Below are positions 1 to 64,000 of a DNA stretch of 64,000 bases, one piece after another. Location of the stretch: assembly GCF_018424695.1 (NCBI RefSeq), contig NZ_QTNQ01000001.1, positions 186,001-250,000 of the forward strand, in the 5' to 3' direction. Position 1 is the stretch's first letter. Each line of letters opens with the position of its first letter. The translations under genes and the position numbers were made by a program. This stretch comes from Vannielia litorea (lineage in GTDB: Bacteria > Pseudomonadota > Alphaproteobacteria > Rhodobacterales > Rhodobacteraceae). The notes beneath the pieces were generated by a model. The model made no database searches. It had not been told where the DNA came from and was given only the letters and a program-made list of their open reading frames with translations.

Positions 1-121
1 CGGCATGAATGTCGTTCTTGGCGGCGTGATCGCGATGTTCATGATCCTTGAACCCAAGGGGCTGATGCACCGCTGGAACATCCTGAAATCATCATACCGT
101 ATCTGGCCGTTTCCTTACTGA
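1..121 (+). CDS. livM: LivM-type ABC permease, C-terminal end (partial)
   Basis: The reading frame is open from base 2 and ends at TGA 119-121. The last 39 residues contain a small hydrophobic stretch, then ILEPKGL, then a polar tail rich in Trp and Tyr. EPxGL after the last membrane helix is the usual end of branched-chain amino acid ABC permeases (LivM), and the complete LivM at 27372-28445 ends similarly (EPLGLGK, then a WPF tail). It is followed after 32 bases by a substrate-binding protein gene and then a LivF ATPase, so it is probably the permease of the same importer, whose remaining parts lie before the window. Identification rests on a short tail and context. Confidence 0.7.
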   Translation, partial: GMNVVLGGVIAMFMILEPKGLMHRWNILKSSYRIWPFPY

Positions 122-153
122 TCTGGGGCGGCATTCAACCTGGGAGGAAGAAC

Positions 154-1392
154 ATGACATACCAAACGAAACGGGGGCTTCGCGGCTTTCTGGCAGCGGG
201 CGCCATGGCCGTCGCGGCGACCATGCCTTTGAAAGCGAAGGCCGAAGAGATCTATAATCTGGCCCTGCTGTCGGACTTTTCCGGCCCCTATGCTGACATC
301 ATGCCCATTCTGGCCGGCGGACGCGAAGCCGTGTTCACCTGGTGGAATGAAACCCGAGGTCAGGACCTTGGCGTCACGCTGAACTACAAGAATTACGAAA
401 CCCGCTATGACGCGGCACAGGTGGCAAGTCTCTGGCCCGGGATCAAATCGGAACTGGACCCGATTGCGGTTGTCGGGCTCGGCGGGCCTGACGTGGCGGC
501 TCTTTCCGAACGCCTGCCGGAAGACAAAATTCCGATGTTCATGGCGACAGCGGCCTACGGTTTTGCCTGGCAGCCGGATGCCTGGATTTTCAACCCACGC
601 CCGACCTACTCGCACGAAAGCGCGGGCTTTCTGAACTGGATGCGTGAACAGCGCGGCGGAGACGAACCGTTCAAGGTTGCAATCCTCGCCTCCGAAGCCT
701 CGCCTGCCTATGTCGACATGGCAAAGGGCCTTGAACTCTATGCCGAAGAGCACCCCAAAGAGATCGACCTCGTAGAGGTCATTTATACCGAGGTGCAACC
801 CACCGATCTGACGGGGCAAATGCGCCGCGTTGTACGGGCCGGGGCCGAGGCGCTGATTATCCAAACGAACACCTCTATCGTGGTTGCCGCGAAACGTGGC
901 CTGCAGGCCAATGGGGCGAACATCCCGATCATGATGAGTTCGCATAACGGTCTTCCAGCCTCGGGGGCGGCACTTGGCGGCCTTGAGCAACTGGAGGGAG
1001 ACTTTGAAGCCTACGGCATGGCGATTGCGGCCGATGAGGACACTCCCGCGCGACAATTCTACGAGACATTGGTTACAGAGTACGGGCTCGAGGCACCTTG
1101 GAACGTCGTGACAGCAATGGGTGTGTCGCAGGGTCTTTATACCGTGACCGTGATCCAGCACGCGATCGAGGCGAACGGCGCCGAAGGACTGACCGGCGAG
1201 AAAGTACGCGAAGCCCTCTTTGCTCAAACGATCACGACCGAAGAAACCCACGGCTTTCTTCCCTCCCTCACGTTTACTCCCGAAGCGCCTTTTCCATTGG
1301 AAGGCCTCAAAGTGAATGTCGGGACCGTCAAAAACGGGAAAATCACCATCGAAGCGACCGGCGTCGATATTCCTGAAGTCAAGAAATGGTGA
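154..1392 (+). CDS. livK: ABC transporter periplasmic substrate-binding protein (LivK-like)
   Basis: A 412-residue protein with a clear Sec signal peptide: basic start (TKRGLR), hydrophobic core, and a likely cut after AKA at residues 28-30. The mature part begins with LALLSDFSGPYAD, the usual beginning of type I periplasmic binding proteins of the branched-chain amino acid (HAAT) class. The start ATG follows GGGAGGAAG. It sits between a livM end and livF, so it should deliver ligand to that importer. It is not closely similar to the two binding proteins at 23.9-26.5 kb, so the ligand may differ. The substrate cannot be read from the sequence; the context suggests a carboxylic acid rather than an amino acid. 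Confidence 0.88.
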   Translation: MTYQTKRGLRGFLAAGAMAVAATMPLKAKAEEIYNLALLSDFSGPYADIMPILAGGREAVFTWWNETRGQDLGVTLNYKNYETRYDAAQVASLWPGIKSELDPIAVVGLGGPDVAALSERLPEDKIPMFMATAAYGFAWQPDAWIFNPRPTYSHESAGFLNWMREQRGGDEPFKVAILASEASPAYVDMAKGLELYAEEHPKEIDLVEVIYTEVQPTDLTGQMRRVVRAGAEALIIQTNTSIVVAAKRGLQANGANIPIMMSSHNGLPASGAALGGLEQLEGDFEAYGMAIAADEDTPARQFYETLVTEYGLEAPWNVVTAMGVSQGLYTVTVIQHAIEANGAEGLTGEKVREALFAQTITTEETHGFLPSLTFTPEAPFPLEGLKVNVGTVKNGKITIEATGVDIPEVKKW

Positions 1393-1453
1393 ACCAAACT
1401 GGGCACCGCATCAGCGGTGCCCGTCCTTATCCTCAGCCCCGGGCAATACGACC

Positions 1454-2245
1454 ATGCTGGAACTCAACAACGTAGAAGTGACATATTCCGATGTCATCCT
1501 GGCGCTCAAAGGCGTGTCCATGACAGTGCAGGAAGGTCAATGTGTTGCGCTGCTGGGCGGCAATGGCGCGGGCAAGAGCACGACACTCAAGGCCATCTCG
1601 GGAACGCTCAAATCCGAGGATGGCAACGTCTCGGCGGGGTCCATCATTCTGGACGGCACCCCTGTTCAGAACATGGAAGCGTCGAAGGTTGTGAAGAACG
1701 GCCTGATCCACGTAATGGAGGGCCGGCGCGTGCTGCGTCATCTGACGTCTGAGCAAAACCTGATCGTGGGCGGGCATATGGTGCCCAACGCCGCCGAGCT
1801 GAAAACCCGGCTGGATCATGTTTATACCCTGATTCCGCGGCTTGCGGACCTGCGCAACCGCACCGCGGGCTTCATGTCCGGCGGCGAACAGCAACTGTTG
1901 CTGATCGGCCGGGCTATGATGGCCAAGCCCAAGATCATCGCGATCGACGAGCCGTCCCTGGGACTGGCGCCGATGATGATCCGGGATGTCTATGACGTTC
2001 TCAAGCAGCTCAAATCCGAAGGCACCACCTTTTTCCTGGTCGAACAGAACAGCGCAGCAGCGCTGTCCATCGCCGACTATGCCTATGTGATGGAAAACGG
2101 ACGGATCGTGATGGACGGCCCGGCAGACAAGCTCGCCGACAATGAGGACATCAAGGAATTCTACCTTGGCGTTACCGCGTCCGGCGAACGAAAGAGCTAT
2201 CGCGACATCAAACATTATCGCCGCCGCAAGAGATGGCTGGGATAG
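1454..2245 (+). CDS. livF: Branched-chain-type ABC transporter ATPase LivF
   Basis: A 263-residue cytoplasmic ATPase starting MLELNNVEV. Walker A is GGNGAGKST (about residues 35-43), the signature is SGGEQQ, Walker B runs into IDEPSLGLAP, and the H-loop region is replaced by FLVEQN as in LivF proteins. The open frame extends further upstream, but the ATG at 1454 gives a family-length protein. The C-terminus carries a basic extension, KHYRRRKRWL, which is nearly the same in the second LivF (26548-27360). It follows livK by 61 bases and precedes an SDR gene by 13 bases, so it is one operon. No strong Shine-Dalgarno was seen. Confidence 0.88.
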   Translation: MLELNNVEVTYSDVILALKGVSMTVQEGQCVALLGGNGAGKSTTLKAISGTLKSEDGNVSAGSIILDGTPVQNMEASKVVKNGLIHVMEGRRVLRHLTSEQNLIVGGHMVPNAAELKTRLDHVYTLIPRLADLRNRTAGFMSGGEQQLLLIGRAMMAKPKIIAIDEPSLGLAPMMIRDVYDVLKQLKSEGTTFFLVEQNSAAALSIADYAYVMENGRIVMDGPADKLADNEDIKEFYLGVTASGERKSYRDIKHYRRRKRWLG

Positions 2246-2258
2246 GAAGGGAACTGAA

Positions 2259-3047
2259 ATGAGTGAATTGCTTGCCATCAAGGAACGCACCGCTTTCGTG
2301 ACCGGGGCCGGTCAGGGCGTGGGCCGTCAGGTCGCGCTGTATCTGGCGGAACACGGCGCGGGTGCTGTTGTCGTCAACGATTTCCATGCCGACCGGGCAC
2401 AGAGCGTTGCCGCAGAAGTGGAAGCCGCCGGGGCAAAGGCGCTGCCGCTGGCCTTCGATGTCTCGGATTTCGATGCCGTCCGCGCGGCGTTTGCCGAGGC
2501 GCAGACCGCCTTTGGCGGCGTGGATATTCTGGTCAACAACGCAGGCAATGCCGGGCCGACATCGGGGCTGGACGATCTTGTTCCGTTCTGGGAATCCGAT
2601 CCCGCCGAATGGCGCCGCTGGATGGCCACCAATTTCGACGGGGTTCTGAACTGCACCCGACACGCCATGCCCCTGATGGTCAAGGGCGGCTATGGCCGCA
2701 TCGTAACCGTCATTTCCGATGCCGGTCGCGTCGGCGAACCGCATCTGGCGGTTTATTCCGGGGCCAAGGCCGGCGCGGCGGGCTTCATGCGGGCAATTGC
2801 CAAGGCCGGCGGCCGGTTCGGGATTACCGCGAATTGCGTCGCTCTGGGTGGCACAAGAACCCCGGCGGTTGCCGACCTGATCCCGGATGAAGCGACCGAG
2901 AAGCGGGCCTTGTCGCAATATGTGATCCGCCGTCTGGGCGAACCGGAAGATCCCGCCGGAATGATCCTGTTTCTCTGCTCTGATGCCGCCAGCTGGATCA
3001 CCGGCCAGACCTATCCGGTGAACGGGGGATATTCCTTTGCCTGCTGA
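2259..3047 (+). CDS. Short-chain dehydrogenase/reductase (SDR)
   Basis: A 262-residue classical SDR. The NAD(P) motif TGAGQGVG is at residues 15-22, NNAG at 93-96, the catalytic Ser near 153 and YSGAK at 166-170 (Tyr and Lys of YxxxK), so the active site is complete. The ATG is preceded by GGAAGGGAAC. An acidic residue (ND) after the second strand suggests NAD rather than NADP, which is an inference. It is the last gene of the livK-livF operon. In this setting it likely oxidises a 3-hydroxyacyl-CoA or a related alcohol; the exact substrate is unknown. Confidence 0.85.
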   Translation: MSELLAIKERTAFVTGAGQGVGRQVALYLAEHGAGAVVVNDFHADRAQSVAAEVEAAGAKALPLAFDVSDFDAVRAAFAEAQTAFGGVDILVNNAGNAGPTSGLDDLVPFWESDPAEWRRWMATNFDGVLNCTRHAMPLMVKGGYGRIVTVISDAGRVGEPHLAVYSGAKAGAAGFMRAIAKAGGRFGITANCVALGGTRTPAVADLIPDEATEKRALSQYVIRRLGEPEDPAGMILFLCSDAASWITGQTYPVNGGYSFAC

Positions 3048-3059
3048 CCGCAAATGTGG

Positions 3060-3084
3060 GTGGGCTCCGTCAAACGGAGCCCAC
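3060..3084. terminator. Perfect hairpin between convergent genes
   Basis: GTGGGCTCCGT, CAA, ACGGAGCCCAC: an 11-bp perfect stem with a 3-base loop between the SDR stop (3047) and the stop codon of the convergent CoA-transferase gene (3070-3072), which it overlaps. There is no clear T-run on either side, so its use as a bidirectional terminator is likely but not certain. Confidence 0.5.
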
Positions 3085-4173
3085 TGCAAGAACGCTGTCA
3101 GTGTCAGCGCCCAGCTCTGGCGGCAGGCCAGGCGTCGCACATTCGAAATCGTCGAATTTCAGAGGTTGGACGAGGAATGTCTCGGTCTTGCCGCCTTCAT
3201 GCGCAATCGTGCGCAGCAACTGCCGCGCACGAACATGCGGGTCGTCCAGCGTTTCGACCAGCGAATTGACCGGTCCCCATGGCACGCCCGCCTTGTCCAG
3301 AAGATTGCCCCATTCGGCGCGCGTCTTGCCCACCATGACCGCCGCGATCTCTTCGCGGAGCGCGTCTTTGCGGGCGACACGGTCGCGGCCTGTCAACGGC
3401 GCAAGATCCGCTCTGTCGATCACATCGCAGAACGGTTGCCAGAACCAGTCCTCATGCGCGATGGACAAGGTCATGAGCTTGCCGTCTTTACAGGTGAACA
3501 CGCCATAGCCCGGCTCGGCGATGAACTCGCCCAGCGGCGTGCCGTTGGCGGCCGGAACGAGGAAAGCGGTCAGCATGGAAACCACCGCATCCGACATCGA
3601 GACATCCACATAACGCCCCTGCCCCGTCCGCTGGCTCGACACCACCGCCGACAGGATTGCGATCGCCGCGAACAGCGCCGCGCCAACATCCGCCAGCGGG
3701 ATCGCGGGCACGGCACCGGGCTGCCCGGCATCGGCCTGTTCGGCCAGCAGGCCCCCAACGCCCTCATAGCTCAGGTCATGCCCCGCCCTGTCACGGTAAG
3801 GGCCGTCCTGCCCGTAGCCCGAAATCGACACATATACCAGCTGTGGGTTGACCCGGCGCATGTCTACGAACCCGGCACCAAGGGCTGCCAGTTTGCCGGG
3901 TCGGAACCCTTCGACGATAACATCCGAGTCCTTGGCCAGACCGCGAAACCGTGCCAACCCCTCGGCGGATTTCAGGTCAAGCGCCACGCTGCGCTTGCCG
4001 CGATTCAGAGCCCGAAACAGCGGCGGAAACTGCCGGGCCGGATCGCCGACGCCCGGTCGTTCGATCATGATCACCTCGGCCCCCATGTCCGACAACAGCA
4101 TGGTCGCATAGGGACCGGGGAATTGTTCGGCGAGGCTGAGGATTTTCAGGCCGGCCAGGGGTGCGTTGCTCAT
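3070..4173 (-). CDS. Family III CoA-transferase / acyl-CoA racemase (CaiB/BaiF), racemase-like
   Basis: A 367-residue CaiB/BaiF protein. The ATG at 4173 (MSNAPLAGLKIL) is chosen over an upstream in-frame codon because GGAG lies just before it and the family begins here. Visible features: GPYATMLLSDMGAEVIMIE near the start, then RGKRSVALDL, SGYGQDGP and a GHDLSYEG motif, with Asp in PLADVG. The His-Asp of GHD, the Asp of LADVG and a Glu in AHEDWFW match the positions used by alpha-methylacyl-CoA racemases, so racemase activity is at least as likely as CoA transfer. It is convergent with the SDR and divergent from the enoyl-CoA hydratase gene at 4287. Confidence 0.82.
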   Translation of the reverse strand: MSNAPLAGLKILSLAEQFPGPYATMLLSDMGAEVIMIERPGVGDPARQFPPLFRALNRGKRSVALDLKSAEGLARFRGLAKDSDVIVEGFRPGKLAALGAGFVDMRRVNPQLVYVSISGYGQDGPYRDRAGHDLSYEGVGGLLAEQADAGQPGAVPAIPLADVGAALFAAIAILSAVVSSQRTGQGRYVDVSMSDAVVSMLTAFLVPAANGTPLGEFIAEPGYGVFTCKDGKLMTLSIAHEDWFWQPFCDVIDRADLAPLTGRDRVARKDALREEIAAVMVGKTRAEWGNLLDKAGVPWGPVNSLVETLDDPHVRARQLLRTIAHEGGKTETFLVQPLKFDDFECATPGLPPELGADTDSVLAVGSV

Positions 4174-4286
4174 ATCGGGCTCCAATGTTCGGTTTATCCG
4201 CGTGCGGGTCCGCCTCATAGCAGCGCAAATTGCTGGAAATGACAAGTTGAAAATGGCATAATATCCATATCTTTCAGGAGCTTACC

Positions 4287-5075
4287 GTGATTGAAGCCAA
4301 GCAAACGCTATCCGTCGAACGGATAGCCCGAACCGAATGGATCACCTTCCAGCGGACCGACCAGTTAAACGCCATGTCCACGCAGATGCTGCGCGAGATG
4401 ACAGATGTGCTGGAAGCGGCGATGGCAGACGACGCGGTGCGCGCGATCGTCCTGACCGGTTCGGGCCGGGCGTTCTGCGCCGGCGCCGACCTGAAAGAGG
4501 TTGCCGGCGCCAAACATGCGCCCGGCGAACCGGATCTTCTCGACCTCGTCGATCACACGTTTGGACTGATGCGACATGGCCCCAAACCCATGATCGCCGC
4601 CGTGAACGGGCTGGCCATGGCGGGCGGTCTGGAAATGGTGATGGCCTGCGATCTGGTCTTTGCCGCCGAAAGCGCGCAGATGGGCGACGCACACTCCAAT
4701 TTCGGGGTCTTTCCCGGAGCAGGCGGTGCGGCGGTCCTGCCGCGCAGGATTGGCCTGAACCGCGCGAAATACCTGCTGTTCTCGGGCGAGAACGTTTCGG
4801 CGCGGGACATGATGGACTGGGGGCTGGTCAACAAGGTCGTCGCGGACGAAGACCTGCGCGACGCGGTGCAGACCTTTACCGACAGACTGGCAGACAAAAG
4901 CCCGGCGGTTTTGCGCCGTATGAAGGCGGTTGCCAACCGATCAATGGACGTGGACGGAACCGCCGCCCTGTCCGAAGAGATGCTGAACCTGCGCGCGCAC
5001 ATGCGGTCCTGGGACATGCACGAGGGCCTGTCGGCGTTCAACGAAAAGAGAAAACCGCAGTTTCGCGGATACTAG
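4287..5075 (+). CDS. Enoyl-CoA hydratase/isomerase family protein
   Basis: A 262-residue crotonase-fold protein starting at GTG 4287, 6 bases after AGGAG. The oxyanion-hole segments are FCAGADLKE and NGLAMAGGLEMVMACDL. The first crotonase Glu is present (GGLE), but the second is His by alignment (GDAHSNFGVFPGAGG); this variant occurs in known hydratase subgroups, so activity is not excluded. It is the first gene of a plus-strand operon with thiolase and acyl-CoA dehydrogenase genes and is divergent from the CaiB gene. The intergenic region is AT-rich (TAATAT near 4258) and may hold its promoter. Confidence 0.85.
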   Translation: MIEAKQTLSVERIARTEWITFQRTDQLNAMSTQMLREMTDVLEAAMADDAVRAIVLTGSGRAFCAGADLKEVAGAKHAPGEPDLLDLVDHTFGLMRHGPKPMIAAVNGLAMAGGLEMVMACDLVFAAESAQMGDAHSNFGVFPGAGGAAVLPRRIGLNRAKYLLFSGENVSARDMMDWGLVNKVVADEDLRDAVQTFTDRLADKSPAVLRRMKAVANRSMDVDGTAALSEEMLNLRAHMRSWDMHEGLSAFNEKRKPQFRGY

Positions 5076-5091
5076 ATCAGGAGGACAAACG

Positions 5092-6330
5092 ATGCAGGAC
5101 ATTTACGTCGTTGGCATCGGGATGACGCCGTTCGGAAAATTCCGGGACAAAACCATCAAGGCCATGACCGGCGAGGCCGTCGTCGCCGCCCTTTCAGACG
5201 CCGGAGTTACGGTTGATCGCATCGACGGCGCGTTCTTCTCGAACGCGGTGCAGGGTCACATGGAAGGCCAACACATGATACGGGGCGAGATCGCACTACG
5301 CGAGATGGGCCTTCAGGGCATTCCGGTGGTGAATGTCGAAAACGCCTGTGCCAGCGCCTCGACCGGGTTCAAACTGGCGGTGGATTTTCTCAAGGCGGGC
5401 AATGGCGATTGCTGCCTCGCCGTAGGCGCCGAAAAGATGTATTCCGACGACCGCGCGTTAATGTTTTCGGCCTTCGACAGCGGCTGGGACGTCAGCAACG
5501 GCGACGAGGTCGCGCAACGGCTGGCCGATCTGGGTGCCGGAGTCGAGGAACCCGAAGGATCTAAATCGCCCAAGCCCTACAGCGTGTTCATGGATGTCTA
5601 TGCAGGCTTCGCGCGGTTGCATATGAATACCTTTGGCACCACGCAGGAACAGTTCGCCGCCGTCGCCGCCAAGAACCATGCACATTCCGCGCATAACCCG
5701 CTGGCGCAGTACCGCGATGTAATGAGTGTCGATCAGGTTCTGGCCGCCCCGCCCATCACCTATCCGCTAACGCTGCCGATGTGCGCCCCGATTTCGGACG
5801 GTGCCGCGGCGGCGGTGCTTTGTACGGGCGAGGGCCTCAAACGGCTGGGGCTCGATCCCGCCCGCGCGATCAAGGTCAAGGCCGCGATCCTGCGCTCGGG
5901 CACCGATCGTCCGCCGGAAGATTACAAGAACCACCTGACCCGGCTGGCCGCGCTTCAGGCCTATAACCAAGCCGGGCTCGGCCCCGAGGATATGTCGGTG
6001 GCCGAAGTGCATGACGCCACCGCCGTCGGTGAAGTAATCCAGATCGAGAACCTCGGGTTTGTCGAATTCGGTGAGGGCGGCCCGGCCAGTTTGCGCGGCG
6101 ACACAAAGATCGGCGGACGCATTCCGGTGAACCCCTCGGGCGGATTGGAATCCAAGGGCCACCCGGTCGGGGCCACCGGTATCGGGCAGGTCTTTGAACT
6201 GGTCACGCAACTGCGCGGCGAAGCCGGCGCGCGTCAGGTCGAAGGGGCGCAGAACGCCATCGCCGAAAACGGTGGGGGCTTGCACGGGGTAGAAGAAGCT
6301 GCCGCCTGTGTCACCATTCTCGGCCGCTGA
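5092..6330 (+). CDS. SCP2-type thiolase
   Basis: A 412-residue thiolase-superfamily protein preceded by AGGAGG. The nucleophilic Cys is in ENACASASTG (about residue 85), EVHDAT and SKGHPVGATG supply the other conserved parts, and a second Cys lies in AACVTILGR at the end, typical of SCP2/acetyl-CoA acetyltransferase-like thiolases. Unlike the thiolase-like protein at 15182-16333, the active site is intact, so thiolytic release of acetyl- or propionyl-CoA from a 3-ketoacyl-CoA is the expected role. It is 16 bases after the hydratase gene and 16 bases before the ACAD gene. Confidence 0.87.
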   Translation: MQDIYVVGIGMTPFGKFRDKTIKAMTGEAVVAALSDAGVTVDRIDGAFFSNAVQGHMEGQHMIRGEIALREMGLQGIPVVNVENACASASTGFKLAVDFLKAGNGDCCLAVGAEKMYSDDRALMFSAFDSGWDVSNGDEVAQRLADLGAGVEEPEGSKSPKPYSVFMDVYAGFARLHMNTFGTTQEQFAAVAAKNHAHSAHNPLAQYRDVMSVDQVLAAPPITYPLTLPMCAPISDGAAAAVLCTGEGLKRLGLDPARAIKVKAAILRSGTDRPPEDYKNHLTRLAALQAYNQAGLGPEDMSVAEVHDATAVGEVIQIENLGFVEFGEGGPASLRGDTKIGGRIPVNPSGGLESKGHPVGATGIGQVFELVTQLRGEAGARQVEGAQNAIAENGGGLHGVEEAAACVTILGR

Positions 6331-6346
6331 AACAGGGAATAGAATT

Positions 6347-7513
6347 ATGGAAAACGTGATCGCCGCCGCTCAGGCAATCTATACAGACGAGCAACGCATG
6401 TTGCTGGAGAACTTCCGCAAGATGGCCGAGGCAGAGTTCGCTCCGCTGGCGGAGAAATACGAAGAGCTGGGCCACCCGCCCGACGCGGACACGTTGAAAT
6501 CATTGTTCGCCAAGGTCGAGGAATTTGGGCTGATCAGCGGCTTGATCCCCGAGAAAGACGGCGGTGCCGGAATCGACCGCATGACCTATGGCATCCTTTA
6601 CGAGGAACTGGCCCGGATATGGGCAGATCTGGCAATTGCGGTCCTGATCCAAGGCCACGCCGTGTTTGCGGTCAACCTTCTGGGAAATCCGGCGCAGAAA
6701 GAGGCCTATCTGAAGCCGCTCCTGCGCAGCGAACGGATCTGTGCCACCTGTATTTCCGAACCAGAGGTCGGCTCGAACGTGCGCGAGGTCAAAACCCGCG
6801 CAGACCGCGAGGGCGACAAGATTTTCGTCACCGGCCAGAAGCTCTGGATTTCCAATGGGGCCCAGTCGGATTTCGCCATCGTTGTCTGCAATCTGGACGA
6901 CGGTATTTCCATGGTCATCGTCGACCGTGACACCGGCGGATACGAAAGCCGCGAATTGCGCAAGCTGGGGCTTGTTGGTGCATCGACCTGCGAATTGTTT
7001 TTCGACCGGGCCGAAACCACTGCCGAACATGTTCTCGGTAGTGCAGGCGGGGGCCTGTTCCAGACTTTGAAGCTGTTTGAAAGCGCCCGCGTGTTTGTCG
7101 GCCTGACCAGCATTGGCATTGCCCAGGCAGCACTGGAATGTGCCGTCAAATATGCGCAGGAACGCGAACAGCACGGCAAGCCCATCGGCGGGCACCAGTT
7201 GATCCAGGGCTACCTGGCCGACATGGCCACGCACCTGGATGCAGCGCGCCTGTTGTGTCAGCGCGGCCTGCAGCTTCTGGATCTGGGCGTGCGGTGCGAC
7301 ACACAGACCTCGATGGCGAAATGGTATGCGACGGAAATGGCTGTCGAGATTGCCGGCAAGGCCGTCCAGATTCACGGCGGCAACGGCATCACCAAGGAGT
7401 TTCCCGTCGAACGGCACTTCCGCAATGCCAAGATCATGCCGATCCCGGACGGGACCACCGAGATCCAGAAACTGGTCATCGGGCGTAACCTGACCGGGCT
7501 GAACGCGTTCTGA
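6347..7513 (+). CDS. Acyl-CoA dehydrogenase
   Basis: A 388-residue FAD acyl-CoA dehydrogenase; ATG 6347 (MENVIAAAQ) follows an AGGGAATAGAATT leader. Conserved parts: CISEPEVGSN (substrate/FAD loop), TGQKLWISNG, QIHGGNGITKEFP and the C-terminal loop DGTTEIQK. At the usual SCAD/MCAD base position the Glu of EGT is Asp here, and the alternative LCAD/IVD-type Glu is not seen, so the Asp is the candidate base. It ends the hydratase-thiolase-ACAD operon and needs the ETF encoded at 20.5-22.2 kb or a paralogue as electron acceptor. Confidence 0.88.
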   Translation: MENVIAAAQAIYTDEQRMLLENFRKMAEAEFAPLAEKYEELGHPPDADTLKSLFAKVEEFGLISGLIPEKDGGAGIDRMTYGILYEELARIWADLAIAVLIQGHAVFAVNLLGNPAQKEAYLKPLLRSERICATCISEPEVGSNVREVKTRADREGDKIFVTGQKLWISNGAQSDFAIVVCNLDDGISMVIVDRDTGGYESRELRKLGLVGASTCELFFDRAETTAEHVLGSAGGGLFQTLKLFESARVFVGLTSIGIAQAALECAVKYAQEREQHGKPIGGHQLIQGYLADMATHLDAARLLCQRGLQLLDLGVRCDTQTSMAKWYATEMAVEIAGKAVQIHGGNGITKEFPVERHFRNAKIMPIPDGTTEIQKLVIGRNLTGLNAF

Positions 7514-7600
7514 CGGTTGAACTGAGCTGAAATGAAATGGGAGCGGCCGGGAAATCCCGATCGCCCAGCATATGCGAGCATCATCCGGTTATGGCCAGGC

Positions 7601-8797
7601 TCAGCCGTCCTTATCGTTGACGATCAACTCGGCATTTTCCGGCAACTCCGCGACCACGCCCACCGCGTCGGCGCGGATTCTGGCCTGCAGTTTGAAGGCC
7701 TCGGCGGCGGCCTCTTCGGCAGCGGCCGTGTCGGCACCCTCATCCAGCACCAGCGAAAGCCGGATCATGTCGCGGTCGTTCTCGCGCGTCACAACGGCCT
7801 GTGCAGACTTGGCGCCGGGTGTCGCGATCACGACTTCCTCGATCACGCGGGGATAAACGAAGATCTCGCGCACCTTCACTGCCGCGCCCACCCGGCCCTG
7901 CAGGGCGGACAGGCGACTTACGCTTCCATCCGCGTTGCTTTCCAGCGCAAAGGCGCTGTCGCCGGTGCCGAACCGGATCATCGGCCAACCTGCATCGCGC
8001 GCGGTCACGACGACCTCGCCCGGCTCGCCCTGCGGCAGTTGTTCGCCGCTGACCGGATCGCAGATCTGCACCACGCGGTCGGGATGAACCACATAGCCTT
8101 CGCCGCCATCCTCATAGGCGACAAGGCCCAGATCCGCAGTGGCATAGGCAGCCCAGGTGGAGACGCCATAGTCGGCCTTGATTCGGCGGCGTTTGGCCAT
8201 CCAGTCACCCATCTCGCCACCAAGAAACGCGCTTTTCACCTTCCACGCGTCGCGGCCATAGGCTTCGATCACCTTATCCGCCAGCGTCAGGAAAAACGCG
8301 GTCGAGGCGCAGATCGAGGTCACGCCGGTTTCGACGATGATCTGTGCCTGAAGCTCGGTATTGCCGACCCCGCCGGGGATCACCGTGGCGCCCGCGGCCT
8401 GCGCCGCTTCATCGAACAGAAGCCCCGCAGGCACGAGGTGGTACATCCAGGTGTTCAGGATGACATCCCCCGGTCCCACGCCGGCCGCCTTGAACAGCAG
8501 GTCAAGACCGTGACCGCCACCGCCCGAAAGGGCCGGTTCGAAGATCGGGCCGGGCGACACGTAGATCCGCCCGACATCCTTCAGATCCGAGGCAAGGAAA
8601 CCGCCGAAAGGCGGGTTGTCGCGCTGGATCTTCAGAAGCTCTTCCTTCTTCATCACCGGAAGACGCGACAGGTCTGCCAGCGACGAAACAGCAGCCGGGT
8701 CGAATCCGGCAGCCGCAAACCGTGATTTCAGGCCCGCAGCCTTTTCAGCCGCGGCGGCATAGGCTTGCGCGATACCTTGATAGATGTTTTCGGACAT
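7601..8797 (-). CDS. Phenylacetate-CoA ligase-like AMP-forming ligase
   Basis: A 398-residue protein similar in layout to PaaK-type ligases: N-terminal domain with LPVMKKEEL, a central AMP-binding domain (LGGEMG, then AAYATADLGLVAYE) and a short C-terminal domain with PRVIEEV. Start 8797 is preferred to an ATG six bases upstream because AGGAGG then has a 7-base spacing. The usual Ser/Thr/Gly-rich phosphate loop is replaced by YVSPGPIFEP, so the nucleotide-binding loop is atypical. It is the last gene of the minus-strand operon with ACAD pair, hydratases and transglutaminase-like protein, and probably activates an aromatic or cyclic acid; the substrate is unknown. Confidence 0.75.
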   Translation of the reverse strand: MSENIYQGIAQAYAAAAEKAAGLKSRFAAAGFDPAAVSSLADLSRLPVMKKEELLKIQRDNPPFGGFLASDLKDVGRIYVSPGPIFEPALSGGGGHGLDLLFKAAGVGPGDVILNTWMYHLVPAGLLFDEAAQAAGATVIPGGVGNTELQAQIIVETGVTSICASTAFFLTLADKVIEAYGRDAWKVKSAFLGGEMGDWMAKRRRIKADYGVSTWAAYATADLGLVAYEDGGEGYVVHPDRVVQICDPVSGEQLPQGEPGEVVVTARDAGWPMIRFGTGDSAFALESNADGSVSRLSALQGRVGAAVKVREIFVYPRVIEEVVIATPGAKSAQAVVTRENDRDMIRLSLVLDEGADTAAAEEAAAEAFKLQARIRADAVGVVAELPENAELIVNDKDG

Positions 8798-8824
8798 GAC
8801 CATGCCTCCTTGACCGTTCGCCGC

Positions 8825-9634
8825 TTAAATCGGGCAATCCTTGCGGAAGTTCGGCGCGCGCTTCTCGCGGTGCGACAGCACGCCTTCCTTGACGTCGTCG
8901 CCCATGAAGCCGAGCATTTCCAGCGCGGTCGACGCATCGAAGATCGGGCCGGCCTGACGCAGCCAGTTGTTCAGCGAATACTTGGTCCAGCGGATCGCGC
9001 TTTGCGAGCCGTTGGCCAGCTCGACGGCCGTGTCCAGAGCGATCTGCTGCAGCTCGTCATCTTCAACGCACATCGACACAAGACCGATGCGCTCGGCCTC
9101 TTCGCCCGAAACCGGCTTGCAGGTCATCAGGTAGTATTTTGCCTTGGCCATCGAGGTCAGAAGCGGCCAGATGATCGCCGCAACATCACCGGCGGCAACC
9201 CCCAGGCGCGGGTGACCATCGACGATCTTGGCCCGCTTCCCGGCAATCGAGATGTCCGCGAGGATGCCGACAACCAGACCGGCGCCGGCCGCGGGGCCGT
9301 TGATCGCGGAAATGATCGGCTTGTTGCAGTTGATGATGTTGTAGACGAGGTCCTTGGCCTCTTTCCACGTCTTCATGATCTCGTGCGAATTGCCGATCAT
9401 GTTTTCGATCAGGCTGAAATCGCCGCCGGCAGAGAACGCCTTGCCCGCGCCGGTCACGATGACGGCGTTGATGTCCGGGTCACGGTCGATGTCGATCCAC
9501 ATATCCGTCATCTGGGTATGGGTTTCGGCATCCACCGAGTTGAAGCTCTCGGGCCGGTCGAACGTGATGCGCAGCACGCGATCCGCGGGATAGTCAAATT
9601 TCAGTTTGTCGTATTTTGCATAACGCTCCGACAT
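8825..9634 (-). CDS. Enoyl-CoA hydratase/isomerase family protein
   Basis: A 269-residue crotonase-fold protein with GGAGGAAAAGACCC before its ATG. It has FSAGGDF and [10 protein letters not shown], but neither crotonase Glu is at its usual place: the first position is Val (GAGLVV) and the second His (DGHPRLG). A conserved-looking Asp occurs in GVAAGDVAA. It may be an isomerase, a hydratase of a divergent subgroup, or a ring-modifying enzyme. It lies 27 bases after the ACAD gene and 27 bases before the ligase gene in one minus-strand operon. Confidence 0.82.
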
Positions 9635-9661
9635 GGGTCTTTTCCTCCGTAGGGTATGGGT

Positions 9662-10813
9662 TCAGCCTGGCAGTCCGAGAACGGCCTTGGACAGGATGTT
9701 TCGCTGGATTTCGTTCGATCCGCCGTAGATCGTGGTCGGCCTGGCCTTGTAGAAGCTCGCAAGGACATCGACACTTACGTTGCCGACCTGAAGCGGGCCG
9801 ACGGTGCCGCCATCGGGTCCGGCGGCCTCGATCATCAATTCGGTGATGCGCTGAAAGCACTCGGTCACCCAGATCTTGAGCATCGAGACATCCGCGCCCA
9901 GCGTTTCGCCTCGCTTCAGTTGGTCGGCGAAGCGGGCGTAAAGCGCGGCGTGATCCTCTACATCAAGCGCGGCCTGTGCAAAACGGTCACGGAATACCGG
10001 ATCGTCGAAAGCGCCACGGCCCCGGGCAAAGCTCTCAAGCTGACCCAGGGCGTTCTGGGCCAGGCTGGGCGCGCCGATGAAGATGCGCTCGAAGCTCAGG
10101 AGCGCCTTGGCCATGCTCCAGCCCTTGTTCAACTCGCCCACGAGGTTTTCGCGCGGCGTGCGGGCATTGTCGAAAAAGACCTCGCAAAACTCGGTTTCCC
10201 CGGAAAGCGTGGTGATCGTGCGCACCTCGACGCCGGGCTGATCCATCGGGGCCAGGACAAAGCTGATGCCCTGCTGTTTCCTGGGCGTGTCCGGTTCGGT
10301 GCGCACCAGCATGAAGATATGCGTGGCGTCATGCGCCATCGTGGTCCAGATCTTCTGCCCGTTTATGACGAACTCGTCGCCGTCAATCTCCGCGCGGGTG
10401 CGCAGGTTGGCCAGATCGGACCCGGCACCGGGTTCGGAATAGCCCTGGCACCAGATGTCCTCGCAACTGAGAATGCGCGGCAGCCAATAGTCCTTCTGTT
10501 CCTGGGTGCCAAACTTGATGATCAGCGGGCCGACCATCTGCACACCCATATCGCGCCCGCGATTGACACCCCAGCGTTGCTGTTCTTCGTAAAAGATCAA
10601 GAGTTTGGCGGCGTTCAGCCCCATGCCGCCATATTCCGCAGGCCAAGCCGGCGCGACCCAGCCTCTGGCGTGCAGCTTGCGGTGCCAGGGTTCGATCTCG
10701 CAAAATTTGGGTCGGTGCGGCAGGTGGCGCAGCTCCTCGGGGTACTCGGCCTCAAAAAAACCGCGCACTTCCTTGCGGAACTCCGCATCGCTCATTGCGT
10801 TCCAGTCGGTCAT
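9662..10813 (-). CDS. Acyl-CoA dehydrogenase, catalytic-type subunit of a pair
   Basis: A 383-residue acyl-CoA dehydrogenase. GYSEPGAGSD and GQKIWTTMAHDA mark the FAD/substrate region. The C-terminal loop is IYGGSNEIQRN, where Gly replaces the SCAD-type Glu, but LLSFERIFIG carries a Glu at the LCAD/IVD-type position, so this subunit can supply the base. Its ATG overlaps the stop of the upstream ACAD gene in ATGA. Adjacent ACADs, one with and one without a base, are typical of alpha2beta2 steroid-type dehydrogenases (FadE28/FadE29, ChsE). I infer the two form one enzyme acting on a bulky or branched side chain. Confidence 0.87.
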   Translation of the reverse strand: MTDWNAMSDAEFRKEVRGFFEAEYPEELRHLPHRPKFCEIEPWHRKLHARGWVAPAWPAEYGGMGLNAAKLLIFYEEQQRWGVNRGRDMGVQMVGPLIIKFGTQEQKDYWLPRILSCEDIWCQGYSEPGAGSDLANLRTRAEIDGDEFVINGQKIWTTMAHDATHIFMLVRTEPDTPRKQQGISFVLAPMDQPGVEVRTITTLSGETEFCEVFFDNARTPRENLVGELNKGWSMAKALLSFERIFIGAPSLAQNALGQLESFARGRGAFDDPVFRDRFAQAALDVEDHAALYARFADQLKRGETLGADVSMLKIWVTECFQRITELMIEAAGPDGGTVGPLQVGNVSVDVLASFYKARPTTIYGGSNEIQRNILSKAVLGLPG

Positions 10814-11937
10814 TGTGCGGCCCCCTCTTCTTCGCGCGCGTCGAACCAGGCCCGGCGGTGATAGGCGTCGTCGCCCAGCCAGGCCGACAGCACCAGCGCC
10901 CGGTTCATGTAAAGCCCGATATCGAACTCGTCGGTGTAGCCGACTGCCCCGTGCAGCTGGATGGCGTCGCGGGTGACTTTCCTTGCGGCGGTGACGGCCC
11001 GCGCCTTGGCCCGGCTGGCCAGCCTTGACCGGGTATTTGCGTCTGTTTCACCGTCCATCCGCGCCAGAACTTCGCGCACTCCGGCCTGGGCGACCTCGCA
11101 CATCACGTTAAGATCGACGGCACGGTGCTGGATGACCTGGAACGACCCGATCGGCTTGTCGAACTGCTCGCGCGTCTTGATGTAGTCGAGGGTAATCTCG
11201 AAGGCGCGTTGGCACAGGCCGACAAGCTCTGCCGCGGCAAGCGCCGTGGCATCGGCCACAGCCTCGGCCAGAGCATTCCGAACCGCGGCGCCGCTGGCCA
11301 GTTCCTCGGCCGGGGTTGCCGAGAACGAAAGCTCGCCCAGGGAACTGCCGTCGGCCTGCGCCCGCGTGTTCGTGACAAGCCCGGCCGCACCGACCTCGGC
11401 CAGAACCAGGACCGGGCCATCGTCACCTTCGGCCACAACAAGGAAACCCTGCGATCCCGCCGCGCCGACCACCCAGGCCTTGCCACCTGTCAGCTTGCCC
11501 TCCGCGTATCGGCAGGTCGCTTGGGCGGGCGCGCCGCCCGGGCCACGTTCCTGCCAGGCAACCGCCAGCGAAGCCTCGCCGCCGATGAGCTGGGCCAACT
11601 TCGGATGGTCCGGGCAAAGGCGGTGCAGAAGCCCGAGACCCAGACCGATCGTCGCCACCACCGGTTCCGGTGCGATTACGCGGCCGGCTTCCTCGGCGAT
11701 GACGCCGCCGGCGGCGAGGCCCATGCCAAGCCCCCCCTGGTCTTCGGGCACCGCCACGCCGAAAACACCGGCTTCGGCCAGTTCCCGGATCATATCCGGG
11801 TCAAATTCGCCCCCGGCATCGCGGAGTTTTCGCGCCCGTCCACTTCCGCCCGCTCGGTCAAACAGCGTGCGCGCGCTTTCACGCAGCAGGCGAAGGTCTT
11901 CTTCTTGTTCGCTGGATTGCATGTCAGTCTGTGTCAT
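10810..11937 (-). CDS. Acyl-CoA dehydrogenase, partner subunit without catalytic Glu
   Basis: A 375-residue ACAD-fold protein. It has FGVAVPEDQGGLGMG, YIKTREQFDKPIGSFQ and IQLHGAVGYTDEFD, but no recognisable Glu at either base position, and its end (ALVLSAWLGDD) differs from catalytic ACADs. This fits the non-catalytic, FAD-binding partner of heterotetrameric ACADs. It is upstream of and overlaps (ATGA) the catalytic-type gene, consistent with translational coupling of equal subunits. The start overlaps the MaoC stop by 14 bases; a second in-frame ATG at 11922 would avoid this, and neither has a clear ribosome site. Confidence 0.83.
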   Translation of the reverse strand: MTQTDMQSSEQEEDLRLLRESARTLFDRAGGSGRARKLRDAGGEFDPDMIRELAEAGVFGVAVPEDQGGLGMGLAAGGVIAEEAGRVIAPEPVVATIGLGLGLLHRLCPDHPKLAQLIGGEASLAVAWQERGPGGAPAQATCRYAEGKLTGGKAWVVGAAGSQGFLVVAEGDDGPVLVLAEVGAAGLVTNTRAQADGSSLGELSFSATPAEELASGAAVRNALAEAVADATALAAAELVGLCQRAFEITLDYIKTREQFDKPIGSFQVIQHRAVDLNVMCEVAQAGVREVLARMDGETDANTRSRLASRAKARAVTAARKVTRDAIQLHGAVGYTDEFDIGLYMNRALVLSAWLGDDAYHRRAWFDAREEEGAAQ

Positions 11938-12373
11938 TTTGTTTTCGCTGGATCATCACGGGGGTATCGGTTGAAAAAACCACCTCGCCGATCGGATTCT
12001 TGGCGCTGAGCGTATAGTGCAAGACACCCCTGTCGGGCTTGCTTTTGGACGGCGTCACCGAGTTGACCGTCATCTCAACATCAAGGGGTTCATCCGGGCG
12101 CACGGGCCGCAACCAGCGCAGATTGTCAAAGCCCAGACCGCCGATATTGGCAACATCGACCATCATCTCGGCCATGACCGGCCTGAACACCTCTAGCATC
12201 GTCTGAAACCCCGAGGCGATCAGGCTGCCATGGATGCTGGTCGCATAATCTTCGTCGATGTGCAGCCGCTGCGGGTCCCATTCCGTGGCGAATGCCTTTA
12301 TTGAATCCGCGCTCAACGGGGCGGTTCGGAAGCGATAGACCTGGCCCGGCGAGAAATCCTCCAGATACCTCAA
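11924..12373 (-). CDS. MaoC-like hot-dog hydratase
   Basis: A 149-residue single hot-dog domain protein. FATEWDPQRLHIDEDYA followed by GSLIASGF is the MaoC/hydratase-2 motif with its Asp and His. It should hydrate a trans-2-enoyl-CoA to the (R)-3-hydroxyacyl-CoA, probably the product of the adjacent ACAD pair. It overlaps both neighbours slightly (transglutaminase-like gene upstream, ACAD downstream), so it is tightly coupled. Its size resembles the small MaoC subunit of the igr hydratase (ChsH1), which is an analogy only. Confidence 0.83.
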   Translation of the reverse strand: MRYLEDFSPGQVYRFRTAPLSADSIKAFATEWDPQRLHIDEDYATSIHGSLIASGFQTMLEVFRPVMAEMMVDVANIGGLGFDNLRWLRPVRPDEPLDVEMTVNSVTPSKSKPDRGVLHYTLSAKNPIGEVVFSTDTPVMIQRKQNDTD

Positions 12374-13089
12374 GAGGAACCCTCCTTCGCGAATCCGGCA
12401 TCGTACCCGTTCGCATCCCTGGAAATCCGAATGCGGTTGAACTCTTCCAGTTTCGGGTAGGTTGCGCTGAAGGCGTTCAGGAACTCCTCAATCGGCGCAT
12501 CGAAATAGAGCCCCCGGTCGTTCACATATTCCATGTGGCGCTGGTCCTGTTCGTCGAATTCATGAAACAGGGCGTCGTGATAGCCGTCAAAGACCAGAGG
12601 CTTGACCCCGAACCTTTCGCACAGATCCATGTTGAAGGCAGGCGTGACCTTGTAAGGCTCTCCATCCAGCCACAACTGAACGTAGCCGTGATAGATGAAA
12701 AGATCGGTGCCCATCAGCTCCTGCAGCTTGGGTGTGTTCAGGTGGTTGCGCACATCCGCAAACCCCAATGCGGCGGGAATGCCGACGGCACGCAGACAGG
12801 CGGCAAGCAAGATCGCCTTGGGAACGCAAAAAGCCGCCTCTGCCCCGGCAATATGGCTTGCACGGTAGGAGTCTTCATCCAGCGCGAATGTGTATGGATC
12901 ATACCGGATGTCATCGCGGACCGCTTCGAACAGGCGGATCGCCTTGTCCCGCTTGGACGCATCCGGCGAGAGATCGCGCAAGGCCGTTGTCACAAACCCC
13001 TGCACTTCCAGGCTGTCGCTTTCGACATAATGCGATGGCATGACATAGCGTTCGGCTTCTGTCGGCAGGTCGTCATTGGGCTTGACCAT
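12370..13089 (-). CDS. Transglutaminase-like (papain-fold) protein of unknown role
   Basis: A 239-residue protein. ATG 13089 is chosen because GGAG lies 7 bases before it; the in-frame GTG upstream lies inside the operator. A Cys in AAFCVPKAILLAACLRAVG, His in IYHGYVQLWLDG and a later polar residue in TPAFNMD fit a transglutaminase-like Cys-His-Asp core. The protein has no signal peptide, so it should act in the cytoplasm. It is the first gene after the 13106-13121 palindrome and heads the operon with MaoC, ACAD pair, hydratase and ligase. Possible roles are hydrolysis or aminolysis of an amide or thioester; this is speculation. Confidence 0.7.
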   Translation of the reverse strand: MVKPNDDLPTEAERYVMPSHYVESDSLEVQGFVTTALRDLSPDASKRDKAIRLFEAVRDDIRYDPYTFALDEDSYRASHIAGAEAAFCVPKAILLAACLRAVGIPAALGFADVRNHLNTPKLQELMGTDLFIYHGYVQLWLDGEPYKVTPAFNMDLCERFGVKPLVFDGYHDALFHEFDEQDQRHMEYVNDRGLYFDAPIEEFLNAFSATYPKLEEFNRIRISRDANGYDAGFAKEGSS

Positions 13090-13105
13090 CGTGCATCTCC
13101 GTTTT

Positions 13106-13121
13106 TCTAACACCTGTTAGA
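13106..13121. promoter_or_regulatory. Palindromic operator, copy 1
   Basis: TCTAACACCTGTTAGA; one extra pair extends the arms to 7 bp. It lies 17 bases upstream of the transglutaminase-like start. The same arms with a 4-base spacer occur at 16767, 32990 and 35449. TetR-type regulators bind such sites; the regulator is not identified. Confidence 0.65.
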
Positions 13122-13153
13122 ATAGTGAGTCTCAACCAGCGCGTCAACCGGGT

Positions 13154-14290
13154 TTACTCTGTCTCAGGCTCGTCCAGCCCGTAACGCGCGTTGTCTTCGC
13201 CAAGGACGGCCGCACGCCCCGCCGAACTCGCCGGAGCGCGGAATGCCGGCGCGATTGGCAGCGGCAATGCGGGCGCCTCCTGTCCGGATATGTTCAGGGT
13301 CCGTCCGAATGCGCCGCGCGCGGTGAAATGCGCCTCGGTCGACGCCTCTGCGGGCGTTTTCACGACGGAACAACAACAATCGGCCGCCGCCAGCAAAGGC
13401 CCCCAATGGGTCGAGGGTTGCTCGCCCAAAAGGCGCGCGACTTCGGCGGCGCTGGCATCGGGGTCGGACCAGTCATCGCGAAGATCCTGCGGCAGGCCAA
13501 TAACATCGCAGAACGATTGCCAGAACTTTTCTTCCAACGCACCAACCGCAATCTGGCGCCCATCCGCAGCGGTATAGAGCCGATAACGGGCCAGCCCGCC
13601 GGTCAAACGGCCAGAGGCGTTTTCGATCTCTTGCCCCGCGATCACACCTTCCGCATGCGCCCAATAAGCAAAGGCAAACGCCCCTTCGGACATGGCGATA
13701 TCCAGATGCGTCCCCTTTCCGCTCTGTTGCCGCGCCATCAGCGCCAGCAGGATGTTGACGACCGCTGGATAGGTGCCGCCCCCGATGTCGGCGATCAGAC
13801 CGTATGGCATAGTCGGCTGTTCGTCCGGGCCCCGGCTCAGTGACAGGATACCCGCATCGCCCACGTAGTTGAGGTCATGACCGGCGGCGCTGGCCTTCGG
13901 TCCGGTCTGTCCGTAACCGGTAATCGAGCAGTAGATGAGGCCCGGATTGATCTCGCGGACGGTGTCGTATCCCAGCCCGAGCCTGTCCATCACACCGGGG
14001 CGAAACTGCTCTACCAGAACATCGGCCTTTTCAAGCAAAGGACGCAGAACTTCTATTGCGCCCTTTGACTTGAGGTCGATCGCCACCGACCGCTTGCCGT
14101 GATTCAGAACGGAGAAGCCAATGCTCTCACCGTCAATTTTCGGCGCGGTCAGGCGGGCGTCCTCGCCCGTGCCCGGGCGCTCGAACTTGATCACCTCGGC
14201 CCCAGCCTCTGACAGTATGAGCGTGGCCATCGGACCGGGAAGAAGGGTGCTGAAATCCAGCACCAGGATATCCTTGAGCGGTTGAGCCAT
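13154..14290 (-). CDS. Alpha-methylacyl-CoA racemase-like CaiB/BaiF protein
   Basis: A 378-residue protein. ATG 14290 (MAQPLKDIL) is favoured because GAGG lies 8 bases upstream; an in-frame GTG two codons earlier is the alternative. GPMATLILSEAGAEVIKFE and HGKRSVAIDL are family motifs. AAGHDLNYVG, LIADIGGG and VGALEEKFW align with the His, Asp and Glu used by alpha-methylacyl-CoA racemases, a better match than to CoA-transferases. Such an enzyme would epimerise a 2-methyl-branched acyl-CoA, as needed for a chain with a methyl branch. It is the last gene of the DUF35-thiolase-MaoC-racemase operon. Confidence 0.85.
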   Translation of the reverse strand: MAQPLKDILVLDFSTLLPGPMATLILSEAGAEVIKFERPGTGEDARLTAPKIDGESIGFSVLNHGKRSVAIDLKSKGAIEVLRPLLEKADVLVEQFRPGVMDRLGLGYDTVREINPGLIYCSITGYGQTGPKASAAGHDLNYVGDAGILSLSRGPDEQPTMPYGLIADIGGGTYPAVVNILLALMARQQSGKGTHLDIAMSEGAFAFAYWAHAEGVIAGQEIENASGRLTGGLARYRLYTAADGRQIAVGALEEKFWQSFCDVIGLPQDLRDDWSDPDASAAEVARLLGEQPSTHWGPLLAAADCCCSVVKTPAEASTEAHFTARGAFGRTLNISGQEAPALPLPIAPAFRAPASSAGRAAVLGEDNARYGLDEPETE

Positions 14291-14300
14291 CTTCACTACC

Positions 14301-15158
14301 TCAGGCGAAGCGTGCCGCGCCGTTGTTCAGAACCACCACATCGCGGGTCGGGATCGACGCGCGGAACCGGGCCTCGCCGTTCTCTTCCCAAATTTCGAAC
14401 CGCACGGTTTCGCCGGGATAGACCGGTGCCGAGAACCGGACATCCAGACCGACAAGCCGGGCGGCATCATAGTCGAGCAGCGTCTTGAGGATCGCCCGCG
14501 CCGCCAGCCCATAGGTCGCCAGACCATGCAGGATCGGGCGATCGAACCCGACCGAGCGGGCGACATCCGGATCGGCATGAAGCGGGTTATAGTCACCGCT
14601 GAGACGATAAATCAGCGCCTGGCGCGGCAGGGTGTCGATGTCGCAGACATGATCGGGCGCGCGATCAGGCAGCGCCGCCGGAGCCGGGCCGGGCCTGTTG
14701 TCGCCGCCAAAGCCGCCGTCGCCGCGGCAGAAGGCCGACATCGCCACGCGCGCCAACTTGTCGCCGGTGTCCGCGTCGACGATATCGCGGCTCTGGTAGA
14801 TGACGGCGCCCTTGCCCTCGCCCTTGTCCGAGATGAAGTCGATCTTGCTGCGGCCGACAATCCGGCCATGGGTCGGCAGCGGCTTGTAGATATCTAGCCA
14901 CTGTTCGCCGTGCAGCACTTTCTGCCAGTTCACGCCCGTCTTGGGATCGCGCAGCCAGAAGCCCGGATACCCCATGACGACAGCCATCGAGGGAACGGCC
15001 TTGAGCCCGTCCTCATAGACATAGGCCAGTTCCTTTTTGTCGGCCGGATCTTCGCCGAACCCAAGGCCGAGCGCATAAAGGATTGTATCCCGCTCGGTCA
15101 GCGTCTGTTCGACTTCCTCAAAATCCCAGTTCGATAGTGCATCGAAATCCAATGGCAT
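14301..15158 (-). CDS. MaoC / hydratase-2 family dehydratase, two hot-dog domains
   Basis: A 285-residue protein of the peroxisomal multifunctional hydratase-2 type. The N-terminal half is a degenerate hot-dog domain (HGEQWLDIYKPLP), and the C-terminal half has the full motif SGDYNPLHADPDVARSVGF followed by ILHGLATYG. The start has GGGAGGAAAGTAA upstream. It should hydrate 2-enoyl-CoAs, including bulky or branched ones. It lies between the thiolase-like and racemase-like genes, so hydration followed by aldol-type cleavage is a consistent order for the operon. Confidence 0.87.
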   Translation of the reverse strand: MPLDFDALSNWDFEEVEQTLTERDTILYALGLGFGEDPADKKELAYVYEDGLKAVPSMAVVMGYPGFWLRDPKTGVNWQKVLHGEQWLDIYKPLPTHGRIVGRSKIDFISDKGEGKGAVIYQSRDIVDADTGDKLARVAMSAFCRGDGGFGGDNRPGPAPAALPDRAPDHVCDIDTLPRQALIYRLSGDYNPLHADPDVARSVGFDRPILHGLATYGLAARAILKTLLDYDAARLVGLDVRFSAPVYPGETVRFEIWEENGEARFRASIPTRDVVVLNNGAARFA

Positions 15159-15181
15159 TTACTTTCCTCCCTTAGTTGCCG

Positions 15182-16333
15182 TCAGAGCGTGTTTTGCGAC
15201 CCCAGAATGGCCGTGACCTGGCTGGACAGCACACCGCCGTTGCCATGCGCCAGCGCCAGGTCGATATCGTTCAACTGAATGCCCGGCGCGTCGCCCCGAA
15301 TCTGACGCGCGGCCTCGATCACGGTAAAGATGCCGTACATGCCGGGGTGCACACAGGACAGGCCCCCGCCGTTGGTGTTCACCGGCAAGGCCCCGCCCGG
15401 CGCGATACGCCCGTCCCCGACAAAGGCCCCGCCCTCGCCCTTGGCGCAAAAGCCGAGATCTTCCAGAAACAGGATCGTGTTGATGGTAAACGCATCGTAA
15501 AGCTCGACCGCCTGAATGTCCGAAGACGACACGCCCGCCGCGGCAAAGGCGCGTACGCCGGATTCGCGGGCGGCCGTCACGGTGAAATCCTTCATCTGCG
15601 AGATTTGCCGGTGCGAGCTTTCCGCCGCGCTGCCCAGGACGTAAACTGGCGCCTTGGGGAAGTCGCGTGCGCGCTCGGCGCGCACCATTACGATCGCCCC
15701 GCCGCCATCGGTGACCAGACAGCAATCGCGCACAGTCAGCGGATCACCCACCATGCGCGCGCCCAGCACGTCCTCGCGGCTGAGCGGGCCGCGCTCGAAC
15801 GCCTCGGGGTTGGCCTGCGCCCAGGCTCGCGCGGCCACCGCCACATCGGCCAGATTTTCACGGGTGGTGCCATATTCATGCATGTGCCGTGCCGCCGCCA
15901 TCGCATAGGCGGAAATCGGATAGCGCGGATTATATGGCGCCTCATAGGCGGGCGGACGCGAGGCCGTCACCAGCCTGCCCGACGCCGTGCGCTGGTTGGA
16001 GCCATAAACGATCAGCGCCACGTCACACAAACCTGCCTCCAGCGCCATGGTGGCGGAGGTCAGGTAATTCACGAAGGACGATCCGCCCGTCATGGTGCCG
16101 TCGATGAACCGGGGCTGAATACCCAGATATTCAGCCGCCATCAGCGCCGGCATGCTGTCTTCCATCATGGTGCAGAACAGACCATCCACATCTGACAGCT
16201 TCAGCCCCGCATCGCCAAGTGCCGCAAGCGCGGATTGCGCCATGACATCATAGGCGGTCAGCCCATGCGCCTCGCCAAACCCTGCGTGGCCGGTGCCCAC
16301 AATGGCGGATTTTCCCCGAAGTTCAGTGGTCAT
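15182..16333 (-). CDS. Thiolase-like protein lacking the nucleophilic Cys (Ltp2-like aldolase candidate)
   Basis: A 383-residue thiolase-fold protein with GGAGGGATAAGCC before the ATG. Where thiolases have Cys, it has Gly and Ser (GTMTGGSSFVNYL). It keeps YDAFTINTILFLEDLG and a late CVHPG segment. Loss of the Cys together with an adjacent DUF35 gene is the hallmark of side-chain retro-aldolases such as Ltp2-ChsH2(DUF35). I infer C-C cleavage of a tertiary 3-hydroxyacyl-CoA rather than thiolysis. It is 3 bases after the DUF35 stop. A non-catalytic lipid-transfer-like role is the alternative. Confidence 0.8.
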   Translation of the reverse strand: MTTELRGKSAIVGTGHAGFGEAHGLTAYDVMAQSALAALGDAGLKLSDVDGLFCTMMEDSMPALMAAEYLGIQPRFIDGTMTGGSSFVNYLTSATMALEAGLCDVALIVYGSNQRTASGRLVTASRPPAYEAPYNPRYPISAYAMAAARHMHEYGTTRENLADVAVAARAWAQANPEAFERGPLSREDVLGARMVGDPLTVRDCCLVTDGGGAIVMVRAERARDFPKAPVYVLGSAAESSHRQISQMKDFTVTAARESGVRAFAAAGVSSSDIQAVELYDAFTINTILFLEDLGFCAKGEGGAFVGDGRIAPGGALPVNTNGGGLSCVHPGMYGIFTVIEAARQIRGDAPGIQLNDIDLALAHGNGGVLSSQVTAILGSQNTL

Positions 16334-16336
16334 GGC

Positions 16337-16714
16337 TTATCCCTCCGACGGCTTGAAAAGTACGGCGGGGGCGCCCTCGGCCTCGCCCACGAAAGCGGTC
16401 ACGGCCATGTCGATGGTGACATCACCCGGGGCGATGCCCTCGACCCGGCTCATCATCCGGACACCTTCCTCCAGCTCGACCATGCAAATATTATAGTCGC
16501 CGCCGCGCTCGGGTTTGCGGCGCACGACCGTGGTGGTATGAACCCGGCCCTTGCCGCTGGCCTGCGACCACGAAATCGCGGTGCCATGGCAATGCGGGCA
16601 CAGGATTCTGGGAAAGAAGTGATAGGCCCCGCAATCATCGCATCTGGGCAGCACGATCTCTCCCATTGCCAGCGCGTTCTGGAATATCTGGTCTGGTCCT
16701 GTGGCATCCGGCAC
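16337..16714 (-). CDS. DUF35 / OB-fold zinc-ribbon acyl-CoA-associated protein
   Basis: A 125-residue protein. The start is taken as GTG 16714 because AGGAG has a 7-base spacing to it; a TTG five codons upstream is less likely. CDDCGAYHFFPRILCPHC is the CxxC-x(n)-CxxC rubredoxin-like zinc ribbon of DUF35, followed by an OB-fold with GRVHTTTVVRR. DUF35 proteins partner thiolase-like enzymes, and the next gene is one. It is the first gene of a four-gene operon and is divergent from the CoA-transferase gene at 16819, with an operator between them. Confidence 0.82.
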   Translation of the reverse strand: MPDATGPDQIFQNALAMGEIVLPRCDDCGAYHFFPRILCPHCHGTAISWSQASGKGRVHTTTVVRRKPERGGDYNICMVELEEGVRMMSRVEGIAPGDVTIDMAVTAFVGEAEGAPAVLFKPSEG

Positions 16715-16766
16715 CGGCGTTCTCCTCAAAATGTCTCAGTCACTGGTCAAGCGTGTTGCCAATATT

Positions 16767-16782
16767 TCTAACATTTGTTAGA
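16767..16782. promoter_or_regulatory. Palindromic operator, copy 2 (divergent promoter)
   Basis: TCTAACATTTGTTAGA, 6-bp perfect arms. It lies in the 104-base gap between the DUF35 operon (minus) and the CaiB-CaiB operon (plus), so one protein could control both directions. Confidence 0.65.
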
Positions 16783-16818
16783 TTTAGTCAAGCGCCCAGG
16801 ATCATCTGCGAGAAACTC

Positions 16819-17964
16819 ATGTCAGGTTCAGACTTAACCCCCCTTTCCGGCAAGCTCGTCGTCACGCTCGAACAGGCGGTGGCGGCACCCTTTTGCTCTT
16901 CGCGGCTGGCCGATGCCGGCGCGCGTGTGATTAAAATCGAACGCAAGGGCACGGGGGATTTCGCGCGCGCCTACGATACCGCCGCCAATGGCGAAAGCGC
17001 CTATTTCACATGGCTGAACCGGGGAAAAGAATCGGTCGCGCTGGATATCAAGGCGGACGAGGACCGGGAAGTCTTGCTCAGGATGCTCAAAAACGCGGAT
17101 GTGTTTATTCAGAACCTGCTGCCGGGCGCGCTGGCCAAGCTCGGGCTCGACTCCGCGACCCTGCGAGAAAGGTTCCCGCGCCTGGTGACCTGCGACATCA
17201 CCGGATACGGCGAAGACGGCCCGATGCGCAATGCCAAGGCCTACGACCTTCTGGTGCAATGCGAAAGCGGTCTGGCATCGGTGACGGGCACGCCAGACGG
17301 ACCGGGGCGGGTTGGCGTGTCGGTCTGTGACATCGCAACCGGCATGGCAGCCCATGCCGGGATCTGCGAAGCGCTCGTCGGGCGCGACCGCACCGGCAGG
17401 GGCAGCGGCGTTTCGGTGGCCATGTTCGACGTGATGGCCGACTGGATGTCGGTTCCGCTGCTCTATCACGATTACCTTGGCAAGGAGACGCCACGTGTCG
17501 GGCTGAACCACACGGTTATCTGCCCCTACGGGGCCTACCCGTGCAAGGACGGTGAGCTGGTCGTCGTTGCCGTGCAGCACAGCGGCGAATGGCAGCGGTT
17601 TTGCGAACACATACTGGGCGACGCAACACTGGCATCGGACCCGCGATTTCATGACAACACATCGCGCCTGAACAACAAGCCCGCGCTGGAGGCGCTGATC
17701 AAGGCGGAGTTCGCCGCGCATGAGCGTGCCGGAATGCTGAAACGGCTCGATGCTGCGGGCATTGCCTCCGGTGCCGTGAACGACGTGGCGACCCTGTCCG
17801 CGCACCCGCAGCTTGACAGGTCCGCCATTGCCACGCCCTCTGGCGAAATCAATGTCCCGACGCCCCCGATCCGGCGCAGCGGCGGTGAGGCGACGCTTGG
17901 CCCCTGCCCTGCCTTTGATGCGGAAGGCAAAGCTCTGCGCGCCGAATTCGGGCCGCGTTCATAA
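16819..17964 (+). CDS. Family III CoA-transferase (CaiB/BaiF)
   Basis: A 381-residue protein beginning MSGSDLTPLSGKLVV; the frame continues upstream, but this ATG gives the family start and lies after the operator. RGKESVALDIK, ITGYGEDGP and YDLLVQCESGL are present, with the catalytic Asp in SVCDIATGM. It lacks the GHD motif of racemases, so CoA transfer between acids is expected. It is the first gene of a two-gene plus-strand operon with a second CaiB protein 18 bases downstream. Confidence 0.86.
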   Translation: MSGSDLTPLSGKLVVTLEQAVAAPFCSSRLADAGARVIKIERKGTGDFARAYDTAANGESAYFTWLNRGKESVALDIKADEDREVLLRMLKNADVFIQNLLPGALAKLGLDSATLRERFPRLVTCDITGYGEDGPMRNAKAYDLLVQCESGLASVTGTPDGPGRVGVSVCDIATGMAAHAGICEALVGRDRTGRGSGVSVAMFDVMADWMSVPLLYHDYLGKETPRVGLNHTVICPYGAYPCKDGELVVVAVQHSGEWQRFCEHILGDATLASDPRFHDNTSRLNNKPALEALIKAEFAAHERAGMLKRLDAAGIASGAVNDVATLSAHPQLDRSAIATPSGEINVPTPPIRRSGGEATLGPCPAFDAEGKALRAEFGPRS

Positions 17965-17982
17965 CAAAGGTTACGGAAATTA

Positions 17983-19149
17983 ATGACCGCAGCAAAAAAG
18001 CCCGCGATCCTTGACGGCGTGAAGGTCGTCGATCTGACTTCGGTGGTCTTCGGACCTTTGGCCACGCAAATGCTGGGCGATCTGGGGGCCGATGTGATCA
18101 AGGTCGAAGGCCCTGAGGGCGATCTTCTTCGCCAGGTCCAGCCCTCCCGCAGCAAGCTGATGGGCGCGGCCTTCCTGGGCACCAACCGCAACAAGCGCAG
18201 TGTTGTGCTCGACCTGAAAACGCAAACCGGCCGCGACCGGCTGCGCAAGCTTCTCTCGGATGCCGATGTGATGATTTCAAGCATCCGGCCCGCCGCACTT
18301 GCGCGCCTTTCGCTTGATCCCGAAACCCTGCGTCACGAGAACCCAAAGCTGATCACGGTCTCGGCCACCGGCTTCGGGCAGGACGGACCCTATGCCGCCA
18401 AGCCCGCCTTTGACGATTCCGTCCAGTCGGTTTCGGGTCTGGCCGGCCTAGCAACATTGCGTGACCCCGAGGCTCCGCCCGCCTATGCCCCGACGATCCT
18501 CGCCGACAAGCTCGGCGGCGTGACAGCTGCCTACGCCGTCATGGCGGCCCTTTTCCACCGCGAGCGCACGGGCGAAGCCCAGCATGTCGAGGTTCCGATG
18601 TTCGAAACGCTGGCCTCCTTTCTGATGGTCGAGCATCTGGACGGCGCCACTTTCGAAGAAACCCCGCGGGATTTCGGCTATGCAAGGATGCTGGTTCCGC
18701 ACAGGCGCCCGGTTCAGACGGCGGACGGCTACATCACGATTCTGCCCTACACCAACGTCCAGTGGGCGCGGTTCTTCATGGCGGTCGGGCGCGACGACAT
18801 GATTGACCACATCTGGGTCACCGACATGGATGCGCGCAGCCGCAACATCGGCGCGGTATACGATATGGTGGCGCAGATTGCCCTGACCCGGACAACGGAT
18901 GACTGGCTTGCCCTGATGGAGCAGGCCGACATCCCCGCCATGCCAGTGAACAACCTGTCGGATTTGCCCAGCGACCCCCATCTTGCCGCGACCGGGTTCT
19001 TTCAGCAGATCGATCACCCGAGCGAAGGCGCCATCTGGACAACACGCCCGCCGATCCGGTTCTCGGCAACACCGGCGCGGCATGACCACCGCCCTGCCCC
19101 CGGACTGGGAGAGCACGACGAAGAGATCTTCGGACCGGGCGGGGAATAA
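17983..19149 (+). CDS. Family III CoA-transferase (CaiB/BaiF)
   Basis: A 388-residue protein with FGPLATQMLGDLGADVIKVE, RNKRSVVLDL, TGFGQDGPYA and the candidate catalytic Asp in ILADKLGGV. The GHD racemase motif is absent (PAFDDSVQS). It is probably a CoA-transferase activating the growth substrate with CoA from an intermediate. Two adjacent, divergent CaiB genes may make a heteromeric transferase, or each may have its own substrate. It is convergent with the ACAD gene at 19171; a short ACCCGG/CCGGGT hairpin lies between them. Confidence 0.86.
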   Translation: MTAAKKPAILDGVKVVDLTSVVFGPLATQMLGDLGADVIKVEGPEGDLLRQVQPSRSKLMGAAFLGTNRNKRSVVLDLKTQTGRDRLRKLLSDADVMISSIRPAALARLSLDPETLRHENPKLITVSATGFGQDGPYAAKPAFDDSVQSVSGLAGLATLRDPEAPPAYAPTILADKLGGVTAAYAVMAALFHRERTGEAQHVEVPMFETLASFLMVEHLDGATFEETPRDFGYARMLVPHRRPVQTADGYITILPYTNVQWARFFMAVGRDDMIDHIWVTDMDARSRNIGAVYDMVAQIALTRTTDDWLALMEQADIPAMPVNNLSDLPSDPHLAATGFFQQIDHPSEGAIWTTRPPIRFSATPARHDHRPAPGLGEHDEEIFGPGGE

Positions 19150-19170
19150 CCCCACCCGGCACCGGGTCGA

Positions 19171-20328
19171 TCACACATCCATCGAACGTGCGATCAGTTC
19201 CTTCATGATCTCGTTCGTGCCGCCATAGATCATCTGAACACGGCTGTCGGCATAAAGCCGCGCGATCGGATATTCCATCATGAAGCCATAGCCGCCATGC
19301 AGTTGCAGACATTCATGCATGACCTCGTTCTGCGTCTGGCTGCCCCACCACTTTGCCATCGAGGCCGTGGCCGCATCAAGCTCGCCCGCTTCCAGCCGTG
19401 CGATCCCGTCATTGACGAAACTGCGCAGCAATTCGGCCTTGGTCTTGCATTCCGCCAGCTTGAACCTTGTGTTCTGGAAATCCATGATCCGGCTGCCGAA
19501 CGCCTTGCGGTCCTGCACGTATTTCACGGTTTCGGCGATGGCAAAGTCGATGAAGCCTAGCGCGGTGATGCCGATCATCAGCCGCTCCCATGGCAGTTGC
19601 TTCATCAGCTGATAAAACCCCTGCCCCTCTTCCGGGCCGAGCAGGTTCGCCGTCGGCACGCGCACGTCCTCGAAGAACAGCTCCGCCGTGTCCGACCCCT
19701 TCATGCCCAGTTTCTTCAGGTTGCGCCCCCGGCGAAAGCCCTCGGCATCTTCGGTTTCCAGAACGATCAGCGAAACACCCTTGGCGCCGGCGCCCCGGTC
19801 GGTTTTTGCCACGACGATCACCAGATCGGCGGTGTGCCCATTGGTAATGAAGTTCTTCGACCCGTTGATCCTGTAATGGTTGCCGTCCTTCTCCGCATGG
19901 GTCTGGACGTTCTGAAGGTCAGAGCCGGTTCCCGGCTCGGTCATCGCGATGGCCGCGACACGGTCGCCGCTGACCAGCTTCGGCAGCCACTTTTTCTTCT
20001 GCTCTTCGCTGCCATAGGCGTCGATGTAATGGATCACGATGGACTGGATGCCATAGCCCCACCCCATGTCTCCGGTACGCCCTTGTTCGTAAACGGTAAT
20101 CGCATCGAACCCGATACCGCCGCCGAACCCGCCATAGTCTTCGGCGATCGAGCCCCCCATGATGCCCTGCTGTCCGGCGGACTTCCAGAACTCGCGGTCC
20201 ACGATCCCCTGCTCGGCCCATTTTTCGATATTCGGGGCCATTTCGGCATCAAAAAGCTTGCGCGTGCTATCCGCAAATATCTTGTGTTCATCCGCCGCCC
20301 AACCAGGCGAGTTCTTGATCAGAGACAT
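19171..20328 (-). CDS. Acyl-CoA dehydrogenase, LCAD/IVD type
   Basis: A 385-residue ACAD with AMTEPGTGSDL, GSKNFITNG, ECLQLHGGYGFMMEYP and the end loop IYGGTNEIMKEL. The SCAD-type Glu is Gly, while LPWERLMIG holds the Glu used as base in LCAD and isovaleryl-CoA dehydrogenases. Its length and motifs fit long-chain or branched acyl-CoAs. It is a single minus-strand gene with AGGTAAGAAAC before its ATG. A degraded copy of the island operator (20367-20382) lies 38 bases upstream. Confidence 0.88.
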   Translation of the reverse strand: MSLIKNSPGWAADEHKIFADSTRKLFDAEMAPNIEKWAEQGIVDREFWKSAGQQGIMGGSIAEDYGGFGGGIGFDAITVYEQGRTGDMGWGYGIQSIVIHYIDAYGSEEQKKKWLPKLVSGDRVAAIAMTEPGTGSDLQNVQTHAEKDGNHYRINGSKNFITNGHTADLVIVVAKTDRGAGAKGVSLIVLETEDAEGFRRGRNLKKLGMKGSDTAELFFEDVRVPTANLLGPEEGQGFYQLMKQLPWERLMIGITALGFIDFAIAETVKYVQDRKAFGSRIMDFQNTRFKLAECKTKAELLRSFVNDGIARLEAGELDAATASMAKWWGSQTQNEVMHECLQLHGGYGFMMEYPIARLYADSRVQMIYGGTNEIMKELIARSMDV

Positions 20329-20366
20329 GTTTCTTACCTATCGAGCCAAGCTTTCATTTGGAGGAA

Positions 20367-20382
20367 TCTAACGAGCGTTCCG
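20367..20382. promoter_or_regulatory. Degenerate operator copy
   Basis: TCTAACGAGCGTTCCG: the left arm is perfect, the right arm matches 3 of 6. The position, just upstream of an ACAD start, fits the other four sites, but a half-site could occur by chance. Confidence 0.35.
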
Positions 20383-20486
20383 TTTCTTGACAACGATCCT
20401 GAGCAGCTGATGACGAAGCGTCACCGGCTCTTGCACCACGCGTCTCCGGGTGGTTCCGTTGGGCCCGCCTTCCACTCGCCACACGC

Positions 20487-20517
20487 AAAAAAAGGCCCGC
20501 CGGTCTGGCGGGCCTTT
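20487..20517 (-). terminator. Rho-independent terminator of the etfBA operon
   Basis: On the minus strand AAAGGCCCGCC, five loop bases, GGCGGGCCTTT, then a T-run. An 11-bp stem plus T-run directly after the etfA stop (20542) makes a strong intrinsic terminator for the long minus-strand operon. Confidence 0.88.
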
Positions 20518-20541
20518 CCGTGAAGCACCGTGTGCCGCGCC

Positions 20542-21468
20542 TCAGAGCTTCTCGACGAACTCGGGGACGGCGGTGAAAAGATCCGCGACCAGTCCGTAGT
20601 CGGCGACCTGGAAGATCGGGGCCTCCTCGTCCTTGTTGATCGCGACGATGACCTTGCTGTCCTTCATGCCTGCCAGGTGCTGGATCGCGCCGGAGATGCC
20701 GACGGCGATGTAGAGCTCGGGCGCGACAACCTTGCCGGTCTGGCCGACCTGCCAGTCGTTCGGGGCATAGCCCGAGTCGACGGCTGCACGGGACGCGCCA
20801 ACGGCGGCGCCCAGCTTGTCGGCGAGGCCCTCGATGATCGCGAAGTCGTCCTTGGAGCCGACACCGCGGCCACCGGAGACAACCACCTTGGCGGAGGTCA
20901 GTTCCGGGCGGTCCGACTCGGCCATCGCGTCCTCGACCCATTCCGAAAGGCCCGGATCCTCGGCCGTGGCCGCATCCGCGACAGAAGCGGAGCCGCCGTC
21001 ACCGGCCGCGTCGAAGGTGGAGGTCCGGAAGGTGATAACCTTCTTTTCATCCTTCGACTTTACAGTCTGGATGGCGTTGCCGGCGTAGATCGGGCGCTCG
21101 AAGGTATCGGCGTCGACCACTCCGGTCACGTCGGTCAGGATCATGCTGTCCAGCAGGGCAGCAACACGCGGCATGATGTTCTTCGCATCCGTCGTGGCGG
21201 GGGCCACGATGTGCGAATAATCCCTCGCGAGGGAAACGATCAGCGCCGACACAGGCTCCGCCAGGCGGTGACCGTAAAGCGCATCCTCGGCGACCAGAAC
21301 CGATGCGACGCCGTCGATCTTGGCGGCAGTGTCGCCTGCGGCCTTGGCGGAGGCGCCAACGGCCAGGACGGTCACATCGCCCAGAGCCTTGGAGGCAGAG
21401 ACAGCCTTGGCGGTGGCGTCCAGCGCCAGTTCGCCGTTGTTGACTTCGGCAAGCAGAAGAACGGCCAT
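20542..21468 (-). CDS. etfA: Electron transfer flavoprotein subunit alpha
   Basis: A 308-residue ETF alpha (FixB). The C-terminal FAD-binding domain is clear: [32 protein letters not shown], and [15 protein letters not shown] followed by [18 protein letters not shown]. It carries electrons from the acyl-CoA dehydrogenases to ETF-quinone oxidoreductase. Its start codon shares one base with the etfB stop. A dedicated ETF inside the island fits the five ACAD genes present. A strong terminator follows. Confidence 0.95.
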
Positions 21469-22226
21469 TACATAATCCCCTTCTCTTTGAGTTTCGCCAC
21501 GAGGGTATCCACATCGGGCACCATCTCACCGGCTTTGCGCGCTTCGGGCTCGGAGGTCTTCACGATCTCCAGTCGCGGCGAAACGTCGACGCCGTAGTCG
21601 TCGGCCGATTTCTCATCCAGCGGCTTTTTCTTCGCCTTCATGATATTGGGCAGCGAGGCATAGCGCGGTTCGTTCAGACGCAGGTCGGCGGTGACGATGG
21701 CGGGCATCTTGACCTTGATGGTCTGCAGACCGCCGTCGACTTCACGCTTCACGACGGCGCTGTCGCCGTCGATGTCCAGCTCGTTGGCAAAGGTTGCCTG
21801 GGACCAGCCGAGCAGGGCCGCCAGCATCTGGCCGGTGGCGTTCATGTCGTTGTCGATCGCCTGTTTGCCCGCGATGACGAGGCCCGGGGCCTCCTCGTCG
21901 ATGACACCCTTGAGGATCTTGGCGACGGCCAGCGGTTCGATGTCGGTGTGCACGTCATCGGCGGCGACAACCAGGATGGCGCGGTCTGCACCCATGGCGA
22001 GCGCGGTCCGCAGGGTTTCCTGCGCCTGCTTCACACCGATGGAGACGACGACCACCTCTTCGGCGTTCCCGGCCTCCTTCAGGCGGATGGCCTCTTCGAC
22101 GGCGATTTCGTCGAACGGGTTCATCGACATCTTAACGTTAGCGAGATCGACACCGTTGCCATCCGCCTTGACGCGGACCTTCACGTTGTAGTCGATCACG
22201 CGTTTCACAGGCACGAGTACCTTCAT
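21468..22226 (-). CDS. etfB: Electron transfer flavoprotein subunit beta
   Basis: A 252-residue ETF beta (FixA). It begins [19 protein letters not shown] and has [16 protein letters not shown], then [22 protein letters not shown], the ETF beta signature region, and [16 protein letters not shown], which contains the recognition loop that contacts dehydrogenases. AAGGAG lies upstream. It is 42 bases after a crotonase-family gene and belongs to the long transporter/CoA operon. Confidence 0.95.
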
Positions 22227-22268
22227 TGGCGTGGATCTCCTTGATTTTCTGGTTTGGTTTCGACCGGT

Positions 22269-23051
22269 TCAGCGGTCTTGGAATTCCGGCTTTCGTTTTT
22301 CCGAGAACGCTTTCATGGCCTCCGGAAAGTCGTGCGCGCACAACAGGACGCTTTGGCAATCACGCTCGATGTCCAGTGCCTCAAGATAACTGCATTCCGC
22401 GGCGGCGCGCATCACACGCTTGGCGGTCTGAACACCGAACATCGGATGCTGGGTAATCTCGCGCGCGATTTCCAGCGCGCGGGTCTCGACCTGGTCGGCC
22501 GGAACGCAGTCTTCGACGATGCGCAGTTCCTGGGCGGTCCGCCCGTCGATCTCGCGCCCGGTAAGAACAAGCATCCGCGCCACACCCGCGCCGGCACGTT
22601 GCTGCAAAAGCCAGCTCGACCCGGTGTCGGGACAGCCGCCAACGCGGGCAAAGACCTCGCACAGCCGGGCATCTTCTGCCGCCACGACAATATCCGCCGA
22701 CAGGGCCAGGCTGAGGCCCGCACCGAAGGCGACGCCGCACACGGCGGAAATCAGCGGTTTGCGAAACAGATAGGCCGCGCGCCCGCCATCGTGGACCTTG
22801 TCCACCATTTCCGATGTCGCGCGCGCGCCTTTGGCGATCTCAGTTTGAAACCCGACGAGATCGCCGCCGCTGCTGAAATGGTCGCCACCGGTCATGACAA
22901 CGGCACGGATCGTATCGTCGCGTTCCGCTTTGCGCAGGTGGGTCACCAGTTCATCGACGAAGGCGATGCTGTAGGGGTTGCGCTTTGCTGGCTGAAGAAA
23001 GCGCAGGACGCCGATGGGGCCTTCCCTGTCCAATCGCATCAAGTCGCTCAT
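22269..23051 (-). CDS. Enoyl-CoA isomerase-like crotonase family protein
   Basis: A 260-residue crotonase-fold protein with AAGGAG before the ATG. FSSGGDL and GVAFGAGLSLALSADI form the oxyanion region. Both hydratase Glu positions are replaced (Ser and Phe), but an Asp occurs in GGCPDTGSSWLL, the place used by PaaG/enoyl-CoA isomerases. Shifting of a double bond is therefore more likely than hydration. It lies between another crotonase-family gene and etfB in the same operon. Confidence 0.83.
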   Translation of the reverse strand: MSDLMRLDREGPIGVLRFLQPAKRNPYSIAFVDELVTHLRKAERDDTIRAVVMTGGDHFSSGGDLVGFQTEIAKGARATSEMVDKVHDGGRAAYLFRKPLISAVCGVAFGAGLSLALSADIVVAAEDARLCEVFARVGGCPDTGSSWLLQQRAGAGVARMLVLTGREIDGRTAQELRIVEDCVPADQVETRALEIAREITQHPMFGVQTAKRVMRAAAECSYLEALDIERDCQSVLLCAHDFPEAMKAFSEKRKPEFQDR

Positions 23052-23063
23052 GGTATGTCTCCT

Positions 23064-23840
23064 TCAGGTTCCGGTCCAGACCGGCCTGCGCTTTTCGGCA
23101 AAGGCCTTGGGGCCTTCAATGGCATCATTGCTGGCATAGACCACCTCGTGCAGGCGCTTGCCTTCCTCAAGGCCACCCGCACAGCCCAGATCCATGGTTG
23201 CGCGAACGCTGCCTTTCGCCGCAATCACCGAAAGCGGCGCCGCGCTGGCGATGCGTCTGGCCAGTTCGAGCGCGCGTGAGCGAACGGCATCGGGCGTCTC
23301 TTCGAGGTAGTTGGTGAACCCGTAATCGTGCAAACGTTCGATCGGCATCAGGTCGCCGGTCAGAACAATTTCCATCAAGATGGGCTGCGGCAACATCGAC
23401 AGCGCCGGCGACGCCCAAGGCGATCCACGACCGATCTTCACCTCGGTGATGCCGACCTTGGTCCCCTTGAGACCGACCCGGAGATCGCAATTCAGCGTCA
23501 GCATCATGCCACCCGCCATCAGCGACCCCGTCATCGCCGCGATGATCGGCTTCTTGCAGGCGCGCATGGTCTCGTGAAACGGATCACGCATCTTGGACAG
23601 GATATCGACACCCTCGTCGCGTTTGATCTGCGTGGCTTCCTTCAGATCCAGCCCCGCGCTGAAAACCCCGCAATCGGCAGAGGTTAGAATTGCCACGCGC
23701 ACGTTGTCATCCGCTTCGATCTGTTCCCAGGCATCGGTCAACCCGTTTGTCGCGGCCACGGAAAGCGCATTCTTGCGCTCGGGCCGGTTGATTGAGACGG
23801 TCGCGATACCGTCCGCGATGTTCACGTCAATGGGGCTCAT
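23064..23840 (-). CDS. Enoyl-CoA hydratase/isomerase family protein
   Basis: A 258-residue protein; ATG 23840 (MSPIDVNIADG) is chosen because it gives the family start and has GAGG upstream, while the frame runs 25 codons further. FSAGLDLKE and GSLMAGGMMLTLNCDL are the conserved segments. The first crotonase Glu is Met, the second is retained (GITEVKIG). Hydratase, isomerase or hydrolase activity is possible. The gene follows livK2 by 90 bases. Confidence 0.83.
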   Translation of the reverse strand: MSPIDVNIADGIATVSINRPERKNALSVAATNGLTDAWEQIEADDNVRVAILTSADCGVFSAGLDLKEATQIKRDEGVDILSKMRDPFHETMRACKKPIIAAMTGSLMAGGMMLTLNCDLRVGLKGTKVGITEVKIGRGSPWASPALSMLPQPILMEIVLTGDLMPIERLHDYGFTNYLEETPDAVRSRALELARRIASAAPLSVIAAKGSVRATMDLGCAGGLEEGKRLHEVVYASNDAIEGPKAFAEKRRPVWTGT

Positions 23841-23930
23841 GATGCCTGCCTCGTATTCTTTGGATAAACTTGGGGCGAAGCTTCCCCGCGACAGGTTTGC
23901 CGCGGGGAAGTTCATGCTTGTTCGGCCGAC

Positions 23931-25184
23931 TTATTCGGTGGTGAACGTCGCCGAGCTGTGCTTGATGACTTCCCACACAACGTCGAGATAATCGGCGCTC
24001 CAGTCGGTCAGCGGAACCCAGGTTTCGCCATTCCATTGTTCGACGCGCGTCTTGCCGCCGCCACCGTGGTCTTTGTCGGTCACTGTAACCGGAGCCATCA
24101 GGCCATTGGCGTCGAAGTTCTCGATCGATTCATAGGCCGCCTTCATGCTCTCCGGCGTGATCGGCCAGCCGTTTTCGGAAATTGCGATACGTGCAGCCTC
24201 AAAACCGGCCGAGTAAATCGCCATGCCAGTGTTGTAGTAAACGTCACGGACCAGTTCTTCGGGCCCGCTGCCCTTGCCATTGGCATAGTAGGTGTCCAGC
24301 ATCGTCTTCACGATCGGAACTTCCTGACCACCGGCCACGTTGGTTCCGCGCAGGATGCCCTTCGCCTCTTGTGCGCCGATGTTGGCGATATCCACTTCGT
24401 TCAGCCAGTTTACCGACAGATAACGATCAATCGGGAAACGGTTGCGGCGCATTTCTTTCGAAGCGACGACATGCCCGCCCGCCAGAAGCCAGCTGATCAC
24501 ATAGTCTGGCTTGTCACGGCGGATATTGCTCCAGGCACCGGCCTGATCCGACCCGGGAAGCGGCACGGGATAAAGCTCAAGTTCAAACCCTTCCTTATCG
24601 GAAAGTGTTTTCAGGATCTCGATCGGTTCCTGACCGAAGGGGTAATCCAGATAGATAAAGCCAATCTTCGCGTTGGACAGATCACCGTCCATCTGGCCCT
24701 TGATGAAGGCAACGTCATTTGCCGCCTGCTGCCAGTACGTCGGACCGACCGGGAAAACCCATTCGAACACTTCGCCATCCACGGCGTCGCCGCGGCCAAC
24801 GAAGGATTGCATCAGAACGTTGCCGTCTTTCATCGCACGCGGCAAAACAGCGTTCGTGACCGGGGTGGACAGGAAATTGAAGATGAAGACACCGTCGCGC
24901 TTGAGTTGCTCATAACATTCAACGCCACGCTGGGGTTCGTTGCCGTGATCGCGCACGATTATTTCCACCGGATGCCCTTCGATGCCACCGTTGTCGTTGG
25001 TGTACATCGCCAGATCCTGCGCGGCCTGGGCCACTTGTGGCGAGATGAAGGTATACGATTTACTGAGGTCGAAGCACAGCCCGAACCGGATCGGTTCCTT
25101 GTCTTGCGCGGACGCAAGCGTCCCACCTGTTGCCAACGCTGCGGCAAGAGCCACAGTCTTGAGTTGCTTTGTAAGGTTCACCAT
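23931..25184 (-). CDS. livK: ABC transporter substrate-binding protein, paralogue 2
   Basis: A 417-residue type I periplasmic binding protein with signal peptide (MVNLTKQLKT, hydrophobic core, cut near ASA). GGGAGGAAAAC precedes ATG 25184, so the longer open frame upstream is not used. It is clearly a close paralogue of the neighbouring protein at 25277: long shared stretches include QVAQAAQDLA, RDHGNEPQRG, LYPVPLPG, VNWLNEVDIANIG and DANGLMAP. Both serve the LivGHMF transporter encoded upstream; tandem copies may broaden ligand range. Ligand unknown. Confidence 0.9.
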   Translation of the reverse strand: MVNLTKQLKTVALAAALATGGTLASAQDKEPIRFGLCFDLSKSYTFISPQVAQAAQDLAMYTNDNGGIEGHPVEIIVRDHGNEPQRGVECYEQLKRDGVFIFNFLSTPVTNAVLPRAMKDGNVLMQSFVGRGDAVDGEVFEWVFPVGPTYWQQAANDVAFIKGQMDGDLSNAKIGFIYLDYPFGQEPIEILKTLSDKEGFELELYPVPLPGSDQAGAWSNIRRDKPDYVISWLLAGGHVVASKEMRRNRFPIDRYLSVNWLNEVDIANIGAQEAKGILRGTNVAGGQEVPIVKTMLDTYYANGKGSGPEELVRDVYYNTGMAIYSAGFEAARIAISENGWPITPESMKAAYESIENFDANGLMAPVTVTDKDHGGGGKTRVEQWNGETWVPLTDWSADYLDVVWEVIKHSSATFTTE

Positions 25185-25276
25185 GTTTTCCTCCCATGGA
25201 TGATGGTCTACCGGCTTGATTCTGTTCCGGGCGCGCCGCAGCCGTTCACGGCAGTTGCCCATCTTTCGGTCGCTTT

Positions 25277-26515
25277 TTATTGTTCGTATTTCGAAGAGCT
25301 TTCCTTCACCACTTCCCATACGACATCGGTGTATTCCGCGATCCAGTCGGTTTGCGGCACCCAGGCCTCGCCATCCCACATCTCGATACGCGTTTTGCCG
25401 CCACCGCCATGATCGTCGGCGGTCACCGTGATCGGTGCCATCAGCCCGTTCGCGTCATAGCCGTCAAGCGCTTCCAGCCCCGCCTTGTAAGACTTCGCGG
25501 TGATCGGAAGACCTTCGTTTTCGACCGCTTTGCGCGCGGCCTCAAACATGATCGAATACATGGCCAGTCCGGTGTTGTAGAAAACGTCCTGCGTCTTCTC
25601 CAGCGGGCCGGAACCTTGTCCCTTATCATAGAGCTCGGTCATGATTTCCTGGTACAGGGCAACATTCTGTCCACCCACGACATTGGTGCCGCGCTTGATA
25701 CCGATGGCTGCTTCGTTGCCGATATTGGCAATGTCCACCTCGTTCAGCCAGTTGACCGATATGTACTTCTCCATCGGGATGCCATTTCTCTTCATCTCTT
25801 TCGAGGCGACCACATGCGCGCCTCCCAGCATCCAGACGATCACGTGGTCAGGCTTTTCGCGGCGCACCTTGGACCACACACCGGCCTGATCATTGCCCGG
25901 AAGCGGCACGGGATAGAGTTGAAGCTCGAAACCCTCTTTTTCGGACAAGGTTTCCAGGATCTCGATAGGCTCCTGCCCGAACGGGTAATCGAAATAGACA
26001 AAGCCCACCTTCACATCCGACATATCGCCGTCATGCAATTGCTTGATATAGGCAACGTCGTTGGCGGCCTGCCCCCAGTAAGTCGGTCCAATCGGATAGA
26101 CCCAGTCAAACACCGTGCCGTCCACGGCATCGCCGCGGCCCACGAGCGACTGCATCAGAATGTTCCCATCTTCCATAGCCCGCGGCAGCACTGCTAGGGA
26201 CACAGGCGTGGACAGCGTGTCAAAGACAAAGACGCCCTCGCGGCTGAGCTTGGAGTAGCACTCGATCCCGCGCTGCGGCTCGTTGCCGTGGTCGCGCACG
26301 ATGACTTCGACCGGCTCGCCGCCAATCCCGCCCTTCATGTTGATCAGCTTCGCCAGATCCTGCGCCGCCTGGGCCACTTGTGGTGTGGCAAAGGTATAGG
26401 CCTTGCTGAGGTCGTAGCAGACGCCGACCTTGAATGGTTCGGTCTGGCCCTGCGTTCCGGCTGCCATGCCGGTCATCAGCGATATGGCGGCTAACGCCTT
26501 TGTAAGTGTCTTCAT
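25277..26515 (-). CDS. livK: ABC transporter substrate-binding protein, paralogue 1
   Basis: A 412-residue periplasmic binding protein with signal peptide (MKTLTKALAAISLMTG, cut near TQG or AGT). Two ATGs follow GGGAGGA; the second (26515) has the better spacing. The mature sequence VGVCYDLSKAYTFATPQ is close to that of the next gene. It directly follows livF and precedes its paralogue by 92 bases. The VCYDLSKAY start is unusual for amino acid binders and is shared by both copies, so both likely bind the same class of non-amino-acid ligand (inference). Confidence 0.9.
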   Translation of the reverse strand: MKTLTKALAAISLMTGMAAGTQGQTEPFKVGVCYDLSKAYTFATPQVAQAAQDLAKLINMKGGIGGEPVEVIVRDHGNEPQRGIECYSKLSREGVFVFDTLSTPVSLAVLPRAMEDGNILMQSLVGRGDAVDGTVFDWVYPIGPTYWGQAANDVAYIKQLHDGDMSDVKVGFVYFDYPFGQEPIEILETLSEKEGFELQLYPVPLPGNDQAGVWSKVRREKPDHVIVWMLGGAHVVASKEMKRNGIPMEKYISVNWLNEVDIANIGNEAAIGIKRGTNVVGGQNVALYQEIMTELYDKGQGSGPLEKTQDVFYNTGLAMYSIMFEAARKAVENEGLPITAKSYKAGLEALDGYDANGLMAPITVTADDHGGGGKTRIEMWDGEAWVPQTDWIAEYTDVVWEVVKESSSKYEQ

Positions 26516-26547
26516 CATGTCCTCCCTGAACAGTCTTGGTTAAAACC

Positions 26548-27360
26548 TCAACTCAGCCAGCGTTTGCGGCGGCTGTAGTGTTTGACATTGTGAAAATCGG
26601 TGGCCTCCCCGCCGCCGAGATAAAACTCCTGAATATCGGAGTTGGATTTGAGCGCCTCGGCCGTGCCGTGCATGACAACGCGGCCGTTTTCGATCAGATA
26701 GCCTTCGGAAACGATCTCCAGTGCGGCCAGGGCATTCTGTTCCACCAGCAAAACGGACATGCCCGCCTCCTGATTGATCTTTTGCAGGATGCCAAAGATC
26801 TCTTCGACCAGGAACGGGGCAAGGCCAAGACTTGGTTCATCCAGCATCAGTAGTTTCGGCTGGGTCACCAGGGCTCTGCCGATGGCGAGCATCTGTTGCT
26901 CGCCACCCGACAAATAGCCTGCTTGCGAATTGCGGCGCTCGGCAAGCCGTGGGAAATAGGCGTAGATTTTCTCCTTTTCCGCATTCAGCGCCGACCGGGA
27001 CATGCCGCGTGGCGCGGCGGCGGTCAGGTTCTCGTCCGGCGTCAGATGTTCAAAGACCCGTCGCCCTTCGATGACGTGACAGATGCCCATCTCGACGCGC
27101 TTCTGGGCAAGCATCTCGGTGATGTCCGTTCCCTGGAACATCACTTCGCCCCGGCTGATACGTCCGCGCTCGGCCTTCAGTAGACCGCTGATCGCTTTCA
27201 GCGTGGTGCTTTTCCCCGCGCCGTTCGAGCCCAGCAGCGCGATCATCGCGCCCGTTGGCACCTGGACTGAAACACCTTTGATCGCCAGCATTACATTGTC
27301 ATACAGCACCTCGACACTGTTCATGGACAGGATGGGCTGGGCCTCAGCTTTTTCTTGCAT
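26548..27360 (-). CDS. livF: Branched-chain-type ABC transporter ATPase LivF
   Basis: A 270-residue ATPase. Three in-frame ATGs lie at 27375 (overlapping the livM stop), 27366 and 27360; GAGGG has 8-base spacing to the last, which is chosen. Walker A is GSNGAGKST, the signature SGGEQQ, and Walker B leads into LDEPSLGLAP. The C-terminal tail KHYSRRKRWLS matches that of the first LivF. Together with LivG it drives the import complex from the cytoplasm. The open frame continues far upstream out of phase with livM, which is a chance open frame. Confidence 0.92.
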   Translation of the reverse strand: MQEKAEAQPILSMNSVEVLYDNVMLAIKGVSVQVPTGAMIALLGSNGAGKSTTLKAISGLLKAERGRISRGEVMFQGTDITEMLAQKRVEMGICHVIEGRRVFEHLTPDENLTAAAPRGMSRSALNAEKEKIYAYFPRLAERRNSQAGYLSGGEQQMLAIGRALVTQPKLLMLDEPSLGLAPFLVEEIFGILQKINQEAGMSVLLVEQNALAALEIVSEGYLIENGRVVMHGTAEALKSNSDIQEFYLGGGEATDFHNVKHYSRRKRWLS

Positions 27361-27371
27361 CGACATTTCCC

Positions 27372-28445
27372 TCATTTCTTGAACTGATCGAAGGGCCAGA
27401 CCATCAGGTAGTCCCTGATGTTGCCGTAGAGTTTCCCCAGACCAAGCGGTTCGATCAGAAGGATAACGACGATCAGCGCGCCATAGACCGCGTTCGGGAT
27501 ATGGGCGAGCGTTTCGATGTTCACTTGCATGCCCAGCCCTTCGCTTATCGAAACGACAAGACCGTTCACAAGCCCGGGAACCAGCAGGATCAGGGCAACA
27601 CCGAAATAGGATCCGATGATGCTGCCAAGCCCGCCAACGATCACCATCGCAAGAACCTGGATCGAAACGGCAACCGAGAACTGCTCTGGCGCGGCAAGAA
27701 AGAAGAAGGTGGCAACAAGCAACGCACCGCTGACGCCGGCGATAAACGACGATGTCGCGAAGGCCAGGATCTTGTAGTAGAAGCTGTTCACACCCAGGAT
27801 CGCGGCGGCAAAATCCTTTTCCCGCACGGCGACCAGGGCACGTCCAAGCCCGGAGCGCTTGAGGTTGAGCATGAAGATCGTGACCAACACACACCATCCA
27901 AAAGCGACATAGTAATACCCGGTATCCGACGTGATGTCCTGCCCGAGCAGCGCAAGTGTCGGCGATTGCAGCGATGCGTGCGAGCCCCCTGAGATCATTG
28001 GCGAATGGGTCAGAACCCAATCCATCACAAACTGCATCGCAAGAGTCGTGAGGGCGAGGTAGAGACCCTTGACCCGCAATGCGGCAAAGGCGAACAGGCT
28101 GCCAATCACGGATGACATCAGCCCGCCGATGATCAGGGCAAATTCCCACGGCACCCCAAATCGAGCGGCGTGGATCGCCGAGTACGCCCCGACCGCCATC
28201 ACCGCGGCATAGCCCAGGTGCAGCTGCCCAGCCCAACCTGTCACCAGGTTCAGCCCGAGTGCGGCTGCCGTCCAGATCAGCCACGGGAGCATGTAACCGT
28301 TCAGGTAGAGCGAAGGTATGATGAATGGCGCAGCAAGGCCCAACAGGAGGATGAACGCGGCCAGGTTCCGGTCGGCAGGGACCTTGAAGATACGGCTGTC
28401 CGAGACATAGTTCGCGTGATGGACGCCGGAAAGTCTGTAAAACAT
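27372..28445 (-). CDS. livM: Branched-chain-type ABC transporter permease LivM
   Basis: A 357-residue inner-membrane permease with about nine hydrophobic segments. GLNLVTGWAGQLHLGYAAVMAVGAY is the LivM motif, GSIIGSYFGVALILLVP the conserved late segment, and EPLGLGK the end. A roughly 30-residue hydrophilic N-terminus precedes the first helix. It lies 3 bases after livH and overlaps or abuts livF. With LivH it forms the channel. Confidence 0.93.
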   Translation of the reverse strand: MFYRLSGVHHANYVSDSRIFKVPADRNLAAFILLLGLAAPFIIPSLYLNGYMLPWLIWTAAALGLNLVTGWAGQLHLGYAAVMAVGAYSAIHAARFGVPWEFALIIGGLMSSVIGSLFAFAALRVKGLYLALTTLAMQFVMDWVLTHSPMISGGSHASLQSPTLALLGQDITSDTGYYYVAFGWCVLVTIFMLNLKRSGLGRALVAVREKDFAAAILGVNSFYYKILAFATSSFIAGVSGALLVATFFFLAAPEQFSVAVSIQVLAMVIVGGLGSIIGSYFGVALILLVPGLVNGLVVSISEGLGMQVNIETLAHIPNAVYGALIVVILLIEPLGLGKLYGNIRDYLMVWPFDQFKK

Positions 28446-28448
28446 GCC

Positions 28449-29336
28449 TTACACCCTTTCGATGTCGTGACGGCCGAACAGACCGTGCGGGCGGATCATC
28501 ACCGTAAGAATGAGCACGGCGGCGACGATAAGCTCGCGGCTCCCGCCTCCGACCAGCGGATCGAGGAAATCGGCGCCGACGTTTTCGACCACGCCCAGAA
28601 TGATGCCCGCGACCACGGCGCCAAGGATGGAATCGAGACCGCCAAGAACGGCCACCGTCAGCCCTTTGAGCAGCAACAGCGACAGCGCCTGATCGACACC
28701 CTGGATTTCGCCCCAGATCACACCTGCCGCCACGGCCACCACAGACGCCAGCGCCCAGGATAGCCCGACACCGCGCTCGACCGAGACACCAACCGACCAC
28801 GACGCCATGTAATCATCCGCGATCGCCCGCAGCTTGATCCCGGTGCGGGTCCGGAAGAACAGCATGAACGCGACGAACAGAGCCAGCGCGACGCCTGCAC
28901 CGACAAGATGGATGCGGCTAACGAAGATGTCGCCCAGGAACAGCGGCTCATAGCTGACGCCCAGTTCCATCGAACGCGACGTCCCGCCCCAGATTGCAAG
29001 CGTTGTGCCCCGCAGGAAAATATCGAGGCCAAGTGTCAGCATCAGGATCATGACGACCGGGCGTCCGGCAAGACGCCGCAGCGCCACCCGCTCGATGCCA
29101 AAACCCAGGCCGAACATGATGACCGCAGCCAGCGGAATGGCCAGCCACAAAGGCAGACCCGCATCGTACGACAGGGCAAGAACCACGTAGGCCCCCACCA
29201 TCGTCAGCCCGCCCTGCGCCAGATTGGGCACCGAGGACGCCTTGTAGATCAGCACAAGTCCAATGGCGAACAGCGAATACAACAGGCCCGTCAGGGCCCC
29301 GTTGATCGCAAGCTCGGCTAGAAATATCCAGTCCAT
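28449..29336 (-). CDS. livH: Branched-chain-type ABC transporter permease LivH
   Basis: A 295-residue permease with about eight membrane segments. GALTGLLYSLFAIGLVLIYK near the start and LNLAQGG-like PNLAQGGLTMVGAY are typical of LivH, as is GGLDSILGAVVAGIILGVVE near the end. The ATG directly follows the TAA of the acyl-CoA synthetase gene, so translation is coupled. Its pairing with an acyl-CoA ligase in one operon suggests uptake and immediate CoA activation of the ligand. Confidence 0.93.
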   Translation of the reverse strand: MDWIFLAELAINGALTGLLYSLFAIGLVLIYKASSVPNLAQGGLTMVGAYVVLALSYDAGLPLWLAIPLAAVIMFGLGFGIERVALRRLAGRPVVMILMLTLGLDIFLRGTTLAIWGGTSRSMELGVSYEPLFLGDIFVSRIHLVGAGVALALFVAFMLFFRTRTGIKLRAIADDYMASWSVGVSVERGVGLSWALASVVAVAAGVIWGEIQGVDQALSLLLLKGLTVAVLGGLDSILGAVVAGIILGVVENVGADFLDPLVGGGSRELIVAAVLILTVMIRPHGLFGRHDIERV

Positions 29337-31256
29337 TTATACCTCCCTGACGGGAAGGATTCTTTCAACCTTCCCTACTTCCCCGGTCTCGTAAGTCACC
29401 TGCGCGCTTACATGGACCTCTTTTGAACCGTCGTAGAGTGCCGCGATCACGTCAGCGTAGCGTTCCTGAACGACCTTGCGCCGCAGTTTTCGGGTTCGCG
29501 TGATCTCGCCATCGTCGGGGTCGAACTCTTTCGGCAGACTGACAAAGCGCTTCAGGCGCAATGGTTTGGTGACGGCCTTGTTGACCCGCTCAAACGCCTC
29601 GCCCAGCAATGCCGCGACCTCTTCGCGCTGCGACAGATCGGCATAAGACACATAAGGCACGCCATTCACCTCGGCCCAGTGCCCCACAGCCTCGAAATCC
29701 ACACAGACCATCGCCGTCAATTCATCAAGGCCCGCGCCGATCACCGCCGCGTCCTTGATATACGGGCTGAATTTCAGCCGGTTCTCGATGTAGTTTGGCA
29801 CATAACGTTCACCGCCAGCCGTATGCATGACCTCGGAGACACGGCCCAAAACGACGAGGTGGCCGTCATCCTCCAGATAACCGGCATCGCCCGTATGCAG
29901 CCAGCCGTCCGCAAGGGCCTCGGCGGTCGCTTCGGGCTTGTTGAAGTAGCCTTCAAACACGCTGTCCGAACGCACCAGGATCTCGCCGTCCTCGGCGATG
30001 CTCAGCTCGACACCCGGCGCGGGTTTGCCAACGGTATGCAGCCGCACCTCGCCCGGTGCCTGGATCGCATTGATCGCGCTGTTTTCGGTCTGACCGTAGA
30101 GCTGGCGCAGCTTGATCCCCAGGGCGCGGTAGAACACAAACGTGTCTTCACCGATCGCTTCGCCGCCGGTGAAGGCGTTCTTCAGACGGCTCATGCCGAA
30201 CTGGTCTTTGATCGGACCGAACACGATCGCCTCGCCCAGCAAGCGGCCCAAAGGCTCCAGTGCGCCGCCGCTCTTGCCATTCAGCTTGGCCGTCTCGGCC
30301 GCAACGGCCCGGTCCATGAAGAAATGGTACAGCCATTTCTTGAGAGGGGTCGAATTTTCGATGCCGACCTGGATTGTCGTCAGCATCTGGTCCCAGCTTC
30401 TTGGCGCCGCCAGATAGAAGGTCGGCGCAATCTCACGCATGTCGCGGATCACCGTTTCCTGCCGCTCGGGCACGTTCACTGTGAACCTCAGCAGCAACGC
30501 CGCCGCGACGGTAATGGCGTAATCCCCCACCCAGGCCATGGGCAGATAGGCAAGCACATCCTCGTTTTTGTCAAAGGCCCCCGCCGCATGGCCGTTGCGG
30601 GCCGCGGCAAGCACGTTTTTTTGGCTTAGAACGATCCCTTTGGGCGCGCCCGTGGTGCCGGACGAATGCATGAAGATCGCCGGATCGCCAGGCTTTGCCC
30701 GCTGCAAAAGCGCGTCACGCAACCCCGGTGCTTCGTTCAGGTCGTGCAGACCAACCTCGATCAGGTGATCCCAGGACATCAGGCCTTCGACCTCATAGAA
30801 CCCAAGGCCGCGCGTTTCATCATAGATGATGTGGTCGATGCCTTTCGCGCCGGCGTCCTTCAGTTCAAGGATCTTGTCGACCTGTTCCTGATCCTCGGCG
30901 ATGGCCGCGACAATCTCGACTTCGCCGAGAAAGTGCTGGAGTTCCGCAAGCGTCGCGCCCGCATAGGCAGGCATTGCATAGGCCCCCAGCAATGAGACGG
31001 CCAGCATCCCGCCATACAGACGTGCCCGGTTGTCGCCCAGAATAAGCACGGCTTTGCCCGGCTCTACACCGATCTTCTCCAGCCCGGCGGCACAGGCAAG
31101 CACCTCTTCGGCATACTCCGCCCAGGTGGTTTCCTTCCAGATCCCGCGTTCCTTTTCACGAAGCGCGATTTCGCTTCCGTGGCGCGACGCGTTATGCGCC
31201 AGCAAGGCACCGATCGTATCGCCGTCCGAAGACTGGTTCTTCGTAAAATCAGTCAT
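29337..31256 (-). CDS. Long-chain-type AMP-forming acyl-CoA synthetase
   Basis: A 639-residue ANL-family ligase of the large FadD15-like type. The phosphate loop is HSSGTTGAPKG, the adenine region YGQTEN, and HTGDAGYLEDDG with GRVSE precede the C-terminal domain; the late KLRRK segment is in the flexible end. GGAGGGTCGC precedes the ATG, which lies inside the end of livG. It converts a carboxylate plus ATP and CoA into acyl-CoA in the cytoplasm. Genes of this type next to LivG/LivH are common in CoA islands and suggest vectorial acylation, an inference. Confidence 0.9.
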   Translation of the reverse strand: MTDFTKNQSSDGDTIGALLAHNASRHGSEIALREKERGIWKETTWAEYAEEVLACAAGLEKIGVEPGKAVLILGDNRARLYGGMLAVSLLGAYAMPAYAGATLAELQHFLGEVEIVAAIAEDQEQVDKILELKDAGAKGIDHIIYDETRGLGFYEVEGLMSWDHLIEVGLHDLNEAPGLRDALLQRAKPGDPAIFMHSSGTTGAPKGIVLSQKNVLAAARNGHAAGAFDKNEDVLAYLPMAWVGDYAITVAAALLLRFTVNVPERQETVIRDMREIAPTFYLAAPRSWDQMLTTIQVGIENSTPLKKWLYHFFMDRAVAAETAKLNGKSGGALEPLGRLLGEAIVFGPIKDQFGMSRLKNAFTGGEAIGEDTFVFYRALGIKLRQLYGQTENSAINAIQAPGEVRLHTVGKPAPGVELSIAEDGEILVRSDSVFEGYFNKPEATAEALADGWLHTGDAGYLEDDGHLVVLGRVSEVMHTAGGERYVPNYIENRLKFSPYIKDAAVIGAGLDELTAMVCVDFEAVGHWAEVNGVPYVSYADLSQREEVAALLGEAFERVNKAVTKPLRLKRFVSLPKEFDPDDGEITRTRKLRRKVVQERYADVIAALYDGSKEVHVSAQVTYETGEVGKVERILPVREV

Positions 31257-32055
31257 GCGACCCTCCGATATATGCCTCGACGACCCGCGGGTCCTTTACG
31301 ACTTCTTTCGGAATGCCGCTGGCGATCATTTCGCCATAGTTCAGGGCCAGCATCCGGTCACAAATGCCGGTAATGACATCCATATGGTGCTCGATCAGCA
31401 GGACGCTGACGCCCCGTTCGGCACGGGCATCCAGAATGAAGCGGGACATATACCCCTTCTCTTCCTGGTTCATGCCTGCCATCGGCTCATCCAGAATCAG
31501 CATTTCCGGTTCTGCCACCAATGCCCGCGCCAGCTCGACCCGTTTTTTCAACCCGATCGGAAGACCATCGACCAACTCATGCCGGATGCTCTCGAGTTGT
31601 AGAAACTCGATCACCTCTTCGACGATCTTGCGGTTCTCGATCTCTTCGCGCTGTGCGGCCCACCAATAAAGCGCGGTGCGCAAGACGCCCGGCTTCATGT
31701 GGATGTGCCGCCCGAGCAGAATGTTGTCCAGCACGCTCATCCCGTTGAACAGGGCAAGGTTCTGGAACGTCCGGGCAACCCCGAGTTTGGCAACCTTATG
31801 AGGCGCCGTGCCCGTGATGTCCTCCCCCCCCAGCCGGACAGTGCCAACATTTGGTGGGTAAAACCCGGTGATTGCGTTGGTCAGTGTTGTCTTGCCACTG
31901 CCATTCGGGCCGACAAGTCCGAAAATTTCGCCCTGGCGAATAGTAAGATCCACACCGGTGACAGCGACGATGCCGCCAAACCGGCGTTCGATCCCGCTGC
32001 ATTCCAGTATCGTCCCGTCACCGGCACCAATTGCTGTTTTGCTCTTCGTCGTCAT
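31249..32055 (-). CDS. livG: Branched-chain-type ABC transporter ATPase LivG
   Basis: A 268-residue ATPase. Walker A is GPNGSGKTT, Walker B leads into LDEPMAGMN, and the LivG-typical VARTFQNLALF and EHHMDVI are present. The ABC signature LSGGQ is replaced by LPIGLKKRVELARAL; this form is known in LivG proteins linked to acyl-CoA ligase genes. Its stop lies inside the start of the ligase gene (8-base overlap). It is preceded by an SDR gene 38 bases upstream. Confidence 0.92.
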   Translation of the reverse strand: MTTKSKTAIGAGDGTILECSGIERRFGGIVAVTGVDLTIRQGEIFGLVGPNGSGKTTLTNAITGFYPPNVGTVRLGGEDITGTAPHKVAKLGVARTFQNLALFNGMSVLDNILLGRHIHMKPGVLRTALYWWAAQREEIENRKIVEEVIEFLQLESIRHELVDGLPIGLKKRVELARALVAEPEMLILDEPMAGMNQEEKGYMSRFILDARAERGVSVLLIEHHMDVITGICDRMLALNYGEMIASGIPKEVVKDPRVVEAYIGGSHD

Positions 32056-32093
32056 TTAAGTCCCATTGTCCCCACTTAGGTTCATGGCTTTCA

Positions 32094-32948
32094 TCAGGAA
32101 ATCCGGAAGTAGTCCGGTCGCCCCGTTGGCCATGGATCCCCCCACAATTGTTGCCCGCCGTCGATGTTCAGAACTTCGCCGGTTACAAATTTTCCTGAAT
32201 TGGCCGCCATATAGACAACGCCTTCTGCGACATCCCATTCATCTCCGGCATGCCGCATCGGATTGGAGTCCTGAAAGGTCGCAGAGCCCTCGGCTGGGTA
32301 GTTCCCGAAACCGTTGCTTTCGCAGCACCCCGGTGCCACGCAGTTCACGCGGATATCATGCGGTGCCCATTCTACCGCCACCGACTTGGACAGGTAAATC
32401 ACCCCTGCGCGGGCCGCACAGGTATGCGCGATCCCGGGCATGCCGCGCCAGATATCGGCCACGATGTTCACGATGGAGCCCGGCTGCTTGTTCTCGACCC
32501 AGTGGCGCGCCATGGCTTGCATCATCCACCAGGTGCCGTTGAGGTTGGTGTCAATGACCGCGTTCCAGCCGTTCGGGCTGAAGTCCAGCGCCGCCTGGGG
32601 GAACTGGCCCCCGGCATTGTTCACCAGCACGTCGATCGAGCCGAATTCCTGATTTGTCCCGGCGATAAACTCCCCAACCTGTTCGGGGTCGCGGATGGTC
32701 ATCGGCATCGCGAAGACCTTCGCGCCCAGGCTTTCGAGGAATGCCTTGGCCGAAGCCAGCTTTTCCTCGTTGCGTCCATTGATCGCCAAGTTGGCACCCA
32801 GTTTGGCGAACAGGGCCGCAATTGCCAGCCCCAAACCGCCACCTGCTCCGGTGACAACGACGGTTTTGCCTGCGAACAGGTCGCCAGCATATACAGTCGA
32901 GCGTGTTGCGAGGTCTTCTTTCGAAGACCCGAACTGCGTCTCACTCAT
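32094..32948 (-). CDS. SDR family enoyl-CoA reductase-like protein (PECR/DECR type)
   Basis: A 284-residue Rossmann protein; ATG 32948 follows GGAGGAGGCGTC, so the in-frame codon 15 bases upstream is not used. TGAGGGLGLAIA and NNAGGQFP are present. The YxxxK pair is missing: the region reads HTCAARAGVIYLSKSVAVEWA, very like peroxisomal trans-2-enoyl-CoA reductase, where GAARAGV replaces YxxxK. Reduction of an enoyl- or dienoyl-CoA is thus more likely than alcohol oxidation. It is the first gene of the long transporter operon, with an operator 42 bases upstream. Confidence 0.82.
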   Translation of the reverse strand: MSETQFGSSKEDLATRSTVYAGDLFAGKTVVVTGAGGGLGLAIAALFAKLGANLAINGRNEEKLASAKAFLESLGAKVFAMPMTIRDPEQVGEFIAGTNQEFGSIDVLVNNAGGQFPQAALDFSPNGWNAVIDTNLNGTWWMMQAMARHWVENKQPGSIVNIVADIWRGMPGIAHTCAARAGVIYLSKSVAVEWAPHDIRVNCVAPGCCESNGFGNYPAEGSATFQDSNPMRHAGDEWDVAEGVVYMAANSGKFVTGEVLNIDGGQQLWGDPWPTGRPDYFRIS

Positions 32949-32989
32949 GACGCCTCCTCCCATTCCCCATTCAGGGCAGTTGATGCAAA

Positions 32990-33005
32990 TCTAACGCGTG
33001 TTAGA
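32990..33005. promoter_or_regulatory. Palindromic operator, copy 3
   Basis: TCTAACGCGTGTTAGA, 6-bp perfect arms, upstream of the SDR-livGHMF operon and downstream of the ACAD gene ending at 33055. It is the only gap over 100 bases in this stretch, so a promoter is likely here. Confidence 0.65.
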
Positions 33006-33054
33006 AAAAATATCAAGAAAACATTTCGCAGGTGTTACCGCCCGTCCCCTCCGT

Positions 33055-34221
33055 TCAGTAAGACTTTGGAAGCCCAAGAGCTTTTTCTGCTATGAACGAC
33101 AAAAGCATCTGTGGCGTCACCGGTACTATTCGGAACAGCAGCGCCTCGCGCACCAGCCGCTCCACATGATATTCCTTGGCGTATCCGAATCCGCCAAACG
33201 TCATCTGCGCGACTTCGGTCGCTTCGACCGCGGCGTCTGCCGCCAATAGCTTGGCCGCGTTCGCCTCGACTCCGCAGGGCTCTCCGGCGTCGTAAAGGGC
33301 GGCGGCGTGCATCACCATGAGGTTGGCGGCCTCCACCTGCGCCCACGCCTTGGCCAGCGGATGCTGAACGCCCTGATTCTGGCCGATTGGCCGGTCGAAA
33401 ACCACCCGTTCCCTGGCATATTGCACCGCGCGCGCCAGAGCGTTGCGGGCGATGCCGATGCACTCGCCGGCCACAAGGATGCGCTCAGGGTTCAGCCCGT
33501 GCAGAATCTGCCGAAAGCCCTTGCCCTCTTCTCCGATCAGGTCTTCAGCAGGTATCGGCAGCCCGTCGATGAAGACCTCGTTCGAATCGACCGCCTTGCG
33601 CCCCATCTTCTCGATCTCTCGAACATCAACGAAATCGCGGTTGAGATCGGTATAGAACAGACTCAGACCATCGGTCGGGCTGGTCACATCCTCAAGACGC
33701 GTTGTTCTCGCCAGAAGCAGCATCTTGTCCGCCACCTGCGCTGTTGAAATCCAGACCTTCTGCCCATGCACGACATACCTGTCCCCCTGCTGCACCGCCA
33801 TCGTCTTCAACTTGGTGGTGTCCAGCCCGGTTGTTGGCTCGGTCACGGCGAAACAGGCCTTTTCATCACCCGCGATTAGGGGGGGCAACATGCGCGCGCG
33901 CTGTTCATCAGTCCCGAACTTCACCACCGGGTTGAGCCCGAAAATGTTCATGTGGATGGTCGAGGCCCCGCTCGCGCCAGCCCCGGACTCGGCAATCGCC
34001 TGCATCATGATCGTCGCTTCAGTGATCCCCAGGTCGGCGCCGCCGACCGCTTCAGGCATGGCGATGCCAAGCCAACCGCCATCGGCCATTGCCCTGTGCA
34101 AATCATGCGGAAAACCACCGTTGCGATCCCGGTCCAGCCAGTAGTCATCGTCGAATTGTGCACAAATCCGCAGAATATGGTCCCGGATTTCCTGTTGGTC
34201 GGTGGTCATTCTAAATGTCAT
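33055..34221 (-). CDS. Acyl-CoA dehydrogenase, LCAD type
   Basis: A 388-residue ACAD. AVTEPTTGLD, GQKVWISTAQVADK and the Glu in GLNPERILVAG (LCAD-type base) are seen. The end is unusual: FRIVPVTPQMLLSFIAEKALGLPKSY instead of the common GGTNEIQ loop, as in a subgroup of AcdA-like dehydrogenases. The ATG overlaps the stop of the CaiB gene upstream (ATGA), after AAGGGGACGCC. A CoA-transferase and its dehydrogenase made together suggests consecutive steps on the same acyl group. Confidence 0.87.
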   Translation of the reverse strand: MTFRMTTDQQEIRDHILRICAQFDDDYWLDRDRNGGFPHDLHRAMADGGWLGIAMPEAVGGADLGITEATIMMQAIAESGAGASGASTIHMNIFGLNPVVKFGTDEQRARMLPPLIAGDEKACFAVTEPTTGLDTTKLKTMAVQQGDRYVVHGQKVWISTAQVADKMLLLARTTRLEDVTSPTDGLSLFYTDLNRDFVDVREIEKMGRKAVDSNEVFIDGLPIPAEDLIGEEGKGFRQILHGLNPERILVAGECIGIARNALARAVQYARERVVFDRPIGQNQGVQHPLAKAWAQVEAANLMVMHAAALYDAGEPCGVEANAAKLLAADAAVEATEVAQMTFGGFGYAKEYHVERLVREALLFRIVPVTPQMLLSFIAEKALGLPKSY

Positions 34222-35429
34222 GGCGTCCCCTTGCCTTCCAGTCTCACGAGTCCTGCCTCACAAAGGTCAGAGATCTGCTCATCATCGAGGCCAAGATCGT
34301 TTAGAATACTTCGGCTGTCTGCGCCGGGCGATCTTCCCAGCCAGCGAAGTTCACCGGGCGTCGCGCTTAGATGCGGGATCGGACCGATGACTTGGGTCTG
34401 CTCGCCGTCGACCGATACGATGTTCCCGCGATGGCGTATCTGCTCATTGGTCGTGATCTCCTCGACGCTAAACACCCGAGAGGCAACCGCATCATGTCGG
34501 GCGAATACAGCCGTAACTTCTTCAGCGGTGTGCTGCGTGACGAAATCATTGATCGCGTCAAAGACCACCGCCATGTGCTGCGACATCTCGCCGAGTGTCT
34601 CGAACCGCGGGTCATCGGCCAAAGAGTCCCCTCCGACCGCCCGCAACAGGCGTTGCGCTGTTTCCGCGCTACCTGCCGAGACGGTCAGCCAAACCCCATC
34701 AGACGTGCGGAACATGCCCCCCGGCGCAAAGTCCATCGGCTGGCGCAGCCCGTTGCGCCGCGGCGAAAGGTTAGCACCCGTCAACGCGGGAACAGGATAG
34801 TCCATCAATCGAAGCAGCGCTTCGAATACCGCCAGATCGACAACCTGACCCCGTGCTATCCCCTTTTCGCGGGCGAACAGCGCAATCATGATTCCCAATG
34901 CGCCCATCAGACCTGTCGTGCTGTCGGCCGCCGGAAATCCGGGGTGCATCGGCGGCCCGTCGGGGAAACCAGTCAGATAGGCCAGACCGCTCATAGCCTC
35001 AGCCGCGCGCCCGAAAGCCGGCACGTCGCGCATCGGGCCATCCTGACCGTAACCCGATACACGCAGAATAACCAGATCCGGGTTCCATTCATGCAGGGTT
35101 TCAGGCCCGACACCCGCACGTTCAAGCACGCCTGGCCGGAAATTTTCAACAAGTACGTCGGCGCTTTCAACCAGTCTGCGCAGGATGTCCCGGCCTTCGC
35201 CCGACTTCCAGTCTAGGCTCAGAATTTTTTTGTTGCGGCCCAGAGTTTTCCACCAAACGCCAACCCCGTCCCCGGCCCTTGGTCCGAGATCGCGCATCAT
35301 GTCCGTCCGGTTGGGTGCCTCAATCTTGATGACGTCTGCCCCAAAATCAGAAAGCAGCGAGGTCGAGAGTGGTCCAGCAATAACATGACCGAGCTCGATG
35401 ATTTTCAGCTGATGAAGTGGGGAGGTCAT
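34218..35429 (-). CDS. Family III CoA-transferase (CaiB/BaiF)
   Basis: A 403-residue protein with GPLSTSLLSDFGADVIKIE, GRNKKILSLDWK, VSGYGQDGP and the candidate catalytic Asp in FPAADSTTGL. The GHD racemase motif is absent, so CoA transfer is expected. It begins only 6 bases from the edge of a 42-bp palindrome that contains the island operator, and has no obvious Shine-Dalgarno, so repressor binding would directly cover the start region. It is translationally coupled to the ACAD gene downstream. Confidence 0.87.
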   Translation of the reverse strand: MTSPLHQLKIIELGHVIAGPLSTSLLSDFGADVIKIEAPNRTDMMRDLGPRAGDGVGVWWKTLGRNKKILSLDWKSGEGRDILRRLVESADVLVENFRPGVLERAGVGPETLHEWNPDLVILRVSGYGQDGPMRDVPAFGRAAEAMSGLAYLTGFPDGPPMHPGFPAADSTTGLMGALGIMIALFAREKGIARGQVVDLAVFEALLRLMDYPVPALTGANLSPRRNGLRQPMDFAPGGMFRTSDGVWLTVSAGSAETAQRLLRAVGGDSLADDPRFETLGEMSQHMAVVFDAINDFVTQHTAEEVTAVFARHDAVASRVFSVEEITTNEQIRHRGNIVSVDGEQTQVIGPIPHLSATPGELRWLGRSPGADSRSILNDLGLDDEQISDLCEAGLVRLEGKGTP

Positions 35430-35435
35430 ATGGTC

Positions 35436-35477
35436 TCTTCGCTAATAATCTAACATCCGTTAGATTATTAGCGAAGA
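35436..35477. promoter_or_regulatory. Operator copy 4 inside a perfect 42-bp palindrome
   Basis: The core TCTAACATCCGTTAGA is at 35449-35464. The symmetry extends outwards to perfect 19-bp arms around the 4-base spacer ATCC, far longer than the other copies. It lies just upstream of the CaiB start at 35429. It could act as an operator, or as a hairpin in a transcript coming from either side. Confidence 0.65.
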
Positions 35478-35626
35478 TGCGGATCAAATTCAAGCGGTGA
35501 GTGCGATTCGAATGGCTCGGGAAAGGGTCAACGATTGCTGTCTTTTAGAAATTTGCGGTCAGACAGAGAGAATGTTTGTCCACAAAGTCGTCACCTTAAT
35601 CACGGGCTATCGACCAGTTCGCAAAG

Positions 35627-38600
35627 TCAGGAAGAGGTCGCCTTCGAATGCAACGTGGTCGGATTCATCTCCCGCCTCGGAGGACGGATCCGAAACAGGA
35701 GCGCGTAGAGAACGGGCACTGCCACCATTGTCAAGACCGAAGCAAAGGCAAGGCCGCCCATGATGGTCACAGCCATCGAGGCGAAGAAGGCATCCGGCAG
35801 GAGCGGAACCATGCCGAAAATCGTCGTGCCGGCCGCGAGCACCACTGGGCGCAGACGGCTGACCGATCCATTCATCACGGCCTCGTAGTCCGCAACACCA
35901 TCTGCACGTTGCAGGTCGATCTCTTCGACCAGAACGATGGCGTTTTTCATCAGCATGCCCGAAAGCGACAGGAAGCCGAGCAGGGCGGTGAAGGTGAAGG
36001 GCAGTCCGGTGAACAGGAGCCCCAAGACCATGCCCGTCACGGACATAGGCACGACGAGCCACAGTATGAGCGGCTGGCGAACTTTGTTGAACATCAAAAT
36101 CGAGATCGTCAGCATGACGAGAAAGCCCAAGGGAAGCTGTTTGCCAAGGCTTGCCTGAGCATCCTTGGCGCTTTCGTACTCGCCGCCCCATTCCATCGAA
36201 TAATCATCGGGAAGCGGGAGGGCCTCGATTTGTGTCCGGACACTTCGGAAGGCTTCGTCGGCGGTCAGGTCGCCGCGTGCGCCGCCGAGGGCGGTGATCG
36301 TTCGTTCACGGTTGCGCCGGTGAATGAGTGCCTCGACGAGTCGTGGCTCGAACCGCTCGGCAAGGTTGGCCATCGGAACGTATGATCCTCCCCCATCGGA
36401 CCAAACCGACAGGTCAAGAAGACGGTCGACACCGTCGCGGTCACTCTCGGGAAGACGGAGATGGATTGGGATGACCGTGTCGTCCTCGCGCAGCTCGCCT
36501 ACACGCAGGCCGGACGTTCCGTAGCGAATGGTATCCGCGATCGCGCTTCGTGTCGCGCCAGCAATGCGCATGCGTGACTCGTCAACAATGGGTTCGACAA
36601 GGATCTCTCGCTGTCGCCAATCGGTACGCGGATTGGTGATTGTCCCTGCTTTCTCGAAAATCCTGGTGGCATCGTCCGCGAGCTGGCGCAGGATGACAGG
36701 ATCTGGTCCCGAAAAGCGGACTGCCACATCGGCGCCGGCGGGCGGACCGAACACGATTTCTTCGACGCGGACCAAGGCGTGGGGGAATTCGGCGGGCAGA
36801 TCCCGGTTGAGCCGCCTCGCGATGGACGTGATAGCCTCGGCGTCGGCAACTCGAACGATAAGCTGACCGTAGCTCGGATCCGACTGCTCGGGATTATAGG
36901 TCAGCATGAAGCGGCTCGCCCCTCTCCCGACGAGGGCGGTCAGGTCCGTCACGCCGTCCTCGTCCAGAAGCATCTGCTCCAGCCGCCGCATTTCAGTGTC
37001 GGTGACGTTGATGTCGGTTCCTTGCGGCATCTGGAACTCGACATAGAAGATCGGTGTGTTCGAAGCGGGAAAGAAGGCCTGCTTGACCTGCCCGAAGGCC
37101 ATGACGGACCAGACGGTCACCCCCACAATCGTCAGGACGACCAGCACACGGTTTCGCAGCGCCAGCCACAGAAGCGCGCGGTAAAGCCCGTAGAATGCGC
37201 CCTTGTAAGGATCGGTCGACGTGTCCTTCGGCGCTCGGAGCAGCAGCTTGCCGAGGTAGGGCGTAACCGTAACGGCAAGCGCCCAGCTCATCAGCAGCGA
37301 GATCGCAATCACCGCAAAGAGCGAGAACAGAAACTCGCCCGTCGCATCCGGCGACAGGCCAATTCCGGAAAAGGCCATGATCCCGATCACGGTCGCACCG
37401 AGCAGCGGGATCGACGTCGCGCTTTCCGTTTCTGCCGCCGCCTCCTCTGCGGATTTGCCGCGCGCCATGCCGATCACCATCCCTTCGGTAATGACGATGG
37501 CGTTGTCGACGAGCATTCCCATCGCGATGATCAGCGCACCGAGGCTGATCCGTTCCATCGCGATCCCGAAGATCGACATGAAGAACAGCGTCGAGAAGAC
37601 GGTCAGCCCGAGCGTCGCGCCAACCACGAGCCCTGCGCGCCAGCCCATGGTCAGCATCAGCGCCGCGATGACGATGGTGACCGATTGTCCGAGGCTGACG
37701 AGAAAGCTTGAAACCGCTTCATCCACGACGACGTGCTGTTCGTAGATCGGAATGATCTCAGCGCCTTCCGGAAGCTCCGCCTCGAGGCGCTCCAGCCGTG
37801 CCGACACCGCCTCGCCGACTTCGACCACGTTTCGGTCCGTTAACGCCGAAACGCCGAGGGTGAAGGCTGGGGCGCCGTTTTGCCGGATGATCTGGCTGGG
37901 CTGTTCGGCCGACTCACGGGTCACGCGGGCGATGTCATGGACCGCGACCTGGCCGACGTTTCCGGCCGTGCCCAGCCGCAGCGACTCTATACCTTCGGGA
38001 CTTACATAGCCTGGCGGAACCGATAGGCCGATTCGGGCGGGGCCCTCGGTGATCTCGCCGTTCAAGAACACCTGGTTCTCGTCCGCCAGAATACCCAGGA
38101 TTTGGTTCGGCGGAAGGCCCAGTTCGGTGAGCCGTGCGGACGGGATCGAGATGTTGATCACCTCTTCGGCAAGGCCCTGAACCTCGACTTTCGCGACGCC
38201 ATCGACAGTGACCAGCCCGAGCCGCAGGGTCTTGGCCAGGTCGCGCTGTTCCTTCGGGCTCAAACCTTCCGTCGTCACCGCATAGAACATGCCATAGACG
38301 TCGCCAAAATCGTCGTTGATGATCGGCGGGCGGGCGCCCGCGGGCAAGTCCCCCTCCACGTCGCGGATGCGGCGGCGCATCTCGTCCCAGACCTGCGGGA
38401 TTTCGTCCGGCCCATAGGTCATCTCGATCTCGACAGTGATCTGGGCCATGCCCGGCATGGACTTGGACTCCACCCGGTCAAGCTGCTTCATCTGCTGCAA
38501 CGCATTCTCAACGACGTCGGCGACCTCCTCTTCAACCTCTACGGCCGTAGCGCCGGGATAGGCCACGAAGACAAGCGCCGTCTTGAGGGTGAAGCTGGGG

Positions 38601-38716
38601 TCTTCGAGGCGGCCGACCGTATTGAGGCCCCAATAGCCGCCAACGAGGCAGAAGATGATGGCGAGCCAAACCGCCACCGGACGCCGGATGCTTGCGCGCG
38701 ATATGCTGAGTGCCAT
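35627..38716 (-). CDS. RND multidrug efflux transporter, inner-membrane subunit
   Basis: A 1029-residue RND pump of the AcrB/MexF class. It starts with the usual cytoplasmic helix and first membrane segment, and has twelve expected membrane segments with two large periplasmic loops. MERISLGALIIAMGMLVDNAIVITEG is the TM4 region with the proton-relay acidic residue, and GFLSLSGMLMKNAIVLVEEI is the TM10 region. AAAGGATCT precedes the ATG. It is the last gene of the TetR-MFP-RND operon. No outer-membrane factor gene is seen nearby. Confidence 0.92.
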   Translation of the reverse strand: MALSISRASIRRPVAVWLAIIFCLVGGYWGLNTVGRLEDPSFTLKTALVFVAYPGATAVEVEEEVADVVENALQQMKQLDRVESKSMPGMAQITVEIEMTYGPDEIPQVWDEMRRRIRDVEGDLPAGARPPIINDDFGDVYGMFYAVTTEGLSPKEQRDLAKTLRLGLVTVDGVAKVEVQGLAEEVINISIPSARLTELGLPPNQILGILADENQVFLNGEITEGPARIGLSVPPGYVSPEGIESLRLGTAGNVGQVAVHDIARVTRESAEQPSQIIRQNGAPAFTLGVSALTDRNVVEVGEAVSARLERLEAELPEGAEIIPIYEQHVVVDEAVSSFLVSLGQSVTIVIAALMLTMGWRAGLVVGATLGLTVFSTLFFMSIFGIAMERISLGALIIAMGMLVDNAIVITEGMVIGMARGKSAEEAAAETESATSIPLLGATVIGIMAFSGIGLSPDATGEFLFSLFAVIAISLLMSWALAVTVTPYLGKLLLRAPKDTSTDPYKGAFYGLYRALLWLALRNRVLVVLTIVGVTVWSVMAFGQVKQAFFPASNTPIFYVEFQMPQGTDINVTDTEMRRLEQMLLDEDGVTDLTALVGRGASRFMLTYNPEQSDPSYGQLIVRVADAEAITSIARRLNRDLPAEFPHALVRVEEIVFGPPAGADVAVRFSGPDPVILRQLADDATRIFEKAGTITNPRTDWRQREILVEPIVDESRMRIAGATRSAIADTIRYGTSGLRVGELREDDTVIPIHLRLPESDRDGVDRLLDLSVWSDGGGSYVPMANLAERFEPRLVEALIHRRNRERTITALGGARGDLTADEAFRSVRTQIEALPLPDDYSMEWGGEYESAKDAQASLGKQLPLGFLVMLTISILMFNKVRQPLILWLVVPMSVTGMVLGLLFTGLPFTFTALLGFLSLSGMLMKNAIVLVEEIDLQRADGVADYEAVMNGSVSRLRPVVLAAGTTIFGMVPLLPDAFFASMAVTIMGGLAFASVLTMVAVPVLYALLFRIRPPRREMNPTTLHSKATSS

Positions 38717-38749
38717 AGATCCTTTTCCGCCTATCCCAGGAGCACGGGG

Positions 38750-39892
38750 TCAGAGTCCCGAGACTGCCACCGTCTGGTTTTCTCTAAGCCGCCACCAGCC
38801 GCCGGATACGACCACTTCGTCACCTTGGAGGCCTTTCAGAATGGCGATCTCGTCGTCCATCGGAAGGCCCAGACGAACCGTTTTGCGGGCGACCTGGCCA
38901 GACGCTTCCTCGTAGATCCAAATGGACGGCTCGGTCCGGCTCGTCGTGTCCACCGCCGATACCGGAACGATGACGGAGTGCGGGCGATCTTCCTCCGCCG
39001 CGATCGAGATGCGCACATCCGCCGTCATTCCCGGAAGCAGGCGTGGGTCGATCTTGCCCGTGATTGCGAATTCCACGTCGTAGGTCTGCGCCATGGGATC
39101 CACATCCGTGGCGAAGGACCGCAGCACCAGCGGCGCCGTGTAGCCCGGCACCGCCGGGAAAGTCGCAACAACGTCGAAGGCGTCGGGGGACGCCCGCGCG
39201 ATGGCGGCCAGTTCCTCGGGCAGCGAGATCACGATCCGCATCTCGCTGATATCCTGGAGCCGCACGACCGGCGCGGCCGAGGTGACGTTGACATACTCTT
39301 CGATGAAGGCGCGTGCGACGATCGCATCGAAGGGCGCGACGAGCTCGGTTTGTTCGAGGCGCCGCTCGGCCTCGCGAAGCGCAGCGTCTGCCTGTGCCAA
39401 CTGAGCGCGTGCAGTGTCGAGACGGGCGTCGGCCGCGACTCCCCGTTCGGCGAGACTCGACGCGCGTTCGAATTCGGACTCCGCAAGCTCGAAGGACGCC
39501 TGAGTCCGAACGACCGTGAGTTCGAAATCGACCTGATCGAGCTTGGCGATCACCTCGCCCTCGCGTATCCTGTCGCCCGGTTCGACGTGAAGTTGAATAA
39601 TCTGTCCCGGCACCTGAAACGCAATATCCACCGTGCGGGCGGGCTCGACGCGGCCGGCAACAGTGCGGGACCGATTGACAGCCCGGGTGAGTGCTCGGGT
39701 TACCTCTACCACGACCGGTTGGTCGAGTTCGGGCGCGACCGCCGCTTCGGCAGTTTCATTGGTATCTTTCCTCGCTTGGGCCAACACATCGCTCAGAGGC
39801 GCCGGAAGGAACGGAATGGCCAGAGCCGCCGCGACTGCGCCCGCAAGCACGGAAGCGACCCGTTTCCAATTTCGCTTTCTATTCGAGTTCAT
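38750..39892 (-). CDS. Efflux RND periplasmic adaptor (membrane fusion protein)
   Basis: A 380-residue HlyD/AcrA-like adaptor. An N-terminal membrane anchor or signal (residues about 10-35) is followed by a lipoyl-like half (AFQVPGQIIQLHVEPGDRI), a coiled-coil hairpin (about 120-185, rich in Ala, Glu and Arg), the second lipoyl half ELVAPFDAIVARAF and a beta-barrel domain. It links the RND pump to an outer-membrane channel. The start overlaps the TetR gene by 14 bases, and the pump gene follows after 33 bases. Confidence 0.9.
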   Translation of the reverse strand: MNSNRKRNWKRVASVLAGAVAAALAIPFLPAPLSDVLAQARKDTNETAEAAVAPELDQPVVVEVTRALTRAVNRSRTVAGRVEPARTVDIAFQVPGQIIQLHVEPGDRIREGEVIAKLDQVDFELTVVRTQASFELAESEFERASSLAERGVAADARLDTARAQLAQADAALREAERRLEQTELVAPFDAIVARAFIEEYVNVTSAAPVVRLQDISEMRIVISLPEELAAIARASPDAFDVVATFPAVPGYTAPLVLRSFATDVDPMAQTYDVEFAITGKIDPRLLPGMTADVRISIAAEEDRPHSVIVPVSAVDTTSRTEPSIWIYEEASGQVARKTVRLGLPMDDEIAILKGLQGDEVVVSGGWWRLRENQTVAVSGL

Positions 39893-40457
39893 CGATCATG
39901 GTCCTCAAGCGTTCGATGGCGCGACCTCTGAGATCTGCGCCGCCGTCGGGAAGATTCAGGAGTTTCTGGAACCGCAGTCCCTGGATTGCCAGGACAGCGA
40001 CCATAGCACCCGGAGCGTCTTGCGTCTCGGACACGATACGTTCAAGGTCGTCGGCCAGTTCAACTCGTAGCGGATCGAGCAACGGCGGGTCCAATGCGGC
40101 AGCCGCAAGAATGGCCATAGACAGGTCATCGGTAACGCCTTCGGACTGCAGTGCCGTTTCGAGATGACCACGTAAAGTGCGTAGCGGGTGCTGCTCCGGC
40201 ACACTTCCCAGCAGATCCCGATGTTCGGCCAACATCTGATCCAACAGCCCGGAAAGCAGGGCTTTCTTCGTCGGGAAATTGTAAAGCAAGCCACCCTTGC
40301 TGAGGCCTGACTCTTTTGCGACCGCGTCGATCGTGATCCTTCCCGCTCCCTCACGCGCGGCTATCGCACGCGCCGCAGAAAGTATCCTGCGGGACGCATT
40401 TCTGGATTCTGCAAGGGGCATGTGCTCACTCAAAACTGTACCGTCCGGTCGGTTCAC
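39879..40457 (-). CDS. TetR-family repressor of the efflux operon
   Basis: A 192-residue TetR protein. The N-terminal helix-turn-helix is ITIDAVAKESGLSKGGLLYNFPTKKALL, followed by a helical ligand domain. It is the first gene of the TetR-MFP-RND operon and probably autoregulates it. The start is uncertain: a GTG at 40457 or ATG at 40421 (MPLAESRNA), neither with a clear ribosome site. The SKGGLLYNF variant is common in regulators of RND pumps. Confidence 0.87.
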   Translation of the reverse strand: MNRPDGTVLSEHMPLAESRNASRRILSAARAIAAREGAGRITIDAVAKESGLSKGGLLYNFPTKKALLSGLLDQMLAEHRDLLGSVPEQHPLRTLRGHLETALQSEGVTDDLSMAILAAAALDPPLLDPLRVELADDLERIVSETQDAPGAMVAVLAIQGLRFQKLLNLPDGGADLRGRAIERLRTMIDELE

Positions 40458-40575
40458 GTTGACTTTCAGGTAGTCTGGGGTTCCATCAAGGTCAAGCGTT
40501 CAATCGAATCCGACCCGGGTGGCTCACCATGACGCCCGCAGACCATGCGAAGCCAAGCGGTTGAGCGCCCCCGCT

Positions 40576-41172
40576 CTACAAGTTATTTCGTCCGGCATAG
40601 ATCCTCAGAAACGCGTCAGCCGCCCTCTTTGAGTGCTCAGATGCATCGACGGGCTGGTCGACGGCCAGCAAGCGCGGCATGATAACGCCGGCGATTGACA
40701 GATGAATAAACTGACTGGCGGCGCCTTGAATGTCTTGCACGTTCAGTGATTTTGCCTCGTGCAAGCGTTCGAGTATTTGCGCGACTGTCCTGATGGCGCG
40801 TGTTGGGCCTGAGCCCATGTATATTTCGCCTGCCTCCGGCAGAACCGAGGCCGCGCCGATGCAAACACGCAGGAGGCGAATATAGTCATCATCCATGACC
40901 AGCCCGATCATCCGCTGCGAGAGTTCTTCCAGCACGCTCCGCGCATCGTTCTGGCTTGAAAGCGGACGGCAGATTTCCATTGAAAGGCTGTCGCACTCAG
41001 CTTGCAAGACGCTTAAAAAGAGTTTGTCCTTACTTGGGAAATGCGCATAGAGGGTTGCCTTCGACACCTTGGCTTCTTCGGCGATCGCATCGACGCTTGC
41101 ACCTTCGAAGCCGAACTTCAAGAAGACCTCTCTGGCTCCTTTCAGAACATCGGCCACTTTACTCTCCCTCAT
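40576..41172 (-). CDS. TetR-family transcriptional regulator
   Basis: A 198-residue TetR protein. ATG 41172 is preferred to GTG 41181 because AGG lies at good spacing. Helix-turn-helix: ASVDAIAEEAKVSKATLYAHFPSKDKLF. The C-terminal domain resembles the AcrR-type TetR_C family (LRVCIGAASVLPEAG). It is a lone gene 118 bases upstream of the efflux TetR gene. It is the only other TetR in the window and so a candidate for the TCTAAC-N4-GTTAGA sites, but no such site lies by its own start, which argues against it. Confidence 0.85.
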   Translation of the reverse strand: MRESKVADVLKGAREVFLKFGFEGASVDAIAEEAKVSKATLYAHFPSKDKLFLSVLQAECDSLSMEICRPLSSQNDARSVLEELSQRMIGLVMDDDYIRLLRVCIGAASVLPEAGEIYMGSGPTRAIRTVAQILERLHEAKSLNVQDIQGAASQFIHLSIAGVIMPRLLAVDQPVDASEHSKRAADAFLRIYAGRNNL

Positions 41173-41380
41173 ATCGATCACCTGATTCCAATACGTGATA
41201 CCGAACGCATAGCTCCACCTGTCTGGCCGCGCTTAACGGCATCCGGCGTTTCCATCACCTGTCTTCGGCAAAAAACGAGCTTTCGCTGTGCAACTCATAC
41301 ACACAATCGGGTACACACAATCGGGGCGACGCGACCTCGCCGAAAGCTTTCTCACCCGGATGTTCTTTGGGCCGGCGCAG

Positions 41381-41731
41381 TCAAACAGCGCCCACGTCAT
41401 CGTCATCAAAGACCCCCTCAGCCATCCACCTGTTCGCGATTTCCCCCAGTGCGTCCAGAACGTTTCGAAGGTCGTCGCCGCGCGGCGTCAGGCCATAGGT
41501 CACCGCAGGCGGAATAGTCTCCGCCTGTTCCCGCCAGATGACCCCGGCACATTGCAGCATTCGCAGACGCTCGGTCAGCATTCGGGTCGATATCCCGGGC
41601 ACGGCGCGCTTCAGCGCCCCGAACCTTTGCGGCCCCTGATCGCTCAGGACCCAGATGATGTAGGTCGTCCACGGTCCCATGAGCAGACGCAAGATCGAGT
41701 CCATCGGGCACTGTGGCGGAGTTTTGGGCAT
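41381..41731 (-). CDS. HxlR-family winged-helix regulator
   Basis: A 116-residue HxlR protein: CPMDSILRLLMGPWTTYIIWVL, then RFGALKRAVPGISTRMLTERLRMLQCAGVI, the HxlR winged helix with the redox-active-type N-terminal Cys. It is divergent from the dioxygenase/NmrA operon with 127 bases between. HxlR next to an NmrA-like quinone reductase gene is the layout of QorR/YtfH and QorB/YtfG, so it probably controls that operon in response to quinones or electrophiles. Confidence 0.87.
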   Translation of the reverse strand: MPKTPPQCPMDSILRLLMGPWTTYIIWVLSDQGPQRFGALKRAVPGISTRMLTERLRMLQCAGVIWREQAETIPPAVTYGLTPRGDDLRNVLDALGEIANRWMAEGVFDDDDVGAV

Positions 41732-41858
41732 CGCTGTGCACTCGCTTACCGGGTGGTTACTTTTCTGTTCCTACTTTAGTTTTCGCTACAAATCAACTAT
41801 TCCACCTCCTGCAAAAGGCACTCGGGGTTTCCCCGCGAACCGGGAAGGACAATCGGAC

Positions 41859-42671
41859 ATGGCCCGCCAGCCCACGCTCTTCATTCCCCATGGCGGCGGC
41901 CCCTGCTTCTTCATGGACTGGAACCCGCCGGATGAATGGGACCGGCACCGGCAGTTCCTGCAGGATCTGCCGGGCACGCTGCCTGAGCGCCCCGGGGCAC
42001 TCTTGGTGATCTCGGGTCATTGGGAAGAGCCCGCCGTCACCGTGCAGACCAACCCCGCGCCTCCGCTTCTGTTCGACTATGGCGGTTTCCCGCCCCATAC
42101 CTACGAGTTGAGCTGGCCCGCCCCCGGCGATCCGGCGCTGGCGGACCGCATCCATGACCTGATCCGCGCCGCCGGTCTCCCGGCCGCGAAGGACGCCGTG
42201 CGCGGGTTCGATCACGGCGCCTTCGTGCCGCTCAAGGTCGCCTTTCCCGAGGCCGACATTCCCTGTGTCCAGCTCTCGCTTGCCCGCGATCTCGACCCCG
42301 GGCGCCATATCGCCCTCGGTCGGGCGCTGGAACCGCTGCGCGACGAGGGCGTGCTGATCCTGGGCAGCGGCAACACCTATCACAACATGGCTGCAATGAT
42401 GCAGAGCCTGCGCGGCAGGCCACGCGGCCCCATCGCCGGCAAGGCGTTCGATGCCTGGCTGACCGATGCGGTGACCTGCCCCGATCCCGATGAACGCAAC
42501 CGCAGGCTCGCGCGCTGGTCGGAGGCGCCGGGCGGCCGCGATGCACATCCGCGCGAAGAGCACCTGATCCCGTTGCATGTCGTGGCGGGCGCGGCGGGCA
42601 CCGATATCGGCCGGAAGACCTTCGAAGACCACGTTCTTGGCGCCGTCGAAAGCGCCTTTCGCTTCAGTTGA
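41859..42671 (+). CDS. DODA-type extradiol aromatic-ring dioxygenase
   Basis: A 270-residue class III extradiol dioxygenase of the YgiD/4,5-DOPA-dioxygenase group. ATG 41859 (MARQPTLFIPHGGG) has GGGAAGGAC upstream; the frame is open further upstream without reason. Metal ligands likely include His in IPHGGGP, His in SGHWE and His in FDHGAF, with GSGNTYHNM closing the site. The natural substrate is a catechol-like compound, or the protein repairs quinone/catechol stress. It is followed after 29 bases by an NmrA-like gene. Confidence 0.87.
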   Translation: MARQPTLFIPHGGGPCFFMDWNPPDEWDRHRQFLQDLPGTLPERPGALLVISGHWEEPAVTVQTNPAPPLLFDYGGFPPHTYELSWPAPGDPALADRIHDLIRAAGLPAAKDAVRGFDHGAFVPLKVAFPEADIPCVQLSLARDLDPGRHIALGRALEPLRDEGVLILGSGNTYHNMAAMMQSLRGRPRGPIAGKAFDAWLTDAVTCPDPDERNRRLARWSEAPGGRDAHPREEHLIPLHVVAGAAGTDIGRKTFEDHVLGAVESAFRFS

Positions 42672-42700
42672 ACAGAAACTCAGGAAAGGAACACAACGCC

Positions 42701-43615
42701 ATGTCCAATTCCATCAAGGGCCCCTTCATCGTGACCGGCGCATGCGGTCAACTCGGCAGCCACGTTATTGAGAACCTGCTGGCGCAAGGGGCCGAACCCC
42801 TCGTCGCGATGACCCGCAAGCCGCAAAAGCTCGAGTCGCTTCGGGCGCGAGGGGTCGACGTCAGGGCGGGTGATTTCAATGACCCGGCCACGCTTGGCGC
42901 GGCCTTCGCCGGCGGCGGGCGGCTGCTGATCATCTCGACGGACGACCTTGAGCCGGGCAAACGGCTCGCCGCGCATCGCAACGCGATCGCGGCCGCCAGG
43001 GAGGCCGGCGTGTCACATATCGTCTATACCTCGCTCACCAATCCCGATGAAGACAACCCGATCGGATTCGCCGTGGATCACCGCGAGACCGAGGCGCTGA
43101 TCAAGGCGACCGGGGTCCCCTACACGATCCTGCGCAATTGCCTTTACGCCGATCTCCTGCTGTCAAGTGGGCAGCAGGCGATCGGTGCGGGGGCGCTCTA
43201 CGCTGCGGCGGGCGACGGCAAGGCGGGCTATGTCACGCGCGCCGATTGCGCGCGCGCCGCCGCTGCCGCCCTGCTGACCGAGACCGGATCGAGCGTGCGC
43301 GACATCACCGGGCCCTCAGCCGTCGGCCAGGCCGAGATCGCCACGATCCTGTCCGAGGTTGCCGGGAAAGAAATTCCCTACGCCCCAATCACGCGCGACG
43401 CCTTGGTGGCCGCGATGGTCAGGAATGGCCTGCCGGAGTTCATGGCGGATGTCTTCTCGTCCTTCGACGTCGCCATCGCCAGGGGAAATCTTGACGTCGT
43501 CTCGGACGACGTTGAAAAGCTCACCGGACAAAAGCCACAATCGGTCCGGGATTTCCTGCTGGCAAACAAACCCACTTTGGCCGGGCAGGCACAAACGACA
43601 CCAAAGGAGGCCTAG
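42701..43615 (+). CDS. NmrA-like NAD(P)-binding protein (QorB/YtfG-like)
   Basis: A 304-residue atypical SDR. FIVTGACGQLGSHVIENLL is the dinucleotide motif (GxxGxxG), followed by VYTSLTNPDEDNP and a ProYThrIleLeuArg segment (VPYTILRN) typical of NmrA/QorB. ATG 42701 has AGGAAAGGAA upstream; the earlier in-frame codons are not used. It may be an NAD(P)H:quinone reductase. It is in one operon with the dioxygenase and the DUF5519 gene. Confidence 0.87.
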   Translation: MSNSIKGPFIVTGACGQLGSHVIENLLAQGAEPLVAMTRKPQKLESLRARGVDVRAGDFNDPATLGAAFAGGGRLLIISTDDLEPGKRLAAHRNAIAAAREAGVSHIVYTSLTNPDEDNPIGFAVDHRETEALIKATGVPYTILRNCLYADLLLSSGQQAIGAGALYAAAGDGKAGYVTRADCARAAAAALLTETGSSVRDITGPSAVGQAEIATILSEVAGKEIPYAPITRDALVAAMVRNGLPEFMADVFSSFDVAIARGNLDVVSDDVEKLTGQKPQSVRDFLLANKPTLAGQAQTTPKEA

Positions 43616-43617
43616 TC

Positions 43618-44106
43618 ATGCTGAAGATACCGCCGCGCGAGGGGCATAGGCCCGTTACCACGCCTTGCGCCCCGCATACGCAAATCAGTCAGAACCCGGA
43701 TGCCGAGACGTTTCGGGCATTCAGGGACAGGGCCTTCGATTTCCCCTTTGTCATCCGCAAGCCTTCGATGATCTCGGTTCCGGGGGCCGAGGCACTCTGC
43801 CTCGAACACGGGCACGAATGCGAGTGCCGCGAGGCGTTCATGATCGGGAGGGAATTTGCCCACGTCCACCCGCCGCAGGACGGCAGCCTGCACATGATGC
43901 TGCCCGAGGATGCGGTGCCGAGGATCGTGGATCTGGGCTGGGCCGAACCACACCCGATGGCGGCGGCGGGGATGATTCCACCTACAGCGGTAATGGTCTA
44001 CGCCCCAAGGGACAGCGCCGAGATCGAAACTGTTCTCGATCTGCTGCGGCTTTCCTATAACTTTGCTCGCGGAAAACTCGAACGGGTCAACAGCATCGTT
44101 CTCTGA
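43618..44106 (+). CDS. DUF5519 (luciferase-like domain) protein
   Basis: A 162-residue protein. FAHVHPPQDGSLHMMLP, GWAEPHPMA and VMVYAPRDSAEIETVLDLL are the conserved blocks of DUF5519, often called luciferase family though its function is unknown. AAAGGAGG ends 7 bases before the ATG. It is the last gene of the dioxygenase/NmrA operon, 2 bases after the NmrA stop. After it come 187 bases with no gene I can support, then mobile-element remnants. Confidence 0.75.
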   Translation: MLKIPPREGHRPVTTPCAPHTQISQNPDAETFRAFRDRAFDFPFVIRKPSMISVPGAEALCLEHGHECECREAFMIGREFAHVHPPQDGSLHMMLPEDAVPRIVDLGWAEPHPMAAAGMIPPTAVMVYAPRDSAEIETVLDLLRLSYNFARGKLERVNSIVL

Positions 44107-44293
44107 CGGGATCGACCGATCCAGAGAGCTTCCCCGGTGGCCTCCGGCGCGACTTCTCTTCAGACGGCGGCCCTTCATCCCGACTGGATACGAGGAACGG
44201 TCTGCCGCCTTACATACAAACCTGGTGTCGCTGCACCCTAATTAATCAGAATCTGCGGATTGGACGCCTTTTCGACGGCTTCTGTACCCTTAA

Positions 44294-44935
44294 TTACAAT
44301 ATATCCACAGGGCCCTGCGGGTTTCGGTAAATCCCGGACAGGGATTTCGGTAAATCCCGGACAGTTCCGGGAGGGCTCGGACACGGTTGATCATCGCCTG
44401 CGATGTTACGGCATTCTGCCGGTCTTGAACAAGGCCGGGGGGACCATTTCTGGCGGGCCACCTTTGCGCCCTCGCGTGCCTTCGCAACTTCGCGGGCATC
44501 CATCGCATCCAGACGACGCTGAACTGTCCGTCGTGTCGGCGGCTGCAAGCCCTGTTGCCAGCACGCGCTGCGGATTTCTGTCACGACGCGCGAAAGGCTC
44601 GAACGCTCCCGCCTCAAGAAATAACGGCGAAGATGTTCTTCAATCACCGCTTCGACCTTGCTGGATATCAAGGTCGTACCGGCCGGGCGGCCCCGTTTCC
44701 GCGGAGCCGGGGCACTGGTGCGCCCACCCTCTTCCGCCAGCCGCTTTATCCAACGCCAGATCGTCGCCCTGCTGACACCAAGCTCCCAAACGGCGTCATT
44801 GATGTTACTTTCCAGACTGCCAGTCCCATTGAGATATGCCTGAACAACCGGACGCAGCACGACGGCCCTGCGCGCCTCTTCAGCTCCATCGGCAACTGAC
44901 TCTTCGTCATCATTGTTCATCGACATTTGCCGCAA
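44294..44935 (-). pseudogene. tniA: Truncated TniA-like Mu/Tn5053 transposase (N-terminal part)
   Basis: Reading from 44935, the first about 160 residues match the N-terminal part of TniA at 55187-56833: an HTH segment (WELGVSRATIWRWIKRL), then VEAVIEEHLRRYF, GLQPPTRRTVQRRLDAMDA and REVAKAREGAKVARQ, aligned with EIEAVISGAIEEFY, GLRPPCWTTLRDRVAAIDP and LMAAREGAKASRQ. After about 44450 the similarity stops and the frame runs through the 20-bp tandem repeats to a chance stop, so the catalytic DDE domain is lost. It starts 131 bases from the TGT end at 45066, the usual distance, so it belongs to that end. Confidence 0.8.
44322..44364. repeat. Two tandem 20-bp direct repeats
   Basis: TTTCGGTAAATCCCGGACAG at 44322-44341 and 44345-44364, identical, period 23. 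On the minus strand each starts CTGTCCGGG. The place is the broken end of the truncated tniA, so this may be the terminus of another lost insertion sequence. Confidence 0.6.
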
Positions 44936-44958
44936 AAACCTGTGAACCCTGTCTCAGG

Positions 44959-45066
44959 TTTAAGGGCAAAAATATCGGAGTTAAGGACAAAATCTCACAT
45001 TTAAGGGCAAAGGATAGCCGTTGATTTCGTTGGATTTCTCATCTCACAATTAAGGGCTACGCGACA
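44959..45066 (-). mobile_element. Tn5053/Tn7-like transposon end A with iterated motifs
   Basis: The terminus reads TGTCGCGTAGCCCTTAATTG on the minus strand, from 45066 inwards (to the left). Copies of TTAAGGGC or TTAAGGAC on the plus strand at 44959, 44981, 45000 and 45051 are the expected multiple transposase sites. The inverted partner is end B at 47833. Outside the terminus the sequence is an interrupted IS66 gene. Confidence 0.65.
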
Positions 45067-45469
45067 CCCGCGTCAGCTGGGCTTCGTCGGCATCCGCCCC
45101 CGCCCGGATCACGATGTCGCCCACGACAATCTCCAGATCGGATGCGGGACGCGCCGTCGCCGCATCCACCGCGCTGTCGTTGACCGTCAGTTCCGCGAAC
45201 ATCGCAAGCGTCGCCACGCTCTCGGGCAGCACCAGGTTGCCTTTGCGTATCTGCTTGCGCCAGTCGTAGATCTGCCAGCGCGTGGTGCCGTGCTTGCGCG
45301 CGACATCGGCCACCCTCACTCCGAGCATCATGCTCTCCGCCGCGATCCGCGCCCGATCAGCCTTCGTGCGCCGCCGCCGGCCACTTGGCCCCTCGATCAC
45401 CGCGAGCGGGGAAACCGCAACACCCCTTGAGCCGTCCAATTGGACGCCCATTTTGCCGTCTCTTTCCAA
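45050..45469 (-). pseudogene. tnpA: IS66-family TnpA, 3' end cut by a transposon end
   Basis: About 135 residues of an IS66 accessory protein: RRRRTKADRARIAAESMMLGV, then VADVARKHGTTRWQIYDWRKQIR (helix-turn-helix), and DLEIVVGDIVIRAGADADEAQLTRV. After LTRV the IS66 sequence stops at 45066, where the TGTCGCG terminus begins, and the frame ends by chance in the transposon end. The rest of IS66 (TnpB, TnpC) is missing. Confidence 0.75.
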
Positions 45470-45633
45470 GATCCAAACCCTCCGTCACGCACATGCGCGC
45501 AGAATGGCCGGATCAGCTCAGAAATGGCAGGAGGTGGTCGGCGTCGCGTTTACGAAAATGTCGGCAGTGAGCCCAAAGTGATCGTGCTTCGCGGTGGCAG
45601 CGAAGCACCCCTTGGCACGTGGGGTCGCATAAG

Positions 45634-46350
45634 TCACGCTTGAACGCGTCCTAGAGCTGACACGTGTTCTTCGATCCGATCAGCGTTCAAAGGCCCTCCG
45701 TGGCCAAGGTAAAAGGTCGTGCACCCTCGCTGCAACAAGAGCTCCAATGAGGTTGCCACCGCCAAGTGGTCTTCTTCAAAAGGGGGGCGCTTGGGCTTAC
45801 TTCGCAATACAATACCACCGAGCAGCACGCCAGAGGCTGCCAAATCTCCCGCAATGACGCGGTCATTTTCCAACAGCACCGAAACCGATCCCCGCGTGTG
45901 GCCAGGAGTGTGGATGATTTTCAGTGGAAACCCGCGATCCTCCAGGCCCATCTCCCCAGCCGTCATGATCTCATCCGGTTTGAAATAGGGAAACGGTCTT
46001 TCGATCGCCCCGGTCTTTTGGAATGTCCACCCAAACGGACCCGTTGCTGCGAGTTTGGGGGGCTGACCAGAACAGTATGGAACTTCAAGTGCATGGGCCC
46101 AAATAGGAGCAGAGGTCAAAGCCTTTATCGCGACGGCAGATCCGGCATGATCGATATGCGCATGCGTCAGAACAATCAATTTCACATTGGACCAACTCAG
46201 GCCAAGTTTCTTCAACGTCTTGAATATCTTTGCTTCGGACTTGGGTAGCCCCGTATCCACAAGAATGGCATCGTCTCCATGTACGATGAGGAAAGAATTA
46301 AGCATCCCGAAAGGCAGAATTGGGATAGTCTCAATTTGGATCTTGGTCAT
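45634..46350 (-). CDS. MBL-fold metallo-hydrolase
   Basis: A 238-residue metallo-beta-lactamase-fold protein. THAHIDHAG is the HxHxDH metal motif; HTPGHTRGS and AGDLAAS supply further ligands, and LGHGGPL the last His, so the binuclear site is complete. There is no signal peptide, so it is cytoplasmic. It may hydrolyse a thioester, lactone or similar; the substrate is unknown. It is divergent from an HxlR regulator pseudogene with a 91-base gap, and both sit as an island among IS fragments. Confidence 0.87.
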   Translation of the reverse strand: MTKIQIETIPILPFGMLNSFLIVHGDDAILVDTGLPKSEAKIFKTLKKLGLSWSNVKLIVLTHAHIDHAGSAVAIKALTSAPIWAHALEVPYCSGQPPKLAATGPFGWTFQKTGAIERPFPYFKPDEIMTAGEMGLEDRGFPLKIIHTPGHTRGSVSVLLENDRVIAGDLAASGVLLGGIVLRSKPKRPPFEEDHLAVATSLELLLQRGCTTFYLGHGGPLNADRIEEHVSALGRVQA

Positions 46351-46441
46351 GAGCGCGTTCCGCTGTTGCTAAGGTCAAACAACACTGCCTCGAATCGCAC
46401 CGCCGCGAAATTGGGCACCTTTTTGTAACCGGAGATCAGAG

Positions 46442-46783
46442 ATGAAAGACGCAATTGCGACGACCCGCCCCTGGGCTGACCCGGTGACCGGGCAATGTCC
46501 GGTGGCAGATACTTTGAGTATTTTGGGCGGAAAGCATGGGGCAAAAATCCTTCATTGCCTCACCGCAGGAGAGCGGCACTTTCTTGAGCTTTAGCGGGAG
46601 ATGGATGGCGTCAGCCGAAAGGTGCTGCGGGCCCAGTTGAAAGAGTTCGAAGAGAGCGGGCTGGTTGCGCGCACCCCCAAAGGTGACGCGCGTCAACGTG
46701 TCGGTTACGCCCTGACGCGCAAAGGATCCGCGCTTGGTGATATCCTCGGACAACTCTACGACTGGCAACAGACTTTCGATTGA
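46442..46783 (+). pseudogene. HxlR-family regulator with an in-frame TAG
   Basis: From ATG 46442 the frame reads PWADPVTGQCPVADTLSILG, then GGKHGAKILHCL, and after a TAG at codon 51 (46592-46594) continues in the same frame with REMDGVSRKVLRAQLKEFEE and GLVARTPKGD to 46783. These are the two halves of one HxlR winged-helix domain, 113 residues in all. The TAG could come from a CAG by one change. It is a pseudogene unless TAG is read through. Its partner is the divergent MBL-fold gene. Confidence 0.8.
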
Positions 46784-46880
46784 GGGGTTTCCACGCGGCT
46801 CCCTGTGCTGTCTTGGCTGCCACAGCAGTGCTTGAGTTCTGTATGATCAATGTCCGCTTCTCCAATCGGGCGTTTGGGTC

Positions 46881-47125
46881 AAGTTCATTTCATGGTTTCG
46901 TTTCCGTCCTTCGGGATCGGGTCTCTCATCCGGGTCACGCTTCTCTTCGCAGTCATTATTGGCCCGGTTCAGTTGGGCCGCTGCATGCATGTGTCGGATT
47001 GGACGTAGAGCGCCCCGCTTCGTCTCGCGCTTGGATTGTCGCAGCAGACATATTCGGCGTCATCTACAGACCTCGTCCGGTGAGGGACGATCCCGTCGTT
47101 GAGCTTTGGATGGCTGTCAGGTCAT
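46881..47125 (+). pseudogene. Possible decayed MFS transporter fragment
   Basis: One plus-strand frame shows hydrophobic IRVTLLFAVIIGPVQLGR, a stop, APLRLALGLSQQ, then LVR, a stop, GTIPSLSFGW. This resembles the C-terminal half of a major facilitator protein (GPxQ and VRGTxPxxxFG), with several stops. The remaining bases between the HxlR remnant and IS110 show nothing else. Confidence 0.3.
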
Positions 47126-47523
47126 AGCGCCCTCCAAAGGCCGGTGACGGAACTCGGTGTTGTCGGCCCACATGCGGCGCATGATGACGGCCAGTTTGCG
47201 GGCGACGGCAACGACGGCCCGGCGGCGACCTTTGCGACGCATCGGCCGAAGGGAGACTGTCCGCTATTTTGTGCTCTGACGTTGTTTGTCAGGCCATCGG
47301 GAAGCGGTCTTCGAACATGATGGCGCGCCTCCATGCAAACGACATCGAAGCCAGCCTTGCGAAGTCCGAAGTAGAGATGCTGGCTCATCGCGCCAGACTC
47401 AAAGCCGATCCGGCACTGCCCCTCCGGCATATCGCGCAGGCAGTCCACGATATCTTCTATCTCGCACACAACAAAACGTTCGAAGACGTGCTTGCCATCG
47501 GCATCAACCACGCAGACGGCCAC
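47117..47523 (-). pseudogene. IS110-family transposase remnant
   Basis: The frame from 47523 reads FESGAMSQHLYFGLRKAGFDVV with CMEARH, the IS110 N-terminal catalytic region. At about 47250 it jumps, by deletion and frameshift, to RRAVVAVARKLAVIMRRMW in another frame, the IS110 C-terminal end, with its stop at 47117-47119. Most of the middle is missing, so it is inactive. Confidence 0.7.
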
Positions 47524-47595
47524 CTACCGCAGTGAGAGGTGGTTCGGTTGATCTGAACAGGTTCTGGGCGTTTTCTAAGTGGATTTCCGCCTCGT

Positions 47596-47832
47596 TTATG
47601 CCGCCGCAGCTTGGGGTGTCGGCTGGTTGAAGTAGGCCTGATCGGGCGTTTTCCCGTCAAGCGATGAATGAGGTCGACGGCTGTTGTAGAAGCCGAGATA
47701 ACGGCCGATTCCGGCGCGAGCTTCCGAGACGCTGGCATAGGCCCGCAAATAGACTTCCTCGTATTTGATGGTCCGCCAGAGGCGCTCGACAAAGACGTTG
47801 TCCCGCCAAGCGCCCTTGCCATCCATGCTGAT
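47596..47832 (-). pseudogene. IS3-family OrfB, C-terminal fragment
   Basis: ISMDGKGAWRDNVFVERLW, then KYEEVYLRAYASVSEARAGI and YNSRRPHSSLDGKTPDQAY: the last part of an IS3 OrfB with the final catalytic Glu region. The 5' part is cut at 47833, where the TGTCGCG transposon end B begins. Confidence 0.8.
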
Positions 47833-47890
47833 TGTCGCGTTGCCCTTAAATCTGAGACACGACGCGTTCGGGGATATTTTTGCTCTTAAT
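47833..47890 (+). mobile_element. Tn5053/Tn7-like transposon end B
   Basis: TGTCGCGTTGCCCTTAAATC from 47833, interior to the right, with a second motif TTGCTCTTAAT at 47880. It is an inverted partner of end A at 45066: both give TGTCGCGTNGCCCTTAA followed by TGAGA. It interrupts an IS3 orfB. Confidence 0.65.
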
Positions 47891-48034
47891 TATGAGATTC
47901 GACTGCCATCGCGCCTATGCTTTTCGCGCGCTGCCGGGCGATGTGATCAACCGCAGCAAGCAGACGTGGCTCCGTCTCGAAGGCGCGCAAGAGAGCAACC
48001 CTTGCATAGTCGTCGATGCGGGAGCTCGAGATGG
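47886..48034 (-). pseudogene. C-terminal fragment of an unidentified protein
   Basis: An open minus-strand frame of about 48 codons (ISSSRIDDYARVALLRAFET, then LLAAVDHIARQRAKSIGA) ends at TAA inside transposon end B and is cut upstream by IS21 at 48035. It is rich in charged helical residues. I do not recognise it; its position suggests cargo of the broken transposon. Confidence 0.3.
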
Positions 48035-48112
48035 TGTCAACGCCGCGTTAAGAATCCCCAGAAGTGCCGAAGTAAATTTCCCCACTTGCACGGGTCCGGT
48101 GATCAGCCGGTG

Positions 48113-48955
48113 TCAGTGATCTGCAGCTCCGTTTTTGGTGTTGGGCGGTCGCCCGCGCCGCTTTGGCGGCGGTGGTGGGGTGATTGGGGCGTTGGCGCGG
48201 ATATGCTCGGGGATGAGGTCAGCATGGCTGCGTAACCGGTAGCTGGCGCCCTCGATCTGGATGACCACGGCGTGGTGCAGGAGCCGGTCGAGCAGTGCGG
48301 TCGCGACGACCGGATCGCCGAAGACCTCACCCCATTCCGCGAAGCCGCGGTTCGAGGTGAGGATCATGGCCCCCTTTTCGTAGCGGGCGTTGACGAGTTG
48401 GAAGAACAGGTTGGCGCCGCCGGTTGTGATCGGAAGGTAGCCGATCTCATCGACAATCAGCAGGGAGGCCCGGGTATAGAAGCGGATCTTCTCGGCCAGC
48501 CGGCCCTCACGTTCGGCCTGACTCAGCGCCGTGATCAGTTCGGCCAGGGTTGCGCGGTAAACGCTTCTTCCAGCCTTCACGGCTGCGACGCCAAGGGCTG
48601 TGGCCAAGTGCGACTTGCCGGTGCCCGGTGGCCCGAGGAAGTGGACGACCTCGGCCCGCCGGATGAAGTCGAGTTGGGCCAGAGCCGCGATCCGTTCGCG
48701 GTCGAGCGACGGCTGGAAGCTGAAGTCGAAGCCTTCGAGCGTCTTTGCAGGCAGGAGCTTGGCGGTACGCAGGGCGACGTCGATGCGGCGCGTCTCCCGT
48801 GTCGCGTATTCCTCGCTCAGGAGCGTGTCGATGGCCTCGATCGCGGTGATCTCGCCTTTCTCCAGTTGCTGCAGCGTGTGATCGAGGGCTTCGAGCGCGC
48901 GCGGCATCTTCAGCCCGACCAGAGCGCCGTGGATCCGATCCAGAAGATCGCTCAT
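48113..48955 (-). CDS. istB: IS21 helper ATPase IstB
   Basis: A 280-residue DnaC/IstB-type AAA ATPase. Walker A is GPPGTGKSH, Walker B LLIVDEIGYLP, and LTSNRGFAEWGEVFGDPV follows, typical of IstB. It assists IstA in target capture. Its start overlaps the istA stop (ATGA). The C-terminal tail with PPPPKRRGRPPN is basic and proline-rich, seen in some IstB proteins. Confidence 0.92.
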   Translation of the reverse strand: MSDLLDRIHGALVGLKMPRALEALDHTLQQLEKGEITAIEAIDTLLSEEYATRETRRIDVALRTAKLLPAKTLEGFDFSFQPSLDRERIAALAQLDFIRRAEVVHFLGPPGTGKSHLATALGVAAVKAGRSVYRATLAELITALSQAEREGRLAEKIRFYTRASLLIVDEIGYLPITTGGANLFFQLVNARYEKGAMILTSNRGFAEWGEVFGDPVVATALLDRLLHHAVVIQIEGASYRLRSHADLIPEHIRANAPITPPPPPKRRGRPPNTKNGAADH

Positions 48956-50184
48956 GACCGTGCCCCCTCGGCCGCCAGACGCTGTCCAACCGCACCGTAG
49001 AACTCTAGCGGCCGCCGCAGCCCCTGCACGGACCGCGACAGGGCTGGTCTCGGTGGCGGTGCCTTGCGATGTGCGGGATCGACACGACGCCGGGCCTTGC
49101 CTTCCAGCACCGGATGGCGGGCGATCAGTTGGCCATCCTCGTAGATCCGCAGCTCGATGGCGTGATGCTGAACCTCGAGCGTCCGGCGCCGAGTGGTGTC
49201 CGGGACGGAGTAGAAGTTGCCACCAACCGCGATCATCCCGTCCTTACTCACCCGGCGCTCCACCGACAGCACCGCGCTGTAGGGGATCGCCGGGAGCGGC
49301 TTCAGATGGGGTGCTTCCTCGGCGAAGGCGTCATCCACCACGCGCCTGGTGGTGGCGTGAACGCGTGGATTGGCAACTCCGGTCCGCCAGGCGTCGAACT
49401 GGGCGTTGAGATCGTCCATGTTCCGAAACGTCCGGGCCAGGAAGAAGTCCTGCCGGATATAGCGGAACGGTCGCTCGACCTTGCCCTTGGTCTTGGCCCG
49501 ATACGGCTGGCAGGCGCGCGGCACCGCGCCATAATGATTCAGCAGCGCCACCAGGGAGGCGTTGTAGGTCACCACCCCGGCCTCGTCCTCGCTGATCACG
49601 GCGGTCTTCATCCGGTCATAGAGGATTTCCTCGGGCACGCCGCCCATGTCCGAGAAGGCCGCGATATGACAACGCAGAACCGATTGCAGGTTCTGGCTGG
49701 CAACGAACCGGCCCCAGAGCCAGCGGCTGTGCCCGAGCACCATCGAGAACAGCCAGACCTTGCGGACGATGCCGGGCTCATCGGTGAACTCAACCGTGAA
49801 CTCGGCAAAATCGACCTGGGCCTGCTGGCCCGGCGGGGTTTCGAACCGGCGCTCGAACTGCACCTGCCTGGGCGGGCGCACCTCGCGCAGGAAGTCCGTC
49901 ACTGCGGTGTAGCCGCCGTCATAGCCCAACTCCCGGATCTCGCGCAGCAGGCGCGCCCCGCTGAGATCGGGAAAGGTCTGAACGCGCTCCTGCAGGTATT
50001 GCTCGTAGGGCTCGATCACACGCGCCCGCGGCTGGCGCGGGCCGTAGACCGGCGCCTCAAGCCCACGGTCGAGATACTTCCGCACGGTCTTCCGGTCAGA
50101 ACCAACCTTCCGCGCGATCGCGGATATGCTCAGACCCTGCTTCTTCAAATCATGGATCAAAACGATCTCCCTCAGTCCTTTCAC
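48952..50184 (-). CDS. istA: IS21 transposase IstA
   Basis: A 410-residue DDE transposase. GTG 50184 (VKGLREIVLIHDL) is the family start; the frame runs further upstream into flanking DNA. It has an N-terminal HTH (GLSISAIARKVGSDRKTVRKYL), the catalytic core with VDFAEF, LYDRMKTAV and KGKVERPFRYI, and a C-terminal domain (VGGNFYSVP). It acts on the IS21 ends together with IstB. The gene seems intact, so the element may be active. Confidence 0.9.
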   Translation of the reverse strand: MKGLREIVLIHDLKKQGLSISAIARKVGSDRKTVRKYLDRGLEAPVYGPRQPRARVIEPYEQYLQERVQTFPDLSGARLLREIRELGYDGGYTAVTDFLREVRPPRQVQFERRFETPPGQQAQVDFAEFTVEFTDEPGIVRKVWLFSMVLGHSRWLWGRFVASQNLQSVLRCHIAAFSDMGGVPEEILYDRMKTAVISEDEAGVVTYNASLVALLNHYGAVPRACQPYRAKTKGKVERPFRYIRQDFFLARTFRNMDDLNAQFDAWRTGVANPRVHATTRRVVDDAFAEEAPHLKPLPAIPYSAVLSVERRVSKDGMIAVGGNFYSVPDTTRRRTLEVQHHAIELRIYEDGQLIARHPVLEGKARRRVDPAHRKAPPPRPALSRSVQGLRRPLEFYGAVGQRLAAEGARS

Positions 50185-50211
50185 CTGCGGTCTATGACGC
50201 GGTACACGACA

Positions 50212-50531
50212 CCGAGGAAATGGGATCGCGGTTCGATACGATCCCTGTTCCCAGATGGGCGTATGACGAGGATTTCGCGACGCTCCTCGATAGTCTTGAG
50301 ACCAGCATGCCTCTCGCCCGAGCCTCGGACCTGTCGCGACCATCACTGGCTGAGATCATCCATGAATTGTCAGAGGGCTTGATCGGAGAGGTCGTCGATA
50401 TCGTGAGCAACGCGGCTATCAACGCGATAAGGACCGGCGAGGAACACATTTCCGAAGCGACCATCACCACTCTTGGTTACACGCCCCTGTCGAAACGCCG
50501 GAATGCGCCTCTGCGCCGCGAAATGATGTGA
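50212..50531 (+). pseudogene. tniB: Truncated TniB (C-terminal part)
   Basis: The frame is open from the IS21 edge: RFDTIPVPRWAYDEDFATLL, then PLARASDLSRPSLAEIIHEL and SEGLIGEVVDIVSNAAINAI. This is the last third of a TniB/TnsC-like AAA ATPase (compare FEAFHIKPWQNDAAFAGLL in the intact TniB at 54258). The Walker motifs are lost to IS21. Its stop overlaps the start of the tniQ gene (GTGA), as in intact tni operons. Confidence 0.8.
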
Positions 50532-51562
50532 CCCAGGCTACATCCGAGATCACAGTCACACCTGCGCGCGACTACGGCAATGAGGTGGGGCAAGGCTGGC
50601 CCGGCGTTGTTGCACCGGCACCGGGAGAACTTCTGTCGAGCTGGCTGCATCGGCTGGCCTTGGCCAATGGAGTTCCGCCTCAGTATTTTGGCCAGGTTTT
50701 GGGTGTCGTAGGTGGAGATTGGTCTGCGAAGCTTGACCGAGACCTTCCCGGGCAAATCTTCAAATTGCTGGTCGAGCGAACCCGGTTGCCTGCCGAGGAT
50801 ATTGATGGCCTGGCTTTGCACCGCGACCCACTAGCCCGGTTGCGATTGCGGCAGATCACAGGATCAGGAGATGCCCGCACATCGACCGCTCGGGTCAATC
50901 GCCTGCAATATTGCCCGGCATGCCTGAAAGAGGATCGCGCACCGTTCTTCCGGCGCGGCTGGAGCCTGGCGACGCGCGTTTCCTGCTTTCGGCATGGATG
51001 CCGCTTGCGCGATCACTGCCCTGCCTGTGGCGGCGGCATTGCGCCTGCTCGACAAAACCGCCTTCTGCCGCAAAATTTCTGCGTCTGGTGTGATGCTGAT
51101 CTCCGAAAACCCACCCTGCCTGCCGAGTATGATGCGCAGCGTTTCGAGCGGCTCATCGACGATTTGCTTCGAGTGCATGTTGCGGGACATGGACGGCATG
51201 GGAAGACATCCCTGCCCGCCATGCTTGGAGCGGCTTGTTTCGCGTTCAAGGGCGAGACGACGTCAATTTCGCGCCTGCCGCACCGGGTCCGCTACGTATT
51301 GTTCCGCCAGTTGGCCGATGGAATGACGCACCTCCAAAAACGTTCCGTGCATCCTGCAATTGATCTCTGGACCCGCATTGCACTGGCTGCGCCTAAGCAT
51401 TCCGACTTGGTGGCGTCATTGAGTGCAGAGATCACGTCACGGATAACACCGCGAGCAAAGGCGCGCTCCAGACATTCTGATTTGGCAGGTTTACAGCTAG
51501 CCATCATCCGCCTTCATTCAAACCGCCGCACATCATTGGCAACGGCTATGCCTGCCAATTGA
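50528..51562 (+). CDS. tniQ: TniQ-family protein (second, relic element)
   Basis: A 344-residue TniQ/TnsD-type protein starting at GTG 50528, overlapping the tniB fragment. LLSSWLHRLALANG is the TniQ N-terminal motif; zinc-binding Cys pairs occur in CPACLKED, CFRHGCRLRDHCPAC and CVWCDADL. TniQ proteins choose the target site with TniB and TniA. The gene is full length, but its tniA and most of tniB are gone. It differs strongly from TniQ at 53203, so it belongs to another transposon. It is convergent with scpB, overlapping by 17 bases. Confidence 0.85.
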   Translation: MTQATSEITVTPARDYGNEVGQGWPGVVAPAPGELLSSWLHRLALANGVPPQYFGQVLGVVGGDWSAKLDRDLPGQIFKLLVERTRLPAEDIDGLALHRDPLARLRLRQITGSGDARTSTARVNRLQYCPACLKEDRAPFFRRGWSLATRVSCFRHGCRLRDHCPACGGGIAPARQNRLLPQNFCVWCDADLRKPTLPAEYDAQRFERLIDDLLRVHVAGHGRHGKTSLPAMLGAACFAFKGETTSISRLPHRVRYVLFRQLADGMTHLQKRSVHPAIDLWTRIALAAPKHSDLVASLSAEITSRITPRAKARSRHSDLAGLQLAIIRLHSNRRTSLATAMPAN

Positions 51563-52145
51563 TGACCCCTGCATCCTCCATCTGCTCCCGATCGGGCAGG
51601 TCCTGCAGCGACTCCAGATCGAAAGCGACCAGGAACTGCTCCGTCGTCACATAGGTATAGGGTGCCCCGCGCCGCGGCGACCGTGGCCCGGTGACGATCA
51701 ATCCACGCGCATGCAATCTTCCGATCAGGTCGCGGCTGATCTCTTTGCCGAAGATGTCTTTCAGGCCGTCCCGTGTGATCGGCTGGTGGTAGGCGATGGC
51801 GGCCAGGACAGCGACATCGTACTCGCGCAGATCGAGGTCCTGTTCACCTATATCAGCGGCGGTCCGGATCGCCGGGGCGTAGGCGGGCCTCGTCCTCAGC
51901 ATCCAACCGCCGGCGACCTCTGTCACTTCGAATGATCGGCCGTCAAGGTCAGCGGCCAGGTCCTCGATCAGAAGCTCAACCGAAGCTCCCTGCCCTACCA
52001 CCCGAGCCAGGTCCTCGCGAGGGACCGGCGATGCACTGGCGAAGAGAACGGCTTCAATCCGCCGCATCCATTCGCGCCAGCGCAATTCGGCTGGCAGATC
52101 GTTCAGTTCCCGATCGAAGTCCGTTTCGGCGTGATCCTTGGCCAT
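51546..52145 (-). CDS. scpB: ScpB-like chromosome segregation/condensation protein
   Basis: A 199-residue ScpB (SMC-complex winged-helix) protein. EAVLFASASPVPREDLARVV is the usual N-terminal motif, followed by two winged-helix domains (AIAYHQPITRDGLKDIFG, then GLIVTGPRSPRRGAPYTYVTT). Housekeeping ScpB works with ScpA and SMC; neither is seen here. It lies 3 bases after a DUF1403 gene, in one operon. Such plasmid copies paired with DUF1403 and an integrase recur on alphaproteobacterial plasmids, as far as I recall; the role is unknown. Confidence 0.87.
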   Translation of the reverse strand: MAKDHAETDFDRELNDLPAELRWREWMRRIEAVLFASASPVPREDLARVVGQGASVELLIEDLAADLDGRSFEVTEVAGGWMLRTRPAYAPAIRTAADIGEQDLDLREYDVAVLAAIAYHQPITRDGLKDIFGKEISRDLIGRLHARGLIVTGPRSPRRGAPYTYVTTEQFLVAFDLESLQDLPDREQMEDAGVINWQA

Positions 52146-52148
52146 CGC

Positions 52149-53033
52149 TCAGATCCCGTAGAGCCGGAACGTGTCGCGGCCGGTCAGCTCGCGCACCGCG
52201 CCGAGATCGACCAACCGGTCACAGAGCCGCCGTGCGGACCGGTCCGGTAGTGGCAGGGCCGCAGGCGCGACGGCATCTTGGGTCAGGAACATCGCGACGG
52301 CGGCCTCCGCGCCTTTGGCGCGCAGCTTCGGCGCGACCGCTTTGAGATGCGCTGCCCGCCGCGCGAGGTCAGTTGAGAGACGCATGGCATCGACCGCCGA
52401 TGAGACGAGCGCACGATGACAAGCCGAGCGTAGGTCTTCGCCTCGCTTGCGCATGTCGGCGCGTTTCAGGCCTGTGGCCAGAAGCGGCACGACATGATCC
52501 CAAGCAAGCGCCTGAGCGAGGGTCGCGTCAGCAAGGACGAGCGCGGGCACCTCGGCACGGGGGGCATAGTTTAGTACCGTCTCCAGCACCATTGCCGCGC
52601 GACTGACCGGTGCCCCCTGCCCGGCATCGAGCCAACTCGCGATCTGATCACCCTGAAGTTCAGGCAGCGCCCGGACCAGAGCTTTCACGGTCACCGGCCT
52701 TTCCGTGGCGCGACGCCACGCCTGACAGGTTTCGCCTGCCGGGCCGGGCAGGTCGACGGGGCGCAGCAGATGGACCACGTCGCGCAGCTCCCCTGTCCGC
52801 TCCAGACGACCCGAAAACGCGACACAAGCCTCCGCTGCGCGCAGTGCCAGCCGATCCCGTAACAAGGCTTGGGGGACCACCTCTCGCCCCAACACAAGAT
52901 GCAGGTGGCTCAGTGCTGCGCCCGACAAAAACGCCACATCTTCAAGGGTTTCGGCGCGTGCCGAGGTGACCCAGGGAGGCATCTGGGGTAAGCCAAGAGG
53001 GTCGCTGACGAAGGTTGGCCGGACATATGTCAT
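52149..53033 (-). CDS. DUF1403 family protein
   Basis: A 294-residue, Ala/Leu/Arg-rich, mostly helical protein. LEDVAFLSGAALSHLHLVLG near the start, LRDRLALRAAEACVAFSGR, VLADATLAQALAWDHVVPLL and KRGEDLRSACHRAL are the blocks I associate with DUF1403. No catalytic motif is evident. It is upstream of scpB in one operon and was, before the transposon insertion, divergent from the tyrosine-recombinase gene. The association suggests a role in recombination or plasmid maintenance, an inference only. Confidence 0.75.
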   Translation of the reverse strand: MTYVRPTFVSDPLGLPQMPPWVTSARAETLEDVAFLSGAALSHLHLVLGREVVPQALLRDRLALRAAEACVAFSGRLERTGELRDVVHLLRPVDLPGPAGETCQAWRRATERPVTVKALVRALPELQGDQIASWLDAGQGAPVSRAAMVLETVLNYAPRAEVPALVLADATLAQALAWDHVVPLLATGLKRADMRKRGEDLRSACHRALVSSAVDAMRLSTDLARRAAHLKAVAPKLRAKGAEAAVAMFLTQDAVAPAALPLPDRSARRLCDRLVDLGAVRELTGRDTFRLYGI

Positions 53034-53110
53034 GCCACAACACTATCTCGCGGCGGCGCTTTTGACTACCACATAGTGTAGAAACCGCCCCTCTTTGCCA
53101 AGCCTTTCTG

Positions 53111-53137
53111 TGTCCAATAAGTTTGCCTTATCGGACA
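53111..53137. repeat. 11-5-11 inverted repeat, candidate recombinase site
   Basis: TGTCCAATAAG, TTTGC, CTTATCGGACA: 11-bp arms with one mismatch around 5 bases. It lies in the 126-base gap between the DUF1403 start and the left copy of the recombinase gene start. The geometry resembles dif-like core sites of tyrosine recombinases. An operator, or another transposase-binding motif (its right half resembles the tni end repeats), is also possible. Confidence 0.45.
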
Positions 53138-53159
53138 TATTTGAAGTAAGCTCCATAGC

Positions 53160-53187
53160 ATGGAAGAAACACCAGAAATTCAGCCCC
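53160..53187 (+). repeat. Left copy of the 28-bp integrase gene start
   Basis: It matches 26 of 28 bases of 56955-56982, including the ATG and the codons for MEETPE-x-QP. The right copy opens the recombinase gene; this one is separated from it by the whole tni transposon, whose TGT end begins 2 bases later. Confidence 0.75.
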
Positions 53188-53202
53188 CATGTCGCTTTAG
53201 TT

Positions 53203-54261
53203 TCATGGGTGGATTCGGCCGAAATTGCCTCTCTCGTCGAGGAAATTTCCATTTAACCGGTGGACGGACCTCTTGCTCAATCTGTGGACTCGTTCCGCTC
53301 CAGCGTCAATCGTGCGCTTTCCTTTGCCGTTCCGTAGATCCCGCCCATTCGTGAGCCACGGCAATAGTGCGGCACGCCGGAACAGGACGAGGGCGGCCTG
53401 CGGCAGGACCGCGCCGGGCACCAGATCTGCTCCAAAGAGATCGTGCAAGACCACCAGCGTCAGAGCCCGCCAGCACACCGACAGGTGCTGAAGAGGCGCA
53501 GGCCGACCGACGGCCGCACGGGCCTCGTATGGACAATTCCAACCCGGTTCATCGTACCAGAGCGCGAGGACGGGCCGGGCCGCCCCGTCGCGATCGAGCG
53601 GCGCCCACAGAGTGCGAATTGCATGCTCGAGTCGATCGAGACGGCCAGAGTCCCCTCTGACGATTTCGCTGATCTGGCGTTGGAGCTCGAGAACTCCCGC
53701 AGCGAAATCCACCTTCAAAGGGTCCTCTGTCTCCCCTCCCCCGCCGGTCAGAACGGTGTCGCACTTGCGACAGAAGGGACGCAACAGGCCATTCAGCATG
53801 CGAAAAGAAAGCCTCAGGCGGCCGAGACAGGCGGGGCAGCGGTCCAGAAGCATGGTCCGGTGCGTCGGGCAAACCACCTGCTCCGCCAATCGCCAATTCA
53901 CCCGAAGATAGGCGTCCCGACCGGCAGCGACATCCGCATCGAAACAAGCAATACAGCTTGGCACCGTCTCGTTCAGAAACCAATCCTGCGGCTGATCAGG
54001 ATATCGGGACGCCAGTGACCTGCGCCGAAGCCGTTCCGGATCGATCCTACAGGCCTTAGCCCAAAGCCTGAGCAACTCCATATCCGGCACCACATCGTCA
54101 GCCTGCCGCGCGCATGCGTCCCTACCCCCCTGCCCCGCCAGGTACACCACCAGCTCAAGAGGCTCCGCCCCGTAGCGCGCGGCAACCCGCGCCATCCAGG
54201 ACGAAAGCAGTTCGTCCCGGAACGGACGCGGCGCAACTGGCAGTCCGGCCCGCACCATCAT
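53203..54261 (-). CDS. tniQ: TniQ target-selection protein
   Basis: A 352-residue TniQ. LLSSWMARVAARYG is the N-terminal motif; Cys pairs in CIACFDAD, CPTH, CPACLGR and CRKCD are likely zinc ligands. The start overlaps the tniB stop (ATGATG), so the three genes are coupled. The gene ends inside the left transposon end, 13 bases from the TGT terminus, so its last codons overlap the transposase-binding repeats. It guides TniA/TniB to the target. Confidence 0.88.
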   Translation of the reverse strand: MMVRAGLPVAPRPFRDELLSSWMARVAARYGAEPLELVVYLAGQGGRDACARQADDVVPDMELLRLWAKACRIDPERLRRRSLASRYPDQPQDWFLNETVPSCIACFDADVAAGRDAYLRVNWRLAEQVVCPTHRTMLLDRCPACLGRLRLSFRMLNGLLRPFCRKCDTVLTGGGGETEDPLKVDFAAGVLELQRQISEIVRGDSGRLDRLEHAIRTLWAPLDRDGAARPVLALWYDEPGWNCPYEARAAVGRPAPLQHLSVCWRALTLVVLHDLFGADLVPGAVLPQAALVLFRRAALLPWLTNGRDLRNGKGKRTIDAGAERVHRLSKRSVHRLNGNFLDERGNFGRIHP

Positions 54262-55190
54262 GCCCCGACCCGTTGTTGCACGGGCTTTCCCCGCCGCCGA
54301 GCGGTCTGGGTCATCGAGACCAGCGGTAGCACCAGATTGTCGCCAAAACTATCCGCGTCGAGGCGCTCTTTGCCCGATCGGACCGCATCTTCCGCCGCCG
54401 TCTCGATCAGGCGGAAGATGCGCGCCGTCACGCCGGAGGTCAGCTTATGAATCCGCTCTCTGGCCTCCCCGCTGATCAGATCGGATGCCTCGCGCAAGGG
54501 CAGGATGCGTTCGAAACTTTTCAGGAGCCCGGCAAAGGCAGCATCGTTCTGCCAAGGCTTGATATGGAACGCCTCGAAGCGCTCGGCCAGTTGTGCATCG
54601 GTCAGCAGGGCCTGCCGAGCCAGGTCCGTTCCGGCACACACGAGTGGAATCCGCAGGTCATTGGCCAGAAACCGGATCGCATTGAGAAAAATCCGCTGTT
54701 GCCGGAAGGTTCCGGCCAGCATGCCGTTCACCTCGTCGAGAATGATCATCTTCGCCCCGACGGTCCGCAGCAGCGACCGGCAGATATCCTTCTCGCGGGC
54801 GAGCGTGCCGCCTGTCATCGCCGGCGCGCCCATGCTGGCCAGAAGTTCGCGGTAAAGATCGCGCTCGATGGGCTCGGATGGCACTTGCGCAACAACCACC
54901 GGACGGTGGTCAACGCCGGTGATCTGGCTGAATTTCGGCGGGTGGTCGCGTTCAAACTTGCGGACGATCTTGGTCTTGCCCATGCCGGTGTCACCGTAGA
55001 TCAGCAGGCAGGGCATCCGGTCACGCGGCGGATAGGTCAGCAGGTTTTCCAGACGTGCCAGTGCGGCCCCGGACTGATCGAAACCGATCCAACGGTCGGC
55101 CCTGATCCAGGCAATGCGCTCATCATCCGGCAGCGCCGCGAACCGGCGGTAGGCCGGATCGAGATGTGCAAATACGCTGTCCCCGGTCAT
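54258..55190 (-). CDS. tniB: TniB ATP-binding transposition protein
   Basis: A 310-residue AAA ATPase. ATG 55190 overlaps the tniA stop (ATGA) and has GAGG 7 bases upstream, so it is preferred to the ATG two codons earlier. Walker A is GDTGMGKTK, Walker B MIILDEVNGML, and FHIKPWQND and ERILPLREASDL follow as in TniB/TnsC. It regulates target choice and activates TniA. All expected parts are present. Confidence 0.92.
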   Translation of the reverse strand: MTGDSVFAHLDPAYRRFAALPDDERIAWIRADRWIGFDQSGAALARLENLLTYPPRDRMPCLLIYGDTGMGKTKIVRKFERDHPPKFSQITGVDHRPVVVAQVPSEPIERDLYRELLASMGAPAMTGGTLAREKDICRSLLRTVGAKMIILDEVNGMLAGTFRQQRIFLNAIRFLANDLRIPLVCAGTDLARQALLTDAQLAERFEAFHIKPWQNDAAFAGLLKSFERILPLREASDLISGEARERIHKLTSGVTARIFRLIETAAEDAVRSGKERLDADSFGDNLVLPLVSMTQTARRRGKPVQQRVGA

Positions 55191-56833
55191 GACCATTCCT
55201 CAACTTCGAAGCCCGGGTGGTCCCTAAGCACATTCTCGCTGTCCTTGGGCTCCTGTTCGGCTTCCTCAGCTTCGTAGGCTCCTACCCCATCAAGCGCTCG
55301 GTCCCGTCGTTCAGAAATTCGCCTGGCCTCCCGTGTCCTGGTGCTGGCCGCATCAACCAGAGCGCGCTGTTCCTCGATCACTGCGAATATGAGGTCTTCA
55401 TCCTCGAGCGCGCGCCCGCGTTCGCGCAAAATCGCCTGCGCACGGCGATGTTCCGCAAGGGTGATCGAGGGATGGCGCAGGTCCGCAAATCGCACAGGGT
55501 ATCGCTGCCCCTCAGGGCTCCGGACAAAAACTGTGGAGAGATCGCGCGGATCGTAGGACACGCGCAATTGGCGGTCTTGCCGACCCGCCCAGAGGCTCAG
55601 GACATCGTCCCAATACCGCAGGCCGAAGAGATGGATGCCATCGCGGCGCACCATGCGTTCCGTACTCGGCAGGAAGTCGATCCGGAACCCCTCCGGATCG
55701 TATGGCCGGCGCAAAGGTACCTCGCGGCGCCCATAGGCCTCGTTCCAGGCCGCAACTGGCGGAATCCCGAGCGAGCGGTGCCGTTCAGCATGATAGCGGG
55801 TGATTTCCAGCGCCAACCAGTGCTCCAGCTCGTCGAGCGTCATCGCCGATTTGCCCACGGAATCGTAGTCACCGCGGTCCTTGATGCTGCTGAAGGTCGA
55901 TCCGGGCAGCAGGTGGACCGCCCCCATCATCGTGCCGATCAGCCGCTCGATGTGACCGCCGTAATGTGGCGCACCTATCGGCCGGTACTGCAACGAAATC
56001 CCGTGCTCCTCGGCGCCCCGCTTCATCGCTTTTGAGCGGAACTCCTTGGCATTGTCGACGTGAATGGTCTCCGGCAATCCCTCGGCGGGCCAGTCTGCGT
56101 CGATCCCCAAGCTCTCCAGCCAGTCGAATTTGGGCTGCACCAAGTGCTGAATGGCCAGTGCAACCGACAAGGCTGATGGCGGCTCCAGCGTCAGATAGAA
56201 CCCTGCCACCATGCGGCTGGCGACGTCGATAGCAAGGGTCAGCCAGGGCCGTTGCAAAGGCTTCCGATGGACCCGGTCCACCACGATGACATCCACCAAC
56301 GTGTGGTCGATCTGAACCACCTCATAGGCCCGTTCGACCTGATAGCTGCCTGACACCGGGTGATGGCGCTGGCGAGAGGCCTTAGCGCCCTCACGCGCCG
56401 CCATGAGTTCCGCCGGATCTATCGCCGCCACACGGTCCCGCAGCGTGGTCCAGCACGGGGGACGCAAACCCCGCTGACTGCACCGCCTGCGCACCTCCTT
56501 TTGCAGGGCGTTGATGCTCGGCTTCTGGAGGGACTTGTAGAACTCCTCGATCGCCCCCGAAATCACCGCTTCGATCTCGTCAGGCAGCCGGCGGCTGCCC
56601 ATCGGTGTCCCAACCTGAGCCGCCAGCAACGAACTGGCGACCGGGCGCGCCTTGTACGCTGAGATCAACTCGTAGAGTCGGGAGCGCTTGAGGCCAAGAT
56701 CGCGGCAGGCCTTGAGAAATTCGGCACGGTTCGGTGTCGCCTGGCTTGCAAGGCGGCGGATCACAGCTTCCCGCGTAACCGCCTGTTCCCAAGCAGCATC
56801 CTCGACGGCGTTGATGTCTGCTCGATCCACCAT
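55187..56833 (-). CDS. tniA: TniA DDE transposase
   Basis: A 548-residue Mu/Tn5053-type transposase. ATG 56833 (MVDRADINAVED) is chosen over upstream TTG. N-terminal HTH region (about 30-130) with GLKRSRLYELISAYK; the catalytic core shows Asp in VVQIDHTLVD, Asp in IHVDNAKEF and Glu in GGHIERLIGTMM, so DDE is complete; then a Mu-type C-terminal beta-barrel (RRDGIHLFGLRYWDD). It transcribes inward from the right end. With TniB and TniQ it makes a potentially active set. Confidence 0.93.
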   Translation of the reverse strand: MVDRADINAVEDAAWEQAVTREAVIRRLASQATPNRAEFLKACRDLGLKRSRLYELISAYKARPVASSLLAAQVGTPMGSRRLPDEIEAVISGAIEEFYKSLQKPSINALQKEVRRRCSQRGLRPPCWTTLRDRVAAIDPAELMAAREGAKASRQRHHPVSGSYQVERAYEVVQIDHTLVDVIVVDRVHRKPLQRPWLTLAIDVASRMVAGFYLTLEPPSALSVALAIQHLVQPKFDWLESLGIDADWPAEGLPETIHVDNAKEFRSKAMKRGAEEHGISLQYRPIGAPHYGGHIERLIGTMMGAVHLLPGSTFSSIKDRGDYDSVGKSAMTLDELEHWLALEITRYHAERHRSLGIPPVAAWNEAYGRREVPLRRPYDPEGFRIDFLPSTERMVRRDGIHLFGLRYWDDVLSLWAGRQDRQLRVSYDPRDLSTVFVRSPEGQRYPVRFADLRHPSITLAEHRRAQAILRERGRALEDEDLIFAVIEEQRALVDAASTRTREARRISERRDRALDGVGAYEAEEAEQEPKDSENVLRDHPGFEVEEWS

Positions 56834-56954
56834 AGCCAAAACCCACAAAAGAGTGTCTTATGTCCGATAATGAAACTATAATCCGGGAATGAAACAAGAA
56901 CATGAACGTAATAATATCAATACGTTAGTGTCCACTCATGGAACAAGAACGACA

Positions 56955-56982
56955 ATGGAAGAAACACCCGAAAATCAGCCCC
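56955..56982 (+). repeat. Right copy of the 28-bp integrase gene start
   Basis: It directly follows the ACA end of the transposon at 56954 and matches 26 of 28 bases of the left copy (53160-53187). The two differences are single substitutions. Confidence 0.75.
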
Positions 56983-58073
56983 TGGAACCCGAGAAATCGC
57001 GCTCAGCGGCCTCCGACAAGGCAAACGATGCTCAGGCCGACGAGAGAGATCGCTCAAACCGCGATGCGATCGCCCTGCCCTCGCATGTCGCCGGATCCGG
57101 CACCCTCGATCGGTTGGTCGACACCGCCCGCGACTACGCGGTGGCCTCGACGGCCGAGAACACCAACAAGGCCTATTCCGCCGACTGGAAGCAATTTGCG
57201 CGTTGGTGTCGCCTGAAAGGAACGGATCCCCTTCCGCCGTCGCCGGAGATGATCGGCCTCTACCTGACCGACCTTGCGGCACCGACAGGCCCCTCCCCTG
57301 CCCTGTCGGTCTCGACCATTGACCGTCGTCTCTCCGGGCTTGCGTGGAACTATGCGCAACGCGGGTTTGCGCTCGACCGCAAGGATCGCCACATCGCCAC
57401 CGTGTTGGCAGGGATCAAGCGAAAGCACGCACGGCCGCCGGTGCAGAAAGAAGCGATCCTGCCCGAGGACATCCTCGCCATGGTCGCCACCCTACCCTTC
57501 GATCTGCGCGGGATGCGCGACAGGGCCATCCTGCTCCTGGGATATGCTGGCGGGTTACGTCGGTCCGAAATCGTTAGCCTGGATGTCGGGAAAGATGATA
57601 ACCCGGAGTCCGGCGGTTGGATCGAAATCCTCGACGACGGTGCGGTGCTGACGCTGAATGCCAAATCCGGTTGGCGCGAGGTCGAAATCGGCCGCGGCTC
57701 ATCCGACCAGACCTGCCCCGTGCACGCGCTGGAACAATGGCTACACTTCGCGAAGATCGATTTCGGGCCGATCTTCGTGCGCACCACGCGTGACGGCAAA
57801 AAGGCCCTTGAGGCCCGGCTCAATGACAAACATGTCGCACGCTTGATCAAGCGTACCGTGCTCAAGAGCGGCATCCGCGCCGATCTGCCGGAGAAAGACC
57901 GCTTGGCCCTCTTCTCCGGCCACTCTCTGCGCGCAGGATTGGCCAGCTCGGCAGAAGTTGATGAGCGTTACGTCCAGAAGCAGCTCGGACACGCCTCAGC
58001 GGAAATGACACGGCGTTATCAGCGCCGCCGGGACCGGTTCCGGGTGAACCTGACCAAAGCCGCAGGCCTGTAG
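56955..58073 (+). CDS. Tyrosine recombinase / site-specific integrase
   Basis: A 372-residue phage-integrase-family protein. The N-terminal SAM-like domain (about 60-150) is followed by the catalytic domain: Arg in YAGGLRRSEI, Lys in NAKSGWREV, HxxR in GHSLRAG, His in QLGHASAEM and the nucleophile Tyr in RRYQRR. All six residues are present, so it should be active. ATG 56955 is the start of the 28-bp block also found left of the transposon; an in-frame ATG at 56889 lies inside the transposon end. It is convergent with repC. The insertion has replaced its own promoter region. Confidence 0.9.
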   Translation: MEETPENQPLEPEKSRSAASDKANDAQADERDRSNRDAIALPSHVAGSGTLDRLVDTARDYAVASTAENTNKAYSADWKQFARWCRLKGTDPLPPSPEMIGLYLTDLAAPTGPSPALSVSTIDRRLSGLAWNYAQRGFALDRKDRHIATVLAGIKRKHARPPVQKEAILPEDILAMVATLPFDLRGMRDRAILLLGYAGGLRRSEIVSLDVGKDDNPESGGWIEILDDGAVLTLNAKSGWREVEIGRGSSDQTCPVHALEQWLHFAKIDFGPIFVRTTRDGKKALEARLNDKHVARLIKRTVLKSGIRADLPEKDRLALFSGHSLRAGLASSAEVDERYVQKQLGHASAEMTRRYQRRRDRFRVNLTKAAGL

Positions 58074-58097
58074 CCTCGACAATCCGACAGATAGGCA

Positions 58098-59393
58098 TCA
58101 CGCCGCCTGCCCGCTCAACCGGCCATAGAAACTGCGCTCCAGATGCAGCTCCCCTGCCCCGGCCTTCTCGACCATACCGCGCAGATATCCACCCGGTGAT
58201 GCCACTTCGCCCGCCGCGTGCTTGTCAAACACCAAAACAAGCGCTGCTGTCGCGATTTGTGGACCGAGCCGGTCCTGGGCGAGGTTCCAGGCATGCTCTG
58301 AGATGCCGATCATCGGCCTCAACTGCCCGGCAACCCGGTGCAGATCGCCCCAATCCTTCAGGTATCCGCCCATATTGTGCGCCCAAGACGCGAATTCCGG
58401 ACAAGCCTGCATTACGGTGGGCAAATCAAGCGCTGTACCGCGTTTCTTGCCGGTTTCGGTAACCCAATCTTCTAACTCCCTATCAACCCGCTCTTCCGGT
58501 GGCGCATTTGGCACCACACCCGCCGCTTGCTCAGTTTCTGAGCGATTACTGGTTACAGGATTAAGTTGGGTTGTAATTAGTATATGAGGTTCAGAATTGA
58601 CCTCCCTGGGGTCCATTTCTTGAGTCTGTTCAGTGACTTGTTCGTTGGTTTCGATGGCGTTTTCCACAACCTCATCCTCCCGAACTGCCTTGAGGTAGGC
58701 GGCCTCAACGCGCTCCTGAAGCTCCCTGAACCAGGCCAGGAGGCGTTCGAGCGTCTCGGAGGCCACATTGCGGCGTGGCAGGCGGTCCAGAAGCTCCTCG
58801 AAGAAGTTGGTGAACTGTGCCCACGGGCCTCTCAGCGCACCGCTGAGCGCCGCTTCGATCCGGGCACGGATCATGCGCCTTGCAACCGTGACCTGGCGCT
58901 TCAGGCGCTGGCAGAGCTCGCGTTCGGCCTGCAATTCGGCCTGCAGCTGCTCGAACTCCTCGACACGGGCCGACAACGGCGACAGATCGAAGCCGTAAGC
59001 CTCGATGATCACGCCGTCCGCGTCCCGGCGGCCCCAGCGTTTGCCATTCGGGCTGTCTTTGAAGGCGATCACGCCGATCTCCGCCAGGCGCCGTGCGTGG
59101 CGCTTAAGAGCGGAGAGCGAGAAGCCTGTCTGTTCCATCAGATAGGCATTGGACGCCCAAACGATCGGGCGGCGCCCCTCCTCCCAGTCCTGAGCCTGTG
59201 TGAAGGCCCCCAGCGTGTCGAGGAGCAGCATATCGCCGGCTTTGAGGCCGATATGAGCGCCCACGCGCTTCACGGCCACAAAGGCCTGTGTCTTGGGTAC
59301 AGCTGCCTGTTCCCCAGCTTGCGCGTGTTGCTCGGCCACGGCGAGTCCGGCCGTTGCTTTACGCCATCCCGAAGGTTGGTTGATGTTGGACAT
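58098..59393 (-). CDS. repC: Replication initiator RepC
   Basis: A 431-residue RepC of a repABC plasmid. ATG 59393 is used because PSGWRKATAGL then sits where RepC proteins have PFGRR; in-frame ATGs upstream are alternatives. The winged-helix N-terminal half (VWASNAYLMEQTGFSLSALKRHARRL, then GVIAFKDSPNGKRWGRRD) binds the origin, which in this family lies within repC. A long acidic linker (about 260-320) precedes the C-terminal domain, ending HLERSFYGRL. It is downstream of repA and repB; its level is expected to be limited by the ctRNA at 59543. Confidence 0.92.
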   Translation of the reverse strand: MSNINQPSGWRKATAGLAVAEQHAQAGEQAAVPKTQAFVAVKRVGAHIGLKAGDMLLLDTLGAFTQAQDWEEGRRPIVWASNAYLMEQTGFSLSALKRHARRLAEIGVIAFKDSPNGKRWGRRDADGVIIEAYGFDLSPLSARVEEFEQLQAELQAERELCQRLKRQVTVARRMIRARIEAALSGALRGPWAQFTNFFEELLDRLPRRNVASETLERLLAWFRELQERVEAAYLKAVREDEVVENAIETNEQVTEQTQEMDPREVNSEPHILITTQLNPVTSNRSETEQAAGVVPNAPPEERVDRELEDWVTETGKKRGTALDLPTVMQACPEFASWAHNMGGYLKDWGDLHRVAGQLRPMIGISEHAWNLAQDRLGPQIATAALVLVFDKHAAGEVASPGGYLRGMVEKAGAGELHLERSFYGRLSGQAA

Positions 59394-59542
59394 ACCTTCC
59401 CCGTTCTGAGGCATGACTGTCCCAGTCGCTCCATGCGGAGCATCGTTGAATTTTTCCATTTTTTGCCAGCAGACAAAGAAATCCCGTTCGCCCAAAGACG
59501 TTTTTCATTGTTTACCGATTCGCGGGCTGCTAGGATTGTGGT

Positions 59543-59606
59543 GTTAGAACAAATCGCGCCTTGTGCGCAGCAGCCCTCGGGACTTCGGTTTCGAGGGTTT
59601 CTTTTT
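59543..59606 (+). ncRNA. repABC counter-transcribed RNA (IncA-type antisense RNA)
   Basis: In the repB-repC gap, on the strand opposite to repC, there is TTGTTT (59508-59513), 17 bases, TAGGAT (59531-59536), then a hairpin CCCTCG/CGAGGG (59574-59597) followed by TTTCTTTTT. This is the expected promoter and terminator of the small antisense RNA that represses repC in repABC plasmids. Ends are estimated; size about 64 bases. Confidence 0.7.
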
Positions 59607-59645
59607 GTGCCGTCCTCCTTTCTGCTCGTTGCCTCCACTCTGACG

Positions 59646-59661
59646 GTTAACAGCTGTTAAC
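59646..59661. promoter_or_regulatory. parS site 1 (GTTAACAGCTGTTAAC)
   Basis: A perfect 16-bp palindrome fitting the repABC centromere consensus GTTNNCNGCNGNNAAC, 6 bases beyond the repB stop. Two identical copies follow at 60420 and 61965. Confidence 0.88.
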
Positions 59662-59666
59662 CGCCG

Positions 59667-60638
59667 CTATCCTTCGTGGTTTTCTGATTGAAACCGCTCG
59701 AAGGAATCCTGAATGAGCTGGTCCAGGTTTTGGTCCAGCCAGTTTGCGAATTTCGTATTGTCCCCTGCCCTCCTGACGGTCACCGAAAGTCCGGACTTTC
59801 CACTCTTGATTTGAACGCCAGGAAGTGGCGAGCGTTCTTCAATAGAGCGTTCTTGCTTTCCGCGCTTGCCGATCTCTTTGAGCACAAGCTCCAACCGACC
59901 ATCAGATTCCAACTCACCTGATCGGCCCAAAACCCCAAGAGCGGCCTTTTCGGTCAGCTGCTCTTTTTCAAACGCCGTCGCGAGGGTCGTCCATTTCGGA
60001 CGCCCTGCCCCCGGCGCGGCGCCGATCGCTTCACCGACGGCGGTGGGAACCAGGCGGTTGATACGCTCAAGCTGCGACAGGGTGTTCTTGCTGATCGCCA
60101 GGGCCTGGCAAACCTCCGCCCGGGAGTATCCCTGCTCCAGGATCGCTTGCGCAAAACGAACGCGCTCGTAGTAGCTCAGTTCGGCACGCCCGGCATTCTC
60201 GAGCCCCTTAGCCAACAGGGCGTCTGTATCATCGAGCGTACGGATAAGAGCGCGCACCGGGATGCCAAGATGCCGGCAGGCCAGTATCCGTCTCTGGCCA
60301 TAGATCACCTCGAAATGCCCATCGCGTTCCTTGGACGGGCGAAGAAGAACAGGCACCTGCTGCCCGGCCTCGGCAATACTGGATGCAAGATCCTGGATCG
60401 ACTCATGTGGCTCAGTGCTGTTAACAGCTGTTAACTCGATATCCAGCCGGTCCTTGGGACCCCAGGCCAGGATGAGATTTGTATCGATTTCCTGGATACC
60501 GCCAAGCCCCGCGCGAACAGACCCAATCGTCCCTTTGGGCAAGGTCCGATGCGCTCGGTCAGAACCACCGTCTTTCGGAGCCTCTGTTGCCGCTGTAATG
60601 GCGGCCATGATCCCAGTTTTGTTTTTCCCCATTGCCAT
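59667..60638 (-). CDS. repB: Partition protein RepB (ParB family)
   Basis: A 323-residue ParB-family protein. ATG 60638 (MAMGKNKTG) lies 2 bases after the repA stop. The ParB N-terminal domain shows LRPSKERDGHFEVIYGQRRI and GRAELSYYERVRFAQ (box III-like), then an HTH YSRAEVCQALAISKNTLSQL. MGKNKTG at the start is the likely RepA-contact peptide. It binds parS and works with RepA in segregation. A parS copy lies inside its own coding sequence. Confidence 0.93.
   Translation of the reverse strand: MAMGKNKTGIMAAITAATEAPKDGGSDRAHRTLPKGTIGSVRAGLGGIQEIDTNLILAWGPKDRLDIELTAVNSTEPHESIQDLASSIAEAGQQVPVLLRPSKERDGHFEVIYGQRRILACRHLGIPVRALIRTLDDTDALLAKGLENAGRAELSYYERVRFAQAILEQGYSRAEVCQALAISKNTLSQLERINRLVPTAVGEAIGAAPGAGRPKWTTLATAFEKEQLTEKAALGVLGRSGELESDGRLELVLKEIGKRGKQERSIEERSPLPGVQIKSGKSGLSVTVRRAGDNTKFANWLDQNLDQLIQDSFERFQSENHEG
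60420..60435. promoter_or_regulatory. parS site 2, inside repB
   Basis: GTTAACAGCTGTTAAC within the repB coding region, identical to the other two copies. An internal parS is less common; here RepB could also repress its own transcript by binding it. Confidence 0.88.
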
Positions 60639-60640
60639 GA

Positions 60641-61822
60641 TTACCGCCCCCAAGCCTGCTGGACCATCGCCGCAACTTCCGCACCAACCGCGTCCATACT
60701 GGTCTTGGCGCGATCATAGGTCGACCTCGTCATCTCCGACCGCAAAACCTCATAGATCGACATCTTCAGCATGGATGCATCCGCGATCGCTGTGCTACGC
60801 AGGCTCGTCGCCGCCACGACACGATCCTGGAACAGAGCTCGCATCAAGCTCACGATCTGCTGGCTCGGTATGTCACTCGGATCATCGCGTGTGATGAGGA
60901 AGGAAAAGAAGTCATGATCCAGTTTGACGCCCGTATCCTCGATCACACCCAAGTAGGCAGAGGTCATCTCGACGAATTGTTGAGTTGAAGCCAGATCAAG
61001 CATACTCGGCGTCATCGGCACGATGACTGAGGTCGCCGCATAGAGACCGGTCAGGGTTAAAAACCCAAGAGCCGGCGGGCTGTCGATAACCACCACGTCG
61101 TAATTGTTCTCCACGGACCCGATTGCCTGGCTAAGCTTTTCGAAGAAGGCAACGCCACGGCCAGCATTGACCGCGGTCTCGGTTTCAAACTCGCTCAACA
61201 CAAGACGCGCGGGCGCAAGGTGAAGACCTGGGAAATAGGTTTCCACGATGGCCTCGGACATCGGCACCGGATCATCGTAACGTAGCGCGTCGTAAATCGA
61301 GGCGCCCTCGAACTCCAACTCCGTCTGAATCCCACAAAAGCCGGTGAGACTGCCTTGCGGGTCCAGGTCAATCGCGAGAACCCGATATCCGCCTAAAGCG
61401 AGATAGTGGCAAAGATGGATGGCGGAAGTGGACTTGGCTGAGCCGCCTTTGAAGTTCATCAGCTGGATGACTTGGAGCTTGTCTCCCTCGCGGCGACCAG
61501 GAAGGTACTTTCCGGGTGTGCGCGAACTTGCCTCCAACAGGTGGCGGGCCTGCAGAATTTCCGCACCGGTGTAGAATCGACGTCCATTCTTGATGACGTC
61601 TGGCTCTGGCAGGGACCCCTCACTGTGGCATTTGCGCAGGAACTGACCCGTCACGCCGAGGAGCTCAGCAGTCTCTGTTGCGCTGAATAGTCTCAAATTC
61701 TTGCGCTGATCGGGCGCATAAGCCTGCTGAAGATGAGTGGTGAGCGCAGTGTGTAGACGCGCAGCCATCTGGCTTGTAAGTTCGGATTGAGAGGCCGCTT
61801 CGATGGGTGCCGTCTGAAACAT
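60641..61822 (-). CDS. repA: Partition ATPase RepA (ParA family)
   Basis: A 393-residue type Ia ParA. An N-terminal DNA-binding region (about 50-100, TETAELLGVTGQFLRKCHSEG) precedes the ATPase domain with the deviant Walker A MNFKGGSAKST, Walker A' IDLDPQGSL and Walker B VVVIDSPPALGF. The N-terminal part allows autorepression. It is the first gene of repABC, with a candidate operator at 61845 and parS at 61965 upstream. Confidence 0.94.
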   Translation of the reverse strand: MFQTAPIEAASQSELTSQMAARLHTALTTHLQQAYAPDQRKNLRLFSATETAELLGVTGQFLRKCHSEGSLPEPDVIKNGRRFYTGAEILQARHLLEASSRTPGKYLPGRREGDKLQVIQLMNFKGGSAKSTSAIHLCHYLALGGYRVLAIDLDPQGSLTGFCGIQTELEFEGASIYDALRYDDPVPMSEAIVETYFPGLHLAPARLVLSEFETETAVNAGRGVAFFEKLSQAIGSVENNYDVVVIDSPPALGFLTLTGLYAATSVIVPMTPSMLDLASTQQFVEMTSAYLGVIEDTGVKLDHDFFSFLITRDDPSDIPSQQIVSLMRALFQDRVVAATSLRSTAIADASMLKMSIYEVLRSEMTRSTYDRAKTSMDAVGAEVAAMVQQAWGR

Positions 61823-61844
61823 AGTTGCAATTTCTCTGCTCGAA

Positions 61845-61860
61845 TGCGCTTATTTGCGCA
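61845..61860. promoter_or_regulatory. Inverted repeat upstream of repA
   Basis: TGCGCTTATTTGCGCA: 5-bp arms around 6 bases, 22 bases before the repA start. On the minus strand a TTGACT lies further upstream (near 61895). It may be the RepA autorepression operator; this is an inference. Confidence 0.4.
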
Positions 61861-61964
61861 ACTTGACTCTAATGGCAGTGATTCACCCTGCTAAGTCAAG
61901 GATTTTATCCACAGATTGTGCTGCTGAGCCAATGGCCTACAAGGGAAGCCACACGCAATGTGGA

Positions 61965-61980
61965 GTTAACAGCTGTTAAC
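61965..61980. promoter_or_regulatory. parS site 3, upstream of repA
   Basis: A third identical GTTAACAGCTGTTAAC, 143 bases before the repA start, between repA and the DUF736 gene. Confidence 0.88.
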
Positions 61981-62034
61981 AGCGCCCATAAGTGCAGCGC
62001 GCCAAGCTACGAATATAGCCTGGCGCCCTGATCT

Positions 62035-62370
62035 TTAAGCCTCCTTCGGACCCCAGGGGATCACTGCCTGAACCGTGTCATCATCCTGGTTTGCAGCCTT
62101 GCCGAGATTGGCGTTGAAGCCGAAGTCCCGGATGCTCATCGTGAAGTAGTCAGCACCGGTGTCTCGGTTCTGCTTCTTCCAGATGCCGCCGCATTCGACC
62201 AAGCGGCCGCGTGGCGAACGGCCGAGAACACGGTGCGTGGGGGCCATCGGATTGTCGCTTGAAACCGGCTCCACGGTGATGTCGATGTCAAAGGTCAGGG
62301 TGGAGATCGAACCGACGCCTTTGGCGATCTCGATTTCGGCACTTTCGAATTTGATGCAGTTGGTGGTCAT
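62035..62370 (-). CDS. DUF736 family protein
   Basis: A 111-residue protein; AAGGAG lies 8 bases before ATG 62370. The core RVLGRSPRGRLVECGGIWKKQ followed by DTGADYFTMSIRD matches the DUF736 pattern (GAAWKK then ReYLSVKLDD). Such small proteins are frequent on rhizobial and rhodobacteral plasmids near replication or transfer genes; function unknown. It reads in the same direction as repABC. Confidence 0.75.
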   Translation of the reverse strand: MTTNCIKFESAEIEIAKGVGSISTLTFDIDITVEPVSSDNPMAPTHRVLGRSPRGRLVECGGIWKKQNRDTGADYFTMSIRDFGFNANLGKAANQDDDTVQAVIPWGPKEA

Positions 62371-62397
62371 TGCTTTGCTCCTTTTCTGGTGTTGCAA

Positions 62398-62741
62398 TGA
62401 TGGTCACCCGGCAAGGGCCAAAGGCCTGAACACACCATTGGCGGAGCGCAGCGGAGAAGGGTAGGGGGGCTGAATTTTGTTCCGCGAGGAATGACCCGAA
62501 GGGACAGGGGACAATTCCGGCAACCGCCCTTTGTGTTCAGGACAGACCGTGCGACCAGCATGTCATGCAACACAGGACAAAGGAGCATCGAAGGCACCAT
62601 GCTTCATTCCAGAAACGGCTTCGATAACCAAGCCGCCAAAGGTGCTGAGAGACGCCAACCGAAAAGCGCGACAATCGACGGAACAAGACGGAACGTCGAG
62701 TGTGTAGCGTTGCGCCGGCAACGGTTTCGCCATCAAATGCG
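62398..62741. other. Mostly empty 340-base gap
   Basis: I see no gene with good support, apart from a possible 48-codon frame (62599-62745). There is a GGAATG/CATTCC-free, purine-rich stretch and no clear terminator. Confidence 0.3.
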
Positions 62742-62745
62742 ATGA
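62599..62745 (+). CDS. Possible small basic protein (48 aa)
   Basis: The frame MLHSRNGFDNQAAKG... is rich in Arg and Gln, begins 4 bases after GAAGG and ends by overlapping the start of the DUF6429 gene (ATGA), which suggests coupling. There is no similarity I recognise, so it may be chance. Confidence 0.25.
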   Translation: MLHSRNGFDNQAAKGAERRQPKSATIDGTRRNVECVALRRQRFRHQMR

Positions 62746-62996
62746 CGAAGATGAACAACGGATTCAGGCCATGGATAGACACCGACAAACTCGATGCTGC
62801 CGCATTGGCCATTCTCAGCCTGACACTTCATGATGGGTCGCGGGTTTGGAAAGGGATAGACTGGGACATCACAAATCGGCTCTTTCAGAAAGGCCTGATC
62901 GAAAACCCGGCAAGCCAAGCAAAGTCCCTCGTTCTGACAGAACATGGCTTGGAACTGGCCAAACGCGCGCTGGAAGAGCAATTCGGCAAAGGCTGA
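62742..62996 (+). CDS. DUF6429 family protein
   Basis: An 84-residue protein. LDAAALAILSLTLHDGSRVWKGIDWDITNRLFQKGLI, followed by KSLVLTEHGLELAKRAL, matches the small DUF6429 family as I know it (LALLyLtlhd then AWKgfDW); the later part looks like a winged-helix wing. The start is ATG 62742 or 62751; neither has a good ribosome site. Function unknown. The next 203 bases hold no gene, only the terminator at 63200. Confidence 0.65.
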   Translation: MTKMNNGFRPWIDTDKLDAAALAILSLTLHDGSRVWKGIDWDITNRLFQKGLIENPASQAKSLVLTEHGLELAKRALEEQFGKG

Positions 62997-63199
62997 ACAA
63001 GAGCATCGCCTGAATCTCCCTAACTGCCGGGCAACAGAACAGACAGATCAGTATTCAAAGCAAGTAGCTCGCGACCCACCGCACCGCCCAGGCGGTGCTC
63101 CCGCGCGGACAGCGCCGGTCCGGCGGCGGGGCAGGGGGCTTGTCCTTCTGCCCGCCGCCGGACATTTTTGCGAGCCTTGCTCCTGGGCAATCACTTGGC

Positions 63200-63226
63200 A
63201 AAAAAGAAGCCCCGCCGAAGCGGGGC
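63200..63226 (-). terminator. Rho-independent terminator of the ParB-like gene
   Basis: On the minus strand GCCCCGC, TTCG, GCGGGGC, then CTTCTTTTTT: a 7-bp GC stem with a UUCG tetraloop and a T-run, 28 bases after the stop of the ParB-like gene. Confidence 0.88.
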
Positions 63227-63253
63227 CAGTTGGGTTTCTCCACGAAGGAGCCG

Positions 63254-64000
63254 TCAGGTGCAGTCGGGCACCCATTTGTCGAGTTTGGCTTTTTGATCCG
63301 GGGTCAGCCCCATCAGCTTCTGGGTCGTGGGGTCGCTCACGAGCTTTTCCATCTTCTCGGCCTTATCCGCCTTTTTGAGCTTGGTGAAACCGGCGACACG
63401 CTCGTCGCGGGCGTCACAGTCAAGAAAATCGCAAAGCAGATCGACCAGATGACCGGCTGAGACCCGCGAGAAGAAATTCTCCGCCGTGGGCGTCCAATGC
63501 TTGCGGATATCGGCACCGGCCTCATCAGCGATCAAGCCGAAGAACTCAGCGCCGCCAGCACGATAGGGCAGGGTGCGCGCAATGGCTTCTGTGATCTGAG
63601 TGTTGCGGGCCTTCTTGCCGTCTTCGCGGAAGGTGGCGAAGGCTTCCGACAGGTTTTCAATACGGGTGCCCTTCTGCCAGTATTCGCTGGCATCGATCCC
63701 ATGCTCAAGGCGCGGCTCTCGGGCAAAGCCATCTTCCACGCTTGGCGCATTGGTCGGGCGATCCAGCCGAATGCCGAACACGCTCTCGAAACTGCCTGAC
63801 GCCTCGGACAAGCCAAAACCCAACAGGTCCAGAACAAGTTCCGGCTTGCTCAGAAGCGCTGATTGCACCGCGGCCAGCCGGATTGCCTGCATATCCGCCA
63901 CCAGCTTCTGTGAGTAGGGGGATTTTGGGGTGTCTGACTTGGTGGTTTGTGGCGCTTGCAGGACACCGGCCTCGATGGCGGCTTTCTTGTCCTCGGGGCG
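63254..64000 (-). CDS. ParB/RepB/Spo0J-family plasmid protein, C-terminal part (partial)
   Basis: The frame is open to the window edge (248 residues seen). YSQKLVADMQAIRLAAVQSALL, then KPELVLDLLGFGL, is a segment common in large ParB-like proteins of alphaproteobacterial plasmids. The C-terminal end is helical and Lys-rich (KADKAEKMEKLV, PDQKAKLDKWVP). The ParB nuclease-like N-terminal domain would lie outside the window. It is separate from RepB and may help in plasmid transfer or maintenance. A strong terminator follows. Confidence 0.65.
   Translation of the reverse strand, partial: RPEDKKAAIEAGVLQAPQTTKSDTPKSPYSQKLVADMQAIRLAAVQSALLSKPELVLDLLGFGLSEASGSFESVFGIRLDRPTNAPSVEDGFAREPRLEHGIDASEYWQKGTRIENLSEAFATFREDGKKARNTQITEAIARTLPYRAGGAEFFGLIADEAGADIRKHWTPTAENFFSRVSAGHLVDLLCDFLDCDARDERVAGFTKLKKADKAEKMEKLVSDPTTQKLMGLTPDQKAKLDKWVPDCT

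Follow-up and report, generated by a model that had tools for sequence, protein, structure and literature searches.

The locus poses the question of which substrate is shortened, and by what kind of carbon-carbon cleavage, when genes resembling the steroid side-chain (igr) operon occur in a genome that has no candidate for KstD. An igr-like module, possibly acting on another branched or cyclic acid, was the original prediction for these genes. We consider it reasonably likely that they make up one oxidation-hydration-retro-aldol module for an alpha-methyl or otherwise branched acyl-CoA, and that the substrate is a branched or alicyclic acid of the terpenoid or naphthenic type and not a steroid.

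The module comprises eight genes on the minus strand at positions 9662-16714 of the window (the whole 64-kb stretch of DNA analysed), arranged as two units, each behind an operator of the form TCTAACN4GTTAGA. The first unit begins with a DUF35 protein of 125 aa (16337-16714; zf-ChsH2 and OB_ChsH2_C domains, PF12172 and PF01796; nearest PDB chains 9myr_B and 6ok1_B), followed by a thiolase-fold protein without the nucleophilic cysteine, a predicted retro-aldolase (15182-16333), and a MaoC hydratase-2 of the MFE-2 type (14301-15158, 285 aa; PF22622 and PF01575; PDB 1s9c, 189 bits; motif DYNPLH). It ends with an alpha-methylacyl-CoA racemase-type protein of the CoA-transferase III family (13154-14290), for which the best PDB match is 1x74, the M. 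tuberculosis MCR (198 bits). Residues H126, D156 and E241 of MCR, which we take to be catalytic, are retained in this alignment (GHDLNY, ADIGGG and GALEEKF). The second unit opens with a transglutaminase-like protein (12370-13089, 239 aa; PF01841), a single-hotdog MaoC (11924-12373, 149 aa; PF01575; PDB 3exz, 79 bits) and the small (10810-11937) and large (9662-10813) subunits of a heteromeric acyl-CoA dehydrogenase (ACAD) pair. It continues to 7601 with a crotonase (8825-9634; PRK07327, 422.7 bits against a cut-off of 292), set 21-27 nt from its neighbours, and a closing PaaK-like acyl-CoA ligase of 400 aa (7601-8803; TIGR02155, 113 bits against a cut-off of 646). Genes within a unit overlap or are spaced by at most 27 nt, while 64 nt separate the racemase from the next gene. 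The predicted ACAD pair, two MaoC proteins, thiolase-fold protein, DUF35 protein and racemase were thus all found intact on this strand, in two neighbouring operons behind the same operator, although the transglutaminase-like gene and the extension of the second unit had been missed.

Operator copies were located at 13106-13121 before the second unit (TCTAACACCTGTTAGA), at 16767-16782 between the first unit and two divergent CoA-transferases (TCTAACATTTGTTAGA), at 32990-33005 before an SDR-ABC-ligase unit (TCTAACGCGTGTTAGA) and at 35449-35464 before a CoA-transferase-ACAD unit (TCTAACATCCGTTAGA). A search of the window allowing up to two mismatches returned these four sites, all exact, against an expectation of 0.41, and none of 100 shuffles reached four. 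The 4.74-Mb genome contains six exact sites, every one of them within 66 kb of a single RepABC plasmid, and no match to the reversed control pattern. In all 15 related loci extending as far as the two promoters, an operator recurs at each of them, and the idea of two unrelated operons was therefore rejected. In 64 more distant loci (1.2 Mb) there were no exact copies and 11 sites with up to two mismatches. A tandem TetR gene adjoins the operator site at C111:155309, and its product is probably the repressor of the module and of the rest of a putative 66-kb plasmid regulon.

The divergent genes encode CoA-transferase III proteins on the plus strand, one at 16819-17964 (start codon inferred, scanned from 16801; NF052585, 243 bits, below the cut-off of 750) and one at 17983-19149, beside an ACAD on the minus strand (19171-20328). 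Further along the minus strand, a FadD11-like acyl-CoA ligase (29337-31256; 275 bits against a cut-off of 950) lies inside an ABC importer unit (27372-32055), and an ACAD (33055-34221) and a CoA-transferase III (34218-35429) stand behind the operator at 35449. On the other side of the module a plus-strand unit (4287-7513) carries a crotonase, a true cysteine-bearing thiolase (5092-6330) and an ACAD. Also between operator sites are an AliB-like dehydrogenase (TIGR03207, 519 bits against a cut-off of 575, with four other island ACADs at 149-215 bits in the same model), an MCC-type carboxylase, an HMG-CoA lyase and a citryl-CoA-lyase-like protein, both lyase families exceeding their cut-offs in the profile search. 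The AliB-like protein is one of the features held in common with the ali/bad and pim pathways, the others being an AliA-like ligase (in a related Rhodoferax cluster), a PimC/PimD-like ACAD pair and a branched-chain-type ABC importer. However, the scores fall below the equivalog cut-offs, no BadI-type ring hydrolase is named among the NCBIfam matches listed for the scanned crotonases, and the aldolase and lyases are additional here. A simple cyclohexanecarboxylate pathway was rejected on the first two of these grounds. No oxygenase was seen in the proposed pathway or the 66-kb regulon. The oxygen-independent cyclic monoterpene island (mrc) of Castellaniella defragrans, which serves a cyclic acid substrate, resembles this one, as far as the available part of its description goes (PMC4109377), in its 70-kb scale, many acyl-CoA enzymes, MaoC pair, dienoyl-CoA reductases and RND efflux. 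The same part describes ring hydrolysis (MrcE) and mentions no DUF35/thiolase-like aldolase, the comparison being one of descriptions and not of sequences.

An acyclic acid of the isoprenoid kind (derived from phytol or pristane, or of the citronellyl type) is a rather unlikely substrate that nevertheless accounts for several of these genes, as the racemase and aldolase would deal with 2-methyl branches and the carboxylase and HMG-CoA lyase with 3-methyl branches. The presence of the racemase, and of an MCC-type carboxylase together with HMG-CoA lyase between operator sites, is consistent with such a substrate, as are an AtuA cluster on the same plasmid (C111:142.6-150 kb) and the sources of carriers, which include algal cultures and oil-production water. 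The AtuA cluster, however, has no operator copy, and the likeness of two proteins to AliB and AliA points to rings. Moreover, geranyl-CoA carboxylase matches the carboxylase beta subunit less well (420 bits) than do AccD1 (625 bits) and MCC (3u9r, 603 bits), and as the mark of an atu pathway it was rejected on these scores. A chain named propionyl-CoA carboxylase (9tps, 598 bits) fits almost as closely as MCC, a point against the reading that we prefer. A CoA pathway with retro-aldol cleavage for a branched or alicyclic acid of the terpenoid or naphthenic type is our best reading of the locus.

The cleavage step in this pathway centres on the thiolase-fold protein, which a profile search assigns to the PRK06158 subfamily (638 bits, against 241 bits for PRK07855). 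As predicted, Gly/Ser stand in place of Cys: a GGSSF motif occupies the site of the cysteine of the neighbouring true thiolase, and Ala281 aligns with the cysteine that Sal and the SCP2 thiolases carry in their XDCX motif. With its nucleophilic cysteine missing, a true (Claisen) thiolase was rejected. The protein has no Thiolase_N match, and a tyrosine replaces the histidine of the thiolase HDxF motif. This residue, Tyr279 (YDAF), is accompanied by a thiolase-type histidine, His329, that of the GHP motif, whereas the corresponding positions are Tyr/Tyr in Ltp2 (YDHF and Tyr344) and Tyr/Cys in Sal. Orthology with Ltp2 or Sal was rejected because the active site differs from both. Tyr279 and His329 are kept in 81/81 sequences (80 pattern-seeded loci and the window) and in 28 of the 29 loci recovered when the search was not seeded with a pattern, the YDxF tyrosine being present in all 29. 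That tyrosine is catalytic in Sal by mutation and was identified as the base in Ltp2, according to the available part of PMC12329534, and both Tyr279 and His329 may be expected to be catalytic here.

A fold search with the predicted model placed 4u4e, Sal-Shy (9myr) and two Ltp2-ChsH2 (6ok1) chains at PDB ranks 1-4, above every thiolase among the matches listed; the model has an overall pLDDT of 82.5, falling below 50 exactly at residues 325-332, around His329. Together with a heteromeric ACAD of T. curvata, the unstudied homologue 4u4e and these two steroid aldolases are the closest solved structures for the module. The homologue, an uncharacterised thiolase-like protein of Sphaerobacter thermophilus, is the nearest both by sequence (362 bits) and by fold (50% identity) and has YDSF and the histidine. 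The bile acid aldolase Sal-Shy of C. testosteroni, in the available part of its report (PMC12329534), has in common the fold, a DUF35 gene partner and the catalytic tyrosine of YDxx, but differs in the Cys of YDCY (Ala here), in Gln352 at the position of His329 and in a Cys3His1 zinc site, where the DUF35 protein here has a C4 ribbon (C-x2-C-x10-C-x2-C). DUF35 matches were also found in 63/64 of the more distant loci.

The thiolase-fold protein might instead be no aldolase, catalysing another C-C reaction or acting as a scaffold while the true thiolase at 5092-6330 cleaves. The cysteine-bearing thiolase in the neighbouring unit and the identity of His329 with the GHP histidine would fit this, and our literature search turned up no PRK06158-type protein with a reported activity or substrate. 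We regard it as improbable in view of the conserved YDxF tyrosine, the DUF35 gene adjoining that of the thiolase-fold protein, and a tree that places the protein on the side of Ltp2 and Sal, apart from the three Cys-type thiolases included (support 100/99), in which long branches were flagged and the branching between aldolase groups is tentative.

In the retro-aldol pathway that we favour, the racemase would set the alpha-methyl stereocentre, after which the ACAD pair would form the alpha,beta-enoyl-CoA. Water would be added by a MaoC protein (the MFE2-type, the 149-aa protein or both) to give a beta-hydroxyacyl-CoA; this may be a tertiary alcohol, which could not be oxidised in ordinary beta-oxidation. 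Retro-aldol cleavage by the thiolase-fold/DUF35 pair, in which Tyr279 would act as the base and His329 probably as proton donor, would then yield a ketone or aldehyde together with propionyl- or acetyl-CoA. The predicted release of a last propionyl unit is suggested by the presence of the racemase. Against this pathway, the true thiolase encoded in the neighbouring unit shows that the cell has ordinary thiolysis at its disposal as well. A broader proposal, to which we give somewhat less than even weight, is that the combination of an aldolase tyrosine with a thiolase GHP histidine marks a further, third class of active site among the thiolase-fold aldolases, one that is widespread in Pseudomonadota, works outside steroid catabolism and here forms part of a plasmid-borne 66-kb regulon employing C-C lyases of three kinds against branched or fused alicyclic acids, whether terpenoid, naphthenic or CRAM-like. 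If so, fully substituted beta-carbons could be cleaved without formation of a beta-keto group. The thiolase-fold aldolases known from the literature that we found act on steroid side chains, and the module would carry this type of reaction over to other branched or ring acids, recalcitrant compounds of marine and oil-affected water.

The likeness to igr (ChsE1-E2/ChsH1-H2/Ltp2) of M. tuberculosis and to ORF40-44 of C. testosteroni, as given in the available part of PMC12502768, lies in the heteromeric ACAD pair, the MaoC hydratases, the thiolase-fold protein and DUF35, and the predicted order of reactions is identical. The ACAD genes overlap by 4 nt and form an adjacent heteromeric pair of the ChsE1-E2 type. 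Their closest PDB relatives are Tcur3481 for the small subunit (6wy8_A, 129 bits; next match 82) and Tcur3483 for the large (6wy9_A/6wy8_B, 188 bits; then 4x28_A, 169 bits), presumably an ACAD with a steroid role. The igr-like description stands for the dehydrogenase-hydratase-aldolase set, the split units and the racemase, but not for the details. The thiolase-fold protein belongs to another subfamily than Ltp2; the PDB match lists for both MaoC proteins name no ChsH structure, the best being 1s9c (MFE2-type) and 3exz; and the DUF35 protein is stand-alone, with no MaoC-DUF35 fusion in the module, whereas igr has ChsH1 and such a fusion (ChsH2). The racemase and transglutaminase-like gene, and the two units under a common operator, are also differences from igr.

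The absence of KstD, Ksh or Hsa-like genes had been claimed for the window, and for KstD it holds genome-wide: there are 27 PF00890 matches, of which only two exceed 40 bits, and these resemble SdhA and NadB when sequence and neighbours are judged by eye. For HsaC the best TIGR03213 score obtained is 104.7 bits against a cut-off of 366; with regard to KshA, the genome has seven Rieske matches, of which one lies on this contig, at 83 kb, and none between operator sites. Among 13 other carriers searched, the strong FAD_binding_2 matches of two (G002 and G008) are, on our reading, SdhA- and NadB-like alone, and the remaining 11 have further such proteins, unclassified. A steroid side chain, moreover, needs no carboxylase, HMG-CoA lyase, citryl-CoA lyase or AliB-like ACAD. 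Side-chain trimming of a steroid or bile acid which is degraded partly, or with its rings left to other organisms, is a very improbable role for the module given these points and an aldolase active site of neither the Ltp2 nor the Sal type, although there is a structural likeness to steroid enzymes in the ACAD pair, the DUF35 protein and the aldolase-like protein, an OYE-like protein between operator sites has 377 bits with BaiCD (cut-off 825) and the unclassified proteins of the 11 carriers would suit it. The substrate is probably not a steroid, in line with the original prediction.

No paper recognised as describing the cluster was found among those listed in our literature search, which gave no indication of the substrate. 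We take PA1016 and PA1020-1022 of Pseudomonas to be the locus of a homologous cluster. The available part of PMC4412052 tabulates these genes among those changed by cis-2-decenoic acid. In P. fluorescens Pf-5, according to the available part of PMC8289671, commercial naphthenic acids were the sole condition under which two ACADs, a 3-hydroxyacyl-CoA dehydrogenase and two subunits of a carboxylase could be detected. Both data sets were put aside for substrate assignment as too indirect. The conserved plasmid module itself offers a defined operator, residues and carrier strains for tests of substrate and mechanism.

A complete 12-gene block, including the transglutaminase-like gene, is present in 14 of 16 loci. 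One Rhodoferax contig groups 31 genes that match the plasmid at 40-75% by our count, three of them corresponding to plasmid genes beyond the operator span (C111:134-139 kb), and also bears the AliA-like ligase (677 bits against a cut-off of 792); the pattern TAACN4GTTA was not found in the one 20-kb Rhodoferax piece scanned. Three Rhodoferax-type loci gave no match to the racemase, the transglutaminase-like gene, the small MaoC or the PaaK-like ligase, which may therefore be outside the aldolase core. A 49% homologue of the transglutaminase-like protein is encoded elsewhere on the larger Rhodoferax contig. The model of the protein in the window is poor (pLDDT 56.9), and its best fold matches, to the cysteine protease 3isr, an arylamine N-acetyltransferase and a transglutaminase (best E 0.004), back its assignment to the superfamily and no further.

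Eight genes occupy 9662-16714 on the minus strand of the window, arranged in two units with a 64-nt gap between them. The first unit comprises, in order of transcription, genes for a DUF35 protein (16337-16714), a thiolase-like protein (15182-16333), an MFE2-type MaoC protein (14301-15158) and a racemase (13154-14290). After the gap, a transglutaminase-like gene (12370-13089) opens the second unit and is followed by genes for a MaoC protein (11924-12373) and for a small (10810-11937) and a large (9662-10813) acyl-CoA dehydrogenase (ACAD); past the large ACAD, still on the minus strand, the unit goes on to encode a crotonase at 8825-9634 and, at 7601-8803, a PaaK-like ligase. The original prediction named its parts of the gene set correctly but overlooked the transglutaminase-like gene and the continuation to 7601. 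The finding itself is real, conserved and informative: the module is igr-like in its working, but judged by the features tested it does not belong to the igr/Ltp2 family. Relatives of the transglutaminase-like protein at 42-58% are present in many alphaproteobacterial genomes, where they adjoin acyl-CoA genes in several other settings (L128, L133, L134, L137) and, in one case, another DUF35-thiolase-like pair.

For the ACAD subunits the matches are Tcur3481 and Tcur3483, which form the solved heteromeric ACAD of T. curvata, an enzyme that acts on steroids. The racemase aligns with all three catalytic positions of M. tuberculosis MCR. The closest structures to the model of the thiolase-like protein (pLDDT 82.5) are 4u4e and the complexes of two steroid aldolases with their partners, Sal-Shy and Ltp2-ChsH2. 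In a published account, catalysis is ascribed to Tyr294 of a YDHF motif and Tyr344 in Ltp2, and to Tyr302 and Cys304 of YDCY in Sal, which has Gln352 at the Tyr344 position (PMC12329534). The window protein differs from both in having YDAF in place of YDHF or YDCY and His329 where Ltp2 has Tyr344 and Sal has Gln352; this residue corresponds to the His of the thiolase GHP motif. The YDAF-type motif and the His occur in all 81 sequences compared (80 pattern-seeded loci and the window), a count biased by two of the six seeds, which contain the scored motifs. A search without motif seeds listed 48 non-self places, from which 29 loci were examined; 28 of these have YD[AS]F together with the His, and the remaining one is of the Sal type. 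At E <=1e-60 this search found such proteins in 28 of the phylum's genomes out of 299 searched, a number that counts the window's own genome and one Sal-type hit. GGCSF, which places a Cys beside the thiolase nucleophile column, was seen in seven of 29 loci (some distant members). The conservation of the YDAF Tyr and its alignment to Ltp2 and Sal make Tyr279 the likely catalytic base. We propose that His329 would act as the acid, in a region where the model is weak (residues 325-332, pLDDT <50). The literature searches showed no description of this active-site combination outside the steroid aldolases, and the pairing of the YDAF Tyr with the thiolase GHP His is testable.

That the two neighbouring operons lie behind the same operator was upheld. 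TCTAACN4GTTAGA has four sites in the window at up to two mismatches, all of them exact (13106-13121, 16767-16782, 32990-33005 and 35449-35464), against 0.41 expected, and none of 100 shuffles reached four. It was the sole perfect inverted repeat seen at least three times in the first 40 kb by a script admitting perfect arms of 6 or 7 and a gap of 0-6. The whole genome (4.74 Mb in 231 contigs, 99.99% complete) has six exact sites, all between 155309 and 221464 on C111, the plasmid contig that carries the window, and no site for a reversed control pattern. The site at C111:155309 adjoins a gene (C111:153932-155728, or L026:13932-15728) whose single frame contains TetR_N and TetR_C_24 stretches, two of each. 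It lies between the inferred start of this tandem TetR gene and a divergent SDR gene; the listed TetR frame opens further upstream. The tandem TetR is the candidate regulator of the operator sites. Six sites cannot by themselves establish regulation of every gene between them.

Between the first and last sites lie genes for an AliB-like ACAD (519 bits with TIGR03207, under the cut-off of 575), an OYE-like flavoenzyme, a PaaK-like ligase, an MCC-type carboxylase, an HMG-CoA lyase and a citryl-CoA-lyase-like protein with a Citrate_synt domain, together with ABC importer genes accompanied by FadD11-like ligases and several ACADs, crotonases and CoA-transferases. A search of C111 gave no P450 match and one Rieske match, at 83 kb, outside the operator span. 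Two Rhodoferax MAG loci (L058, L072) and one from a Pseudomonadota MAG (L061) hold 13-15 homologues of island proteins (48-69%) within about 20 kb. The L072 contig (Rhodoferax ferrireducens isolate OTU1) has, from 25.4 to 81.1 kb, 31 predicted genes with plasmid matches at 40-75%, as counted by hand with one overlapping ORF omitted; best hits in large families (ABC, ACAD) need not be orthologues. The 31 match 26 different plasmid genes, three of them outside the operator span; two of the 31 are thiolase-like, one is transglutaminase-like and one encodes a TetR. This clustering, in a distant group, of plasmid genes from several units is the strongest sign that they serve one common pathway. The Rhodoferax stretch also encodes an AliA-like ligase, which scores highest with the cyclohexanecarboxylate-CoA ligase family (677 bits; cut-off 792, next family 450). 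At the edge of the homologous cluster on the Rhodoferax contig (L146:2514-4644) is a B12-dependent acyl-CoA mutase pair, made up of a large subunit and a small, B12-binding one, which could rearrange branched acyl-CoAs.

As regards the substrate, a search of the whole genome gave no candidate for KstD, the first steroid-ring enzyme; the best HsaC-type score there was 104.7 bits, well under the cut-off of 366. The KstD picture across 13 other carriers is mixed: on our own reading, two (G002, G008) have only SdhA- and NadB-like strong matches, and the other 11 have further, unclassified FAD_binding_2 proteins. The aldolase, the HMG-CoA lyase and the citryl-CoA-lyase-like protein would suit a compound with often fully substituted beta-carbons, and the AliB- and AliA-like proteins point to a ring. 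We propose an alicyclic or terpenoid acid as the first candidate, an acyclic isoprenoid as the second and a steroid as the third.

Fifty plasmid records match the 11.5-kb block at 7601-19149, most frequently from Pseudosulfitobacter (21) and Sulfitobacter (7); 33 cover at least 80% of it, and in 40 the best place is 80-95% identical. Among 80 thiolase-like relatives kept of at least 585 from a search of genome contigs, 16 have at least 85% identity and 14 of these carry all 12 block genes, the exceptions being a 4.5-kb contig (L038) and a Ferrovibrio MAG locus (L042). Both operators are present in all 15 loci that reach both promoters, exactly in 14 and with one mismatch each in L042; in 64 more distant loci (1.2 Mb) exact sites are absent and 11 sites match with up to two mismatches. 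Taken as an island marker, the transglutaminase-like gene was found at >=75% identity in 9 of 295 genomes from the family, the window's own among them. On the Phaeobacter sp. G2 plasmid, similar genes with five exact operators and one with two mismatches occupy 49.6 kb. In L042 neither CoA-transferase was detected, nor were the racemase, the MFE2-type MaoC and the small MaoC; the thiolase-like, DUF35, transglutaminase-like, crotonase and PaaK-like genes and the ACAD pair are kept. An island copy on a 1.4-Mb contig (L136; G569 C1:548000-567000) is perhaps decaying: its racemase matched as two overlapping pieces, its MaoC is shortened, and no thiolase-like, DUF35 or first CoA-transferase gene was detected there.

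RepC and RepA/ParA genes near the end of the window indicate that C111 is a RepABC plasmid, with a transposon load: IS21-type (IstB), TniB and Mu-type transposase genes lie beside them (48113-57000 and 58098-61822). There is also a ScpB-like gene at 51546-52145. Directly past the last operator unit (35627-41181) are genes for an RND efflux pump, a probable adaptor and an AefR-type TetR, and the Phaeobacter sp. G2 plasmid has an RND gene at the corresponding place. Elsewhere on C111 (142597-150146, within L026) is an AtuA-type cluster without the operator, encoding an AtuA with a ferredoxin-like domain, carboxylase alpha and beta subunits and an ACAD. A second DUF35-like/thiolase-like pair is found on a 5.3-kb contig of the same genome (C49:71-4572, L029), its thiolase-like protein being 56% identical to that of the window and followed by genes resembling SDR, MaoC and ACAD.
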